Source: Artemia franciscana (taxonomy: Eukaryota > Arthropoda > Branchiopoda > Anostraca > Artemiidae). Taken from it: DNA of 64,000 bases. The notes beneath the pieces are model-generated. The model did no database searches. It saw only the letters and a list, made by a program, of their open reading frames with translations, and was not told the origin of the DNA. Each line of letters opens with the position of its first letter. The first letter of the stretch is position 1. The stretch is taken from assembly GCF_032884065.1 (NCBI RefSeq), contig NC_088871.1:17108472-17172471 (forward strand), in the 5' to 3' direction. Positions 1 to 64,000 of this stretch are shown piece by piece. A program made the position numbers and the translations under genes.

Positions 1-27
1 ATTGTAGAAATTGAGAACTCTATTTTT

Positions 28-352
28 TTATAGATGATCGACAAATAATATCAACACCACCACCATGTGTTACTGTAATTTCATCGGTTGTCATTCTTGG
101 TTTAAAATAAGTATCATATCCATCAAATGCAACATACTCTTAAGTCACGGAACACGATTCACAGATACAAGTAATATCAAGTTCATTCTTCAAGCATAGT
201 TCGACCTCTTCCCTTTTGTTCATTAGTGGCCGGACGTTTGACATTAATATTTTCACATATGAATAGGGATGAATTAAGGGCTTTATACTGCGGTCTCGAA
301 TTTGTTTGCCAGCACACTGAATCGGTTCCAAGCTGGGAAACTCGGAAAACAT
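28..352 (-). pseudogene. Non-LTR retrotransposon endonuclease fragment
   Basis: This is the N-terminal part of an APE-type endonuclease that nicks target DNA for a LINE, read on the minus strand. The first open stretch (352 to 140) contains the opening motif NVRPLMNKREEVE and then DITCICES, where the glutamate sits at the usual catalytic position (I-T/C-E-T/S). A frame break follows. The reading then resumes at about 138 to 28 with the GYDTYF and GGGVDII motifs typical of the middle of this domain, and stops at TAG. The reverse transcriptase would lie to the left, outside the window. The CR1/Jockey group is the likeliest source. The family assignment rests on motif order only. The copy is dead because of the frame break and the stop. 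Confidence 0.75.
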
Positions 353-1005
353 GGTTTGAATGGTTGGTGAATCTTTAATTTGTTTAAAATTCCAACTCCT
401 TTGGCTGTTTGTACCGAACGGATTGTCGAAAGGATGGTTAATGTTGGTTCTTGCCAGTTTTTCCAGGGTTTCAAGAGGGGAGGGGGCTGGTATGATGGAG
501 GAGGGATGTGCATTGGCTGACTAAAGACATGTGGCATGAGATTCGAACTCATAACAGGAACCAGATATGGCTGACTTGGGGAGCCCTGTATCACCAGAGG
601 TGCATTTTTTCGCTCCCCGTTTTTCGGACTTCGCAATTAAGTCTTAAAACGTAGCTTTCTCCTTCTGTGGAAAGGGAGATGCATATTAGGACAACAATTC
701 ATGAAACAAAATCTTTGTGGAAACTTTTGACACAGAGATTTATGTGGTAGAAGACGATACTCGTCATGGCAGCTACCTTTAAAAAATTCACGCAAATATT
801 AAGAAACGGTTCAATTCTTTACCTTTCTGCAGCCTCCACTCATGTGAAATCTGCAAACACGTCGCTCGGGGGTATGATAAGTTGTATGACTCTTCTTCAT
901 CTTATGAATAGACAGAGGATACTCCTTATTGAGTCTTCTGGACTTGGCTGGTAACAATGCTACTGCATGGAACAGATACGTCAGTACTGGGACATTTCGA
1001 CCCAC
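353..1005 (-). pseudogene. Possible 5' part (ORF1-like) of the same LINE
   Basis: Two short open stretches precede the endonuclease on the minus strand. The first (1005-811) ends in CRFHMSGGCRK, which resembles the first half of a CCCH zinc finger before a stop replaces the expected continuation. The second (636-283) is proline-rich (HIPPPSYQPPPLLKPW) and overlaps the endonuclease start in another frame. Zinc-finger plus proline-rich linker would fit an ORF1 protein or an N-terminal extension of a LINE, and the order and strand agree with the downstream endonuclease. Neither stretch is diagnostic alone, and the gap between them (637-810) shows no recognisable coding sequence. Confidence 0.35.
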
Positions 1006-3970
1006 TCTTATTACGCTGGTTTAAGTACTTTTTACAGGTAAAAAGAAAGAATCATCCCGAGGGCTTCTGAACAGCAAGAACTATGCCTGCATCAATTGCG
1101 GCGCAGGTCGCATGCATGTGTTGTAAGCATTGATGACAATCAAATGAGGGGCTGTTTTTAGTCGTTCTATCACATATGAGGCAAATTAGGTCAGAACCTT
1201 CACAGTCTTTTCTTTTCACCGTTTTTATTTTCTACAGCAGCCATCTCGGTGTTATGCCAGGAGCTGCTGGTGATTCTGTCAACATGTTTTCACTCGGAAA
1301 ATAATATTCGTTTAAACTGATCATGGTTCTTCTCGTTGTTAATTGGCTGTCTTGGACTATTATTTTTCAACTTCAATTTAATCAGGATACAGTTTTTTGG
1401 AGAATCTTTTTACGCACAAATTGTGCACACAAAGCTCTTCTTCAAGTTATTTGAGTACTTGGTATTTCCACAGCTGAAATGAGACGGTCTATTGCATTTA
1501 ATAGACTGCACGCCACCTGTTTTGCTGGTTATTCTTTTTAATCAGATGCCGCAATATTCTGGATCCATAATGGATGCTGATGCTATGCACAAAGACTTCA
1601 GTCGAGTTCAATACTCTAAGCTAATTACATCTCTTAGCCCAATTCTCCGCAGTTAATAAACGATCAAATCTGGACGGAATTTATAATAAGTAGCAAAAAT
1701 GTCAATAGCAATTAAATAAAATAATCCGATCATAAAAGTCTCTGGAAAAATCATACAGGTTGAATCTTACTTTATTAAAAAGTTGATACTCAAAAACAAG
1801 GTATTCACACAACGAAGGTTCATCTTAATACTCTTAAGTCTAACTAGTTTTTGCAATTGAAGTAGTAGTTGGAGTAGTTTAGTAGCAGTAGTAGCATTAG
1901 TAGAAGTAGCAATGGTAGTAGTGCTAGTATTGACATACAAATATTACCTTTTTTCAATTGATCTTCCTGTTTAAGTATTCTCTGAAAGTTCCAATTTAGT
2001 GTTATTCAATTTACCTTTTTATTTAATCATGAATTTATTTACCTCCAAAATGGGCATATAGTGAACAAACTTTAAAGCTGATTGGACAAAAAAAATGTAT
2101 ATACTCTCCTCCCGCCCCCTATTTTATTGTTATAATAAAAATTATTATCATATAATAAATATTTAATAATTATATAATAAATATTTTATAATCATTATAT
2201 AATAATTATAAAAAATATTGTATAATTATTGGTCTATTTTCAGATAATGGCTCCCAGCTGTCATGTGTTAGCCGAAATGAAGAAGAATCTGAACTGTTTG
2301 GCCCCTTGGGATCTGATTGGTTCTCGCAAATTTGACTTGGATGTCCATTAGTATCGTATGGAGTCTCATATTAGTATTAAAGTAGATTAAGTCCAGAAAG
2401 TATCTTTTTAGATGCAAATCCCGAAGTTAAGTGCCAAGAGTTAGAACCTTGACTTGTGATAATTACTCTAGAAAGCCTACGAACGATTATAAAAACATAA
2501 AAGTGTGAACACCTTCTAGTAAATGTCGAGAACATCGAACGAGAAAATAACGATTTGAATTTGGCTAGCTATTGCTATGAAAAATAAGATATGAAAAAGA
2601 AGGTAATAAGAAAAATAAGAAATAGAGAAATTAAGATATCTCAAAACACTTCAACAACGGCCTAAGTACGGCCTTTAAGGCCATGTTTACGGCCTAGAGT
2701 CTGGCTTTAATAGGTTAATTAGAGCCTAGTTTGTGAACGGATCGAAAAATGTCAAAACTGACTAGGTCCAATTTAGTGATGAATTATCCACATATGATGG
2801 TTATATTATCTTATATGATCCATATGTGATTCATATACAGTATATATGATCCATATTTGATGTTTTGACTTCCTCATATTTGTTATACGCTCAGTTGTTT
2901 ATTCGAATAAAACAAAAATCGATTTTTAAATTTAAGCCTTTCAATAATTGTTTATTCACTGTGTTTGAAGACATTCATTAAGAAAGTTGTGACAATCTCC
3001 TAATTTCATTTTAATTTTATCCCGCAAGATCGTATCTGCAAGCTGACTCACAGCCAAGTGAAATAGTCATTTAAAGAATGATAAACTCCTGAAAGAAGAA
3101 GAACTCGACTACGGATTGTTCATATGAAGATGCTATAGAAGTCGAGAGCATCGTTTTCAGGCAGCAGGTTCAGATAGCAGGTCCGCATTTGGCGTTTTCA
3201 CAACTCCGATTTTAACACAAGTCTACTACAAACCGTTTTCAGCTACCGTCTGCTATCTCCAATTAGAACATAGGTTTATTGAATCTAGAATCTGCTGAAA
3301 TACTGAGTTCAAACTCGGGGAACTACAATTCTGGGTGAGATTCAAAACGAACTGGGAGGGTGAAAATTATTGACTATAGACTGAAATCTGAAGTATTATG
3401 CCAGGTGTCTTTTTTTCTTTTTTCTTTTTGTCAAATTCCAATACAATGACGTTTGTACTATTTTGCAGCCCTTTTACTCCTTTGACATAAAATGGAAATC
3501 TTTAATTGTTGAGCACTAGTTCATGACAAGCAATTTTGAAAAACTGCTGTGTTCGCAGCCTTCCTAGCATGAAGCGTTTTCAGCATAGAGAGTTTTAGTC
3601 CTGTGTTTTGGCTCTAAAACCTGCTTTATGGAAGCTCTTGCTGTGCTACACGCATCCTGTCATTGTTGAAACCCGCTGAGCATGAAAATGAGACTTCGTA
3701 TCGTAGAAATTGTTGAACGCTATTCCACTGGTCAGTCCAAAGAAGTTTTAGATTGGTTTGTATCCTTACATAAGAAGAAGAGGAAAATAGTCTACTGAAT
3801 CGAAATCTTAGCAATATTTAATCTCCAGCTTGTAAATAGAAAAATCTTATACCCATCTCAAAATGTTAAAATAAAATTACAGCAATGTCCTTGAAAAACT
3901 TATCATTTCTGCAGAATGAAATGCTAAAGTTTAATGCAAGAGCTCAATATTTACAGTACCATAGACAACT
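1006..3970. other. Gene-poor AT-rich stretch
   Basis: I see no supportable gene on either strand. It holds a degenerate AGT/GTA trinucleotide run near 1862-1935, a very AT-rich block of interleaved short inverted repeats near 2110-2235 built from TATAATAAT-type units, and otherwise unique-looking sequence. Confidence 0.6.
1862..1935. repeat. Degenerate (AGT)n microsatellite
   Basis: AGTAGTAGTTGG-type triplets continue, with interruptions, for about 75 bases. It is a decayed trinucleotide repeat with no reading frame around it. Confidence 0.7.
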
Positions 3971-4025
3971 AGATTCAAGTTGCCTATGGAATGTGAAGTG
4001 TTGCAGGAGCAACACTTGGTCAGGT
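3971..4025 (-). mobile_element. Helitron-like 3' terminus, second copy
   Basis: On the plus strand this begins CTAGATTCAAGTTGCC and continues to GTGAAGTGTTGC, closely matching the left end of the 38775-40443 insertion (CTAGACCTACGTTGCC, then GTGAAGTGTTGC). Read on the minus strand it ends in CTAG followed by T, as Helitron 3' ends do. The terminal hairpin is decayed here: only the GTTGCC/GGCAAC half is intact. The other end of this copy was not located, so it may be a truncated remnant. Confidence 0.45.
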
Positions 4026-4149
4026 ATGACAGGAAGGGATTTCAAAATATAAATTGACTTTACAGCCGACTGAATCTTAAGTGTACCCTTAGGTATATCA
4101 GAAATATATAAAATATTGACACATCGGCAAACATCTAACCCCTTGCTTT

Positions 4150-4690
4150 AGTTTTTATTTATTTATTTTCTTTATTTCCCTCAAAAAATGAGGAGTAAGC
4201 TACAATGTAAATATAAAGAAAAGACAAATGATAACGCTTACAATAAAAAAAAAAATCAAATATTGATCAAACACTTAAAGAGAGAAAAAAAAAGATACAA
4301 AAACACTTGCTAAATAATTTAGCCTGTAAATCATCAAGAGCCAGAACTGTTACTCAAAAACGGAAATAAATTGTGGCCTAAAATGATAATTTTCGCCTTG
4401 TCTTCAAATGTTTTGTATTTTTTCTTTATACAGACTACAGGATCCTTCACTTTAAGCTTAAAAACAATCTCAGTGTTACTAAAAGAAAGGGGAAACCACG
4501 TAAAAATTTGCAAAATTTAAAATAAGGAACTTTAATGGGCGAAAAATCAGAAGGTCTGAGATTACGGAAGAGGAGGGACGGGAACAATACGTGAGACAGA
4601 GCAACAGCGCTATACATACGACCAAGGACGTCCCGACAGTAAAGACCCCGAAAACGAATTAAAAAACCAAATGTCTTGCGTAGTTTCATC
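4150..4690 (-). mobile_element. Possible 3' end of a LINE
   Basis: On the minus strand an 80-residue open stretch (4689-4447) is followed by an AT-rich trailer that ends in AAATAAAGAAAATAAATAAA-like sequence near 4150-4185. Just before the tail is a small hairpin, CCTCATTTTTTGAGG (near 4180-4195). A hairpin followed by a simple A-rich tail is the usual look of a LINE 3' UTR. The open stretch itself has no motif I can name, so the call rests on the tail only. Confidence 0.35.
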
Positions 4691-4932
4691 TGAACATGCT
4701 AAACCAGGACAGGTTTAAAATCTCTTTTCGAAGCAGCATAATGTAATCCCAAACAAGTGACTATTGACGACGACTGGAAAATAATACCATTGCCGCAAAT
4801 TTTGTTTTTTCACTATCGATCAAGCAAAAACAACTTAGAAACAATAGGGAAATTTTTTCAAAGACATTGGAATTCCATTCAGTGGATATTTAGGCACTAT
4901 GTCCGAGGACCATCTTCAGCACAACACCAGAA

Positions 4933-4936
<4 letters not shown>

Positions 4937-5008
<72 letters not shown>

Positions 5009-5017
5009 TATATATAG
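4937..5017. repeat. (TA)n dinucleotide tract
   Basis: About 60 uninterrupted bases of TA repeats, then imperfect TTATATATTA units. The repeat is its own reverse complement and could extrude a cruciform. The lysine/isoleucine/tyrosine open frame running through it is an artefact of the repeat. Confidence 0.95.
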
Positions 5018-5426
5018 TTCAACCAGGACTGATAAATGAAATGATATGAGACAATAAATTTATTAAAACAAAACAGAACAAAAATAATTAACTACACGTT
5101 TTCAAAGCTAGAGCTTGCGCATTCAGGTATTTTGGGAAGCTAAAATAGGTGAATTATGGGAATAATAGTAGAAGCTAGGGAATATATCAAAAATTTCGTT
5201 GTTGCAACATGGATACTTATACCCAGGTAGAAAATCAGGGAAAGACTCAAGAAATGGTGCAGTAGAGCCGTCACTTGCAACAATTTTTGCCTGAAAATGT
5301 ACTTTTCGACCCTTCTCCTTAGGATCAATGTTATAATCCTTCCCACTTCAAGAGTTTCACTGACATAAAACTCTTCACATTTAAATCAAACAAATAAGAT
5401 TTAAACATGTCAAATGCCATCTATTC

Positions 5427-5631
5427 ACCTTTAGAAAGAAAGAAAAAATTGTAACTTATAATCATAACATTGAAAGCCCTATCCTCACCCTCAGAAACCA
5501 ATTGATTAATAAGAGTTCCGAAAAGATCTTCAAATGGACCAACAAAATCGTCAAGGGCTTTGCTGTGCAGATAGATTAACGCTGTGTATAAAGATTTCTT
5601 TGTGCAGATGCCAATAACTTGGTTGAAATCT
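5427..5631 (-). CDS. Candidate internal exon, VPS8-like
   Basis: The minus strand has a polypyrimidine tract and acceptor (TCTTGTTTAG) followed by about 65 open codons: FNQVIGICTKKSLYTALIY, then LHSKALDDFVGPFEDLF. A possible donor, AAG/GTGAAT, lies near 5427. The pattern C-x3-SLY-x-ALIY followed by D-(Y/F)-x-x-P-x-E-x-LF resembles, from memory, a conserved helical part of VPS8, the CORVET subunit that tethers endosomal membranes. Length, reading frame and splice sites suit an exon. No partner exon was found within several kilobases on either side, so the gene model is incomplete. It could also be a captured or orphan exon. Confidence 0.4.
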
Positions 5632-5639
5632 AAACAAGA

Positions 5640-8600
5640 AAATGAATATGGTTTGCCGTCTTACTATGTTGGGATTACCGTGTTACTTTTTGGGTCATTT
5701 TACGACCAAGTACTGTACTGCTTTTAAGAACACCATTATACCTGCAAAATTGCAACGTTCTTAAATCGTTACCGATTTCCTGTCCAACTTCAAATTTACC
5801 AAAGCTATAACATATTCCCATTTCGAAAATCCCCTTGTAAAAACAGAATAGTTCTACCCTGGATCCCGTTTATTTGTCCAAGCACCTGTAAGTCAACTTA
5901 ATTTGAGTACTACTATCTCCATCAAGAGTTTCTACTGGGATATATAATACTAGCATTCTATTATTAACTCATTCCCGACTTGAGCAAGAATTGGCAGTTT
6001 CCTTATTCATCACGAGTCTTACTCACTTCCTGTGCATTCATCATCCCTGCCAAAATAAAAAAAATGACTTAATTTCATCCTTCTACCCCTGGAATATGAG
6101 TTTCTTAGATGTCTATAAGTCAAGTTCAAAACGTCTGTATTCGTCATCCAACGTACAAAATCATATATGTTTCTTAGCATTGTAACTTTCCAAGCTGCAA
6201 GTTTCGTATTATTTAAATCAGTAGAATTTTAATGCCATCACGAAAAGTAGTCAGTCCTATCCAAAGCATGTCAGTGACTAAGACTTCTTCTCAAGTCAAC
6301 ACAAATCACTTAAGCCGGCGTAGTACCTAAAATCGAAGAGTCCCTGGGATGTCCAGTTGAATGCAGGCTTTTTAAGATCCTGGGCTAATCGTAATCGTAC
6401 GGATCCCCACTTATCGATGCTCTTCTATCAATAAGAGTCAAAATCATACACAAGCAATCTTGGAGTCTATTACCTTTGAATGATTAAAAACTCATGACTG
6501 CAAATATTATGATACTATTGATAGAGGCAGCCCAAGCAAAGCATATAGCTATTTTATTATCATCCATTTTGTATGCTCTGATTTATGTGATTTATCTCAG
6601 TTTTCAGGCGAGGAAAGACAATGAAAAAGAGGATTTGAGCTTATGACACGAACAACTTTCTGAAAGGGTATTAAAAACAATCTTTACAAATAAAAATAAA
6701 AGGTTAAAAGAAAGGTAAAGAGCAATAGAGAATTTAAAACAAACAAAAATAAAGACATATAGCGAATCAGCCGTCAAACACAGAGTAACTAGCCCATTAT
6801 GGATTAATACATAGATGTAAAATTATATACGTCAATGAAGAAAAGCAGAAATTACTATGAGAGAATAAATTAAATTTGTAACGGATAGAAATGAAAAAAG
6901 AATCAAATGAAGAAGAAATCATCACAAGCAACAGTTGGGCAGTGGTTGGGCAATCAACCGCTTAAAATTTGAAAAAAAAGAGATTTTACTGAAAATATTA
7001 GATTTTATACAAAATTCCCATATAAGTTCATATTTACAATAACTTATAAAGTTTAGTTTCCACGCGCGATTCCAGAAAAAGTATTTTTATATATAAGCCG
7101 TCAGGTGAGGGGGATAACTACCCTCTAGTTCCATTCAGTTCTTTAAAAGGTATTATAGCTCTCGATTTTCAACTTAATAAGCCCTGATTAAGCACACCTT
7201 CATTATGGAAACAAACGCACCTGAAATTATTTCAACACCCTTTACCTTACCCAGTCCATTTGCAGCGCAATAAATACGCTTGTGTTAATCTTGATTATTT
7301 TTTTCTGAAGACCTTCGATATAATCCACTTTTGCAGTCATCACAATGAATGAACTATAAAAATTAAAAATTTATTTTAATTCTGATGTCATAATATGAAG
7401 CGTACATGGGCTGAACACTCAAAGCTGTTTGAGTCAGTTTTTTTATGCGATGTTATTGATACCAGAGGTGGAGATTCTTAACACATATTACCTCAATCTT
7501 CTCCATGAAATAAGCTCCAAAAGCGACTCAAAATTTGACTGTCTTTAATCTTTTCTCTTTCGTCTTTCACATGCTTAAAAAATACTAAATATTTATTATT
7601 AAAACGTAACACAAATCAGTACTTTTGAGATTTAATTTGGATGACTGCTGGCTTATTATAAAATCTATATTAATTTGTTTTTCAAAATAAAATTTTAATT
7701 CCCCAGATGTGTTTCCTTACTATGCAACACCTATTGTATCAACCATAAAATCCAGTTCTAACAGAATGAACAGTTCGGCCAGAAACGATAAGACTTTCTG
7801 GCACAACAGTTTTAACTGGCCAACTTTCCTGTGCAATGCCAGAGTCTCAATTGCAATTTTTTTAATTGATGGTAGTAGATGTCTTGGAAATTTATCCATC
7901 ATCTTCCTTTTCTCCAAGGAATTTGACATTGGGTAATTTACGCTTTAGCGTTAAAAAGAGATTTGTGTATCTGACTGCATAATGCCAACGCTATATATTA
8001 CCAATTTTCATTTAAATATAATGAAATCAAAGGGAGTATCTAAAATACAAATAGGGTAAATCACTGTTTAATAAATCGACACAAAGACAGAGTGCTACAG
8101 AATTACATTTATGAACGCTCTTGTTATCAACATCCACAATCTATTAAAACTCTGGCTTTGGCAGATGTCGTTGCTTTGACTTGCAGCAGTCTCTACTAAA
8201 CATTCTAAAGAGTAAAGACATATTCGTCTTATAGATGTATTTCGCCTGAAAGCCTAAATACTGAACGAATAGCCGCTTGCTTTTTCAATAAAAATAATAA
8301 TAGAAAATGACAACCACATTTTGTGAAGTCACAAACACGGAAGAAAGACTGAGGCACAGAAATGGATCTAGCGATAGAAGTAACTAACTTTAAGGGGAAA
8401 ATATGGACTTGAAAAGCAATTAATGGATTTAATGAAAGAAAAATTTGGGGGAGGGGGATAAAGTTACTTGAAATATTTATGATTTAAACTAAGTCCTTTT
8501 TATGCTTAATTCTCGCATAATCCTTGATTTTGAATATTATTTCTTCATTAAAATACCATTTATTTCTAAGTGACCTGAAGAAAGGGAAAAAGAAAAACTT

Positions 8601-9175
8601 ATAATTATTTGAGAAAAATACCATCGTTGACAATGTAAAATCTTCAAAGTTTAGTTGTCACACACTCCTGAACCCCCCCCCCCCTTCCCTAAACAACTCT
8701 CGTGTGAGCACTTCCATATATTTTCAGTATCCGTTTCACTTTTCATGCTTTGCTGTTGGGGCCTAATGTCATGACACTCTCAAATTTACTCGAAGATGAT
8801 GGAAAGTTTTAAATCAGCCAGAAAATCAAACTCTAACCAAAATTACAGAAAGACTTATTGCTTCCGTAGATTATAAAAGATATAGACTTGTCGTTATGCA
8901 ATTTCTTACACCTTAGAATAGTTTACAGAAAGAATAGAGACACTCAAAATCATCCTGCCTGCCTAGATAACACGTTTTGATTTGATAAATACCATGTAAA
9001 ATGTACCTCTTTTATGACAGGACAATTCTCCCCCTTGAACTTAAGTCCGTTAAACATTCGGACATTAAAAAAATAGAATAGCGTAAGAAAAGCAAAATTT
9101 AAACTTACTATAAAGCTGCCAAATTGACCCACTTTCTTTTTATTGTCCTATTCACCTAAATAAAATGAACAGGTT
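5640..9175. other. Long stretch without a recognisable gene
   Basis: Short open frames occur on both strands (for example 7709-7936 plus and 7720-7929 minus, which overlap each other), but none shows a motif, a repeated structure or convincing splice boundaries. A run of 12 cytosines lies at 8673-8684. If the VPS8-like exon is real, this may be intron. Confidence 0.5.
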
Positions 9176-9179
9176 GGGA

Positions 9180-9660
9180 AAAAATTTCGTCACAAGAAAA
9201 TCTTATCAAATAGTTTGTGATAAAAAAAAAACTGGAAGTAAAAAGTGACTTGGGCCAATGTTCACCAAAACTAAAAATGGAATTCTCGAGAAAATTGCTA
9301 AGCCGGCAGTATTGGTTTTTATGCTGATTCTAAATATATAAAATTCTTTCAGTTTTTTGTTACCCACCAAAACCAAAAATCTGAGAAAATTTGCCTGAAT
9401 TTTGAAAAAAGGTGAAATATACCCAAAAAAGCAAGCGAATTTATTGAAAATTCCTTTGTTAGATACATCAGATCAGAGAACCACACTGTAGAGGTTTCAA
9501 GCTCCAGTCTTAAAAATGTGGAATTATTTTCCCAGGGGTGATTGTATCAAACTGAGAGTCCAAGATAATTTGAAGGGAGCTAATTCAAACGTAAATTTTA
9601 AGCTCTTTTTTAAGTGACCATACAGATTGGGCCAGGTGAAAGTCGTGTTCTCTGCCATTT
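9180..9660. repeat. Dispersed repeat, copy 1 (family A)
   Basis: Shares a string of landmarks with copies near 30416-30960, 31137-31820 and 45410-45990: 'tttgtgataa', 'tttttatgctgattctaaatata', 'gagaaaatttgcct', 'atcagagaacc', 'tgtagaggtttcaagctcc' and 'ccaggggtgatt'. No open frame is conserved between copies. It looks like a non-coding, high-copy interspersed repeat, possibly the tail of a larger element. Confidence 0.7.
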
Positions 9661-9789
9661 TAGGGCACTAAACTACGACTTTAACCCGAATTCGCAATCA
9701 ATTAAAAATTCTGAGAAGCTAATTGATTCAAAAGTATCTATAACTATATTTTATGCTTTGCCTAACATCGGGTTAGAATTGTAAGAGTC

Positions 9790-12055
9790 GATCATGATCC
9801 TGGGTTGAGGAAAGAACAACTTTCCCACACTGAAAAGCTGAAACTTATTGAGCTAGGACCTTTTCAGCCAAAGCTGAACTTCCCAGTAAACGAGGCAATC
9901 CAAGCACAGAGTTCCAAAGACCAACCGCGCTTAGTTAAATACTGGTATAATGAGTACCCGCACTTAGAGTATTGTGTGGAAAAGGATTCGCCCTACTGCT
10001 TCGCGTGTTCCTTGTTCCCAACTGGTCCTGGACGCGAATACAGGAACAAAGATGCGGGATTTCTTTGCCGGAACTAGCTGGCATAATATGCGTGGCAAGG
10101 GTGTCAAGCCTGGAATGCTCGTCAATCATTTCGAATCAAATGGCCGTAAAGCTTCTGTTGGTGATCTCATTTCTTTTGTAGCGAGAGACAAGTCTTTGCC
10201 CTATTTAGTTGACAAGGAGAAACTCAAAAAGGATATAGAGCCATAAAAAAGGGAGAGAGGATGTCGCATCATAAGCATGCTGCTCGACACCACCACGCTA
10301 GATAAACAAGGTCTTGCGTTTTGTGGCAAAGATCATGAAGGGGGCAACTACGTTGAGCTAGCCAATCTGCTTACGAGGCATAACATTGAAATGAATCAAT
10401 GGATGAGTAAGCAGAACAAGCCACATGTCACCAGCTATCTGTCGGGATGTAGTCAAGACGAATTGATTGCCACTGTTGGAACAGAGCTGGTCCAGAAAAT
10501 CATAACGGAAGTTAATGAAGCTCACTTCTTTGAAGTGTTTGCAGAAGGAACACTGGCTGTCAGCCACGAAGAACGTTTAGCTGTAGGTGTCCGATACGAT
10601 GATGTCAAAGGAGCCGCTAAAGAGCGCTTACTCACCGTCGTTGGTTCTGAGTCTAAGAAAAGAGTCGATTTTTCCGAAGAATTCTGCAAGTTATGAGGAA
10701 GCTTTGTATCAATGAAGACAAACTGGCATTTCAATGCTATGATTTTGCCAGCAACAAGAGTGGCCGTTTTGAGGGAGCACAGGCTCACATTTCCAAGAAG
10801 CTCGGAAGAAATGTTCCGTACCTCAGGTGCCTCGCCCATAGAGGGAACATCATAGTGGAGCATTGGTGTGAATCAAGTTCCTTAACCTGCAACAAGTTTG
10901 GTGCTTGCATCAAACCTATAATTTTTTCACCGGGGATCCAAGTGCTTCAATCTGTACCGCAAGGCTGGAGAAGAAGTTGAAAGCAAGCTTCATCTAAAGG
11001 GACAGTCAAAAACAAGGTGGTCTGCAAGATCGGAGTCGCTTGAAGCGCTTTGGAGTGTTTTGTTCTGCCAGAAGCTGTTGGACTGCTGAGACAAATGGCA
11101 AATTCAGACACCCTTGATACCGACAACAAGTTGGAGTCCGACGGGCTTCTTAATGCCATTACAAGATTCAAATTCATAGCACAGTTGATGTTCATGAGGG
11201 CATTACTTTCTCGAACAAACATCCTGATTCGTGAACTTCAAGAAGTAGAGCCGGATATCGTCAGTGCATAAAACTTGATGAAAGCCACGGTGACTGTTAC
11301 CAAACAATTCATGAGCAACGAGAGCGAACTAGCTGTTTAAGTAACCGTATCTGTCAGTATGGCCAAGCAATGAATTTTCGGAGAAGAGAAAAATGATCGT
11401 CCTATGACTGAGGAAGAATTCTACTTTTGGTTGGGGGGGGGGGACATAGACGATACCACCGTCGGTGGCGGCTTCCATGAAGATGTGCTGATTTCGACAG
11501 AACAAGTGAAGTGTTTTAGGTGTCGCTTGCCATATTTTACGCTACTGAGTTTAAGAAAATTTTAACAGTCGTAGGTGAAGAATTGTCCCTAGCATTCGAA
11601 GAAACAAAGGAGCTGGTACTTCCTGTCTTTGATTGCCTCGTGAACCCTGAACCTTTGCAGTGTCAAGCTTTTAGTGCCGCGTTCCCAATAGCAGATATGC
11701 GTTCCACTCCGAAATGGAAATTTTTGCAGAAATTTGCAAGCGTGAAAACGACGGAGTTTCTGTAAGTGTAGTTAAATTTACCCAGCTATTCACTCTAGCA
11801 AAGAAGAATAGAAGAAGTTTGCCCTTAGTGTACAGAGCATTCATATTTGTAAAAACCATTCCGGTAACATCGGCCGAAGGTGAGCGAATATTTAGTAAAA
11901 TGAAAATCGTGAAGAACATATTGAGGTCAACAATGAGAGACGAAAGACTTGACCATCTCATGCTTATGATGTCAGAAAGACATGCTGCCCATGATCGACC
12001 TCGCCCCTCCTGTAGACAAGTGGAAAGCTGTAAACTAGCGCCGGCTTAAAGTTTA
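9790..12055 (+). pseudogene. hAT-superfamily transposase pseudogene (ZMYM1/DUF4371-like)
   Basis: A cut-and-paste transposase relic read across several frames. Domains in order: a TTF-type zinc-finger region at 9805-10077 (YWYNEYPHLEYCVEKDSPYC, then CFACSLF); a DUF4371-like RNase H core from about 10060 to 10696, with LAFCGKDHEGGNY and one in-frame TAA at 10244; a core strand at 10693-10980 (CYDFASNKSG, then RCLAHRGN); a short TRWSARSESL segment near 11012; the helical region GLLNAITRFKF through LQEVEPDI at 11050-11271; and the C-terminal hAT dimerisation motif at 11714-12049 (PVTSAEGERIFSKMK, then RSTMRDERLDHL). At least four frameshifts and one stop make it non-functional. The domain order is that of vertebrate and arthropod ZMYM1-like hAT transposases. 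Confidence 0.88.
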
Positions 12056-12244
12056 GCTGATTCATTTGTACGGGTTTGATCATATGTCTCGTTTTTTTTT
12101 ATTGTTTTAAACTATAAAACATGAAATTTTGTTTTTTGTTTAAATTTCAACAAAGGGTACCGACATCTGGAGAATTTTTTTGTCCACACCTGCCTAAGAT
12201 TCGTCGGCACATCTCAGGCGTCCCCCCCCCCAAAGATGAAAGGC

Positions 12245-12259
12245 TAGTGACGCCCCTGT
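12245..12259. repeat. Probable 3' terminal inverted repeat of the hAT element
   Basis: CTAGTGACGCCCCTG is the reverse complement of CAGGGGCGTCACTAG, the usual shape of a hAT terminus. It lies about 200 bases after the transposase stop. A run of cytosines just inside it (12223-12232) is also common in these ends. The following 8 bases are TCCACAGT. I found no matching left terminus, so the 5' end seems lost. Confidence 0.6.
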
Positions 12260-12589
12260 CCACAGTTATGCAATTGGTGCATTATGTTTTTAAAAATAAA
12301 TGTTGCTTTAAAACTAAATTAATAAGCACTGTGTATATGGCTGCCAATAAGAAATCTCAGATTTATATTGAGAACGACTGGAGGTATTATTTTGAAAATT
12401 TCGGGGCTACTGCTATTACTACTTATGCTCTTACAATTCAATTAAATAAACATGTGTAAGTGTCTAGGGTGTCAAAGAGCATAGATAGAATTTTTTGGTA
12501 ATGATTTTAAGTTTTATTTTTCGCTTCAGCTTGAGGAGTTATTATCAACTTGAGTAGGCTTAAATTAAACATACTACTTGTATCAGAAT

Positions 12590-12890
12590 GAAAAATTGTT
12601 GAAAAAGTTTTTCCAACGTAGAAATAACAAGCCAGATTATGGTTTCTTATAAAAAATTCGAAAAAAAACAAACTTTTTTGCATGAAAAGGACTATACCAA
12701 TTAAAAAGGAACATAAATTTATAGAAAAGAAACTTTCTACTTAGGGATATTGGATTTGTTAAAAAAAAATATCCAGTATGCAAATAACAAGCCAAACTAT
12801 AGAATCTTATAGAAAAAAACGAAAAGACATAAAATATTATTTTTACCCATGAAAAAGACTATATCAATAAAAAAAGAACACAAAAAAATA
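12590..12890. repeat. Two diverged tandem copies, about 150 bp
   Basis: The motifs 'aataacaagccagattatgg' (near 12627) and 'aataacaagccaaactatag' (near 12783), each followed by 'tcttata..aaa', 'catgaaaa(g)gactata' and 'aaaaaggaacat', mark two imperfect tandem copies. They are A-rich and non-coding on both strands. Confidence 0.6.
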
Positions 12891-13104
12891 AAAAGCTTCA
12901 TCCAAAGCTTTCAAAGAAAAGTAAAGAGCTCCACTAAGCCGAAAATGAACAGAAATAAAGTCAAATAACTTTCCAAGCGTAAAACTACTACAAATCACCC
13001 TTCAATAATTAAATCAAACTGAAACGAACAGAAATTACAATAAATAACCGAGTTAAACTCAAAACGTGTAAAAAGGGTGATGCTATCTGTTTGCAGTGAA
13101 GGAT

Positions 13105-13220
13105 TTTCTTTCAAAATTTAGTCTTATGGTAGTTCTTAAACTTTGGGTGATTGGAAAAGATGAGGAGAACATTTTAGATACTTTCCAGAGAAAATGTAGT
13201 TTTAGGAGCTTATTCGAACC
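13105..13220 (+). pseudogene. Short LINE reverse-transcriptase tail fragment
   Basis: The open stretch contains VLKLWVIGKDEENILDTFQRKC, cut here between LKLWVIGKDEEN and ILDTFQRKC. This resembles the motif (YGSETW-x-L-T-K-x-x-E-x-x-L-x-x-FERKC) found C-terminal to the RT domain of RTE/Jockey-like LINEs. Nothing else of the element is recognisable on either side, so this is at most a scrap. It could be chance similarity. Confidence 0.35.
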
Positions 13221-13334
13221 TTTGGATGCCTATCGAGCGTGTCCGAAAGCTCAAGTATGCAGAATTAATTTCGCATCCGTCTAGAATTCTTCAAAGAATT
13301 CTCAGTTCGGACTAGAATTTTATCTGTAATTATC

Positions 13335-13531
13335 GCAGGGTTATGACGTCAAAAACCCCACGAAAAAATTCTACGAAATTGCAGCATTTATCTGAGGTTT
13401 TTCAGAAGAAACCAAAGAAAGATAGTGGCGATCCATATCTAAAGCATAAGGAAGACCAGAGCATAAGGAAGAAAGGTCTGTTTCCAGAGAGATTTCAAAT
13501 TCCAGAAATGTGTGATAAAAAAAACTTCCAA
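13335..13531 (+). CDS. Candidate first coding exon of an unknown gene
   Basis: A possible acceptor (TTATCGCAG) is followed by an ATG at 13343 and 63 codons of lysine-rich, hydrophilic sequence (MTSKTPRKNSTKLQHLSEVF at the start), ending at a good donor, AAT/GTAAGT (13532). The basic N-terminus would suit a nuclear protein. I do not recognise the family and found no following exon. The main competitor is chance: the stretch is short, and the donor may be fortuitous. Confidence 0.3.
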
Positions 13532-13831
13532 TGTAAGTGGCTAAGAATATCTAAGTTTAAAAAAAAATCATTTTTGATCAGCAGCTTTTAGATGATTATC
13601 ATTAAGGATGTAGATCTTCACCTTGCTCAGTGATCATAGAGCTTTAATTGTATGATAACTGTTAAATACAATGACCATTGACTTCTTGTTCTGTTATTCT
13701 TGAAGCAAAAAAAATTAAGCTGTTTTAAACAAAGAGAAAACACAAAATTTGTCATGCCCTACTAAAAGATTATCTCTAAGCAGAGTGATAGCTGATCAGT
13801 AGTTTTTTGATAGTTTTTTAATAGAGTGATT

Positions 13832-14471
13832 GTTAATATTCTAGTTGAGTGACTTCTTGTTATCTCAGAAAGGGGTAAGGTTACAAAAATGAAATTTTCA
13901 GGGGTGGATCTACAGTTTAAAGTACATCCTGGGAAGGAATTCTAGAGTACCCACCTCAACTCCTTCTCCCTCTAGAGAGCCCCAAAATTTGCCTACATGA
14001 CACCTTTGACAAGTTTAATAGGTTTGTCAAAATTGAAAATTTGACAAAACAACATTTTATCTTAAGTTTTAGTTATCAGCTGCTTTTTCTCTGCCTTTAG
14101 TTCTGAAAATGCAATTCCTGTTATGAGTAGAATTCTGATCCATATCAATGTTTTTTTTTCAAAATTTAGGAAATGTATTGGCATATCTTTAAAACCCTAT
14201 AAATTTTGATTGAGCAAAGTTGTGAAGCTGAAAACAATTTTGTTGTTCTTCATTCAACAGAAGATCTATTTTGCAAAATTTCACTTTTATAACACATATT
14301 TTGAAAGTCATCAAAGGTCAGGGCCCTCTAGAGGGAGAAGGAGTAGAGGTAGGTACCTCAAAGTACCTTCCCAGGACATACTTTAGCCTGTAGATGCATC
14401 CCTGAAAGTTTCATTTTCCTAACATAACCCCTTTCTGAGATAGCAAGAAGTCAATCAACTAGAATTTTACC
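13832..14471. mobile_element. Foldback element, copy 1 (family F)
   Basis: A 640-bp element with long terminal inverted repeats. The left arm starts near GTTAATATTCTAGTTGAGTG and the right arm ends TCAACTAGAATTTTACC. The arms run about 140 bp and include the mirrored block 'gaaactttcaggg..ggatctacag' and the mirrored 'ccttctccctctagag'. The flanking octamers GAGTGATT and AAATGATT match at 6 of 8 bases, suggesting an old 8-bp target duplication. The middle has no transposase. Its core matches that of the 20970-21790 element in the opposite orientation. Confidence 0.8.
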
Positions 14472-14479
14472 AAATGATT

Positions 14480-15632
14480 TTCTTTCAAATAAAATTGATC
14501 TACCCGAAATAGGGTGATAATCCTGTCTTCAAGCAATCATCACATTAAAGTTGCAAACCCATTGTTAACATCACAATGCAAATAAGCTGAAATAGCAGTA
14601 TAATTGACTAAGTATCAGTGCAGGATTAGCATTTTAACCATGGTCTGGCTCCTTTAGAATTATGTTTGAGTAACCTGATGTGAGCTACCTCTTCTAATCA
14701 GTATAGGGCTTTAAAATAATTTCCCAGGGATCAAAAATATGGTAGCTTTTCCTTTAACTACATATCTTTAACTATATTGTGTATCAGACACACATTTATT
14801 TTTAAGCTTTTTGATCTAAAGGATTGTTTTTTTTAAACTTGGTCAACTATCAGAGACAGCACCTTACTTATTCTTGAAATTATACTAAACAAATCTGATA
14901 AATTCTAGTAGGATCCAATTTGGTGAAATTTTGCTATGTACATTTATTCTATCTTTCATTTAAATTTGATACTCCTTTCACTAACTTCAGCAAATCAACA
15001 AAAAATTCTACTTTTTGTGTATAGAACCTCCTCTTCTTCCCTGTTTGACCCAAGGTCAATGAAAAAAAAACTTTAAAAGCCTTAGCCTTTTTGACATAGG
15101 GTCATAGTCTCAGAATCTCAATCAAACAGATGGATGGACAAATAGATATTGCAATGTCTGTGTTATCTATAGTTAACACATTTGATCCCAGAAAAGATTC
15201 AACAAATTTTATCATTGTCACATCAAATTTAGCTTGCTGATGAACCTGATATTTGCTTTGTAGTGTACTTTTTCAAACACTGTTTATCAAAAATAAAAAG
15301 TCTTTTATTTTTGCTGTTTATGATTTTACAGAATGTTATATTTGAGTGTGGGTATGTGCTAGGATTAACAATGCTTATGACAGCAAAGGTCCTTCCATTT
15401 GTGGCTCCACAGAGTATTGAATCTCCGAACCTAAACTCCTGAGTCAACTGTCATATTTGAGATATGTGAAAAAATGTATTTAATTTTTTTTTGGCTCCTA
15501 AAGGTGTGGTTGAAAATAGTCAGAGCTTTGGGGTGTGAATCCCCTTATTTATCCTGTTGGAAGGAGGCTAGTACTGTACTTGTAATTTTCATAGTTTCTT
15601 GTTAATCTTATAATCTGAATTTTCTGGTTTCT
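14480..15632. other. Unassigned stretch, possibly 3' flank of a minus-strand gene
   Basis: On the minus strand an open segment at 15447-15229 (TTG-initiated only; LTQEFRFGDSILCGATNGRT) follows a possible acceptor (ATATGACAG). It lies downstream of the stop codon of the 15633-15923 exon and shows no motif. Otherwise I see nothing coding here. Confidence 0.35.
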
Positions 15633-15923
15633 TTACCACTTCAATGGTATTCTATGAACCTGTTCTTGTTCTTTGTAATATGCCTTTACCATATTTGGGA
15701 TATACCTGTAGGCTTCTCTTTTATACTCTACAACAGCATCCTTATTTGGATCAGGTTGCATGTAGCTTTTTCTAAATGTTGTCAAGTCTCTTAAGTCACT
15801 TATACCTGATGCTTTCCCTACTTTTTTTAGTTGGTCAAAAAAGTTCAAAGAAAGTTCCCATTGATAAGAGCCCAAAAGTGAGATTGAATTTGGCAAAGCT
15901 TGGAGGTTTGCCCCTTCAGTCTG
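15633..15923 (-). CDS. Terminal exon of an unidentified host gene
   Basis: Minus-strand exon with a textbook acceptor (TTTTCTTTCAACAG) followed by about 96 open codons and a stop. It starts TEGANLQALPNSISLLGSYQ and ends with HRIPLKW. The composition is balanced (charged, hydrophobic and aromatic residues mixed, no low complexity), unlike the surrounding AT-rich noise, and the segment SISLLGSYQWELSLNFFDQL looks like a helical pair. A later stretch contains MQPDPNKDAVVEYKREAYRY and a tyrosine-rich helix. I do not recognise the family. The sequence shows no transposon motif. The position after a strong acceptor and before a stop argues for a last coding exon. The upstream exons should lie at higher coordinates. 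Confidence 0.55.
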   Translation of the reverse strand, partial: QTEGANLQALPNSISLLGSYQWELSLNFFDQLKKVGKASGISDLRDLTTFRKSYMQPDPNKDAVVEYKREAYRYIPNMVKAYYKEQEQVHRIPLKW

Positions 15924-17105
15924 TTGAAAGAAAACAGATTCTTAATTGAAGCTTTGTTCATTTCAATCTTAAGAGTGACCTACATTTGTGACAATTCATT
16001 AAAGGGTTGTAAAGTGATACTTTTATTTATTCATTTGTCTTGTTTGAATTCTAAATGAGTTTTTTAATCTTCAAATTGATATACATTCCTTACAAATTAA
16101 TTAGTTGCACCACAGTTCCATTTGCAAGTTTTGAACTACTTTGTAACCCTTGGTCTCAAAATTGCATATAAATTTATTGAAGCTAGGGAACATAGAACTT
16201 CTGTCTGTTTGAAGAAAATGGATGGATGTAAGTTGGTTTAATTACACTTAAGTCCTAGGGCCATTGCAATTAAAACAAAACAACAAAGGTTAACTATAAC
16301 AACAAAGGTTTAGGATCTACCACCTTATCTCGCTGGCAAATGCGATTTAAGGTAATTTTAAGGTAAAAAAATACTTGACATTACATAAGTATAGCAGTCA
16401 CAAAGAAAAACCATTCACAAAATTTTACTTTTGTGCTCAGTTGCCAACCTGAACAATTGCCCTAAATTTTTCATGACCCACACTCTTGTCTATAAATCAA
16501 CAATTCATTGAAAAGGAACAACTACCCTACTGGTATTTCTTCATTTGTACTTATGTTTGATATGTTTAAAAGAAAGCTTGTATGGCTAAGTCAGTAGGCC
16601 AGTAAAGGACCAGGTGGTCCTTTAGCCAGGAAGTACAATAGGAAGCTAGGGGCCAGCCATCCTATGCTTTTGGATGCCCTTTCTGCTCCACATTTCTTTA
16701 GGTAACCTTTTAAAGTTGGGCCAATTCTAGCTGAGCTAACAGAGTCACATCACTGATCCCTGTCACAAAACCAAATAAACTGGTAATGCCAATAATTAAA
16801 CCTGTGCCCTTTGGACAAAGGGTTCTCAAGCTAGAGAGCAAGCCACATAGGAAGGAACACAAATGTGACCACAGAAAATTGTTTGAAAAAAGAAAATATT
16901 GAAAAAAAAACTCAAGTCATAGTTGCTGCCCATAAATAATATGCATTTTATTTAGAAAAATTAAATTTAAGACAGGTATCAACAAAACTCCATCAGGAAT
17001 TGTATTTACTTAAGATACAATAAGCAATATGAAAGCTTAGTTTTGTGATAATCTAGTCTTGAAATAATACAATATAAGAAAAATTATATTTTCTATTTTT
17101 TTTTT
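15924..17105. other. No recognisable gene; possible intron
   Basis: If the exon at 15633-15923 is real, this is its upstream intron on the minus strand. I found no motif, no strong inverted repeat and no long open frame. Confidence 0.5.
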
Positions 17106-17107
17106 TT

Positions 17108-17402
17108 CACAAGCTCATTTGAGACTGCAATATGCCCATGGTGCACTTATAATCTCTAAAATGCTTTAAACAGAAGGAATTGTAAAGATGATTGTTCTGA
17201 TCAGTAAGAAAAATATTAACATAGCTCTCTAAACTTGGCACATTTTAAGCATTCTATTTGTTTTCCACAAGCTCATTTGAGACTGCAATATGCCCATGGT
17301 GCACTTATAATCTTTCTAAAATGCTTTAAACAGAAGGAATTGTAAAGACAATTGTTCTGATCTGCAAGAAAAATATTAACATAACTCTCTAAACTTGGCA
17401 TT
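17108..17402. repeat. Direct tandem duplication, about 160-bp period
   Basis: The block starting CACAAGCTCATTTGAGACTG at 17108 recurs at 17268 with only scattered changes (for example 'aatctctaaa' versus 'aatctttctaaa'; 'gatgattgttctgatcagt' versus 'gacaattgttctgatctgc'). Each copy runs about 135 bp and ends at 'ctctctaaacttggca'. There are no coding features. It is a recent local duplication. Confidence 0.9.
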
Positions 17403-17409
17403 TAGCAAA

Positions 17410-18132
17410 GCAAATGTAAAACAAAAGAATTCAGCTAAAAGGTGGTAAAATATATGACAAAGCTAATTGGTCTAAATAATCAAGGCTTATGAACACAACT
17501 CCCTTCTAATCTCAATTCTTTGTGTTTCTGATTCTTAGCAGGAATTTGGTAATGGAAAATATCAGTTCTATTAGCCTACTAGATATGGTCTAGATGGTTC
17601 TGGAGAAATTTACATTTTATTTTCTCTAGAGATATATTTAATGCATAAGTGGATATGCACTATGTTACAAATCTAATGATCACCCAATTTGTATGACCAC
17701 TAGATTTCAAGGGCCAGAGAAAATTCGATCCTTGAATCTAGTGATGACCTTTGATCTTGATTGCCATCATAAGAAAGTCATGGGCCTTACTTATTATTAG
17801 GCATAGGCCTACCAAAGACTATGGTGAATGCTAGATATACCCAGTGTCTGACCTAAGCTATCCAAAATCAAAGTCTTGACAATTGTGCATGCATTATCTG
17901 TAAGAGAAAAAAATTGCTCCTCCATCAGACAGAGCAAAAGAATGTACAGTACTTTAATTTGCAGTAGTAGCAAAGTGATCAGGAGCTGTTGTTGTTGTTG
18001 TAGAGAAAATACGCTCGGCTTTCGCCCTCTGCGTCACCAAACAATAATTAAACTTAAAATCACAGAAACGAAAAGAACATACAAATCAAATAAATCAAAT
18101 CATCTTCTCTTCTCACCACACTCTTGTGACTG
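17410..18132. other. Unassigned sequence ending in a poly-A tract
   Basis: No gene recognised. A short (GTT)n run lies near 17985-18001. The segment ends directly at the 66-A tract. Confidence 0.4.

Positions 18133-18198
<66 letters not shown>
18133..18198. repeat. Uninterrupted poly-A tract of 66 bases
   Basis: Sixty-six consecutive adenines on the plus strand, placed 5 bases beyond the stop codon of the minus-strand LINE ORF (TAATTTCA then T66 on the coding strand). A LINE mRNA tail would appear as T on the plus strand here. The tract therefore belongs either to a plus-strand retrocopy ending at 18132 or to unusual 3' end chemistry. Confidence 0.95.
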
Positions 18199-18200
<2 letters not shown>

Positions 18201-18203
18201 AAA

Positions 18204-19905
18204 TTACAACCAGTTGAAAATCTTTGTTGAAGACACAAAAACTCCCAATGCCTCCAATATTTTTAACTCCTTATCTTTACTAACACGAGTGAAACCTAAA
18301 ACAAGAGGAGTGGACGTCTTCAGGCCCAATGATTCAATTTTTCTGATCAGAATATTTCTCTTAGATGTGAAACGAGGGCATTCTGAGAGAATGTGATCTA
18401 TAGTTTCATCAATATTTACACACCTAAAAAAAGGGCATGACTTGCTATCTGTAAGATGATATAGTGCTTGACGAGATCTGGTCATTGCATGACCAGTTCT
18501 CAGACGGAAAATAGAGTTTGCAATTTTCCTATTTGGGTGGATAAGGTGATGTGGGATATAATGCCCCTCAAAAGACAAAACATAAATATTTGTTGTTGCA
18601 ATACATCTATTATTAATTCTAATAGAACTTGCAGCAGAGGTTATTAACTTTGAAGTTTCATTTACAGTGAGAGCAACCTTCCAAGTAATTGGGTGGTGGA
18701 TAGCCTGTTTTGCAATACTGTCAGCAATTTCATTTCCCTTAATCCTTATGTGAGAAGGAACCCAGACCATTTTCAGTTGAAGACCATCAGAAGACATTAT
18801 TTTCTGAATTTTTCCCTGTAGATTAACAATAATTGGAATAACTTTTCCTTGCCTCTTTTTTAGATCAGAAAGAACACTTTTAGAGTCAGAAAAGATAACA
18901 AATGAGCCTGATCCTACTTCCAGCACTGTATCCAAAGCTTTTTGGAGAGCAAGACATTCTGCATGGAAAATGGAGATTCCATCTGAAACTCTAATCCCAA
19001 CTGATGAGCCATTCCACTCAGAAAAAATGCCTATGGATGCCTTCCCATCATTTGAGACAGATCCATCAGTAAATATCTTTTTCCAATTATAAAATTCAAC
19101 CATTTTAGCTAGTGTAAGTTGATGAAGGATTAGACTATTCATTTTATTCTTAGGAAAATCCATGCCAGGGATTTTTATATCTATAACATTATCAATGCTA
19201 TTAGGAGTGTTGGGAGATATCTGGGTCTGACAAGAAAAGATTAGGTTTTCAGGAACACCTATGCCATTGAGCAAGGAGACCAACTTGATAATGGCTGGAC
19301 TACTATATGTCTTCCGATTTTCATAGAGAAATGTATGATTTATGAGACACTCCTTGAGAACATGGAGGTTTTGGTTAGTATTTACTTTCATAAAGTAATT
19401 AGAAGAAAGTTTCAAGAATCTTTCTTCTAAAGAAGGTATATTAACCTCATTGAACAGAGCTGCAATAGGAGTACTTTTTAGTGCACCTGTGATTAATCTC
19501 AGGCCATGGTGAACTATTGATTCAATTTTAGAAATTAACTTTTTTGAAGCTGAGTAATAGACAGGGAGACAATATTCAATCTTTCCATATATTATAGATG
19601 AGAATAGTTTTTGAAGACTATCTCGGCTAGCTCCCCACTTTTGCCCAGCAACAGCACGCATAAAATTCAGTCGTTTTTCAAGTGCATCACAAAGATGAGA
19701 GATATGATCATTCCAATTTAACTTACTATCCAGCCACATACCAAGGAATTTCACATTCCTGGCAAAATGAATTTGTTGTTTATAAAGAGTCAGATTAATT
19801 GAGAGACAATCTTGCCTAAGATCAGGAGCTACATGGAAGCTGTTTTCAATCTGATGGTTGATTTCTGTTTCTTCCCCTACTACTGAAGTTGCTGTTGAGT
19901 AGGGA
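18204..19905 (-). mobile_element. 5'-truncated LINE: RT thumb plus intact RNase H
   Basis: A 516-codon uninterrupted ORF (19754-18204), open further upstream to about 19905. It begins in the RT palm/thumb region with VKFLGMWLDSKLNWNDHI, followed by IEYCLPVYYSAS. A complete RNase H domain follows with the four catalytic acids visible: D230 in IFTDGS, E266 in FHAECLAL, D290 in IFSDSKS and D345 in GNEIADSIA (numbered from the MKFLG methionine). A Cys-rich tail, CPFFRCVNIDETIDHILSEC, ends the protein. RT plus RNase H in this order is typical of I-group elements. RT motifs upstream of VKFLG, including the YADD box, are absent, so this is 5'-truncated. The lack of any stop suggests a young insertion compared with the other LINEs here. 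Confidence 0.9.
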
Positions 19906-20046
19906 TTTGAGCTTCAAAGAACAAATGACGAAAACAGCTTTCGGACTGAGTATTTAGAATTAACCCTGCATCTGGATGCAGCATTCTTTGTGAAATAAGC
20001 TTTCGGACACGGTCATCGTCTGTCCCAGGTTCTATCGTCGCACTTC
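19906..20046 (-). other. Short open segment abutting the LINE; possible exon
   Basis: On the minus strand, about 50 open codons contain DDRVRKLISQRMLHPDAGL and then QSESCFRHLFFEAQIP, and stop where the LINE reading frame begins. The residue mix is protein-like. It lies upstream of the unidentified exon at 15633-15923 on the same strand and could be an exon of that gene, with the LINE lying between them. The splice sites are not convincing. Confidence 0.25.
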
Positions 20047-20049
20047 TTC

Positions 20050-20960
20050 AGTAAATTAGTTTATATTTATGATGATAATGGCGAAAAGTATGTCTGCAAA
20101 AAAGGATACTTTTGAAATTAGTTTCTGAAAACAGTTAAAATGCCTAAGTAATTTTGAATTTATAAGAAGTATTTATATTATTAAGGATCAATTTGTATTA
20201 TCAAAGTTCTGTTTTATGATTTTGGGTGAGCTAGCCTATCCAATTTCTTGATTTTTCATAGAAAATGCCAGGTCCTGCTTTTGTAAAATATGAAACTCAG
20301 ATTGAACCAAATTTCGTAATTATTTTCTAAAAGTTCTATCTTCATAAATTACTCAAAGAATGTACTCATCAGATTCTCTATTAAAGCAATTTCATACAGT
20401 AGGTCTAGTGTAATTTTAACAAGTCCTGGGGAAGAGAGCAAAGTTGGAGCCAATTTTCCCAAATCAAGGGAAAATGACAATGAAAACAGAAAAATCAGCC
20501 ATTTAGTAGCCAAAAAAGTTAAGATATAGCCTACAAAAGAAAACTGACCCTTTTCTGCGGATTCTTTGATTAGGCTATGCAGGTGCGGCCTACCTTGGTT
20601 AGGCTAGCCTAAATATATGTTGTCTGAAATTAAATGCTCAAAGCCAATTTTTTTCAGCAGACCAGGCCCACAGATTACCAGTTTTTCAAGATTGTTGTCA
20701 GCCAATTAAAACTAATTCAGTTTAATCATTGGCCAATTCAGTAAAGCTTTAGTTCTGCCACAAGCTGTTGAAAATTAATATCACTTCATATAGCAAGATT
20801 CTGATGATTGCATATTGTTTCCTTGTCATTATTACAGAAGCACACACATTTTTCAGCCTTCTAAAATTCCCCTTCAACAAAACTAAAAATACATAAAGTG
20901 GGCTGGGTTTTGAAGATAAGGGAAATGTTGAGGTTAGGTAATATGGATGAATAATGACAT
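20050..20960. other. No recognisable gene
   Basis: No coding signal. One perfect 14-bp palindrome, TTAGGCTAGCCTAA, lies at 20599-20612. Confidence 0.5.
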
Positions 20961-20969
20961 AAAAACAAT

Positions 20970-21790
20970 GGTAAAATTCTAGTTAATTGACTTCTTGCTC
21001 TCTTGGAAAGGGTTTTGGTTAGGAAAATGAAACTTTAAGGGATGGGTCTACAGGCTGAAGTATGTCCTGGGAAGGTATTTTGCAGTACCTACCTTGGTAA
21101 AATTCTAGTTAATTGACTTCTTGCTATCTCAGAAAGGGTTTGGGCTAGGAAAACAAAACTTTCAGCTAGGTACTTCAAAATACTTTCCCAGGATATACTT
21201 TAGCCTTTAGATTCATCCCTGAAAGTTTCATTTTCCAAACCTAAACCCTTTCCAAGATAGCAAGAAGTCAATTAACTAGAATTTTACCCCTACCTCCACT
21301 CCTTCTCCCTCAAGAGGGCCCTAACCTTTGGTGATCTTTAAAAATATGTGCGTTATAAAAGTGAAACCTTGCAAAATAGATGTTTTGCTTAATTGAAGTA
21401 CAACAAAATTGTTTTCAGCTTCATAACTTTGCTCAATATGGTTTTTAAAAATATGCAAATACATTTCCTAAATTTTGAAAAAAACAACATTGATATGGCT
21501 CAAAATTCTACTCAAATAACAGGAATTACATTTTCAGAGCTAAAGGCAGAGAAAAAGCAACTAGTAACTGAAAATTAAGGTAAAATGTTGTTTTGTCAAA
21601 ATTTCAGTAGGTATAGACCTGTCATGTAGGCAAATTTCAGGGCCCTCTAAAGGGAGAATGAGTGGATATGGGTATTTTAAACCACCTTCTCAGGTCACAC
21701 TTTAGCCTGTAGACCCATCCCTGAAAGTTTCATTTTCCTAACCTAAACCCTTTCCAAGATAGCAAGAAGTCAATTAACTAGAATTTTACC
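20970..21790. mobile_element. Foldback element, copy 2 (family F), with 8-bp target duplication
   Basis: Termini GGTAAAATTCTAG at 20970 and CTAGAATTTTACC ending at 21790 are exact inverted repeats. They are flanked by AAAACAAT at 20962-20969 and again at 21791-21798, a perfect 8-bp target site duplication. The element is nested: a second arm pair, 'ggtaaaattctagttaattg' at 21103 mirrored by sequence ending near 21290, forms a compact internal hairpin. The core contains a short open frame (21393-21578) that is not transposase-like. An 8-bp duplication fits hAT, Merlin or P-like mobilisation in trans. Confidence 0.93.
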
Positions 21791-21799
21791 AAAACAATA

Positions 21800-23390
21800 T
21801 GTAATCATCAAAATCTAGCTCTATGCAGTAATTAAAAAAAAAAACTTTCAAAAAACTAAAATATCTTCTCTTCAAACTTTAACACCACAAAAGCTTGCCC
21901 TTAACTAACTGTAATTTCTGGGGAAAATAGGGTCAAAATGATGAAAGATCATGACCATAGCAAACAAGGCTTAATCAGTCAGTCTTTGCCCCACTGCCTG
22001 CTGGGCTCATGGATTAATACCATTTGCTCTATAGATAATGTTACCTTTAAGCAAAATTGGACATTACAGTGCCTACCTTTTGGTATATTTAACTAATTGC
22101 TTTGATTTGTTGGTTCAATTTTGTCACAGGCCAATGTCACAACAGCTACTGTTGCATTTGTTCAGAAATAGCTGGCTAATTTAAACTTGAAAGTGAAAGT
22201 GAACCATCTTTAATTGATGTTTTTTTTTTATTGATCTTTTAACTTCCTATTATACAGAAATTACCAGTGATGACTGGAATTAGTATTTAAAATATAATTT
22301 GATTCATATTGTACAACTCCAACATTTCCCTCATCCTCAAAACCCTGCCCACTTTATGCATTTTTAGTTTGCCCCATGGAGGAGGAGGGTCAACCATAAA
22401 TGGATGCACTTCTAGAATTAGCATTTCCAAGTGCTATAGTATGGAAACTATGCTGTTTTGCAGCATAACTTCCAGTTTAAACAGCTTGTGTTGAAAGTAA
22501 AGTTCTACTGTCAATTCTAACTACTTAAACATAGTGTCCTAGATTAGAGGCTATTGTCCCATTTTTTGAAGGATGCATTTTAATCAAGACCTATGCCCAA
22601 GTTTAGTCATATTCTGAGTACTGGGTGTCTTTTTCTTTAAATGCATAATTTACTTCTTATCTTGGCCAAAGTCATTTCTGAACCTTATTTGTGTGAGACT
22701 AGCCTCTGCTTGAGCAGACAGTAAATTTTTCCTTGTTCATATTATTGACTTACAAATAAAGTGAACATACCACTTGATGCCTTTTTTAAGCCCTTTTCAA
22801 ATATAATAATTGCTTCTATTGAAAATTTAAATTTAAACCCTTTTTGAGCTCTTGAAAATGACCAAAATATTTCTAGTTTTTTTTTTTTTCATAAAAAAGG
22901 CTTAAAAGATTTGTTTCAAATTTGCTGTTTTATTGCAAATCCATTTTTTATTTTTAAATAATTCATAAGCTTTTATTTTCCAAAATTAAGTTGGATAAAT
23001 AAATTGTACATATTCTGCCATTTTTTTTCTTCCTCAGCTCCAAATGTCCAATTAAAGGATGCATTTCCAACAAAATAATATACTACACTTTCTCAGTGCC
23101 AAAATTTGTTCATCATTATGATAGTTAATGCAGAAAAACATGAAAAACATCAAATGGTTTTCATATAAACAGAAAAACTGGAAAAAAATTAAATGAAACA
23201 ATAATTTTAAAGTAAAAAAAATCTTTTTATTGCAGTTGAAAAATCTTGGAAACTAAAACCAGTTAGATACCCCTTCATCTGAATCCTCATCAAAATATTC
23301 TTCTTGCTTGGCTTCAACCTCCACTACTCAAGAAGGTGAGGGTTCTGACCCAGGGGGGGGGGGTTAAAGCTTTTTAGCTTCAATTAAAAA
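21800..23390. other. No recognisable gene
   Basis: AT-rich, with T-runs near 22220 and 22870 and a G10 run near 23355. Short open frames only. Confidence 0.5.
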
Positions 23391-23393
23391 ATA

Positions 23394-24160
23394 ATGTGGG
23401 CACTTTTCTGGCTCATAGGTTTCAAGCAAGAGAAATCTAGCAATGTACTGCCTCAAGTATGCACTCCTTGTCCCTGACCTTTTGCAATTCTTCTTCAGAG
23501 AGCACCATAGCCTCTCAATTCATTTGGTGTGGATGGTCACATCCTCTTGGCAGTGCTGCTTGGCAGTTGCTCATTACTATTGATCCCAACCTTATGTATC
23601 TTTGAATGAGAGGGATTAGAGTTTCTTTATTCCTTTTGGAAATTTCACCACCATTTAAGAGAGGAATTATAAACTTCCTCTTGCTCACCCTCTCAATACC
23701 CTAACCTGGCTGAGTATCCTTCCCTGATTATATATCTGTTGTACCAAACTTTTGTCTATTTCAACAACAACAGCCTCAGCTCCTATTGGCTTTTGGTATC
23801 CTACCCAATGCTCAAGGACCTAACTAGACATTGACCTCCAGTCCAGAGTTGTTCTTGTGCTAATCCCCAGTTCTAGAATTATCAAACAATGCCCCTCATA
23901 TCAGTCAAATAGAATGTGATGAACATGATGGCTTTGTTTGGTGGAAGTCTGATGCCATGTAGGAAACTTCCCTTCCTATCACTTACAGAGAAGATGCATT
24001 GTTTCATCTTTTGTTTTTGGGATTGCAACTGAGTTGTTACACATCCAAACATTATTTGGTGAAGAAGTAAAGTGCAAACAGGGGTCTGACAGCAGGAACA
24101 AATTGTTTCAGTTGGCAGCACACCATGAGCCCTGACAATAGAAGACAATTGAAAAAAAAA
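23394..24160 (-). pseudogene. Merlin (IS1016/ISXO2-like) transposase relic, copy A
   Basis: Minus-strand DDE transposase relic. An acceptor-like TCTATTGTCAG near 24135 precedes HGVLPTETICSCCQTPVC, the N-terminal Cys zinc-ribbon region (first CxxC), then RKGSFLHGIRLPP, the usual (S/T)-(I/V)-R-x-G-S-F-F motif. The catalytic region reads GAEAVVVEIDKSLVQQIYNQ (first Asp present), then GIERVSKRKFIIPLL, then GSIVMSNCQAAL. In that last segment Asn replaces the expected second catalytic Asp. The expected N-W-I-E-R-x-W box appears as TK-stop-IERLWCSL. A deletion also removes the VFG step before GIER. It shares these defects with copy B at 29292-30060. Confidence 0.82.
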
Positions 24161-24407
24161 TTATATATTAAAATATAATATTTGAAATGAATAGTATATT
24201 TCTTTTTTTCCAACTCATTGGCAGCAGTGATAAAATTAATATGTTCTAAAAGATGTGAAAAAAAAGAAATGAGGAAAAGTTAGAAAATTCAAAGTAAAAC
24301 TTAGCTCCAAATCTTGGATCAATATCCTATGTCTTACCAATGGTGATGAAATGGCTTCTAAGTTTTCAGCTGAACTTTTCCAGTTATACTGTGACACCTT
24401 TCCAGTG

Positions 24408-24877
24408 ATAATATGAAAAAAACTTCGTTTTCTTAAAGAGTTAAAGAGGCTGCGTCCCAAAGTCGAACCTTAAAACGTACAGGAATTAGAAGAGGCAGTT
24501 GGGGGGCTGCCGCCCCCCAAACCCCCAGCTTTTACAGACTCTTTTGTACAGGTTTTTTTTTGTGGGGGGACTTCATTGCTACTAATTACTAGTTTCGGCG
24601 CAATGGTTCTCCTGTCCTCTTGTGTTTAACATTTTTTGAAGTTATTCCATTATTCATTCATTTCAATTTTTTGTTAATTAAAAGAGGGCCTTTCCAAAGC
24701 CAAGAGCGGGGGGTTAGCAAAAAAACAAAAAACCTGTACAAAAGAGTCTTTAAAAGCTGGGGGTTTGGGGGGCGGCAGCCCCCCAACTGCCTCTTCTAAT
24801 TCCTGTACATTTTAAGGTTCGACTTTGGGACGCAGCCTCTTTAACTCTTTAAGAAAACGAAGTTTTTTTCATATTAT
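24408..24877. mobile_element. Foldback element with about 155-bp inverted arms
   Basis: The left arm (24408-24565) reads ATAATATGAAAAAAACTTCG inward and contains GGCTGCGTCCCAAAGTCGAA and GGGGGGCTGCCGCCCCCC. The right arm (24715-24877) is its reverse complement with a handful of changes and ends CGAAGTTTTTTTCATATTAT. About 150 bp of loop separates them. A third partial piece with 'ggaattaggagagg' and 'gctgccgcccccccc' follows at 24945-24985. No transposase. The identical short peptide starting MGRSLFNSLRKRSF read from both arms is simply the arms' symmetry. Confidence 0.9.
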
Positions 24878-25141
24878 TTCTGTACATTTTTCTACAATCC
24901 ATGGTGGATGTAATTTAATAATTCCTGTACTCCTCGTACAGGAATTAGGAGAGGAACTTGGGTGGCTGCCGCCCCCCCCCCCCGCTTTTAAATCATTGTA
25001 TAAAATAGAAAAAAAAATAGATAGAATGACCGAAATGTTTCTTTTGCTCATAAGAAGCTAATATTCTGTTATCTCTCAATTGATAAGCTGTCCAGGTGTT
25101 ATCAAAATTATACACTTTTATTTTGATGTTGTTAAAAAAAA

Positions 25142-25214
25142 CCGCCCGTAAGGGACTTGAACCCTTGACCAGAGGATTAAAAGTCCCACGCTCTACCGAC
25201 TGAGCTAATCACTT
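25142..25214 (-). tRNA. tRNA-Lys(TTT)-like sequence with broken acceptor stem
   Basis: On the minus strand a 73-base tRNA-like sequence shows the A box TAGCTCAGTCGG, an anticodon loop CTTTTAA (anticodon TTT, lysine), the B box GGTTCAAGTCC and a perfect T stem (AAGGG/CCCTT). The 3' acceptor strand ACGGGCG should pair with CGCCCGT at the 5' end, but the 5' strand is AAGTGAT and only about two pairs form. The anticodon stem also has a mismatch. Eight or more T residues follow at once, which would terminate RNA polymerase III. It could be a pseudogene, or a tRNA-derived head for a SINE. The promoter boxes remain good. Confidence 0.65.
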
Positions 25215-25299
25215 GCATGTGTGTAAATATAACTCTAAATAACTTTTAAAAATTTCAAATTAACATGGGCTCTTATGGAGAGAAATGCGTTAATTAAGT

Positions 25300-25800
25300 A
25301 GCTAATGCGTGGTTTCTGGAAAACAGGGAAGGAGTTATCGGATCGAGCTGAAATTTCGCGGATAAGCTCCTGGGCCGTAGGGGACCTTAACTTGTGAATT
25401 TCAGCCCGATCGGACAACGTTAAAAGAGGGGTGGGGTTGGTGGGTCGAAACTTTTGGGGGGTTAAGATTTTCCTACGAAACTTTCCAGGAAAATTACTCG
25501 GAGAATTCCGCATCGAATGAGTCTTCGTACACCCAGATCCGATGTCGGCTGTGACCTGTAGGCGTCTAGAAAAAAAAAGAAAATGAATTTTAAGTGGCTA
25601 TGCGTGGTTTCTGGAAAACAGGGAAGGAGTTATCGGATCGAGCTGAAATTTCGCGGATAAGCTCCTGGGCCCTAGGGGACCTTAACTTGTGAATTTCAGC
25701 CTGATCGGACAACGTTAAAGGGGGGCTGGGGTTGATGGGTCGAAACTTTTGGCCAGATTTTCCCCATGAAGGAAAAGTTGGAGGGGGATGAAATTTGGCA
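25300..25800. repeat. Two direct copies of a repeat of about 170 bp (family G)
   Basis: 'gcgtggtttctggaaaacag' begins copies at about 25308 and 25601. Both run through 'ttatcggatcgagctgaaat', 'gataagctcctgggcc', 'cttgtgaatttcagcc' and 'gatcggacaacgttaaa', and end in a G-rich stretch with 'gggtcgaaacttttgg'. The wording resembles the 288-bp G-rich arrays ('gatcggatcttaatgaaatt', G-runs), suggesting a distant common origin. It is not coding. A following block to about 25925 contains the hairpin TGCCTCTTTATAGAGGCA. Confidence 0.85.
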
Positions 25801-25984
25801 GGTTTCTTAGTTGGAGCTCGGGCTACGAAATGCATCCCTCCCCGTCCCTCTGCAACCACTGGAACCGAAGATCGCTTAACATTGTCGTGGGTTGCCTCTT
25901 TATAGAGGCACGAGTGTGCCTCCTTGAAAAAAGTCAATTGCAAATCCAATTTTAAACTATGGATAAATAAAAAAAATTGTGCCT

Positions 25985-27860
25985 AATAAATGAACATGAT
26001 AGACTCATTAAGGAAGGACTTTTCCAAGAATCTCAAAAACTTCAAAACATTGTTATTAGTGAAATCTGTTAAGCAAGAAAGGAGCATGGGGCTCACGTGC
26101 TCAATAAGTCACTGTATTCTAACCCTAAGAATTTCCATAAATGTATCCAAGATCTCATGGGAAAGGTCTCTTCAAAGTTTTTCTTACTGGATAGTAATGG
26201 TGACCCTGTGAATACAGATATCATAAATGATTGTTTTGCTTTGGTTTGTAAAACTCACCCACCACTTCAAAATATGCAGCCAACAGTGCAGGAAGTGACA
26301 TTCCTGTGATTGAAATACATCAGAACCAGCTTAAACTTGAAAATCTTGACACAAATTAGTCAGTATACCAAGGTGATATCCCTACTAAATTGATTGTGAA
26401 ATGTGCCCAGTATTTAAGTATACCTCTAACTGCAATTTCTAACCAATAATTTGTTGATGGTATTTTTTCAGTTTGTTTTAAACTAGCTATTATATCACCT
26501 ATACCAAAAAACAAGACCATAAAAGTTCCCTCTGACAGACCAATATAAAAAACCTCTATTTTCTCTAAAAATTTTGAAAGTTTTATTTACAATGTCCTCT
26601 TTGACAATATTCAAGATAAAATAAGTCTGGTTTTAGGCCAAATCATAGCCCCACATATTGCTTAATTTGTATACTTGACACTGTTTTCTTACATCTTGAG
26701 TTAAATAGTTCCTATGTTCAGGCTGTTTTTGCTGATATTAGCAAAACATTTGACAACTTGGATCATCAGACAGGTATTGCTAATGCAAGGTGTCAGAGAT
26801 TTTGTTTTATGTATGGTAGCTAGTTTTTTGTCTGGTCATGAACAATGTGTAGTCCTCCCTAATGGAGATTCATCAGGTTGTACCTTAATTTCCTGTGGAG
26901 CACCCCAAGGGACTAAATTAGGTCCTTTAGCATTTTTGATTGTTTTTAACAGTGTTTTACTAAATGTTGATAACACTTTTAAATTTGCAGATGATTTGAC
27001 ATTACTTAACCTTTGTCAAACCTCAAATACTTCAGTTGTTAAACTTGACTCACTCACTAACAACTTAAAGAATGATCTTGACAATGTTAAAATCAACCTA
27101 AGCATACCTATAAGCAGTTTAATGCTATTCTCCTTTAAAAAGATACTCCCTCAATCAATATTTACCTTTGCATGCCAAATTTAAATACAGTTAAATTGCT
27201 TGGTGTGCTGTTGGAAAATGACCTTAAACAGAAGTCCCACACTTTTCACTTATTTAAGTCTGGTAGTTTTATCCTTAAATCTTTCTCTCTTCTCAAACAG
27301 TTCTCCATATCAATCCAGAACCTTAAAATAATTTATTGTTCTTATATAAGACCTTGTCTTGAATATGCTTGCCCTGTCTGGCACCCTGGGTTGACCAATG
27401 CCCAATGTTCTAAAATTGAAAGTATTCAAAAAAGAGCAATAAAAATTAAACTGGGGACATCCTATACTACTTGATGAAGATTTGGCTAGACTTGAACTTA
27501 CTACATTGGAATCATGACATCACATCCTTTACCATGAACTTTGGGTGCAAGTAACTTAGTTATGACTATCATTGACCTCTTTCCCCCCCCTTAAAGAAAA
27601 TCCTCCAATACTTCCTAATACAAGACTTAATGTTTGTAGAGCTCCAAATACTCAACTCGACTTGTGTCCCCAAATGTTGACCATGAGGTACAAAAACCCT
27701 TTTGCTCCCTATTTTGTTTCCCATTTTAATAATTGATTTAACTTTGTAATTATGTTTATCCCTTAATATTTGTTTTATCATTGTAATTGTTCTGACTTGC
27801 TTATTCTAGCGTGTGTGCTATGTAAGCCAATAAATCACATTATTATTGTTATTAAAATTG
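25985..27860 (+). pseudogene. Decayed LINE reverse transcriptase with 3' tail
   Basis: A plus-strand RT can be followed through several frames: KSLYSNPKNFHKCIQDLMGK, then GDIPTKLIVKCAQYL, then ADISKTFDNLDHQ (the FSKAFD-type motif), FLSGHEQCVVLPNG, CGAPQGTKLGPLAFLIV (RT motif B region), FKFADDLTLLN (the catalytic FADD box, both Asp present) and KLLGVLLENDL. The thumb reads IIYCSYIRPCLEYACPVWHP and then KIESIQKRAIKI. Stops and shifts occur throughout (for example near 26470, 26540 and 27180). The 3' end has 'aataaatcac' followed by ATTATTGTTATT, a simple-repeat tail. RT sequence features fit the CR1/L2/Jockey assemblage. The endonuclease end is missing. Confidence 0.88.
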
Positions 27861-27929
27861 AAAAGTGTTGTTTTAATTTAATTGAACAGTCAGCATCAAG
27901 GAACTAATGCTGACTGATGCTACTTTTTT

Positions 27930-28590
27930 AAAACAGTAAAAAACTTCAGTGTAAAGAGCTGGGCATTGAGGAGGAAAATCCCCTTACATATTTGGAGTAA
28001 TTTCTGTTTTAAGTTTTAATGTTGCTCCTTACTTTCAGTTAAAAAAAAAGCTTGTTTTTTATTTAACTTCTGAACGTCTTTGAGCTAATGCATGTTTTTA
28101 GTTTGGCTCTCCACACATAAACAATTAAAACGAAATTTGTATATTAACATTTTTTGGCTAAATGGCTTTCTCATAGTTTTAATCAGAAGATTTTGAGAAA
28201 AAAGGAGTGGGGGAGGAGGCCTAGTTGCCCTCCAATTTTTTGATTACTTAAAAAGGCAGCTAGGACTTCTAATTTTTTACAAATGTTTTCATTAGTAAAA
28301 AATATGCGTAACTTAAGAATCAACTTACATAACGAACTTCTATATTTGTATGTTTTTATTACGTATATGAGGGGGTTCACCCCCTCGTCAATGTCTTGCT
28401 CTTTACACTAAAGCTTAAATTTTGTCCCAATTCCTTAAGAATGACCCCAAATCACAAAGGCCATAGAATAAATACTTGAAATTACTAAAAATACTTTAGT
28501 GTAAAGACCAAGGTATTACAAGGAGGTGAACCCCCCATATGCGAAATAATTTCTGTTCATTTTAAGTTTTAATGCTGCTCCTTATTTTGT
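27930..28590. repeat. Dispersed foldback-type repeat with GGGGTTCACCCC motif
   Basis: 'taaagagctgggcattgagg' at about 27953 and 'taaagaccaaggtattacaagg' at about 28502 are direct relatives, both ending 'taatttctgtt..aagttttaatg(t/c)tgctcctta'. Between them, 28365-28425 carries the same motif inverted ('ggttcaccccctcgtcaatg', 'ctctttacactaaagc'). No coding frame. Confidence 0.7.
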
Positions 28591-29292
28591 TTTCTTTTTT
28601 TTTTATTATAATTTCAGAAATATATAACAATGTTTAGTTTTCAATATTTTTTAGCTACATATATTTTCTGGAACTGTTTCTTTTGGACTATTAAAGAGTA
28701 GCATTGAACAATTTGTTTAGACTTCGGTCAATATCTTCAAATAAAAAAAAAATATTCAAAGCAGGGACTATTTCGTTAGACCCGTAGTTTCTCGCCGCTT
28801 GTTGTTATAAAATCTTAACCTAAAGGATCTTTTAAAGCCACTATTCCTCAGTCATTTTAACTATGCCCAATTATCTCAGTTATTCTATGCAGTTGTTCCT
28901 GTTTTTGTCTATGCACTAATTTATATGAAGAGAATTTGTACTTATCGGTTATATAGTAAACACTATTGATCGCCAACGATGTGAACATGACACAAGAAAC
29001 TGGTCAAGCATTTTCTTTATACCACACAATTAGCTTTGGCTTGGTTGGAAAATAGATTGTAGCTATATTTTATTTATGTATTTAGTCGGTATTTTGGTTT
29101 GGTTAGGTTACCTATTTAATATATGCTATTCTTCAACCCACCTCCCCCCCCCCCTAATCTGCAAATATATAGCCTAAACTGTTTTCTAAACCATTATATT
29201 TTTCATATTTTGTTTGATTTCATTAACATTAATCAAATTTCACTTCCCGAGTTTTTATTATATAACTGATAAGTATTATTTTGACCTTTAAT
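28590..29292. repeat. Third partial copy of the duplicated unit
   Basis: Collinear with 34855-35512 in unit 1: both contain 'aacaatgtttagttttcaat', 'ggactattaaagagtagcat', 'cgttagacccgtagtttctc', 'cttatcggttatatagtaaa' and 'taactgataagtattatttt'. It ends exactly where Merlin copy B begins. The duplication history is therefore older or more complex than two units. Confidence 0.9.
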
Positions 29293-30060
29293 GTAGGCAC
29301 TTCTCTGGCTCATAGGTTTCAAGCAAGAGAAATCTAGCAATGTACTGCCTCAAGTACACACTCCTTGTCCCTGACCTTTTGCAATTCTTCTTCAGAGAGC
29401 ACCATAGCCTCTCAATTCATTTGGTGTGGATGGTCACATCCTCTTGGCAGTGCTGCTTGGCAGTTGCTCATAATTATTGAACCCAACCTCATGTATCTTT
29501 GAATGAGAGGGATTAGAGTTTCTTTATTCCTTTTGAAAATCTCACCACCATTTAAGAGAGGAATTATAAATTTCCTCTTGCTCACCCTCTCAATACCCAA
29601 ACCTGGCTGAGTATCCTTCCCTGATTATATATCTGTTGTACCAAACTTTTGTCTATTTCAACAACAACAGCCTCAGCTCCTATTGGCTTTTGGCATCCTA
29701 CCCAATGCTCAAGGACCTAACTAGACATTGACCTCCAGTCCAGAGTTGTTCTTGTGCTAATCCCCAGTTCTAGAATTATCAAACAATGCCTCTCATATCA
29801 GTCAAATAGAACGTGATGAACATGATGGCTTTGTTTGGTGGAAGTCTGATGCCATGTAGGAAACTTCCCTTCCTATCACTTACAGAGAAGATGCATTGTT
29901 TCATCTTTTGTTTTTGGGATTGCAACTGAGTTGTTACACATCCAAACCTTATTTGGCGGAGAAGTAAAGTGCAAACAGGGGGTCTGACAGTAGGGACAAA
30001 TTGTTTCAGTTGGCAGCACACCATGAGCCCTGACAATAGAAGACAATTGAAAAAAAAAAT
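29292..30060 (-). pseudogene. Merlin (IS1016/ISXO2-like) transposase relic, copy B
   Basis: Nearly the same sequence as copy A at 23394-24160. It reads HGVLPTETICPYCQTP, VEIDKSLVQQIYNQGR, GIERVSKRKFIIPLL, then ETLIPLIQRYMRLGSIIMSN and, past a stop, IERLWCSLKKNCKR. As in copy A, the second catalytic acid is Asn and the Trp of the last box is a stop. A frame break after CQTP separates the zinc-ribbon halves (CLHFTSPPNKVWMCN continues in another frame). The similarity continues about 80 bp upstream of the acceptor, then ends at about 30145 (24235 in copy A). Confidence 0.82.
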
Positions 30061-30415
30061 TATATATTAAAATATAATATTTGAAATGAATAGTATATTT
30101 CTTTGTTTTCAACTCATTGGCAGCAGTGATAAAATTAATATGATCTAGAAAACTCCACCAATCCAGGAAAAAAAATACCATTTCTGATAAATTTATTAGG
30201 CTAATATGGTGATAATTTGTTTAGGTTATTTGTTGTTACACAGGAAGGGCTACTTCAGCAAGGTACTCTATTGCATCAACCTACTTAACATCACACATGT
30301 TGAAATCTCTAAAAAAAAGAAAAATAATTATTGTGGGAATTAATTCTAGACATTATATCCGATAGGTTTGTAGCTAGCTGTGAATTAAAATGATCAGTGG
30401 ATAAAGGACTTCCAT

Positions 30416-31260
30416 AATTAATCAAACAGTTCACAGTAACAAACTGTAGTAAGGAGCAACCCGGCTCAATAGTAATCAAAACTCTAAAAATTGGAATTTT
30501 GATGCCAATAGTTACATCAAAAGAATCGCATTTTAATGCTGATTTTAAATATATAAGTTTCATTAAGATCAGTTATACCCAACAAAAGTTACGAGCCTGA
30601 GAAAATTTGCCTCATTTTAGAAAATAGGGGGGAAAACCCCCTAAAAGTCATACAATCTTAACGAAATTCACACCATCAGATTCAGCGTATCAGAGAACCG
30701 TATTGTAGAAGTTCCAAGGTCCTATCTACAAAAATGTGGGATTTTGCATTTTATGCCAGAAGACAGATCATGGATGCGTGTTTATTTGTTGGTTTGTTTT
30801 TTTTCCAGGGGTGATTGAATCGACTGAGTGGTCCTAGAATGTCGCAAGAGGGCTCATTCTAACGGAAATTAAAAGTTCTTGTGCCCTTTTTAAGTCCCAG
30901 TGGGAGGGGCTGCAAGTTACAAACTTTGACCTGTGTTTACATATAGTAATGGTTACTGGGAAGTGTACAGACGTTGTACACTTCCATATTATATATTATT
31001 TGCAATATATTATTTCCTATTTTTCGGAACTGTGCCCACTCACAAATGCCTGCCCTGCTCCAAAATAAAATACTGAATGCGTGCCTGGTGAGGGTTATGT
31101 CTTTTTTATTAATATAAAAGCAATTTTAAAAAAGATTGGGATGTATCAAACAGTTCATGATAAAGAACTGTAAGTAAAGCGAGAAGTGGCTGAGTAGTAA
31201 CCAAAATTAAGAAGAGAGTTTTGATAACAATACATGCATCAAAAGAATTAAACTTTTATG
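30416..31260. repeat. Dispersed repeat family A, copies 2 and start of 3
   Basis: 'aaacagttcacagtaacaaactgtag' through 'ctgattttaaatatataagt', 'gagaaaatttgcct', 'cagcgtatcagagaacc' and 'ccaggggtgattgaatcg' define one copy to about 30960. A second begins at about 31137 with 'caaacagttcatgataaaga' and runs into unit 1. The start is itself a small hairpin (CAGTTCACAGTAACAAACTG). No genes. Confidence 0.75.
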
Positions 31261-32498
31261 CTGATTTAAAATATACTTAGTTCTCTAAGTTTAATGTTAC
31301 CCAGGAAAAGTTAAATTCCTGATAAATGTTTCCTGGTTTTTGAAAAAGAGGGAGATAGCTCTAAAAGTCAAAGGATCTTAATAAAAAGCACATAATGAGA
31401 TTCAGCGTATCAGAGAACCCTACTGTAGAGATTTCAAGCTCCTATTCATAAAAATGTGGAATTTTGTATTTTTGCCAGAAAGAAGATTATAGGTGCGTTT
31501 TTACTTGTTGTTGTTTTTATGTTTTGCTTCTTTCCCATGGATGTGCGTGTTGATAGAGGTCTCACTTTATCGGAAATACTAAGCTCTGGTGTCCTTTTAA
31601 AGTAACCAAAAAGATTGGAGGATAGCTAGCCCCCTTCAACTCCCCCTCCCCTTCGAAGTCGTCTGATCTATACTTTATATTCATTTTGTTGAGCATAGTT
31701 AAAACGTCCAATAACTATTCATTTAAAAACGAACCCCCACAGTTTCTGGGGGAAAGGCTGTAAGTTACAAAATTTAATTATTTATGTAAAGTATTTATTA
31801 TTTGGAAGTGTTTAGATATTTTGTGGGGGGGGGATTGGGAATTTTCTGCCTGGGAAATTTTTCATGGTGATAATTTTCTAGGGGTGAGTTTTTCATTGAA
31901 AATGTTTGCACGGGGGAAATTACCAGAATTCCTGCACGAAATTCTGTTGTCACTTTGCCAACTAAATTTAACATACGGATATTTTCCAGGGGAGATTTTA
32001 AGCGTGATTTGAATTATCCGGAGGATTTTTTCATGGGATAGGTGGGATCTAACATGGAAGAAATTCTCCATATGAGAGTTTTCAATGGGAACAACTTTCC
32101 ACTGTGATAGGGAGATTTTCTGGAATATTCTTAAAGGGGGTTTTCTGACAAAGATTTATAAAAATATTTAAACCCAGATATCACTTAAAAAAAATTCAGA
32201 GGGCTACCTCATTGCCAGATAATGGCAACATTCTTAAAAAAGGATAGGAGGGAGGACTGACCTCTTCCCTGATCCTAAATGTGGGTGCCCATGTTTGAGT
32301 TAGCTAATAATGAAAGAATTTTTTTCAAGACCTATTCATATATTTAGTTAGTTTTAGCTAGCTTCCAGGTCCCCCTCACTTACTTTGAAGTGAGTATTAT
32401 CTGCTCAGCCGACAGGGGTGTCATGAAGAGGCCATCTTCACTCATTGTCGCCTGGTTTTGCTAAGATTATCTTTTTTCTGTGCCAAAAACGGATTGGG

Positions 32499-32551
32499 GA
32501 AGATGTTCTTTTTCTCTATACATCCAAATTTACGACAAAAAGAACATCTTC
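32499..32551. other. Stem-loop, 15-bp arms, unit 1
   Basis: GAAGATGTTCTTTTT at 32499-32513 pairs exactly with AAAAAGAACATCTTC at 32537-32551 across a 23-base loop. It lies about 165 bases downstream of the minus-strand CCCH ORF stop, in the expected 3' UTR. The unit 2 counterpart at 47230-47282 keeps the stem, with one pair turned from A-U to G-U (right arm AAAGAGAACATCTTC, if read as plus-strand RNA). Confidence 0.85.
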
Positions 32552-32715
32552 AAGAATGACAAACATAGTATAAAAAAAACACTACCAAAAATCTAAAAAC
32601 TAGCTTAAGCAATAATCAATTTTGATATCCATAAAAACTCAAATTTTTCAAACTAATATAAAAAATATTAAACAAATAATTTAGTATCTGTCAGATCGAA
32701 AAATTATAACTTGTT

Positions 32716-33576
32716 CTAATGAATAAATGCACATTTGTCGTTGTAGCATTCTCTTCCATACTTACAGCGTTTATTTATCAACTTTGCTCTTGGTGTTTTT
32801 TCTGGTCCCCGAACTTGTTTGTTTCTATTGAACTTTATCTGAGGTTGAGAACCTGGGCCACCAGTCCTCCCAGCATGTGTTGCTCTATTTGGTTGGTAAT
32901 TTCTTCTAAAATTGCTGCGATTGAATTTTTCATCATCAGCCAATTTTGATGACTTCTTGTAAAACTCTTTGCCAGGCTTTTCTCTAATATTGACAGGAGG
33001 TCCAAGTCTTTCATAAATACTAATTTGTTCTGTGATTTTGCCATGCTTTTCTTGAATACTTACATGAGGTCCAAGTCTTTCATAAATACTAATTTTTTCT
33101 GTAATTTGGCTATGCTTTTCTTGAATTCTTACATGAGGTCCAAGTCTTTCATAGATACTAATTTTCTTTGCAATTTGCTTGGCAATTTGTCCATTCTTGT
33201 CTCGAAGTCTTGCAAGCCTTTGTCTAAGGCTTTCGTATATGCTCAGTTCTTTCGGTTTGGCAATTTGGCCATCAGTCAATAATTCTCCTGCTGATAAATC
33301 TGCCTCTGATTTGCTTTGTTCTTGCTGATTCGGCGTTTCTTGGGTAGTAGCAACCTGAGCAGTATTCTTTGGTGCAAAACCTGTGCCATTTACCAAAGAA
33401 TACACTGTCTCTGCAAAAAGTTCACTTTTCATTCTCAATCTAAACATCTGTTTTTCTCGTCCTTCTTCGTTGTGGCTTCTAAATGTGTTGTCACCATTAT
33501 AAATTCTGAAGGCTCTTTGCTTGAATATTTCATTTTGCATTTCCAGCATAAATTCTTCAAATGTAACATTTCCCAT
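32716..33576 (-). CDS. Tandem-repeat protein with C-terminal CCCH finger
   Basis: A 286-codon ORF starting MGNVTFEEFMLEMQNE. Residues 1-65 are charged and helical, 65-110 polar. From about 108 come four tandem units of about 23 residues built on (I/L)SIYE(R/S)LGPHV-x-IQEKH-x-QI. A basic region rich in N, R and K follows, and the last 17 residues form a zinc finger of pattern C-x5-C-x4-C-x3-H (CKYGRECYNDKCAFIH), which suggests RNA or DNA binding. I do not recognise the family. It may be the ORF1 of a retroelement, since a similar half-finger occurs in the 811-1005 LINE fragment. No RT follows it. Copies differ mainly at non-synonymous sites, so selection on the protein looks weak. Confidence 0.6.
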   Translation of the reverse strand: MGNVTFEEFMLEMQNEIFKQRAFRIYNGDNTFRSHNEEGREKQMFRLRMKSELFAETVYSLVNGTGFAPKNTAQVATTQETPNQQEQSKSEADLSAGELLTDGQIAKPKELSIYESLRQRLARLRDKNGQIAKQIAKKISIYERLGPHVRIQEKHSQITEKISIYERLGPHVSIQEKHGKITEQISIYERLGPPVNIREKPGKEFYKKSSKLADDEKFNRSNFRRNYQPNRATHAGRTGGPGSQPQIKFNRNKQVRGPEKTPRAKLINKRCKYGRECYNDKCAFIH

Positions 33577-33579
33577 ATT

Positions 33580-36215
33580 CTGATTCTTTTCTATAAAGTA
33601 CTCTTCCTATGCTTTCTAAAAGGATAAATTCTTACAAGTTTTTACGTGTGTACAGCTCTAAAGTTATTTAATAACTGACGCTAATTACAAATGAATTTCA
33701 TTACAAGTTCTCGTGGCACCGCCTACTTTTGAAATTTTTCCAATTACTACGCAATAAGCGGAAATTCCCCAGCCATAGTGGCTGGCTGTACAACCGAATG
33801 GCTGTACAACCGAATCTCATTACGTCAGCAAATTCCTAGGGAATCTTTCGCCTGATTTATAATTCTCATCTTTCAAAGTTTGGCTTAAGAAAATTTTTAT
33901 TCAAAGGGCTATAAGTTTTCAGTTTAATATCATCATATGTGTTTCACAAATAATATTTAATTTTTATCGATATATAGCCTACATTTATGGGCTTTTAAGC
34001 TTGTAGGCTTCAAATCTGACACTACAATTTTAATATAACAGTAGAATTTAAAATGAACTAACTAGATTTTTTACAAAAATTGTTTTATCATCATTGAGGT
34101 TAGTTTTTCAGGATTTCTTAGGCTATTGATTATAAATGTGATAATAAATTTTGGAATGTAAAAGTCAAAATATGCTACTGTTTTTTTGATGACTGCCCCT
34201 CGCCATTTTCAACTATTTTATTATTCTTAATAGTTACTATTGACAAAAAATTAACACCTCTGTTGTTAATATACAAAAATTAAGCCTAACTAAAAACACA
34301 TTCGATAAAAATTTGCAATTAAATCTTTGGTTTCAGTCTCTTAATGTTTTATTTTCTTTCTTTTTTTGTGCTTTAGGCTTCTTTTCTTTTTCTTTGTACT
34401 TTCAGCTTCAGACTTCGGCTATTTTGATTCTCTGTTTTTATGTTCAGTCACTTTTTAGTTTGATTTTATGCATATGTTTTCTCTGTTCTCCATGGCTTTC
34501 ATTTTAAGTTTTCCTATTTCAAAAGCTTTTGTAGTATCGTTTTTTTCTGTATTTTTAAACTAACCTGTTGCAGCAAAGATGGTTTAGCAAAGACCTTTGC
34601 TGAGGTGTCTGCGCTCTGCATTATTGTTGGGATTGTTTAATACAGCCAGTATTGTCTTGGAAATCACACATTTTGACAAACTTCCAGCCTCCTATCCCCA
34701 ATATCTCAAGATCCGTATAGTTTTCCTATCTGTTAACTATTTTTGCCGTTATTTTTTGGTGTCTCGATTTTTTTTGCATTTTAACCATTCAGTCACCCTC
34801 CTCCTCCAGAAATTAACAATCCTCCATTTTAAAGCAACCTAAATCTGAATTTTGTTTTCTTTTTTTTATTGTAATTTCAGAAATATATAACAATGTTTAG
34901 TTTTCAATAATTTTTAGCTATATATATATTCTGGAACTGTTTCTTTTGGACTATTAAAGAGTAGCATTGAACAATTTGTTTAGGCTTGTGTCAATATCTT
35001 CAAATAAAAAAATAAAAAATATTCAAAGCAGGGACGATTTCGTTAGACCCGTAGTTTCTCGCCTCTTGTTGTTATAAAAACTTAACCTAAAGGATCTTTT
35101 AAAGCCACTATTCCTCAGTCATTTGACTATCAGTCATTTTAACTATGCCCAATTATCTCAGTTATTCTACGCAATTGTTCCTGCTTTTGTCTACACACTA
35201 ATTTATATGAAAAGAATTTGTACTTATCGGTTATATAGTAAACACTATTGATCGCGAATGATGCGAACATGACACAAGAAACTGGTCAAGCATTTTATTA
35301 TGTATTTAGTCAGTATTTTGGTTTGGTTAGGTTACATATTTAATATATGCTATTCTTCAACCCACCTCCCCCCCCCTAATCTGCAAATATATAGCCTAAA
35401 CTGTTTCCTAAACCATTGTATGTTTCATATTTTGTTTGATTTCATTAACATTAATCAAATTTCACTTCCCGAGTGTTTATTATATAACTGATAAGTATTA
35501 TTTTGACCTTTATATGATCTGTATGCACGGTCGCCATCCCTAGGGATGTATCACTATTTCTAGTGATTTTTTTTTATATCTCAACATCCTCATCTCAAAG
35601 ATCCTCAACAACAAAACAAATCTAAATTAGAACATAAATGACCTGATTATTGAAGAAAATCACTAATTCCACCAATAAATTACGAAAAACTAGTGTTTTC
35701 TTTTTTCACCGGGGGGCAAATCTGTATGATTGGATAGCAACAATACAAATCTTGCCCAAATCAGGAAACTATTTAAGACTTCTCTAGTAAATTCGGGTGC
35801 TTTCTATATTACTCACATTGCTTTGGGGTTTTGACCTCCTCCTACCTCCTTATGAAAGAAAGAGTTCGTCTATTTAGCTAGGAACGAAAAAAATTAGGCC
35901 ATGGATAAATGTTTAAAAAGACTGCATCTTGATGCCTATGCTTCGACAATTGAAGTTGTGTGAGGGAATTTTCAACCGTGCATAGGATAAATTCATTGGT
36001 ACAGGCGAATATTGAATAATGTAGGAACATCGTAAAAACACACATATTTTAGAAACTTCACAGATTTCAAAAAGTCAAAAAAAAATTTTTTTTTGCCTAT
36101 TTACGGTTACCATAAGGTTGCTGTAATGTTATTAAGAATATTTTAAACCTTATACATTCTTTGAATTTCTTGTTAATACTTTTTTTTAGTGAATTGATGA
36201 TTGGACAAGTTCCAG
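33580..36215. other. Non-coding stretch between divergent ORF and helicase exon, unit 1
   Basis: No gene recognised; open frames at 34313-34507, 34597-34842 and 35300-35491 are T-rich and unconvincing. It contains a 16-bp tandem duplication (GGCTGTACAACCGAAT at 33784-33799 and 33800-33815; single copy in unit 2), a short palindrome at 34586-34601 and the sequence also present at 28590-29292. The CCCH ORF and the helicase are divergent, so a shared upstream region would lie here. Confidence 0.5.
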
Positions 36216-36429
36216 ATTTCGTGGTAGAAGAGGCCGTGGGAGAAGGGGTCGTGGTGGTAGAAAAGGGCCATTGGATGATTCGTAATCAGCTAGTGAGACG
36301 ACTGAGCCAGAGCGTGGTGGGGTAACCTATATTCCAGAGAAGGAGGAAGAAACCGATGAGCTCGGTTTTTAAATAATTTTTAAAACTCGGTGAATAAATT
36401 TTAGCAAATTTTCAAATGTAGCAGCCAAG
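36216..36429 (+). pseudogene. vasa-like RNA helicase, RGG exon, unit 1
   Basis: Following a CCAG acceptor, the reading FRGRRGRGRRGRGGRKGPLD gives the Arg/Gly-rich tail of a vasa-type DEAD-box helicase. After an in-frame TAA it continues SASETTEPERGGVTYIPE, matching the vasa linker before the Q motif (x-x-Y-I-P-x-E). The part that in unit 2 reads TAGINFSKFSNVAAK is scrambled here: a stop follows at DELGF and the bases around 36360-36400 differ. The donor AAG/GTTAGT is intact at 36430. vasa unwinds germline RNAs. This copy cannot encode a working protein. Confidence 0.8.
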
Positions 36430-37399
36430 GTTAGTCTTTTTGGGACCTGTACTTCGCTTCGCTCAGTGAAAATAAATTCTCTATTCTCTTTCTCAAAATA
36501 AATTCAATTTCACACTAAATTGCGGTGTAGAAAGTAAAACCATTAGTAAAACATTGGACGTTTGGTTTTTTTACGCGTCATTTATATGAAAATTATTCTC
36601 TAAAATTAATCAAGGTCCTAAGGGAACATCCCCAAAGTTGTGACCTATTTGCATCGTTTCTTTATTATTACTGTATTTTTTCTGCTCCTGAGCATTTAAT
36701 GCGAAGCAAATAAGAATCTGAGACTCGTCACAGCTATTAAACAAGAATGTCTCTCTCTAAAAGCTCGGATTTGTCAATAAACAAATTTAGTTTTGTTACT
36801 CCTACATAATTATGTTTTTTTTTTTTACTTGAATATGTCTCTTGACAACTAATAGGAAGAAATTAATAGGAAGAAATTTTTCATATAGACTGTTGCCTAA
36901 ATTGAAAAACTGCATCCTTTTCTTGTCATCACATTTTTCTTCTAGGACTATTCACCCTTCTCGACCTCGTCTCCAAAAAAAGCTCTGGTTTTTTAGTTTA
37001 TATTAAATACTGTTAAAAAAGGAGCATCTAGAGGAATTTAATAGTCTTAGTTTTACTTTTGATGAACGAATTGTTACAAAAATGTAAATTTTTAACTTTT
37101 AAGTACTTATTTAAGTAATTATTTCGAATCTAAGTACTAAGTTTCTCATGTGACTTATATTATTAATTTAGTTATTAATTACTGTGACTTTTTTCCATTG
37201 CTTTTTTGTAAGTATAATTAAGACCCCTCCTCCCCTAATACTAGTCACTTTATTCCCTTTTATTTCAAAGTAAATGTTCTTATGATGCTCATGACCAGAT
37301 TCTAACTGAGTAACTCTATATGTCGGGAATAATGTCTAGTCTAGAATATTGTTATATTGTAAGTTAAATTATTAATCCTCCTTGTATTGGATTTTATAG

Positions 37400-38774
<1,375 letters not shown>

Positions 38775-40443
38775 CTAGACCTACGTTGCCTGGGCAACGT
38801 GAAGTGTTGCGGCAACCTTTGTCCGGTTTCGCTGATAAAAGTGTTGCGAGAGCAACACTTTGGTTTTGTTTCTTCGCTATCGGTTAAATTCTGAAGTTGT
38901 CAAAACTATCAAAGCATTCAAAACGGCATATTCAAAGCAGAACACAATCAGTAATCACATGATCAAGTTCTTCAGCGTTGAAAAAACAACAGCAAAAGAA
39001 TATCGGAAGAAGGGACTAAATTGAGTTTGCAGCCAGTTGAACTTTATCCTTTTCAATCGTAGACATCGTGACCGATGGAAACTTGGAACATTATCTTATA
39101 TAATCTAGTTGGTATTATAAAGCTATTCGTGACTTTTCAGGATCAAATACCATAGATGTGCACCAATTTGCACAAATTTTTAGCCTCTGATGAACCTCCT
39201 CTAGCAACCGATTCTTACTTACAAGTCCCTCTCCCGTGATATACATCCAAGTTCACCGGAAACAAATAATGGGTACACCAACTAGCAAAAGTTGCAAACC
39301 CCTTGTCGCTGAAGTCATTGTAGCCTAACAGCCGATTATTACTTACAACTCCCCTACATGTCTTACAATCGGGAACCAAGTTGTTCTTACCATCAATTAC
39401 ACCAGAAACAGATAATAGGTACACCAATCAGCAAAAGTTGCAAACCCCTCATTGCCAAAGATGATTATAAGCTAATAATCGACTGTTGCTTGGAAGTCCC
39501 CTACATATCTCACAATTGGTATCGGCCTATTTTTGGTTCAAGTGTGTACCTTACCACTGAAGTTGTCAACCCCTTGAAACTTTCAAACTGGTGTATGTCA
39601 TGAAGGAATTTTTGTAACAAAAAATGGATGACATATACTTTGATCAGCTCATCAAGGTCTATCGATTCTCATTGAAAAAAAATTCTATCTGTCTTAGTTC
39701 AAAAATTGACTTTTTTGCCGGAGGCCAACTTTCTAACACCACCACTTAGAAAGGAGCAAAGGATAAGCTCTAATTTCTTTAGCAATGAGAGAACTTTTAA
39801 AGTTTAAGAGGTATATCTGATACCATTTCTCTATTGCAATCCCAAGTAGAAAAAAGAAAGGATGGTAAAGTCAGCTGAAATCACGAACAGAAATGGCTAG
39901 AAACAATAGATGGCAGCACTTTTGGACCCGTGGGAAAATCGCACTTTTTTGTTTCTGTAAATTTTTATATTTATCACTCAAAGAAGATATATTGGCTGTG
40001 GGGCCGGGGAACTACCGCATATATTTAACACTTATAGATTTTAGTCCATCTTCAATTTGAAACTGGTGCCTGCCTGCTAGCCTGCTAGAACGGAGCTTTC
40101 CACTCGAAAGCAGAAACATGGTTTGATGAAACGAAAGCTTGGCTGCACAACTTCAGATACTCCTCTCTGACATGGGCTATATAACTCCACTTCACTTCGC
40201 ACACCATAGGCTCTGGCTCGAGGACAAGCAAAAACCATCCTTTTTGGCCCCAGGCAAGAGTTCTACGGAGCTTTCCAAAATGTAATGTCATATTCATCAA
40301 TCCGGCCTGAGGTCCACACTTTCCGTAAAAACCGGACAGGTTAGACCCTTACCAGTTTCCAGGAATAAGCTGAGATCGGCGGCATAGGAAAAAAAAAAAA
40401 AAAAAAACCGGGACAAAACCAAAGTGTTGCTCTCGCAACACAA
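38775..40443 (-). mobile_element. Non-autonomous Helitron-like insertion, 1.67 kb
   Basis: The element lies in AAATAAA/TAATCG. The unit 2 sequence at 56351-56363 is the uninterrupted site, so the ends are precise: no target duplication, inserted between A and T as read on the minus strand. That strand ends ...CGTTGCC CA GGCAACG TAGGT CTAG then T: a 7-bp hairpin 9 bases before CTAG, the Helitron 3' signature (CTRR). The 5' end starts TTGTGTTGC rather than the usual TC and forms its own hairpin GTGTTGC-GAGA-GCAACAC. A perfect 29-bp inverted repeat joins 38841-38869 to 40413-40441. No Rep/helicase is encoded; the content is low-coding. Confidence 0.75.
39160..39560. repeat. Three diverged tandem units, about 110-120 bp, inside the Helitron-like element
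   Basis: Each unit carries 'caccaa(c/t)..agcaaaagttgcaaacccct', a variable 'aagtcattgtagcctaa'-like step, 'ccgattattacttacaa' and 'tcccctacatgtctta'. Starts near 39160, 39270 and 39420. Internal tandem repeats are common in non-autonomous Helitrons. The minus-strand open frame (39427-39215) across them is not conserved between units. Confidence 0.65.
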
Positions 40444-41000
40444 TAATCGAAAAATATAAAACCACAAATTAAAATGAGTGGTGAAATATTATCAGAATGA
40501 TTTTCTGTATTGCTGTGTTGCTCTGGGGTTGTATGGCTGTAGCTTGTTGCAGTGCCGGTGTTTTTCACAATGCTGTTTCGTTTTTCTAAAGTTGAAGCGT
40601 CATCTTGGAGCTTATCAAAGAGCTTTCTTGGTTTGTCATTTTCTCTTGTTCTTCCTAGTCGCCTAGTCTCAATAAAATCCTTGATTTTTAAGTTGGCACC
40701 TAAGCTGTTCTTTTGGCAAGGTTCAATGATTACTTGTGACTATTACATTAAGATTATCAGACTCGGGAATTTCTGGTAAGACCAAGTTACGTCGCTTTTC
40801 TTCCTGTAATTGCTTCTCCTTTTCAGCTAATAGAAGCGTTTCGATTGGGTTGATTGCGTAGGCTGCGGTTGGTATGCTTGCACCAAAACCGACTGCTCCA
40901 TTTTGTGCCACATGGGAATACAGTGCTTGATCGCCAGAATTTGGAATTGATCGTCCCTGTTCATTTGAGTTGATGGTTTTCGTGCGATCTGCCATTATCC
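40444..41000 (-). pseudogene. LINE ORF1-like gene, unit 1 (frame-broken)
   Basis: Copy of the 56406-56909 gene. Open from the MADRTKTINSNEQGRSIPNS start near 40998. It runs through the PIETLLLAEKEKQ coiled coil and RNLVLPEIPESDNLNVI, then breaks where two bases are missing ('gtgactattac' against 'gtgactctattac'). Sequence encoding the RLGR region follows out of frame, with further changes. The Helitron-like insertion ends just downstream. Confidence 0.65.
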
Positions 41001-42390
41001 TAACTTGTAGCTGCAGATGGGCTACATTCTGCTTGGAGCAGGAGTGACACATGCTCAGGAGAAATGGAACCACTTCGTGCAGGTACGGCATTGAATTCCG
41101 CCTTGAGCTCTTGTAACATTTTTCTTACATTTGGGACATGGATCACCAGCCATTTCTCAGAAAAATCGTGTATATTTTTGTTTCACTATTCCGCAATCAG
41201 TTCGCTTGCAAGCACAAGTCGCTGCCTGAAGGAAAGGTTAATAAAAATCCAAGAATGTCTATTTCAAGTGCGCGCGCCGAGCGCTGAATGAATACTCAAG
41301 CTACTGAAATCACCCTGGAACAAGCGAAGCGTAAGGACCCTCTCACCTATTCCACGAAATATACGGGTATCTAAATACCGGTGGGGGACAGTGCGGTGCT
41401 CCCGGAGGGTTCTTTCCTCTCTTCTGCTTGTTCTGAGGAAAAATCAGCATCTTAATGAATGGAGGAAAGAAACAACTATATGATTTCGGAAATATAGATG
41501 GCGAGCCAGTTTACTTGAGAAAAAAGATGGCGCTAATGAAACTACCCATAGAGAAAGACCTATTCTAGGGACTAGAGAAATTCTCTCAAATAAATTTAAC
41601 TATAAATCTATCATTAGAGGGCACATAAACTATCATTAGAGGCTATAATTAGCAATTTTGAATTAAAGGTTGATATTATCTGCATGTTGAACCAGAGATA
41701 CAATTTGAACTGCTTTATTTTAGATGATTTGAACTCTTTTATATCAAGAAATAAAATTGCTTGAAATAAATTTTTTTTTTGAAAAAAAAATTATTCAGTT
41801 GCCAGTCCGTTGGAATGTTCAGCTGTGAATTTATGTTTTTGCCAGAGATGAGATAATCCAAAGAATGAATTTAACTTACAAGAGTGGAACCCGGTGCAAG
41901 TGTCGAAAATAACGTCAATGCTATCTAGCTTATGGCGTCTCATGGAATTTTGTCAAGTTTTGTAATCAGTGAAGATGTTTGAGGTGGAATAACCAAGGCC
42001 CAGGGTGCTTTTTTTGCAATTTAAGAAGTTTGAAAGAACAGGAAGATAAGTTTGGGAGCCAAGATTTGAATATTCAAAGCTACAGTAGTCAAATATGATT
42101 CTGAAACATGGGTCCTGGCTAGACGGATGAGGATTCCTTGGGTGTTTTTCACAATTGGCTCCGAACTCTTTTAGGTATCCACCTGACCGACCGTATTTCA
42201 AACTTTAATGTATAAAGAAAAATGTGTTCTATCCCACTTTCTAGGGATGTGATGAGAGGAAGTTGGAGATGGGACAAGATTTGCGGATGAAGGAGGGCAG
42301 ATTCTCAAAGAGCGTCTTTGTTGGCCAATCATTTGTCAATCGAAATGCAGGTCGTCCCCAAATGTGATCATCGGGGAGGTGTTAATAAAG

Positions 42391-42393
<3 letters not shown>
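41001..42393. other. Shared sequence upstream of the ORF1-like gene, unit 1
   Basis: Collinear with 56910-58660. Contains a minus-strand open frame at 42201-41953 that is conserved in unit 2 (58497-58249) with few changes, starting MKYGRSGGYLKEF and containing several Cys (NCEKHP, DPCF, FDYCSF, NFLNCKK). I do not recognise it. Conservation may only reflect recent duplication. Otherwise no gene. Confidence 0.45.

Positions 42394-42463
<70 letters not shown>
42394..42463. repeat. Poly-T tract of 70 bases
   Basis: Seventy consecutive T on the plus strand, 150 bp before the helicase exon. The unit 2 counterpart (59946-59974) has 29 T, so the tract changed length after duplication. Confidence 0.95.
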
Positions 42464-42466
<3 letters not shown>

Positions 42467-42615
42467 TAACGAGACTCACCTATTTGGATCGTATGGTAAA
42501 AATTATTCAAAAGCTTTACTAACCTTTTAACTCTTGTTAATAAGTAATTTCTTAAAAGCTTTATAATTTTAATGATTCCTTTTAGTTTACTAATTGATTT
42601 TCTCTCCTTTTTTAG

Positions 42616-42783
42616 ATATAAAGGGCGTTGGACTAGTCATCAACTATGAATTACCCACAGATATTGACGAATATGTGTATCGGAAGAACGAGTCGCCTTG
42701 GTAATACTGGGCGTACTATATCATTTTTCAACCCAGATAAGGATTCTGCAATTGCCGGGAAGCTGGTCAATGTTCTTGCTGCG
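42616..42783 (+). pseudogene. vasa-like helicase, motif V/VI exon, unit 1
   Basis: Acceptor CCTTTTTTAG, then IKGVGLVINYELPTDIDEYV (with the Asp split across the junction) gives motif V and its following region. The frame then slips and continues IGRTSRLGNTGRTISFFNPD and KDSAIAGKLVNVLAA, ending at donor GCG/GTAAAT. Compared with the DEAD-box motif VI H-R-I-G-R-T-G-R, five bases encoding the H-R part are missing, which shifts the frame. Splice sites are intact. Family: vasa/DDX3 (SIDEYVHRIGRTGR...GNTG-x-x-x-SFF). Residue choice favours vasa with the unit's RGG exon. Confidence 0.88.
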
Positions 42784-43984
42784 GTAAATGTTTTTCATTT
42801 CCCTCTCTTTTTTCTTTATCCCTCCTTTAACCTGTCTTCATTTTCTCCTTTACATTTTTCTCAAATTTTCGTTGTTTATCTTTCTCACTTTCTCTTTCTT
42901 CGTTTGTTCGTTTTTGATTGGTGCTAATGTATGACCATTCCATAAGGAAAAATAAACTTGGCAGCATGTTTTTCCTTTCCAAAAGAAATATATTGTCATG
43001 CTAATTGTGAAAGACATTCAACATACATTCAATTCTGGTAATGAATATTTTAGTGAATTTGTCAAATTATATATTGATAGTTATTATTATTTAATTATAG
43101 AATCTTCTTGATTACTGATTTTACATGTTAGTACGTCTATCCGAGATTTTAGTATTATATATGCAAGTTAGATCTGGGAAGAGAATGAAAGTTTATTCGA
43201 AGTCAAATATTCCGGTTAAATTTACAAGGATATGGATCCAATTGAGAGGAAAGGGTCTATCGGGGGGGGGGGGAGGAGCAACTTTAAGAAATTTATGGGA
43301 AGTATAGAAGCAAAGAGTAATTACCCGTTGTGCAATGCGGAGGAGGGTGTATTGGGCCATTTTCTTCCGAGGTCCCGCTAGCCATCTCAGATTAGTGCCA
43401 ATGGGCTGGAATGAAATTTTGATTATGGTACTTCTTGGTATTCTTACATCAACAATTCCATGGTGGTAAATTTTGTGTTGAAGGCAATAGAGATTAGGCA
43501 CTGGCATGGCAATTAGAGATTCATAGTGTTATGATCAGATTTTAATGCATTTGTATTTAGACGAATATAATGACGACTTATGTATATGGCCCTCAGCTCT
43601 TCCAATACTAATTATATGCATATTATTATATTGGAAACTCTCTATTTAAAGATTATCATTAACACGTTAAAGTGACAGGATAAAGATAAGTGGCAAGAGC
43701 ATAATGTGTGGTTTTAGAATACGGTTTAATTCCTTGTACTAAACAGGATTCGATACCTTAAATGATCACCTTATCTCGCCCATTATACGTTTTCTTAGTT
43801 TTTGTGGCCAATTCTTGTTCTTCTTTTTGAAATGTAGTCATTCTTCATTCTTTTTTAAGTTCAAGAAAGGGCAATCCCTAAGATGTTCTTGCAGACTTGT
43901 CAGGAAAACTTTGAAAATTTGGTGAAATGAAAAATCATCTGTGCAAAGCTTTGCGAGTCCAGTGTAGTGCTACCTGCTTTGATT
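42784..43984. other. Intron-like sequence after the motif VI exon, unit 1
   Basis: Collinear with 60269-61465 with scattered substitutions and small indels, including a G12 tract near 43261. No exon with the helicase C-terminal end was found. Confidence 0.5.
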
Positions 43985-45400
43985 AATTTCTGTCATTTTA
44001 AATCCCGACCGGACTTGGTGACTTTGGGGGGAGTTGGGAGGGGGGCTAAAATTTTGGAAAACGCTTAGAGTGGAGGGATCGAGATGAAACTTGGTGGTAA
44101 AAATAAGAGCAAGTCCTAGATATGTGATTGAAATAACTAGACCGGATCTGCCCTCTTTGAGGGAGTTGGGGGCGGGGGGGGGCTATTTCTGAAAAACTAG
44201 AAAAAATGAGTTATTTTTTACTTACGAAGGAGTGATCGGATCTTAATGATATTTGATGCTTGGAAGGATATCATGTCTCATAGTTTTTATTTGAAATCCA
44301 GACTGGATTCGGTGACATTGGGGGGAGTTGGGGGGGGGACCTAAAATCTTGGAAAACGCTTAGAGTAGAGGGATCAGGATGAAACTTGGTGGAAAAATAA
44401 TCACAAGTCCAAGATAAGTGATTGACATAACCGGAACGGATCCACTCTCTTTGGGGGTTTGGGGGGAGGATTAATTCTGAAAATTAGAAAGAATGAGGTA
44501 TTTTTAACTTACGAAGGAGTGATCGGATCTTAATGAAATTTGATGTTTGGAAGGATATCGTGTCTCAAAGCTCTTATTTGAGATCCCGATTGGATCTGGT
44601 GAAATAGGGGGGAGTCGGTGGGGGGGCTAAAATCGTGGAAAACGCTTAGAGTGGAGGGATGGGGATGAGACTTGGTGGGGAAAATAAGCAAAAGTCCTAG
44701 ATACGTGATTGACATAACCGGAACGGATCCTCTCTCTTTGGGGCAGTTGGGGGGAGGGTTAATTCTAAAAAATTAGAAAAAATGAGAGTAAAATGATAGG
44801 GAAGAATAACCACAAGTTATAGATACGAAATTGACATAATTGGAACGGATCCGTTCTCTTTGGGGGAGCTGGGGTTTGTTAATTTGGAAAAATTAGGTAT
44901 CTTCATCTTAAGAACGGGTGACCGAATCTTAATGAAATTTGATATTTAGAACGAACTCATGTCTCAGAGCTCTTATTTTAAATCCCGACTAGATCTGTTG
45001 ACATTGGGGATGGCTGGAGGGGGAAACTGGAAATCTTGGAAAAACACTTATAAATGTCGTAGATATGTGATTGACATAACCGGACTGGATCTGCTCTCTT
45101 TGGAGGAGTTAGGGGGTGGGGCTCAGTGCTTTGGCGGGTTTGGTGCTTTTGGACGTACTATGACGATGAAAATTGGTAGGCGTATCAGGGAGCTGCACAA
45201 ATTGACTTGATAAAGTCGTTTTCCCAGATTCGACCATCTAATGGGCTGAAGGGAGAGGAAAAAATAGAAAAAATAGAGCTATTTTTAACTTACGAACGGG
45301 TGATCGCATCTTAATGAATTTTGATATTTAGAAGGACCTCGTGACTCAGATCTCTTAATTTAAATCCCGAATGGCTTTAACCCTCTGATTTACCCGTTTA
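43985..45400. repeat. G-rich tandem array, about 288-bp unit (unit 1)
   Basis: 'cttacgaaggagtgatcgg' recurs at 44219 and 44509 (period 290), then diverged units follow to about 45300. Each unit carries 'aatgaaatttgatgtttgg', 'aggatatcgtgtctca', 'aaatcccgaccggat', 'tggggggagttgggggg', 'ttggaaaacgcttagagtgg' and 'gtgattgacataaccggaac'. No conserved reading frame. The repeated G-runs are spaced closely enough to form quadruplexes. Confidence 0.92.
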
Positions 45401-45994
45401 ATGCCAATTTAAAATAAACATAGTTCTCTAAGTTTAATGTTACCCAGGAAAAGTTACATTCCTGAGAAAGTTTTTGTGATTTTTGAAAAAGGGGGAAATA
45501 GCTCCAAAACGTCAAAAGATCTTAATAAAAATCACATAATGACATTCAGTATATCAGAGAACCCTACTGTAGAGATTTCAAGCTCTTATTCATAAAAATG
45601 TTGAATTTTGTATTTTTGCCAGAAAAAAGATTATAGTTATGTTTTTACTTGTTGTTGTTTTTATGTTTTGCTTCTTTCCCATGGATGCGCGTTTTTATAG
45701 AGGGATCACTTGATTGGAAATACTAAGCTCTTTTGTCCTTCTTAAGTAATAAAAAAGATTGGATGATAGCTAGCCCCGTCCAACTTCCCCCCCCCCCCCC
45801 TTCGAAGTCGTCCGATCTATACTTTATAGTCATTTTTTTCATCATAGTTAAAACTAACTATTCATTTGTTGATCAAACGAACCCCCACAATTTCTGGGGA
45901 AAAGGCTGTAAGTTACAAAATTTACCTTTTTATGTATAGTATTTGTTATTTGGAAGTGTTTAGACATTTTTTTTGGGGGGGGGGATTGGATTTA

Positions 45995-46515
45995 ATTCCT
46001 CCCAAAAAAATAAACTTTTTAATAGGTCTCCAGAAACTGCATCTGCTTGTCTTCCTAGATTTGTCGCTCAGCATTCGTTATCCCGGCTATTAAAAGGCGG
46101 TATATTTTCTTTCTAGAAATAGTGAACGTGAGTGGATTGCAAAAATGTTCCACGAAAATAAGTTGACTGAACTAAAAAAATGCTTACACCGCTTACTAGC
46201 AGTAATTTATTTAGCTCACATTTTTGAAATGTTTTGATTTTTTAAAACGATTCGTAATTATATGTTTAGGCCAACATTTTTTTTTTCTACTACAGATTAT
46301 GGACGGCCATGCCTTGAGTTTGGACATCCATGCTTTGAGTTTGGACAGCCAGGGGCGTATGTAGGGGGTTAAAAAGAAATCCTGAATTTCTTTCAATTTC
46401 TGGGTACTTTCTATTCAAATTATCAAATTTTTTATACCCCCCCCCCCCCTCTCCAGAAAAGATAAAATCCAGTGTGTGCGTCTATTGACGGCCTAAGATG
46501 TTTTTCCTAAGATGT
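45995..46515. other. Sequence private to unit 2, with a hAT-like end
   Basis: Unit 1 passes directly from 'ggggggattggg' to 'aattttctgcctggg' (about 31830). Unit 2 repeats the 'tatttggaagtgtttagac' lead on both sides of this block (45950 and 46522), so the block arose by insertion with flanking duplication. It contains a hAT-like terminus, CAGGGGCGTATGTAG, at 46350 and 2.5 direct copies of a 21-base unit (CATGC(C/T)TTGAGTTTGGACA) at about 46308-46352. No gene. Confidence 0.6.
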
Positions 46516-47229
46516 TTTAGTATTTATTATTTGGAAGTATATAGACATTTTTGTGGGGGACATTGGGAATTTTCTGCCTGGGAAAATTTTATGGTGATAA
46601 TTCCCTTGGGGTGAGCTTTCCGGGGAAAATGTTTATACTGGTGAAATTACGAGCATTCCTCCACGAAATTATTTTTTCACTTTGCCTTTGCTGACTAAAT
46701 TTAACGTATGGATATTTTCCAGGGGAGATTTTAAGTGTGATTGGAATTATCTGGAGGATTTTTCTATGAGATGGGGGGATCTAACATGGTAGAAATTCTC
46801 CATATGAGAGTTTTCCATGGGAACAACTTTCCACAGTGATTGGGAGATTTTCTGGAATATTCTTAAAGGGGGTTTTCTGACAAGATTTATAAAAATATTT
46901 AAACCCAGATATCACTTAGGAAAATTTAGAGGGCTACCTCATTGCCAGATAATGGCAACATTATTAAAAAAGGATAGGAGGGAGGACTGGCCTCTTCCCT
47001 GATCCTAAATGTGGGTGCCGATGTTTGAGTTAGCTAATAATGAAATAATTTTTTTTCAAGACCTATTCATATATTTAGTTAGTTTTAGCTAGCTTCCAGG
47101 TCCCCCTCACTTACTTTGAAGTGAGTATTATTTGCTCAGCCGACAGGGGTGTCATGAAGAGGCTATCTTCACTCATTGTCGCCTGGTTTTGCTAAAATTA
47201 TCTTTTTTCTGTGCCAAAAACGAATTGGG

Positions 47230-47282
47230 GAAGATGTTCTTTTTCTCTATACATCAAAATTTACGACAAAGAGAACATCTTC
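47230..47282. other. Stem-loop, unit 2 counterpart
   Basis: Same hairpin as at 32499-32551: left arm unchanged, right arm with one A-to-G change that still permits a wobble pair in plus-strand RNA. On the minus strand the change gives A-C instead, so the apparent conservation supports a role only if the plus strand is transcribed. Confidence 0.8.
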
Positions 47283-47454
47283 AAGAATGACAAACATAGT
47301 ATAAAAAAACACTACCAAGAATCTAAAAACTAGCTTAAGCAATAATCAATTTTGATATCCATAAAAACTCGAATTTTTCAAACTAACATAAAAGAATATT
47401 AAACAAATAATTTATTATCTGTCAGATCGAAAAATTATAACTTGTTCTAATGAA

Positions 47455-48306
47455 TAAATGCACATTTGTTGTTGTAACATTCTCTTCCATACTTACAGCG
47501 TTTATTTATCAACTTTGCTCTTTGTGTTTTTTCTGGTCCCCGAACTTGTTTGTTTCTATTGAACTTATCTGAGGTTGAGAACCTGGGCCACCAGTCCTCC
47601 CAGCATGTATTGCTCTATTTGGTTGGTAATTTCTTCTAAAATTGCTGCGATTGAATTTTTCATCATCAGCCAATTTTGATGACTTCTTGTAAAACTCTTT
47701 GCCAGGCTTTTCTCTAATATTGACAGGAGGTCCAAGTCTTTCATAAATACTAATTTGTTCTGTAATTTGGCCATGCTTTTCTTGAATACTTACATGAGGT
47801 CCAAGTCTTTCATAAATACTAATTTTTTCTATAATTTGGCTATGCTTTTCTTGAATTCTTACATGAGGTCCAAGTCTTTCATAGATACTAATTTTCTTTG
47901 CAATTTGCTTGGCAATTTGTCCATTCTTGTCTCGAAGTCTTTCAAGCCTTTTTCTAAGGCTTTCGTATATGCTCAGTTCTTTCGGTTTGGCAATTTGGCC
48001 ATCAGTCAATAATTCTCCTGCTGATAAATCTGCCTCTGATTTGCTTTGTTCTTGCTGATTCGGCGTTTCTTGGGTAGTAGCAACCTGAGCAGTATTCTTT
48101 GGTGTAAAACCTGTGCCATTTACCAAAAAATACACTGTCTCTGCAAAAAGTTCACTTTTCATTCTCAATCTAAACATCTGTTTTTCTCGTCCTTCTTCGT
48201 TGTGGCTTCTAAATGTGTTGTCACCATTATAAATTCTGAAGGCTCTTTGCTTGTATATTTCATTTCGCATTTCCAGCATAAATTCTTCAAATGTAACATT
48301 TCCCAT
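47455..48306 (-). pseudogene. Frame-shifted copy of the CCCH repeat protein
   Basis: The unit 2 copy is open for 265 codons from 48306. It keeps the N-terminus, the four SIYE repeats and the basic region. A one-base loss near 47569 ('gaacttatctg' against 'gaactttatctg' in unit 1) then puts the last part out of frame and deletes the CCCH finger from the product, stopping at 47509. The bases that would encode the finger are still present downstream (about 47455-47510) with an added change. Of about 14 substitutions against unit 1, I judge about 11 to alter a residue. Confidence 0.7.
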
Positions 48307-48357
48307 ATTCTGATTCTTTTCTATAAAGTACTCTTCCTATGCTTTCTAAAAGGATAA

Positions 48358-50525
48358 ATTCTTACAAGTCTTTACGTGTGTACAGCTCTAAAGTCATTTA
48401 ATAACTGACGCTAATTACAAATGAATTTCATTACAAGTTCTCGTGGCACCGCCTACTTTTGAAATTTTTCCAATTACTACGCAATAAGCGGAAATTCCCC
48501 AGCCATAGTGGCTGGCTGTACAACCGAATCTCATTACGTCAGCAAATTCCTAGGGAATCTTTCGCCTGATTTATAATTCTCATCTTTCAAAGTTTGGCTT
48601 AAGAAAATTTTTATTCAAAGGGCTATAAGTTTTCAGTTTAATATCATCATATGTGTTTCACAAATAATATTTAATTAATATTAACGTGTACATTTATGGG
48701 CTTTTAAGCTTGTAGACTTCAAATCTGAGACTACAATTTTAATATAACAGTACAATTTAAAATGAACTAAGTAGATTTTTTACAAAAATTGTTTTATCAT
48801 CATTGAAGTTAGTTTTTCAGGATTTCTTAGGCTATTGATTATAAATGTGATAATAAACTTTGGAATGCAAAAGTCAAAATATGCTACTGTTTTTTTGATG
48901 ACTGCCCCTCACCATTTTCTACTATTTTATTAATCTTAATAGTTATAATTGTCAAAACATTAACACCTCAGTTGTTAATATACAAAAATTAAGCCTCACT
49001 AAAAACACATTCGATAAAAATTTGCAATTAAATCTTTGGTTTCAGTCTCTTAATGTTTTATTTTCTTTCTTTTTTTGTGCTTTAGGCTTCTTTTCTTTTT
49101 CTTTGTACTTTCACCTTCAGACTTCGGCTATTTTGATTCTCTGTTTTTATGTTCAGTCACTTTTTAGTTTGATTTTATGCATATGTTTTCTCTGTTCTCC
49201 ATGGCTTTCATTTTAAGTTTTTCTGTTTTAAAAGCTTTTGTAGTATCGTTTTTTTTCTGTATTTTTAAACTAACCTGTTGCAGCAAAGATGGTTTAGCAA
49301 AGGTTTCTAACCAGTGAAGCGCTTGCTTCACTGGTTAGAAGTTTATCTTTCATTATTGTTGGGATTGTTTAATACAGCCAGTATTGTCTTGGAAATCACG
49401 CATTTGGACAAACTTCCAGCCTCCTATCCCCAATATCTCAAGATCCATATAGTTTTCCTATCTGTTAACTATTTTTGCCGTTATTTTTCGGTGTCTCGAT
49501 TTTTTTTTTGCATTTTAACCATTCAGTCCCCCTCCTCCTCCTCCTGTTGGACCCGTAGTTTCTCGCCGCTTTTTGTTATAAAAACTTAACCTAAAGGATC
49601 TTTTAAAGCCACTATTCCTCAGTTATTTGACTATGAGTCATTTTAACTATGCCCAATTATCTCAGTTATTCTATTCTTGGTATATGGTATCCTTCAACCC
49701 CCCCCCCCCTAATCTGCAAATATATAGCCTAAACTGTTTTCTAAACTATTATATTTTTCATATTTTGTTTCATTAACATTAATCAAGTTTCACTTCCCGA
49801 GTGTTTATTATATAACTGATAAGTATTATTTTGACCTTTATATGATCTGTATGCACAGTCGCCATCCCTAGGGATGTATCACTATTTCTAGTGATTTTTT
49901 TTATAGAGCCTCAACAACAACAAAAAAAATCTAAATTAGAACATAAATGACCTGATTATTGAAGAAAATCACTAATTCCACCAATAAATCACGAAAATCT
50001 AGTGTTTTCTTTTTTCACCGGGTGGCAAATCTGTATGATTGGATAGCAAAAATACAAATCTTGCCCAAATCAGGAAACTATTTAAGACTTCTCTAGTAAA
50101 TTCGGGTGCTTTTTATATTACTCACATTGCTTTGGGGTTCTGACATCCTCCTACCTCCTTATGAAAGAAAGAGTTCGTCTATTTAGCTAAGAACGAAAAA
50201 AATTAGGCCATGGGTAAATGTTGAAAAAGACTGCATCTTGATGCCTATGCTTCGGCAATTGAAGTTGTGTGAGGGAATTTACAATCGTGCATAGGATAAA
50301 TTCATTGATACAGGCGAATATTGGATAATGTAGGGACATCGTAAAAACACACATATTTTAGAAACGTCACAGATTTCAAAAAATCAAAAAAAAACTTTTT
50401 TTAGCCTATTTACGGTTACCATAAGGTTGCTGTAATGTTATTAAGAATATTTTAAACCTTATACATTCTTTGGATTTTTTGTTAATACTTTTATTTTCGT
50501 GAATTTATGATTGGACAAGTTCCAG
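48358..50525. other. Non-coding stretch between divergent ORF and helicase exon, unit 2
   Basis: Collinear with 33628-36215 except for two deletions and the hairpin at 49305. No gene recognised. C11 run near 49700. Confidence 0.5.
49305..49340. other. Perfect hairpin, 16-bp arms, private to unit 2
   Basis: TTCTAACCAGTGAAGC and GCTTCACTGGTTAGAA with loop GCTT. Unit 1 has a different short palindrome at the same place (34586-34601: AGCAAAG AC CTTTGCT). The flanks (GGTTTAGCAAAG and CATTATTGTTGGG) are shared. Confidence 0.85.
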
Positions 50526-50733
50526 ATTTTGTGTTAGAAGAGGCCGTGGGGGAAGGGGTTGTGGTGGTAGAAAAGGGCCATTGGATGATTCGTAATCAGC
50601 TAGCGAGACGACTGAGCCAGAGCGTGGTGGAGTAACCTATATTCCAGAGGAGGAAGAAACCGATGTGCTCCTTTTTCACCGAGGAACTACTGCTGGAATA
50701 AATTTTAGCAAATTTTCAAATGTAGCAGCCAAG
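50526..50733 (+). pseudogene. vasa-like helicase, RGG exon, unit 2
   Basis: More complete than the unit 1 copy. After CCAG it reads an Arg/Gly stretch (RGRGGRGGRKGPLDDS-like, with one R/C or V change), the same in-frame TAA as unit 1, then SASETTEPERGGVTYIPEEE, TDVLLFHRGTTAGINFSKFS and NVAAK, ending at AAG/GTTAGT. The G-I-N-F-x-K-(F/Y) motif followed by (V)-x-V is the vasa/DDX3 lead into the Q-motif exon. No Q-motif exon follows in unit 2; the Penelope block sits there instead. Confidence 0.82.
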
Positions 50734-51369
50734 GTTAGTCTTTTTGGGACCTGTACTTCGCTTCGCTCAGTGAAAATAAATCTCTATTCTCTTTCTCAAA
50801 ATAAATTCAATTTCATACTATTTTGCGGTGTAGAAAGTAAAACCATTAGTAAAACATTGGACGTTTGGGTTTTTTACGCGTCATTTATATGAAAATTATT
50901 CTCTAAAATTAATCGATATCCTAAGGGAACATCCCCAAAGTTGTGACCTATTTGCATCGTTTCTTTATTATTACTGTATTTTTTCTGCTCCTGAGCATTC
51001 AATGCGAAGCAAATAAGAATCTGAGACTCGTCACAGCTATTAAACAAGAATGTCTCTCTCTAAAAGCTCGGATTTGTCAATAAATAAATTTAGTTTTGTT
51101 ACTCCTACATAATTATGTGTTTTTTTTTTGTTTTTTTTTAACTTGAATATGTCTCTTGACAACTTGCTCTTATAGCGAAGAGGAAGGAAGCCGTTGTCTT
51201 TTCAAAAAATTTGGGATCGGGATCTTGAAATCCCGTTCCTTAATTTATATTCTTTGCTTTGAGCGGCCAATGTTGTTTGTGGAATTATCTAAAGGCCTTT
51301 TATTTCCTCTTTTCAAGAGTTGGAGCTTAGGGGCGTAATTTTCTATGTGACGGGGGGTAACTGCCATAA

Positions 51370-51486
51370 TAATATTTTCCAGGAAAAGTTGAGGTCTACA
51401 ATTCAAGACTTTAAATCATCTGATTAAAGATAAAAGGAGAAAAAGAGCTTTATTAGTGAAAGATAAACTTTTCCCGGAAAATATTA
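51370..51486. repeat. 21-bp inverted repeat before the Penelope element
   Basis: The arm TAATATTTTCC-AGGAAAAGTT (51370-51390) and its partner (51466-51486) match at 20 of 21 positions in opposite orientation, about 75 bp apart. Penelope elements often carry an inverted repeat next to their terminal repeats, so this may mark the 5' end of the element below. Confidence 0.6.
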
Positions 51487-51499
51487 TATAAAAAAAGGT

Positions 51500-52315
51500 G
51501 AGTGCAAGTGATTTTGTGTTTTATTCAACAAACAGCAAGATATCATTTCAATCATGACTTTCACCTTTCCAGAAAAAAATTACTTAAAAAGTTTTCAAAA
51601 TTATCTGAAAATAAAGTCGTACTTCGTCAACTCTTGGACCAGGTGCAATTAATTTTTCATCAAGGACCTGAACGTGACAAGAAAAGTCCGTATTAGAAAA
51701 AGGTCCAAAATTTTGGTTTAAAACTAATAAAGTCCCAGTAGAAGAAATTATCTCTTCAGTAGAAACATATTTACATAGAAACCCGATCCTAATCAAAGTT
51801 TTTAGTCTAGTAGGAGCTTCTACAGTTAAAACCCTGTCAGAGTTTGCTTTAAAACCAGAAATCCCTAACAATTCTATCAAAGACATAAATATTCTTAATA
51901 ATTTAAGAAGGGATGAATCTATTATTATTACAAAAGCAGACAATGGACACCAAGGACTACGACTCACAATTAAACGCTTCACTGAAAGATGAAAAAACGT
52001 ACAAACAACTTTCTTTTGACCCGACGGACTTATACACAAAGAAGTTTAAGAACGAGTTAAAGAGTTTGAAGGAAGAAGGGAAGATTACACCTCAACTTTT
52101 CTACAAATTCTTCCAAGAGTTTCTTTGTGCCCTAAATTATATGGACTTCCAAAGATACATAAGCCAAATCTGCCGATACGACCAATTGTTGTGAGTAACA
52201 AGTCACCAACAAGTGGTCTGAGTAAGTGGCTAGTGTCATTATGTAAACCACTCATGTCTACACAAATTTCTTACATTAAGAATTTGTCAGAACTTGTAAA
52301 AAAAAACTAAAAGAA
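51500..52315 (+). pseudogene. Penelope-like element, N-terminal part of RT (frame-broken)
   Basis: Read through several frames: FHLSRKKLLKKFSKLSENK (51502-51696); then VPVEEIISSVETYLHR and NLRRDESIIITKADNGH, the 'x-x-I-I-x-x-A-D-(K)-G' motif that precedes RT in Penelope-like elements; then DPTDLYTKKFKNELKSL. Next comes YGLPKIHKPNLPIRPIVVSN followed by KSPTSGLSKWLVSLCKPLMS (52140-52260), which is the Penelope finger region. At least three frame changes separate these, so the N-terminal half is dead. Confidence 0.85.
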
Positions 52316-52357
52316 GTTGAGATTTCTTCAAATTCTATAATTTCAAGTTTCGACATA

Positions 52358-53179
52358 GTGTCAATGTATACAAGTATTGATGTAAAAGCCGCAGAAATTC
52401 TTCTTGAGAGAAAGATGCTAAGAAATTTGGACTTAATTGGTGGTGAAACAGTTTTGGAAGTCGGTGTAATTATGAATTTAGTTAGGTTGTGCAACATGTT
52501 CTCTTATTTTTTTCAATTCAGAGGGGGTTTTTTCGAACAAGTAAATGGTTTACCCATGGGCGCCCCTTTAAGTCCTTTATTAGCAAGTTGTTTTGTAGAA
52601 AATATTGAAACAATAGCGTTAGATTCATATTTTTCAAAACATAAATTTTGGGGGAGATATATGGATGACATAATTTCAGTATGGAATTATGGGGTGGAGG
52701 AATTAAAAAGTTTTTTAGAACATCTTAATTTTTGGGGAGGGGATTTAAAATTTACAATAGAATTAGAAGAGGATAATAAACTTCCCTTTCTGGATGTCCT
52801 TCTTTTAAAAAATGAAAATAGTCTGGATTTTAATATTTACAGAAAACCTACTAACAATAACAGATTTGTGTCGTTTTTCTCCGGTCAAGCTCGCCAAGTA
52901 AAAATTGGTTTAATCATATCTTTAACTGACCGCATTTTTAGAATTTGTTCTCCAAAATTCATTGAGGAGGAATTATTGTTGTTAAACGAGATTTTAATAA
53001 GTAACCATTATCCGGGTTGGTTAATTGACCAGACTTTTTCGAAAAGAAGGAAAAAATTTCTAGAATGTTCTGACGATATTCTGGAAACAACAGAAAAGAA
53101 AGATATTTTTTGTTCTCTACCATATGTTCCAGGTTTGAGTGAAAAACGTAAAAGAATTTTACAAAATAATGGTCTATAG
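52358..53179 (+). CDS. Penelope-like element, RT catalytic core (open)
   Basis: A 273-codon open stretch. It starts at the palm with SMYTSIDVKAAEILLERKML. Motif B is NGLPMGAPLSPLLASCFVEN (residues about 62-81) and the catalytic box is RYMDDI (Asp103 and Asp104). It continues KFTIELEEDNKLPFLDVLLL, then IYRKPTNNNRFVSFFSGQAR, and ends in a Lys/Arg-rich helix. This motif set, notably LPFLDVLL and YRKPT, is specific to Penelope-like retroelements. Both catalytic acids are intact. The frame stops just before the 53217 insertion and is cut off from its endonuclease, so it is not a functional element. Confidence 0.92.
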   Translation: MSMYTSIDVKAAEILLERKMLRNLDLIGGETVLEVGVIMNLVRLCNMFSYFFQFRGGFFEQVNGLPMGAPLSPLLASCFVENIETIALDSYFSKHKFWGRYMDDIISVWNYGVEELKSFLEHLNFWGGDLKFTIELEEDNKLPFLDVLLLKNENSLDFNIYRKPTNNNRFVSFFSGQARQVKIGLIISLTDRIFRICSPKFIEEELLLLNEILISNHYPGWLIDQTFSKRRKKFLECSDDILETTEKKDIFCSLPYVPGLSEKRKRILQNNGL

Positions 53180-53216
53180 GTAGCTTTAAGAGGTAGTAAT
53201 ACTTTGGCTAGTTTTT

Positions 53217-55605
53217 ATGGCACTTGGTATTAACCAAGTGACATATAGCAATCGCCAATTCTGTCGGTCTGTCGGTTTTGCTACTTTAGGCACTTCCAGG
53301 TAAGCTAGGACGATGAAATTTGGCAAGCGTATCAGGGACCGGACCAGATTAAATTAGAAATAGTCGTTTTCCCGATTTGACCATCTGGGGGGAGTAGGGG
53401 GCCGGTTAATTCGCAAAAAATAGAAAAAATGAAGTATTTTTAACTTATGAGTGGGTAATTGGATCTTAATGAAATTTGATGTTTGGAATGATATTGTGTC
53501 TCAGAGCTCTTATTTTAAATCCCGACCGGATCTGATGACATTGGGGGGAGTTGGAGGAGGGAAACCTAAAGTCCCGGTTTTGCTACTTTAAGCACTTCCA
53601 GGTAAGCTAGGACGATGAAATTTGGCGTATCAGGGACCGGACCAGATTAAATTAGAAATAGTCGTTTTCCCGATTTGACAATTTGGGGGGGGGGCGGTTA
53701 ATTCAGAAAAATAGAAAAAATGAAGTATTTTTAACTTATGAGCGGGTGATTGGATCTTAATGAAATTTGATGTTTGGAATCAAATTGATTTTGATTTTTA
53801 TTTTATTTCATTAACATTAATCAAATTTCATTTCCCGAGTGTTTATTATATAACTGATAAGTATTATTTTGACCTTTATATGATCTGTATGCACGTTTAC
53901 CATCCCTAGGGATGTATCACTATTTCTAGTGATTTTTTTTTTTTATATAGCCTCAACAACAACAAAAAATCTAAATTAGAACATAAATGACCTGATTATT
54001 GAAGAAAATCACTAATTCCACCAATAAATCGATGTTTGATTTTTATTGAAATTTCTAGCAGAAAAAGAAAAATAATTCCCAAAGTCCACCTTCTGCTTCT
54101 TTATCGAAGAATATGCTATTCCAAAAAATACATTTTTTATCATTTAAAAATAAATAGCCTAAAGAACTTAATTCATGGTCAAGTAAATATTTCCACTATA
54201 TTATTAAATCAACACCACTTTTCTGAGTGCCTAAAACAAAATCCTCTTTAAGGTTTTGGACTTTTACAATGAGAAAAGGAGGGGAAACTCCAAGCTCTTA
54301 TTTGTAGAGATTTTTGTTGGTTTCAAGCTTGATTTGCACATTCAATTTAAGTTTCCTCGTTTGAGAAGGGAGTAATTGCCTAATATAGTAGGTGCAGTAG
54401 TATTTCAGCGAAAATACTGTACTTATTCTAAATAAGGTTCAATATCGTGCTTGATTTGAAGCAGTGTTACCCTTTAATTTTTAGTTTCGAACAGAATTCG
54501 AACTATAGGCCACAAAATAAAACAGTCGTTCTGTGCTGCATCATCGGTTTTGGTTTTTCGCTAGTGCTTAGTTCTTTGAAATATCGGTCTCAGTAAAATC
54601 AAGAATAAGTCTCATTCATCCCTTTCTTTGTATCAAAGTATAACAATTGTGATTTTATCCTATTTGTCTTCTGGTGAGATCTGGATGAAACTGGATGGGA
54701 AGAATAGAAACCTGTCTAAGATACTTGACTGACATAACCGGACCGGATCTGCTCTCTTTGGTGGAATCGGGGGGAAGGATAATTTTGAAAATTGAGGTAT
54801 TTGTAACTTACGAAAGGGTGACCAGATCTTAATGAAATTTGATATTTAGAAGGATCTTGTGCTTTAAATTTCTAATTTTAAATTCCGACCAGATCCTGTG
54901 ACATTGGGGGGAGTTGGAGGGGGAAACCAGAATTCTTCGAAAATGTGAAAATTGGGGTATTTTTATCTTACGAATAGATGATAGGATCTTAATGAAATTT
55001 GATTTTTAGAAAGAATTCATGTCTCAGAGCTCTTATTTCAAATTCCGACCAGATCTTTTGACATTGGGGGGAGTTGGAGGGGAATATCTTGGAAAAACAC
55101 TTGGAGTGGAGGAATCGGGATGAAGCTTGGTGGATAGAATAAACAAATGTCCTTGATGCGTGATTGACAGAATCGTAGTGGATTCGCTCTCTTTGGAGGA
55201 GTTGGGGGGAGGGGTTCAGTGATTTGGCTAGTTTGGTGCTTCTGGACGTGGTAGGACGATGAAAATTGGTAGGCGTGTCAGGGAGGTGCGCAATTTGACT
55301 TGATAAAGTCGTTTCCCAGATTCGACCATCTGAGGGGCTAAAGGGAGAGGAAAAATTAGGAAAAATGGGGCATTTATAACTTACGAGTGGGTGATCGGAT
55401 CTTAATGAATTTTGATATTTAGAAGGACATCGTGAGTCAGAGCTCTTATTTTAAATCCTGACCGGCATTAAGCCTCTTATTTTCCTTTTTAAATCAATCT
55501 ATTGATTCATAGAATTTTGTTAGAGCTCATACCATATGATCTCTTGGCTCTTAGCTCTTATCGCCTTGTCACAAGTGCCATATGAGCTCTTAGCTCTTGT
55601 TTAAA
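53217..55605. mobile_element. Repeat block splitting the Penelope element
   Basis: Starts with the hairpin CACTTGGT-ATTA-ACCAAGTG and 'acatatagcaatcgc', also found near 61866 at the start of the right-edge array. It carries the 288-bp-type motifs ('gatcttaatgaaatttgat', 'aaatcccgacc', 'ttggggggagttgg') with irregular spacing. It also contains, at 53815-54035, a piece collinear with 35445-35690 and 49790-50010 of the duplication units. The Penelope sequence resumes at 'ctggaaaggatcgg'. A minor open frame (54036-54251) is unremarkable. Confidence 0.8.
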
Positions 55606-55607
55606 TT

Positions 55608-56132
55608 CTGGAAAGGATCGGAGTTCCGTAGAGCAACAAAGTGGGGTTTATAAAATCCCATGTACTTGTGGAAGCTCTTATGTGGGACGTACTAACTAGA
55701 ATTTAAAAACGAGATTGCTACAACATCATAATTCTATTTCATCGTCTTTAAAGCAAAATACCAAAACCTGAAGATTTCACGTCGGCCCTCTCGGAGCATA
55801 TCTTTAATTTTCCAAATCATTTTATTTTGTTTGAAAATGTTTCTTTGATTTCTAGGGACCAAGGTTTAAAGCAAACTTTCAGGGAAACAATCGAAATTAA
55901 AAAAATTCTATTCAAGAATAATTCCATAAACAGAGATACAGGTGAATTTGGATTGGACTCAATTTATGATAATTTACTGAGGTCAAATAAAGTAAATATC
56001 ACCTCACCTAAGAGCTATGACCTCTGTCCACGTAATATGTCAGATAATTCTAATGAACCGGAACCAAAAAGGTCAAAGAGATTTGCCTCGGCTGTTGCAT
56101 TGAAAAAAATAAGAGCAATAAACTATGTGTAA
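55608..56132 (+). pseudogene. Penelope-like element, GIY-YIG endonuclease
   Basis: After the insertion the reading resumes GVYKIPCTCGSSYVGRTN, a GIY-YIG motif written GVY...YVG. An in-frame TAG follows. Another frame then gives TSALSEHIFNFPNHFILFEN (the S-A-L-x-E-H motif) and, in the open frame from 55827, FRETIEIKKILF, with the catalytic Glu region, and SINRDTGEFGLDSIYDNLL. This nuclease nicks target DNA for Penelope insertion. Its fusion with this type of RT is diagnostic for the family. A trailer without genes follows to about 56270, ending 'caataaaaaggtatcat'. Confidence 0.88.
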
Positions 56133-56405
56133 TTAGTTTATTAGGTATAAATTTTGTTTATTTTTATTCATGTCTTTTAGTTTTACTGTATATGTGTTCG
56201 AAATATCCAGTTAAATAATTTTATATTTATTCACTGTCAATAAAAAGGTATCATTCCTATTTTGAACCGTTTTACTTTCGTCATGGAAAGGCAGTGTGGT
56301 CTTCGAAGTTATCCTCGACACAATGATAAATAATTTATTGCGGAATATCAAAATAAATAATCGAAATATATAAAGCTATAAATTAAAATGAATGGTGAAA
56401 TATTA

Positions 56406-56909
56406 TCAGAATGATTTTCTGTATTGCTGTTGCTCTGGGGTTGTATGGTTGTAGCTTGTTGTGGTGCCGGTGTTTTTCACAGCGCTGTTTCGTTTTTCTA
56501 AAGTTGAAGCGTCATCTTGGAGCTTATCAAAGAGCTTTCTTGGTTTGTCATTTTCTCTTGTTCTTCCTAGTCGCATAATCTCAATAAAATCCTTGATTTT
56601 TAAGTTGGCACCTAAGCTGTTCTTTCGGCAAAGTTCAATGATTACTTGTGACTCTATTACATTAAGATTATCAGACTCAGGAATTTCTGCTAAGACCAAG
56701 TTACGTTGCTTTTCTTCCCGTAATTGCTTCTCCTTTTCAGCTAATAGAAGCGTTTCGATTGGGTTGATACCGTAGGCTGCGGTTGGTATGCTTGCACCAA
56801 AACCGACTGCTCCATTTTGTGCCACATGGGAATACAGTGCTTGATCGCCAGAATTTGGAATTGATCGTCCCTGTTCATTTGAATTGATGGTTTTCGTGCG
56901 ATCTGCCAT
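56406..56909 (-). CDS. LINE ORF1-like protein, unit 2
   Basis: A 167-codon ORF starting MADRTKTINSNEQGRSIPNS. Residues 55-72 (LLLAEKEKQLREEKQRN) form a short coiled coil. Then come NLVLAEIPESDN and, about 25 residues on, KDFIEIMRLGRTRENDKPRK. The pair (N-V/L-x-x-x-x-x-P-E-S, then RLG-x-x-x-x-x-x-PR) is the hallmark of the RNA-binding ORF1 proteins of CR1/Jockey-like LINEs, which coat the element RNA. The C-terminus is polar and ends abruptly. No matching RT lies downstream: the next sequence is the end of a Penelope element on the other strand. It is therefore a 5' fragment. Confidence 0.65.
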   Translation of the reverse strand: MADRTKTINSNEQGRSIPNSGDQALYSHVAQNGAVGFGASIPTAAYGINPIETLLLAEKEKQLREEKQRNLVLAEIPESDNLNVIESQVIIELCRKNSLGANLKIKDFIEIMRLGRTRENDKPRKLFDKLQDDASTLEKRNSAVKNTGTTTSYNHTTPEQQQYRKSF

Positions 56910-57719
56910 TATCTTAACCTATAGCTGCAGATGGGCTACATTCTGCTTGGAGTAGGAGTGACACATGCTCAGGAGAAATGGAACCACTTCGTGCAGGTAC
57001 GGCATTGAATTCCACCTTGAGCGCTTGTAACATTTTTCTTACATTTGGGACATTAATCACCAGCCATTTCTTAGAAAAATCGTGTATATTGTTGTTTCAC
57101 TATTCCGCAATCAGTTCGCTTGCAAGCACAAGTTGCTACCTGTAGGAAAGGTTAATAAAAATCCAAGAATGTCTATTTCAAGTGTGCGCGCCGAGCGCTG
57201 AATGAATACTCAAGCTACTGAAATCACCCTGGAACAAGCGAAGCGTAAGGACCCTCTCACCTATTCCCCGAAATATACGGGTAACTAAATACCGTTGGGT
57301 ACAGTGCGGTGCTTCCGGAGGGTTTTTTCCTCTCTTCTGCTTGTTCTGAGAAAAAATCAGCACCTTAATAAATGGAGCTTAAAAAAAAACTATATGATTT
57401 TGGAAATATAGATGGCGAGCCAGTCTACTTGAAAAAAAAAATGGCGCTAATGAAACTACCCAGAGAGAAAGACCTATTCTAGGGACTAGAGAAATTCTCT
57501 CAAATAAATTTAACCATAAATCTATCATTAGAGGGCACATAAACTATCATTAGCAATTTTGAATTGAAGGTTGATATTATCTGCATGTTGAACCAGAGAT
57601 ACAATTTGAATTGCTTTATTTTAGATGATTTGAACTCTTTTATATCAAGAAATAAAATTACTAAATTTTAATTACGGAACACTCATAAACAAAGAGGATG
57701 AAAGACATAATGATAAATC

Positions 57720-58020
57720 ATTTTTGGTTTACTATAATTTGTTTTACTGTAACTGAGTGTTACAGTATAGTGTTACAATATAATTTGTCTAGTGTTAAAT
57801 AATTTGAATCCGCCCATGACACAAATTCATAGAGAGCGGTTTCCATTTTTTTAAACAAACAAGGTAGACTTTCACGTGCAACAAACAAAAGTGTATCATC
57901 TGCAAATAGAATTATGTTAGCTTCAGTTAAATAATATTTTATTTGGTCAACATAAATAAGGCAAAACAGGGGTCCCAATATTGCAGTGCCTGCTCGTTGT
58001 TTAGGTAAGGTTTAATGTAT
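57720..58020 (-). pseudogene. LINE RT scrap (motifs B to C), unit 2 only
   Basis: On the minus strand TAILGPLFCLIYVDQI then ANIILFADDTLLFVA and SWADSNYLTLDK give the RT segment LGPLLFLIYINDI...LFADDT...W...N.L.L. Both Asp of FADD are present. The block (57663-58080) is absent from unit 1, where 'aagaaataaaattgcttgaa' runs directly into 'ttattcagttgcc'. It is therefore an insertion after duplication, or a deletion in unit 1. No endonuclease or tail is visible. Confidence 0.8.
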
Positions 58021-58654
58021 GTTTTCGGAGCTGAAATTTAGATGGGATCCGGTTTCAAATCTACAAGATAATAAGAAAAAAAAAATTTATTCAGTTGCCA
58101 GTCCGTTGGAATGTTCAGCTGTGAATTTATGTTTTTGCCAAAGATGAGATAATCCAAAGAATGAATGTAACTTACAAGAGCGGAATCCGGTGCTAGTGTC
58201 GAAAATAACGTCAATGCTATCTAGCTTATGGCGTCTCATGAAATTTTTTCAAGTTTTGTAATCAGTGAAGATGTTTGAGGTAGAATAACCAAGGCCCAGG
58301 GTGCTTTTTTTGCAATTTAAGAAGTTTGAAAGAACAGGAAGATAAGTTTGGGAGCCAAGATTTGAATATTCAAAGCTACAGTAGTCAAGTATGATTCTGA
58401 AACATGGGTCCTGGCTATACGGATGAGGATTCCTTGGATGTTTTTCACAATTGGCTGCGAACTCTTTTAGGTATCCACCTGACCGACCGTATTTCAAACC
58501 TTAATGTATAAAGAAAAAAGGTGGTTCTACCCAACTTTCTAGGGATGTAATGAGAGGAAATTGGAGATTGGACACGATTTGCGGATGAAAGAGGAAAGAT
58601 TCTCAAAGAGCGTCTTTGTTGGCCAATCATTTGTCAATCGACACGCAAGTCGTC

Positions 58655-59905
58655 CCCAAATGAAATGACAAGAGGCTGTAAGAAAGTATCTAAAGGAACT
58701 GGGAACTTATTGGTAGGGTGTAAGGGGTGAAGCGTTGAATAGATTAGGGTGGAGAGGGGGTGTGCACAACTGTGTTGGCTTCAGACGGTCTGGTGCTGCA
58801 GTGAGTTGTTGGTAATCGTAATACTAGTGGTATGTAATCGGGTTTCATTAGAAACTGAGAACCAACACTTATCACTACTATTTAATTTTACGAAACATGA
58901 CAATTAAATTAATTTTACTTATTATTAATTTATAAAAAAGATCCAGGAAATGGCAAACGGGCAGACGTTTTTATTATTATTTTGATTATTTTATGAATAT
59001 GATTATGATTATTATAACTAGCGCTCTCTTTCCACGGTGTAGGCGGTTTAAAATACGGTCAATAATATGCGGTAAGACCGGAGAGAGAAAAGCATTGCTG
59101 ACCGAAAATAGAAATATTGAAGTAAATTGTTTCCGGGAAAATAGTTTATTTTCATAAATAGTTATACAGTTCGAATTTTTTGTGAAATATTATATTCAAA
59201 TTATCTGTACATGATGATATACTGCCATTCTTAGTAAAAGAGCGGTGAGGAGTTGATTTATCGAAGGCTTCTTACTCTCGTGCTCCTGTGTCATTATTCG
59301 GCTTGTAATCCAGTCGAGGATTATTAAGTTTTGAGGGTGTTCCTAGTTATATTGTTTAAAAAAAATGTCGTTATTTATTTTCTTAATAATGACAGTTAGG
59401 GGAGTAGGGGACGAACTAACTAAAACTATAAATGGTTGAAGATTTTCTGATGATTGCTTGTTTCTCCTTAGTGCTTTGAACGCGTACCTAACCATGAGAT
59501 TTTAGAACGTATCTTTGCGTGATTCTCGTTAATATCTATGGTACTATGTATAAATTAGTTTTTTTTTACTTTATGTTCAAAAATTCTGTCTTTAAAGTTG
59601 GATAATTAAGAATTGTGAGGGGGAGCTTTGAAGTTACAAAGGAGCAGAAAGGCAGTTTTATCACTAATTTATTTTGCAAAAAGAGAATGAACAGTCAAAT
59701 TAATGGAAACTTCATGTCATCTGTAGCATTTAGAGCCCATATTTTAAGACGAGAGAATTCTAGACTCAGTCAAATACAAAGGTTCATGATCCATAGCGAT
59801 TAAGGGAAGAAGGCTTCAACTGTTAATAAGCTGTCAAATTTGAAAAAAGTTGTGTTAAATCTGTGAAAGAACCAGCCACTGGCCAAACTCATACTAATTT
59901 CTTGT
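58655..59905. other. Sequence present only in unit 2
   Basis: Unit 1 joins 'gtcgtccccaaatg' directly to 'tgatcatcggggaggtgtt' (42355-42380); unit 2 separates these by 1.25 kb. No transposase or RT is recognisable. A short plus-strand frame (59615-59803) has no motif. Either an insertion in unit 2 or a deletion in unit 1. Confidence 0.6.
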
Positions 59906-59945
59906 TCAATCATCAGGGAGGTGTTAATGAAGAGCAATTTTAATG

Positions 59946-59974
59946 TTTTTTTTTTTTTTTTTTTTTTTTTTTTT
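59946..59974. repeat. Poly-T tract of 29 bases
   Basis: Counterpart of the 70-T tract at 42394-42463, in the same position ahead of the motif VI exon. Confidence 0.95.
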
Positions 59975-60100
59975 GTAAAGATTATTCAAAAGCTTTACTA
60001 ACCTTTTAACTCTTGTTCTTGTTAATAAGTAATTTCTTAGAAGCTTTATAATTTTAATGATTCTTTTTAGTTTACTAATTGATTTTCTCTCCTTTTTTAG

Positions 60101-60268
60101 ATATAAAGGGCGTTGGACTAGTCATCAACTATGAATTACCCACAGATATTGACGAATATGTGCATCGGAAGAACGAGTCGACTTGGAAATACTGGGCATA
60201 CCATATCATTTTTCAACCCAGATAAGGGTTCTACAATTGCCGGGAAGCTGGTCAATGTTCTTGCTGCG
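60101..60268 (+). pseudogene. vasa-like helicase, motif V/VI exon, unit 2
   Basis: The same exon as at 42616-42783 and of the same length (168 bases): identical acceptor context and donor (GCG/GTAAAT), and the same five-base loss before IGRTSR. Differences include His for Tyr after EYV (CAT, the expected motif VI residue) and a few silent or conservative changes. It lies 9.6 kb downstream of the unit 2 RGG exon. Confidence 0.88.
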
Positions 60269-61465
60269 GTAAATGTTTTTCACTTCCCTCTCTTTATCCC
60301 TCCTTTAACTTCTCTTCATTTTCTCCTTTACATTTTTTCTCTAATTTTCTATTTCTATCTTTCTCACTTTCTCTCTCTTCGTTTGTTCGTATTTGATTGG
60401 TGCTAATGTATGACCATTCCATAAGGAAAAATAAACTTGGCAGCATGTTTTTCCTTTAAAAAAAAAATATATTGTCATGCTTATTGTGAAAGACATTCAA
60501 CATACATTCAATTCTGGTAACGAATATTTTAATGAATTTGTCAAATTATATATTGATAGTTATTATTATTTTATTATAAAATCTTCTTGATTCCTTTTTT
60601 ACATGTTAGTACGTCTATCCGAGAGTTTAGTATTATATAGGCAAGTTAGATCTAGGGAGAGAATGGAAGTTAATTCGAAGTTGAATATTCCGGTTAAGTT
60701 TACAAGGATATGGATCCAATTGAGAAGAAAGGATGTATCAGGGGGGGGGGGGAGCAACTTTTAGAAATTTAGGGGAAGTATAAAAGAAAAGAATAATTAC
60801 CCGTTGTGCAATGCGGATCAGGATGTACTAGGCCAATTTCTTCCGGGGTCCCGCTAGCCATATCAAATTAGTGCCAATGGGCTGGAATGAAATTTTGATT
60901 ATGGTACTTCTTGGTATTGTTACATCAACAATTCCATGGTGGTAAATTTTGTGTTGAAGGCAATAGAGATTAGGCACTGGCATGGCAATTAGAGATTCAT
61001 AGTGTTATGATCAGATTTTAATGCATTTGTAGTTAGACGAATATAATGACGACTTATGTATATGGCCCTCAGCTCTTCCAATACTAATTATATGCATATT
61101 ATTATATCGAGAATTCTCTATTAAAAGATTATCATTAACACGTTAAAGTGACAGGATAAAAATAGGTGGCAAGAGCATAATGTGTGGTTTTAGGATACGG
61201 TTTAATTCCTTGTACTAAACAGGATTCGATACTTTAAAGGATCATCTTATCTCGCCCATTATACGTTTTCTTAGTTTTTGTGGCCAATTCTTGTTCTTCT
61301 TTTTGAAATGTAGTCATTCTTCATTCTTTTTTAAGTTCAAGACAGGGCAATCCCTAAGATGTTCTTGCAGACTTGTCAGGAAAACTTTGAAAATTTGCTG
61401 AAATGAAAAATCATCTGTGCAATTTGGCAGCTTTGCGAGTCCAGTGTAGTGCTACCTGCTTTGAT

Positions 61466-61856
61466 TAAAAACCTTGCCGACACAGGGGGTGTGAAATTTT
61501 ATTCTCTTTTCAATCAAATTTCACAGTCAAACCACAAATTTTCAATAGCTCTCGACGGTCACTAGTCCCCTAGGAGAAATCGCTAATTGGCCCTTTGTCT
61601 TTTTGATGGTCAGTCGATACTGAGACTCGCAAAACGGTTTTAAATTATCGAATACCCTTAGCTCATTTTCCATGCTGAAACGCTTGTGTAAACACAAGAA
61701 GACCCCGAGCGATTACTTCACCATAGAATGACAGTCTATGGGCTTGAAACTTCTTTCCTCCTCGTTCTTTCTTCCTTTCATTTCTTTCATTCATTTCTTA
61801 ATTCTTGGTGTGTCGAGCTAACCAATTCCGCAGGAGGAAATCAAACTTCGATTTTT
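61466..61856. other. Unassigned leader before the right-edge array
   Basis: Present in unit 2 only. No coding signal. It contains 'gcttgtgtaaacacaag', a small hairpin, and a TTC-rich run near 61760-61800. Confidence 0.4.
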
Positions 61857-61859
61857 TAT

Positions 61860-64000
61860 GGCACTTGATATTAGCCAAGTGACATATAGCGATCGCAAAT
61901 TATGTCGGTCTGTCTGACTGTCTGTCGGTCTGTCCCGGTTATGCTACTTTAGGCACTTCTAGGTAAGCTAGGACGATGAAATTTGACAGGCATATCAGGG
62001 ACCGGACCAGATTAAATTGGAAATAGTCGTTTTCCCGATTTGACCATCTGGAGGGAATGGGGGGCCAGTTAAATCGGAAAAATTAGAAAAGATGAGGTAT
62101 TTTCAACTTACAAACGGGTGATCGGATCTTAGTGAAATTTGATGTTTGGAAGGATATCGTGTCTCAGAGTTCTTTTTAAAATCTCGACCGGATCTGATGA
62201 CATTGGGGGGAGTTGGGGGGAGGACCTAAAATCTTAGAAAACGCTTATAGTGGAGGGATCGGGATGAAACTTGGTGGGACAAATAAGCACAAGTCCTAGA
62301 TGCGTAAATGATATAACTGGAACGGATCCGCTCTTTTTGGGGGAGTTAGGGGTGGTGGTTAATTCTGAAATATTAGAAAAAATGGGTTATTTTTAGCTTT
62401 GGAAGGGGTAATCAGATCTTAATGAAATTTGATGTTTGGAAGGATATCTTGTCTCAGAGCTCTTATTTTATATCCCGACCGGACCTGGTGACTTTGGGGG
62501 GAGTTGGGGGGACCTTTAATCTTGGAGAACGCTTAGAGTGGAGGGATCGAGATGAAACTTTTTTGGAAAAATAAGCACGAGTCTTAAATATGTGATTGAC
62601 ATAACTAGACCGGATCCGCCCTCTTTGGGGGAGTTTGGGGGGGGGGGATCAATTCTGAAAAATTAAAAAAAAATGAATTATTTTTAACTTACGAAGGGGT
62701 GATCGGATCTTAATGAAATTCGATGTTTGGAAGGATATATTGTCTCAGAGCTGTTATTTTAAATCCCGACCGGACGTGGTGACTTTGGGGGGAGTAGGGG
62801 GGCCTAAAATCTTGGAAAACGTTTAAGGTGGAGGGATCGAGATGAAACTTGGTGGGGAAAATAGATATTTGATATTTGATTGACATAACTAGACCGGATC
62901 CGCCCTCTTGGGGAATTGGGGGCTGGGGGGGATTAATTCTGAAAAATTAGAAAAAAATGAGTTATTTTTTATTTACGACGGAGTGATCGGATCTTAATGA
63001 AATTTGATGCTTGGAAGGATATCGTGTCTCGTAGCTCTTATTTGAAATCAGAATTGGATTCGGTGACATTGGGAGGAGTGGGGGGGGGGTCTAAAATCTT
63101 GGGAAACGCTTAGAGTGGAGGGATTAGGATGAAACTTGGTGGAAAAAATAATCACAAGTCCAAGATAAGTGATTGACATAACCGGAACGGATCCACTCTC
63201 TTTGGGGGAGTTGGGAGGGGATTAATTCTGAAAAATTAGAAAAAATGAGATATTTTTAACTTACGAAGGTGTGATTGGATCTTAATGAAATTTGATGTTT
63301 GGAAGAATATCGTGTCTTAAAGGTCTTATTTGAGATTTCGACTGGATCTGGTGACATAGGGGGGAGTTGGGGGAGCTAAAATATGGGAAAAGGCTTAGAG
63401 TAGAGGAATCGGGATGAAACTCGATGGGAAAAATAATCAAAAGTCCTAGATACGTGATTAACATAACCGGAACGGATCCTCTCTCTCTTTGGGGCAGTTG
63501 GGGGGGGAGGGTTAATTCTAAAAATTAGAAAAAATGAGAGTAAAATGAGAGGGAAGAATAACCACAAGTTATAGATACGAAAGTGACATAATTTGAACGG
63601 ATCCGTTCTCTTTGGGAGAGCTGGGGGTTTTTAATTTGGAAAAATTAGAAAAATTGAGGTTTTTTCATCTTAAGAACGGGTGACCGAATCTTAATGGAAT
63701 TTGATATTTAGAAGGAACTAATGACTCAGAGCTCTTATTTTAAATCCCGACCAGATCTGTTGACATTGAGGAGGGTTTGAGGGGGAAACTGGAAATCTTG
63801 GAAAGCACTTGTAAATGTCGTAGATACTTGATTGACATAACCGGACTGGATCCGTTCCTTTGGAGGAGTTAGGGGGTGGGGTTCAGTGCTTTGGCGAGTT
63901 TGGTGCTTCTGGACGTGCTATGACGATGAAAATTGGTAGGCGTATCAGGGAGCTGCACAAATTGACTTGATAAAGTCGTTTTCCCCTATTCGACCATCTA
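61860..64000. repeat. G-rich tandem array, about 288-bp unit (unit 2, continues off window)
   Basis: Begins with the hairpin 'cacttgatattagccaagtg' and (GTCTGTCT)-like repeats, then at least six units marked by 'gatcggatcttaatgaaatt' near 62118, 62410, 62700, 62990, 63270 and 63680. Same motifs as the 43985-45400 array but with more units. Reaches the window edge. Confidence 0.92.

Follow-up and report, generated by a model that had tools for sequence, protein, structure and literature searches.

A segment of the Artemia franciscana genome with the end anatomy of non-autonomous Helitron2/Helentron transposons and an empty paralogous site

Results

The locus and its empty paralogous site

The window analysed here is a stretch of 64,000 nucleotides from contig NC_088871.1 of the Artemia franciscana assembly, with a G+C content of about 35%; the available text of the genome report gives 34.7-34.9% G+C and 8.81% Helitrons (PMC11492255). 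A tandem duplication occupies much of the window, with one unit at 31254-45240 (14 kb) and the other at 45397-64000, where it runs to the window end.

Several further features lie in the window. The duplicated region as a whole (31254-64000) is about 87-96% identical piecewise and holds several copy-specific insertions; both units contain one of a pair of ORFs with 69-bp internal repeats (32716-33576, 286 aa, and 47509-48306, 265 aa), for which no Pfam match was found. ORF 52358-53179 gave a reverse-transcriptase match (RVT_1) and, by its look, presumably represents a Penelope-type element. ORF 18204-19754 contains an RNase H domain and shows 85-98% identity to four A. franciscana proteins, each alignment covering 18-24% of the ORF, among 89 hits; three further relatives, at 77-95%, were seen for ORF 56406-56909, which lies beside the insertion site in the duplicated unit. 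An AT microsatellite at 4935-5002 appears as a 68-bp perfect palindrome.

The segment 38775-40443 is present in copy 1 of the duplication and has no counterpart in copy 2. Its parts, read on the minus strand as the element strand, and the two sites elsewhere in the window that bear on it are as follows.

38775-40443, minus strand: putative non-autonomous Helentron/Helitron2-type element (HINE), 1,669 bp as given with limits uncertain by 2 nt, recognized from the empty paralogous site and the end anatomy
38775-38778, minus strand: CTAG at the 3' terminus; the next two bases on the element strand are TT
38779-38783, minus strand: 5-nt spacer
38784-38799, minus strand: 3' terminal hairpin CGTTGCC-CA-GGCAACG, CGTTGCCTGGGCAACG
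38802-38820, minus strand: outer, decayed 3' subTIR (GTGTTGC-G-GCAAC) adjoining the 3' hairpin; at this position the palindrome of the relative at 3967 is intact and four bases longer
38841-38869, minus strand: inner 3' subTIR, which repeats the 5' end in inverted orientation over 29 bp without mismatch and lies 66 bp from the end marked by CTAG
39201-39519, no strand assigned: degenerate central repeats (39248-39372 vs. 39394-39519 at 77%, 146 bp from start to start), with shorter blocks occurring three times
40389-40407, minus strand: T19 homopolymer (element strand) immediately internal to the 5' subTIR, a place at which a microsatellite is common in HINEs/DINEs
40413-40441, minus strand: 5' terminal ATIR/subTIR, the first 18 bases of which form a hairpin with a 7-bp stem, GTGTTGC-GAGA-GCAACAC
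56312-56440, plus strand: paralogous site without the insertion, located in copy 2 of the segmental tandem duplication
3967-4025, minus strand: diverged 3' end of a related element, with AA-CTAG, spacer, 3' hairpin remnant and an intact palindromic subTIR, GTGTTGCAGGAGCAACAC

The 46-bp left flank of the segment (38729-38774) is 97.8% identical to 56312-56357, and the right flank (40442-41761) is 94.3% identical to 56356-57662; fusing both flanks regenerates the paralogue without a gap across the junction. These matches bear out the original prediction that unit 2 preserves the pre-insertion sequence. The left flank match extends for only 46 bp: BLAST detected no homology between the units to the left of 38729/56312, back to 36850/51164, i.e. 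none between 36850-38729 and 51164-56312.

The dinucleotide AA is found at both junctions (38773-38774 and 40442-40443), which corresponds to TT on the element strand, so that the ends can slide by 2 nt. On the element strand the equivalent placements (^ marks the boundaries) are A^TTGTGTTGC...CTAG^T, T^TGTGTTGC...CTAGT^T and TT^GTGTTGC...CTAGTT^T, and a fourth is GTGTTGC...CTAG with a 2-bp TT duplication on its flanks. Because AA stands at both junctions of this single insertion, A^T insertion, T^T insertion and a 2-bp duplication are all compatible with the site. It had been proposed that the element sits between A and T without target duplication; the A^T position stands as allowed, but as one of four equivalent placements. 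At the one empty site no target duplication of more than 2 bp is seen, and a 2-bp TT duplication would look the same there as TT that is part of the element. The pre-insertion site reads ATTATTTATTTT on the element strand and would fit a TT or T-rich target (n = 1).

Anatomy of the two ends and the interior

At the 5' end, the element strand reads (TT)GTGTTGCGAGAGCAACACTTTGGTTTTGT, and the hairpin begins 0-2 nt from the element end. The terminus is a hairpin and not TC, as had been noted from the sequence: every placement starts with TT, TG or GT, and the 61 bases on the 5' side give a z of -4.15 in DNA folding, with 1 of 200 shuffles as good. The description of the opposite end also holds, in that the minus strand ends in hairpin-N5-CTAG, and the perfect inverted repeat proposed to link the two end regions is complete, 38841-38869 and 40413-40441 pairing at 29/29 positions. 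Base shuffling of the element (300 shuffles) yielded perfect inverted repeats of at most 20 bp (mean 11.1) vs. the 29 bp observed.

Folding of the 101 bases on the 3' side gave z = -4.57, none of 200 shuffles being as good; in a fold of the last 52 bases (38775-38826), an alternative structure is favoured over the expected 3' hairpin (z = -2.51; 3/200 shuffles). Hairpins preceding CTAG were counted at 21 places in our scan vs. 3-13 in 20 dinucleotide shuffles, many of the 21 being repeats of one another, and this count was given no weight as evidence.

The 29-bp copy at 38841 begins exactly at the sequence of the 5' terminus, and 38841 was considered as the 5' end of a second, oppositely oriented element. 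That candidate was rejected, and the 3' subTIR assignment of 38841-38869 is preferred, because the copy is preceded by AAAA and not by the Ts of a Helentron 5' flank.

The central repeats are absent, as a tandem array, from the TRF list at score 30. ORFs of at least 30 codons in or overlapping the element number 34, and the five of them that were scanned against Pfam gave no match at E 0.1; the element therefore reads as non-autonomous (HINE). Short regular expressions, which are not a profile search, detected neither Rep nor helicase motifs in the six frames of the window. Searches of IMG/VR returned no match to the exact 23-base subTIR and none to a degenerate Rep motif sought as a Helentron protein query; a 25-base version of the subTIR had no match in GTDB genomes, as expected for a eukaryotic element.

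A diverged relative of the 3' end

The 3' end at 3967-4025 aligns locally with the focal 3' end at a score of 57 vs. a maximum of 45 among 1,935 sampled 121-base segments of the window (none reaching 57), a comparison that is post hoc, 3967 having been picked for a palindrome match with two mismatches and the longer stretch then tested. The 1,935 segments remained of 2,000 draws after 65 near the focal element or the relative had been dropped. The homology ends at AA-CTAG, the boundary also given by the empty site, and the focal 3' end is supported because the homology halts at this same point.

The 3' hairpin of the relative is not intact, and its best fold places a stem over CTAG (z = -4.10); no 5' end of the relative was found. 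An inverted repeat at 3959-3989 (10/11; CCATAGGCAAC / GTTGTCTATGG) spans its CTAG end and extends into the presumed flank.

The intact palindromic subTIR of the relative directly adjoins the hairpin remnant and scores 37 against the focal outer copy vs. 31 against the inner copy, a modest gap between pieces of unequal length. The aligned (outer) focal copy lacks four of its bases, and the perfect 29-bp inner copy lies 37 bp further in. The inner perfect subTIR may be a replacement or a secondary copy, a lead drawn from two sequences.

Other HINE-like ends in the window

We found 5' ends of another type at 53219 (GGCACTTGGTATTAACCAAGTGACATATAG) and 61860 (two differences), each preceded by TTTTTAT and leading into a short run of GTCG/GTCT, with fold z values of -6.42 and -4.36, respectively. 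Satellite-like repeats occur downstream of them (5.1 copies of 288 bp at 62069-63538; 1.9 copies of 160 bp at 54786-55082), and related satellite repeats are present at 43995-44786 (2.7 copies of 287 bp). The stretch 53212-55492 comprises the 5' hairpin GGCACTTGGTATTAACCAAGTG at 53219, GTCG/GTCT and then satellite-like repeats, broken at ~53789-54030 by another repeat, and it lies within the portion of unit 2 that lacks a counterpart in unit 1; the stretch 61860-64000 comprises the second copy of this 5' end with its 5.1 tandem 288-bp repeats, and continues beyond the window. No convincing 3' end of this type was found in the window: the best inverted matches are 8/10 after 53219, at 55570 and equally at 56695, and 7/10 after 61860. 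The resemblance of the two ends to described oyster HINEs suggests that such elements are common around the focal one.

Discussion

Our analysis indicates that the segment is very probably a non-autonomous rolling-circle transposon of the Helitron2/Helentron group (HINE), inserted in minus-strand orientation. A 5' hairpin, an inverted copy of it in subterminal position at the opposite end and then a 3' hairpin constitute the ATIR/subTIR layout described in the available portions of PMC3627910 and PMC4067079; the 5' and 3' ends match published Helitron2/Helentron anatomy, and some distances and the arm length are outside the published ranges. Also in favour of this assignment are TT at the two junctions, the degenerate central repeats and the homopolymer near the 5' end, the related 3' end at 3967, the two further HINE-like 5' ends and the reported Helitron content of the genome; the out-of-range values, the alternative fold of the last 52 bases and the imperfect 3' hairpin of the relative count against it. 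The original prediction of a Helitron-like, non-autonomous element was broadly right, on the evidence of this end layout and of the five scanned ORFs without a family match. Its view of the 5' hairpin, the internal inverted repeat and the 3' CTAG as an unusual mix was not supported: a 5' terminal hairpin, subterminal inverted repeats and a 3' hairpin have been published for Helitron2/Helentron/HINE elements, TT...CTAG ends for proto-Helentron-Pi, and CTAG with subterminal inverted repeats for Hel-2.

An overlapping interpretation takes the segment as a proto-Helentron type, with an enzyme of the same Helentron clade, TT...CTAG ends and A/T insertion as in Phytophthora infestans. The terminal letters are identical and A^T is among the allowed placements; however, the Phytophthora ends are described as resembling those of typical Helitrons, whereas the focal element has the Helentron/Helitron2 ATIR layout. 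We consider this interpretation unlikely. Far less probable is a derivative of a canonical Helitron (Helitron1) whose 5' TC was lost or mutated: CTAG fits the CTRR of Helitron1 and one placement is an A^T insertion, but TC stands at the 5' end in no placement, and the 3' hairpin is 5 nt from the end and not 10-12 nt. Moreover, Helitron1, as characterized in the portion of PMC3627910 available, has neither a 5' terminal hairpin nor an inverted repeat common to both end regions; the element has both, and the Helitron1 origin was rejected on these two features. A cut-and-paste MITE or foldback element would have perfect inverted repeats, as seen here with 29 bp, and could account for a 2-bp duplication, but hairpins are present at both ends and one arm starts 66 bp inside the limits set by the empty site, so that only one of the two repeats is terminal; this reading was rejected on the internal arm, and we give it slightly less credence still. 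Least credible is that no insertion took place and the paralogue lost the segment by deletion. The 2-bp AA microhomology at the junctions would speak for a deletion; against it, the breakpoints coincide with hairpin-CTAG and with the terminal hairpin, which is not expected of a chance deletion, and the relative at 3967 ends at the same letters.

For the HINE assignment, a mobilization pathway can be sketched from the known properties of the family. Rep/Helicase would be supplied in trans from an autonomous relative at another genomic locus and would recognize the 5' hairpin on one side and the 3' subTIR and hairpin on the other, the hairpins and paired subTIRs serving as recognition and stop signals; the enzyme would nick the ends, displace a single strand and ligate this strand into a T-rich target, with a duplication of at most 2 bp. 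The rolling-circle step and the single-strand intermediate would likewise follow from family membership. The ends are compatible with a Helentron partner (with endonuclease) or a Helitron2 partner (without), between which the ends themselves cannot tell.

The decayed outer subTIR beside a perfect inner one admits a further, tentative explanation, namely that the element renewed a worn-out 3' end by a fresh inverted copy of its 5' end; we regard such renewal as rather doubtful. If it did occur, the pairing of the two subTIRs would be under selection and could be rebuilt by copying the 5' end, either by fold-back synthesis or by conversion while the intermediate is single-stranded. ATIR pairing has a proposed role in terminating rolling-circle replication, and renewal of this kind would put that role to a natural test. 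Across copies, the idea of ATIR pairing could become testable through the double 3' subTIR.

One full copy, the focal element, was seen within the window. A distinct non-autonomous family is plausible at the level of sequence, and its status is supported because one diverged 3' end is present at 3967-4025; the element probably represents a new family of a well-described kind, which leaves the picture of the group unchanged. Among the matches listed in our literature search, none joined Artemia with Helentron, DINE-1 or Helitron2, and papers joining Artemia with 'HINE' were, by title, on other subjects. The locus offers an insertion with a relative date, since it is missing from the second copy of a tandem duplication (94.3% identity next to the insertion), and it defines the ends of a HINE-type family within a genome whose report, in the text available, assigns 8.81% to Helitrons (PMC11492255).

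Comparison with known systems

The comparisons that follow rest on the portions of the cited papers that were available. In HINEs, according to Thomas and co-workers (PMC4067079), the subTIRs are palindromic and lie 2-4 nt from the 5' end, the 3' end bears a palindrome, TT flanks the element and the target is left unmodified. The HINE/DINE-1-like element HINE-Mo of the mite Metaseiulus occidentalis (PMC4067079) is similar to the focal element in its palindromic subTIRs a few nucleotides from the 5' end and its 3' palindrome, and also in having no coding capacity (5 of 34 ORFs scanned in the focal element), TT flanks, central repeats and microsatellites (T19 in the focal element); microsatellites are reported in HINEs by both PMC4067079 and PMC7492417. 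The focal element differs from HINE-Mo by its extra, decayed outer subTIR, and ends in CTAG, the last letters of HINE-Mo being outside the comparison. The distances differ as well: the 3' subTIR, a perfect copy in the focal element, is 66 bp from the end vs. 38-60 bp in HINE-Mo and 20-30 bp in Helitron2; the inverted-repeat arms are 29 bp vs. 12-15 bp in HINE-Mo and 8-15 bp in published elements; and the 3' hairpin is 5 nt from the end (counted from CTAG) vs. 8-35 bp in HINEs and 10-12 in Helitrons.

Helitron2, as defined by Bao and Jurka (PMC3627910), has a hairpin at either end; its 5' ATIR lies 0-2 bp from the 5' terminus and contributes to the 5' hairpin, and its 3' ATIR precedes the 3' hairpin. 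The focal element shares this arrangement, and in two of its placements the 5' T, whereas its ATIR is longer and lies farther in; the Helitron-1N1_CRe target, TTTT^T/C, is not an exact match to the focal ATTATTTATTTT on the element strand. The papers on Fusarium Helitron2 (PMC5148889) and the oyster HINE (PMC7492417) are in keeping with this anatomy.

Proto-Helentron-Pi of Phytophthora infestans (PMC4067079), which carries 5' TT and 3' CTAG and is inserted between A and T, shares these terminal letters with the focal element and, in one of its placements, the A^T position, but is an autonomous element of ~14 kb with Helitron-like ends by description. The lepidopteran Hel-2 elements, which combine CTAG, subterminal inverted repeats and a microsatellite (PMC4344730), come close in another way: BmHel-2 and OnHel-2 are also non-autonomous, with a 3' hairpin followed by CTAG, a 5' inverted repeat, subterminal inverted repeats and a repeat tract downstream of the 5' repeat, and differ in their 5' TC and CTGT microsatellite. 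Cg_HINE of Crassostrea gigas (PMC7492417), set beside the focal element by description, shares the subTIR, the 3' palindrome and the central tandem repeats; its GTCY-type microsatellite resembles the window ends at 53219 and 61860, whereas the focal element has T19.
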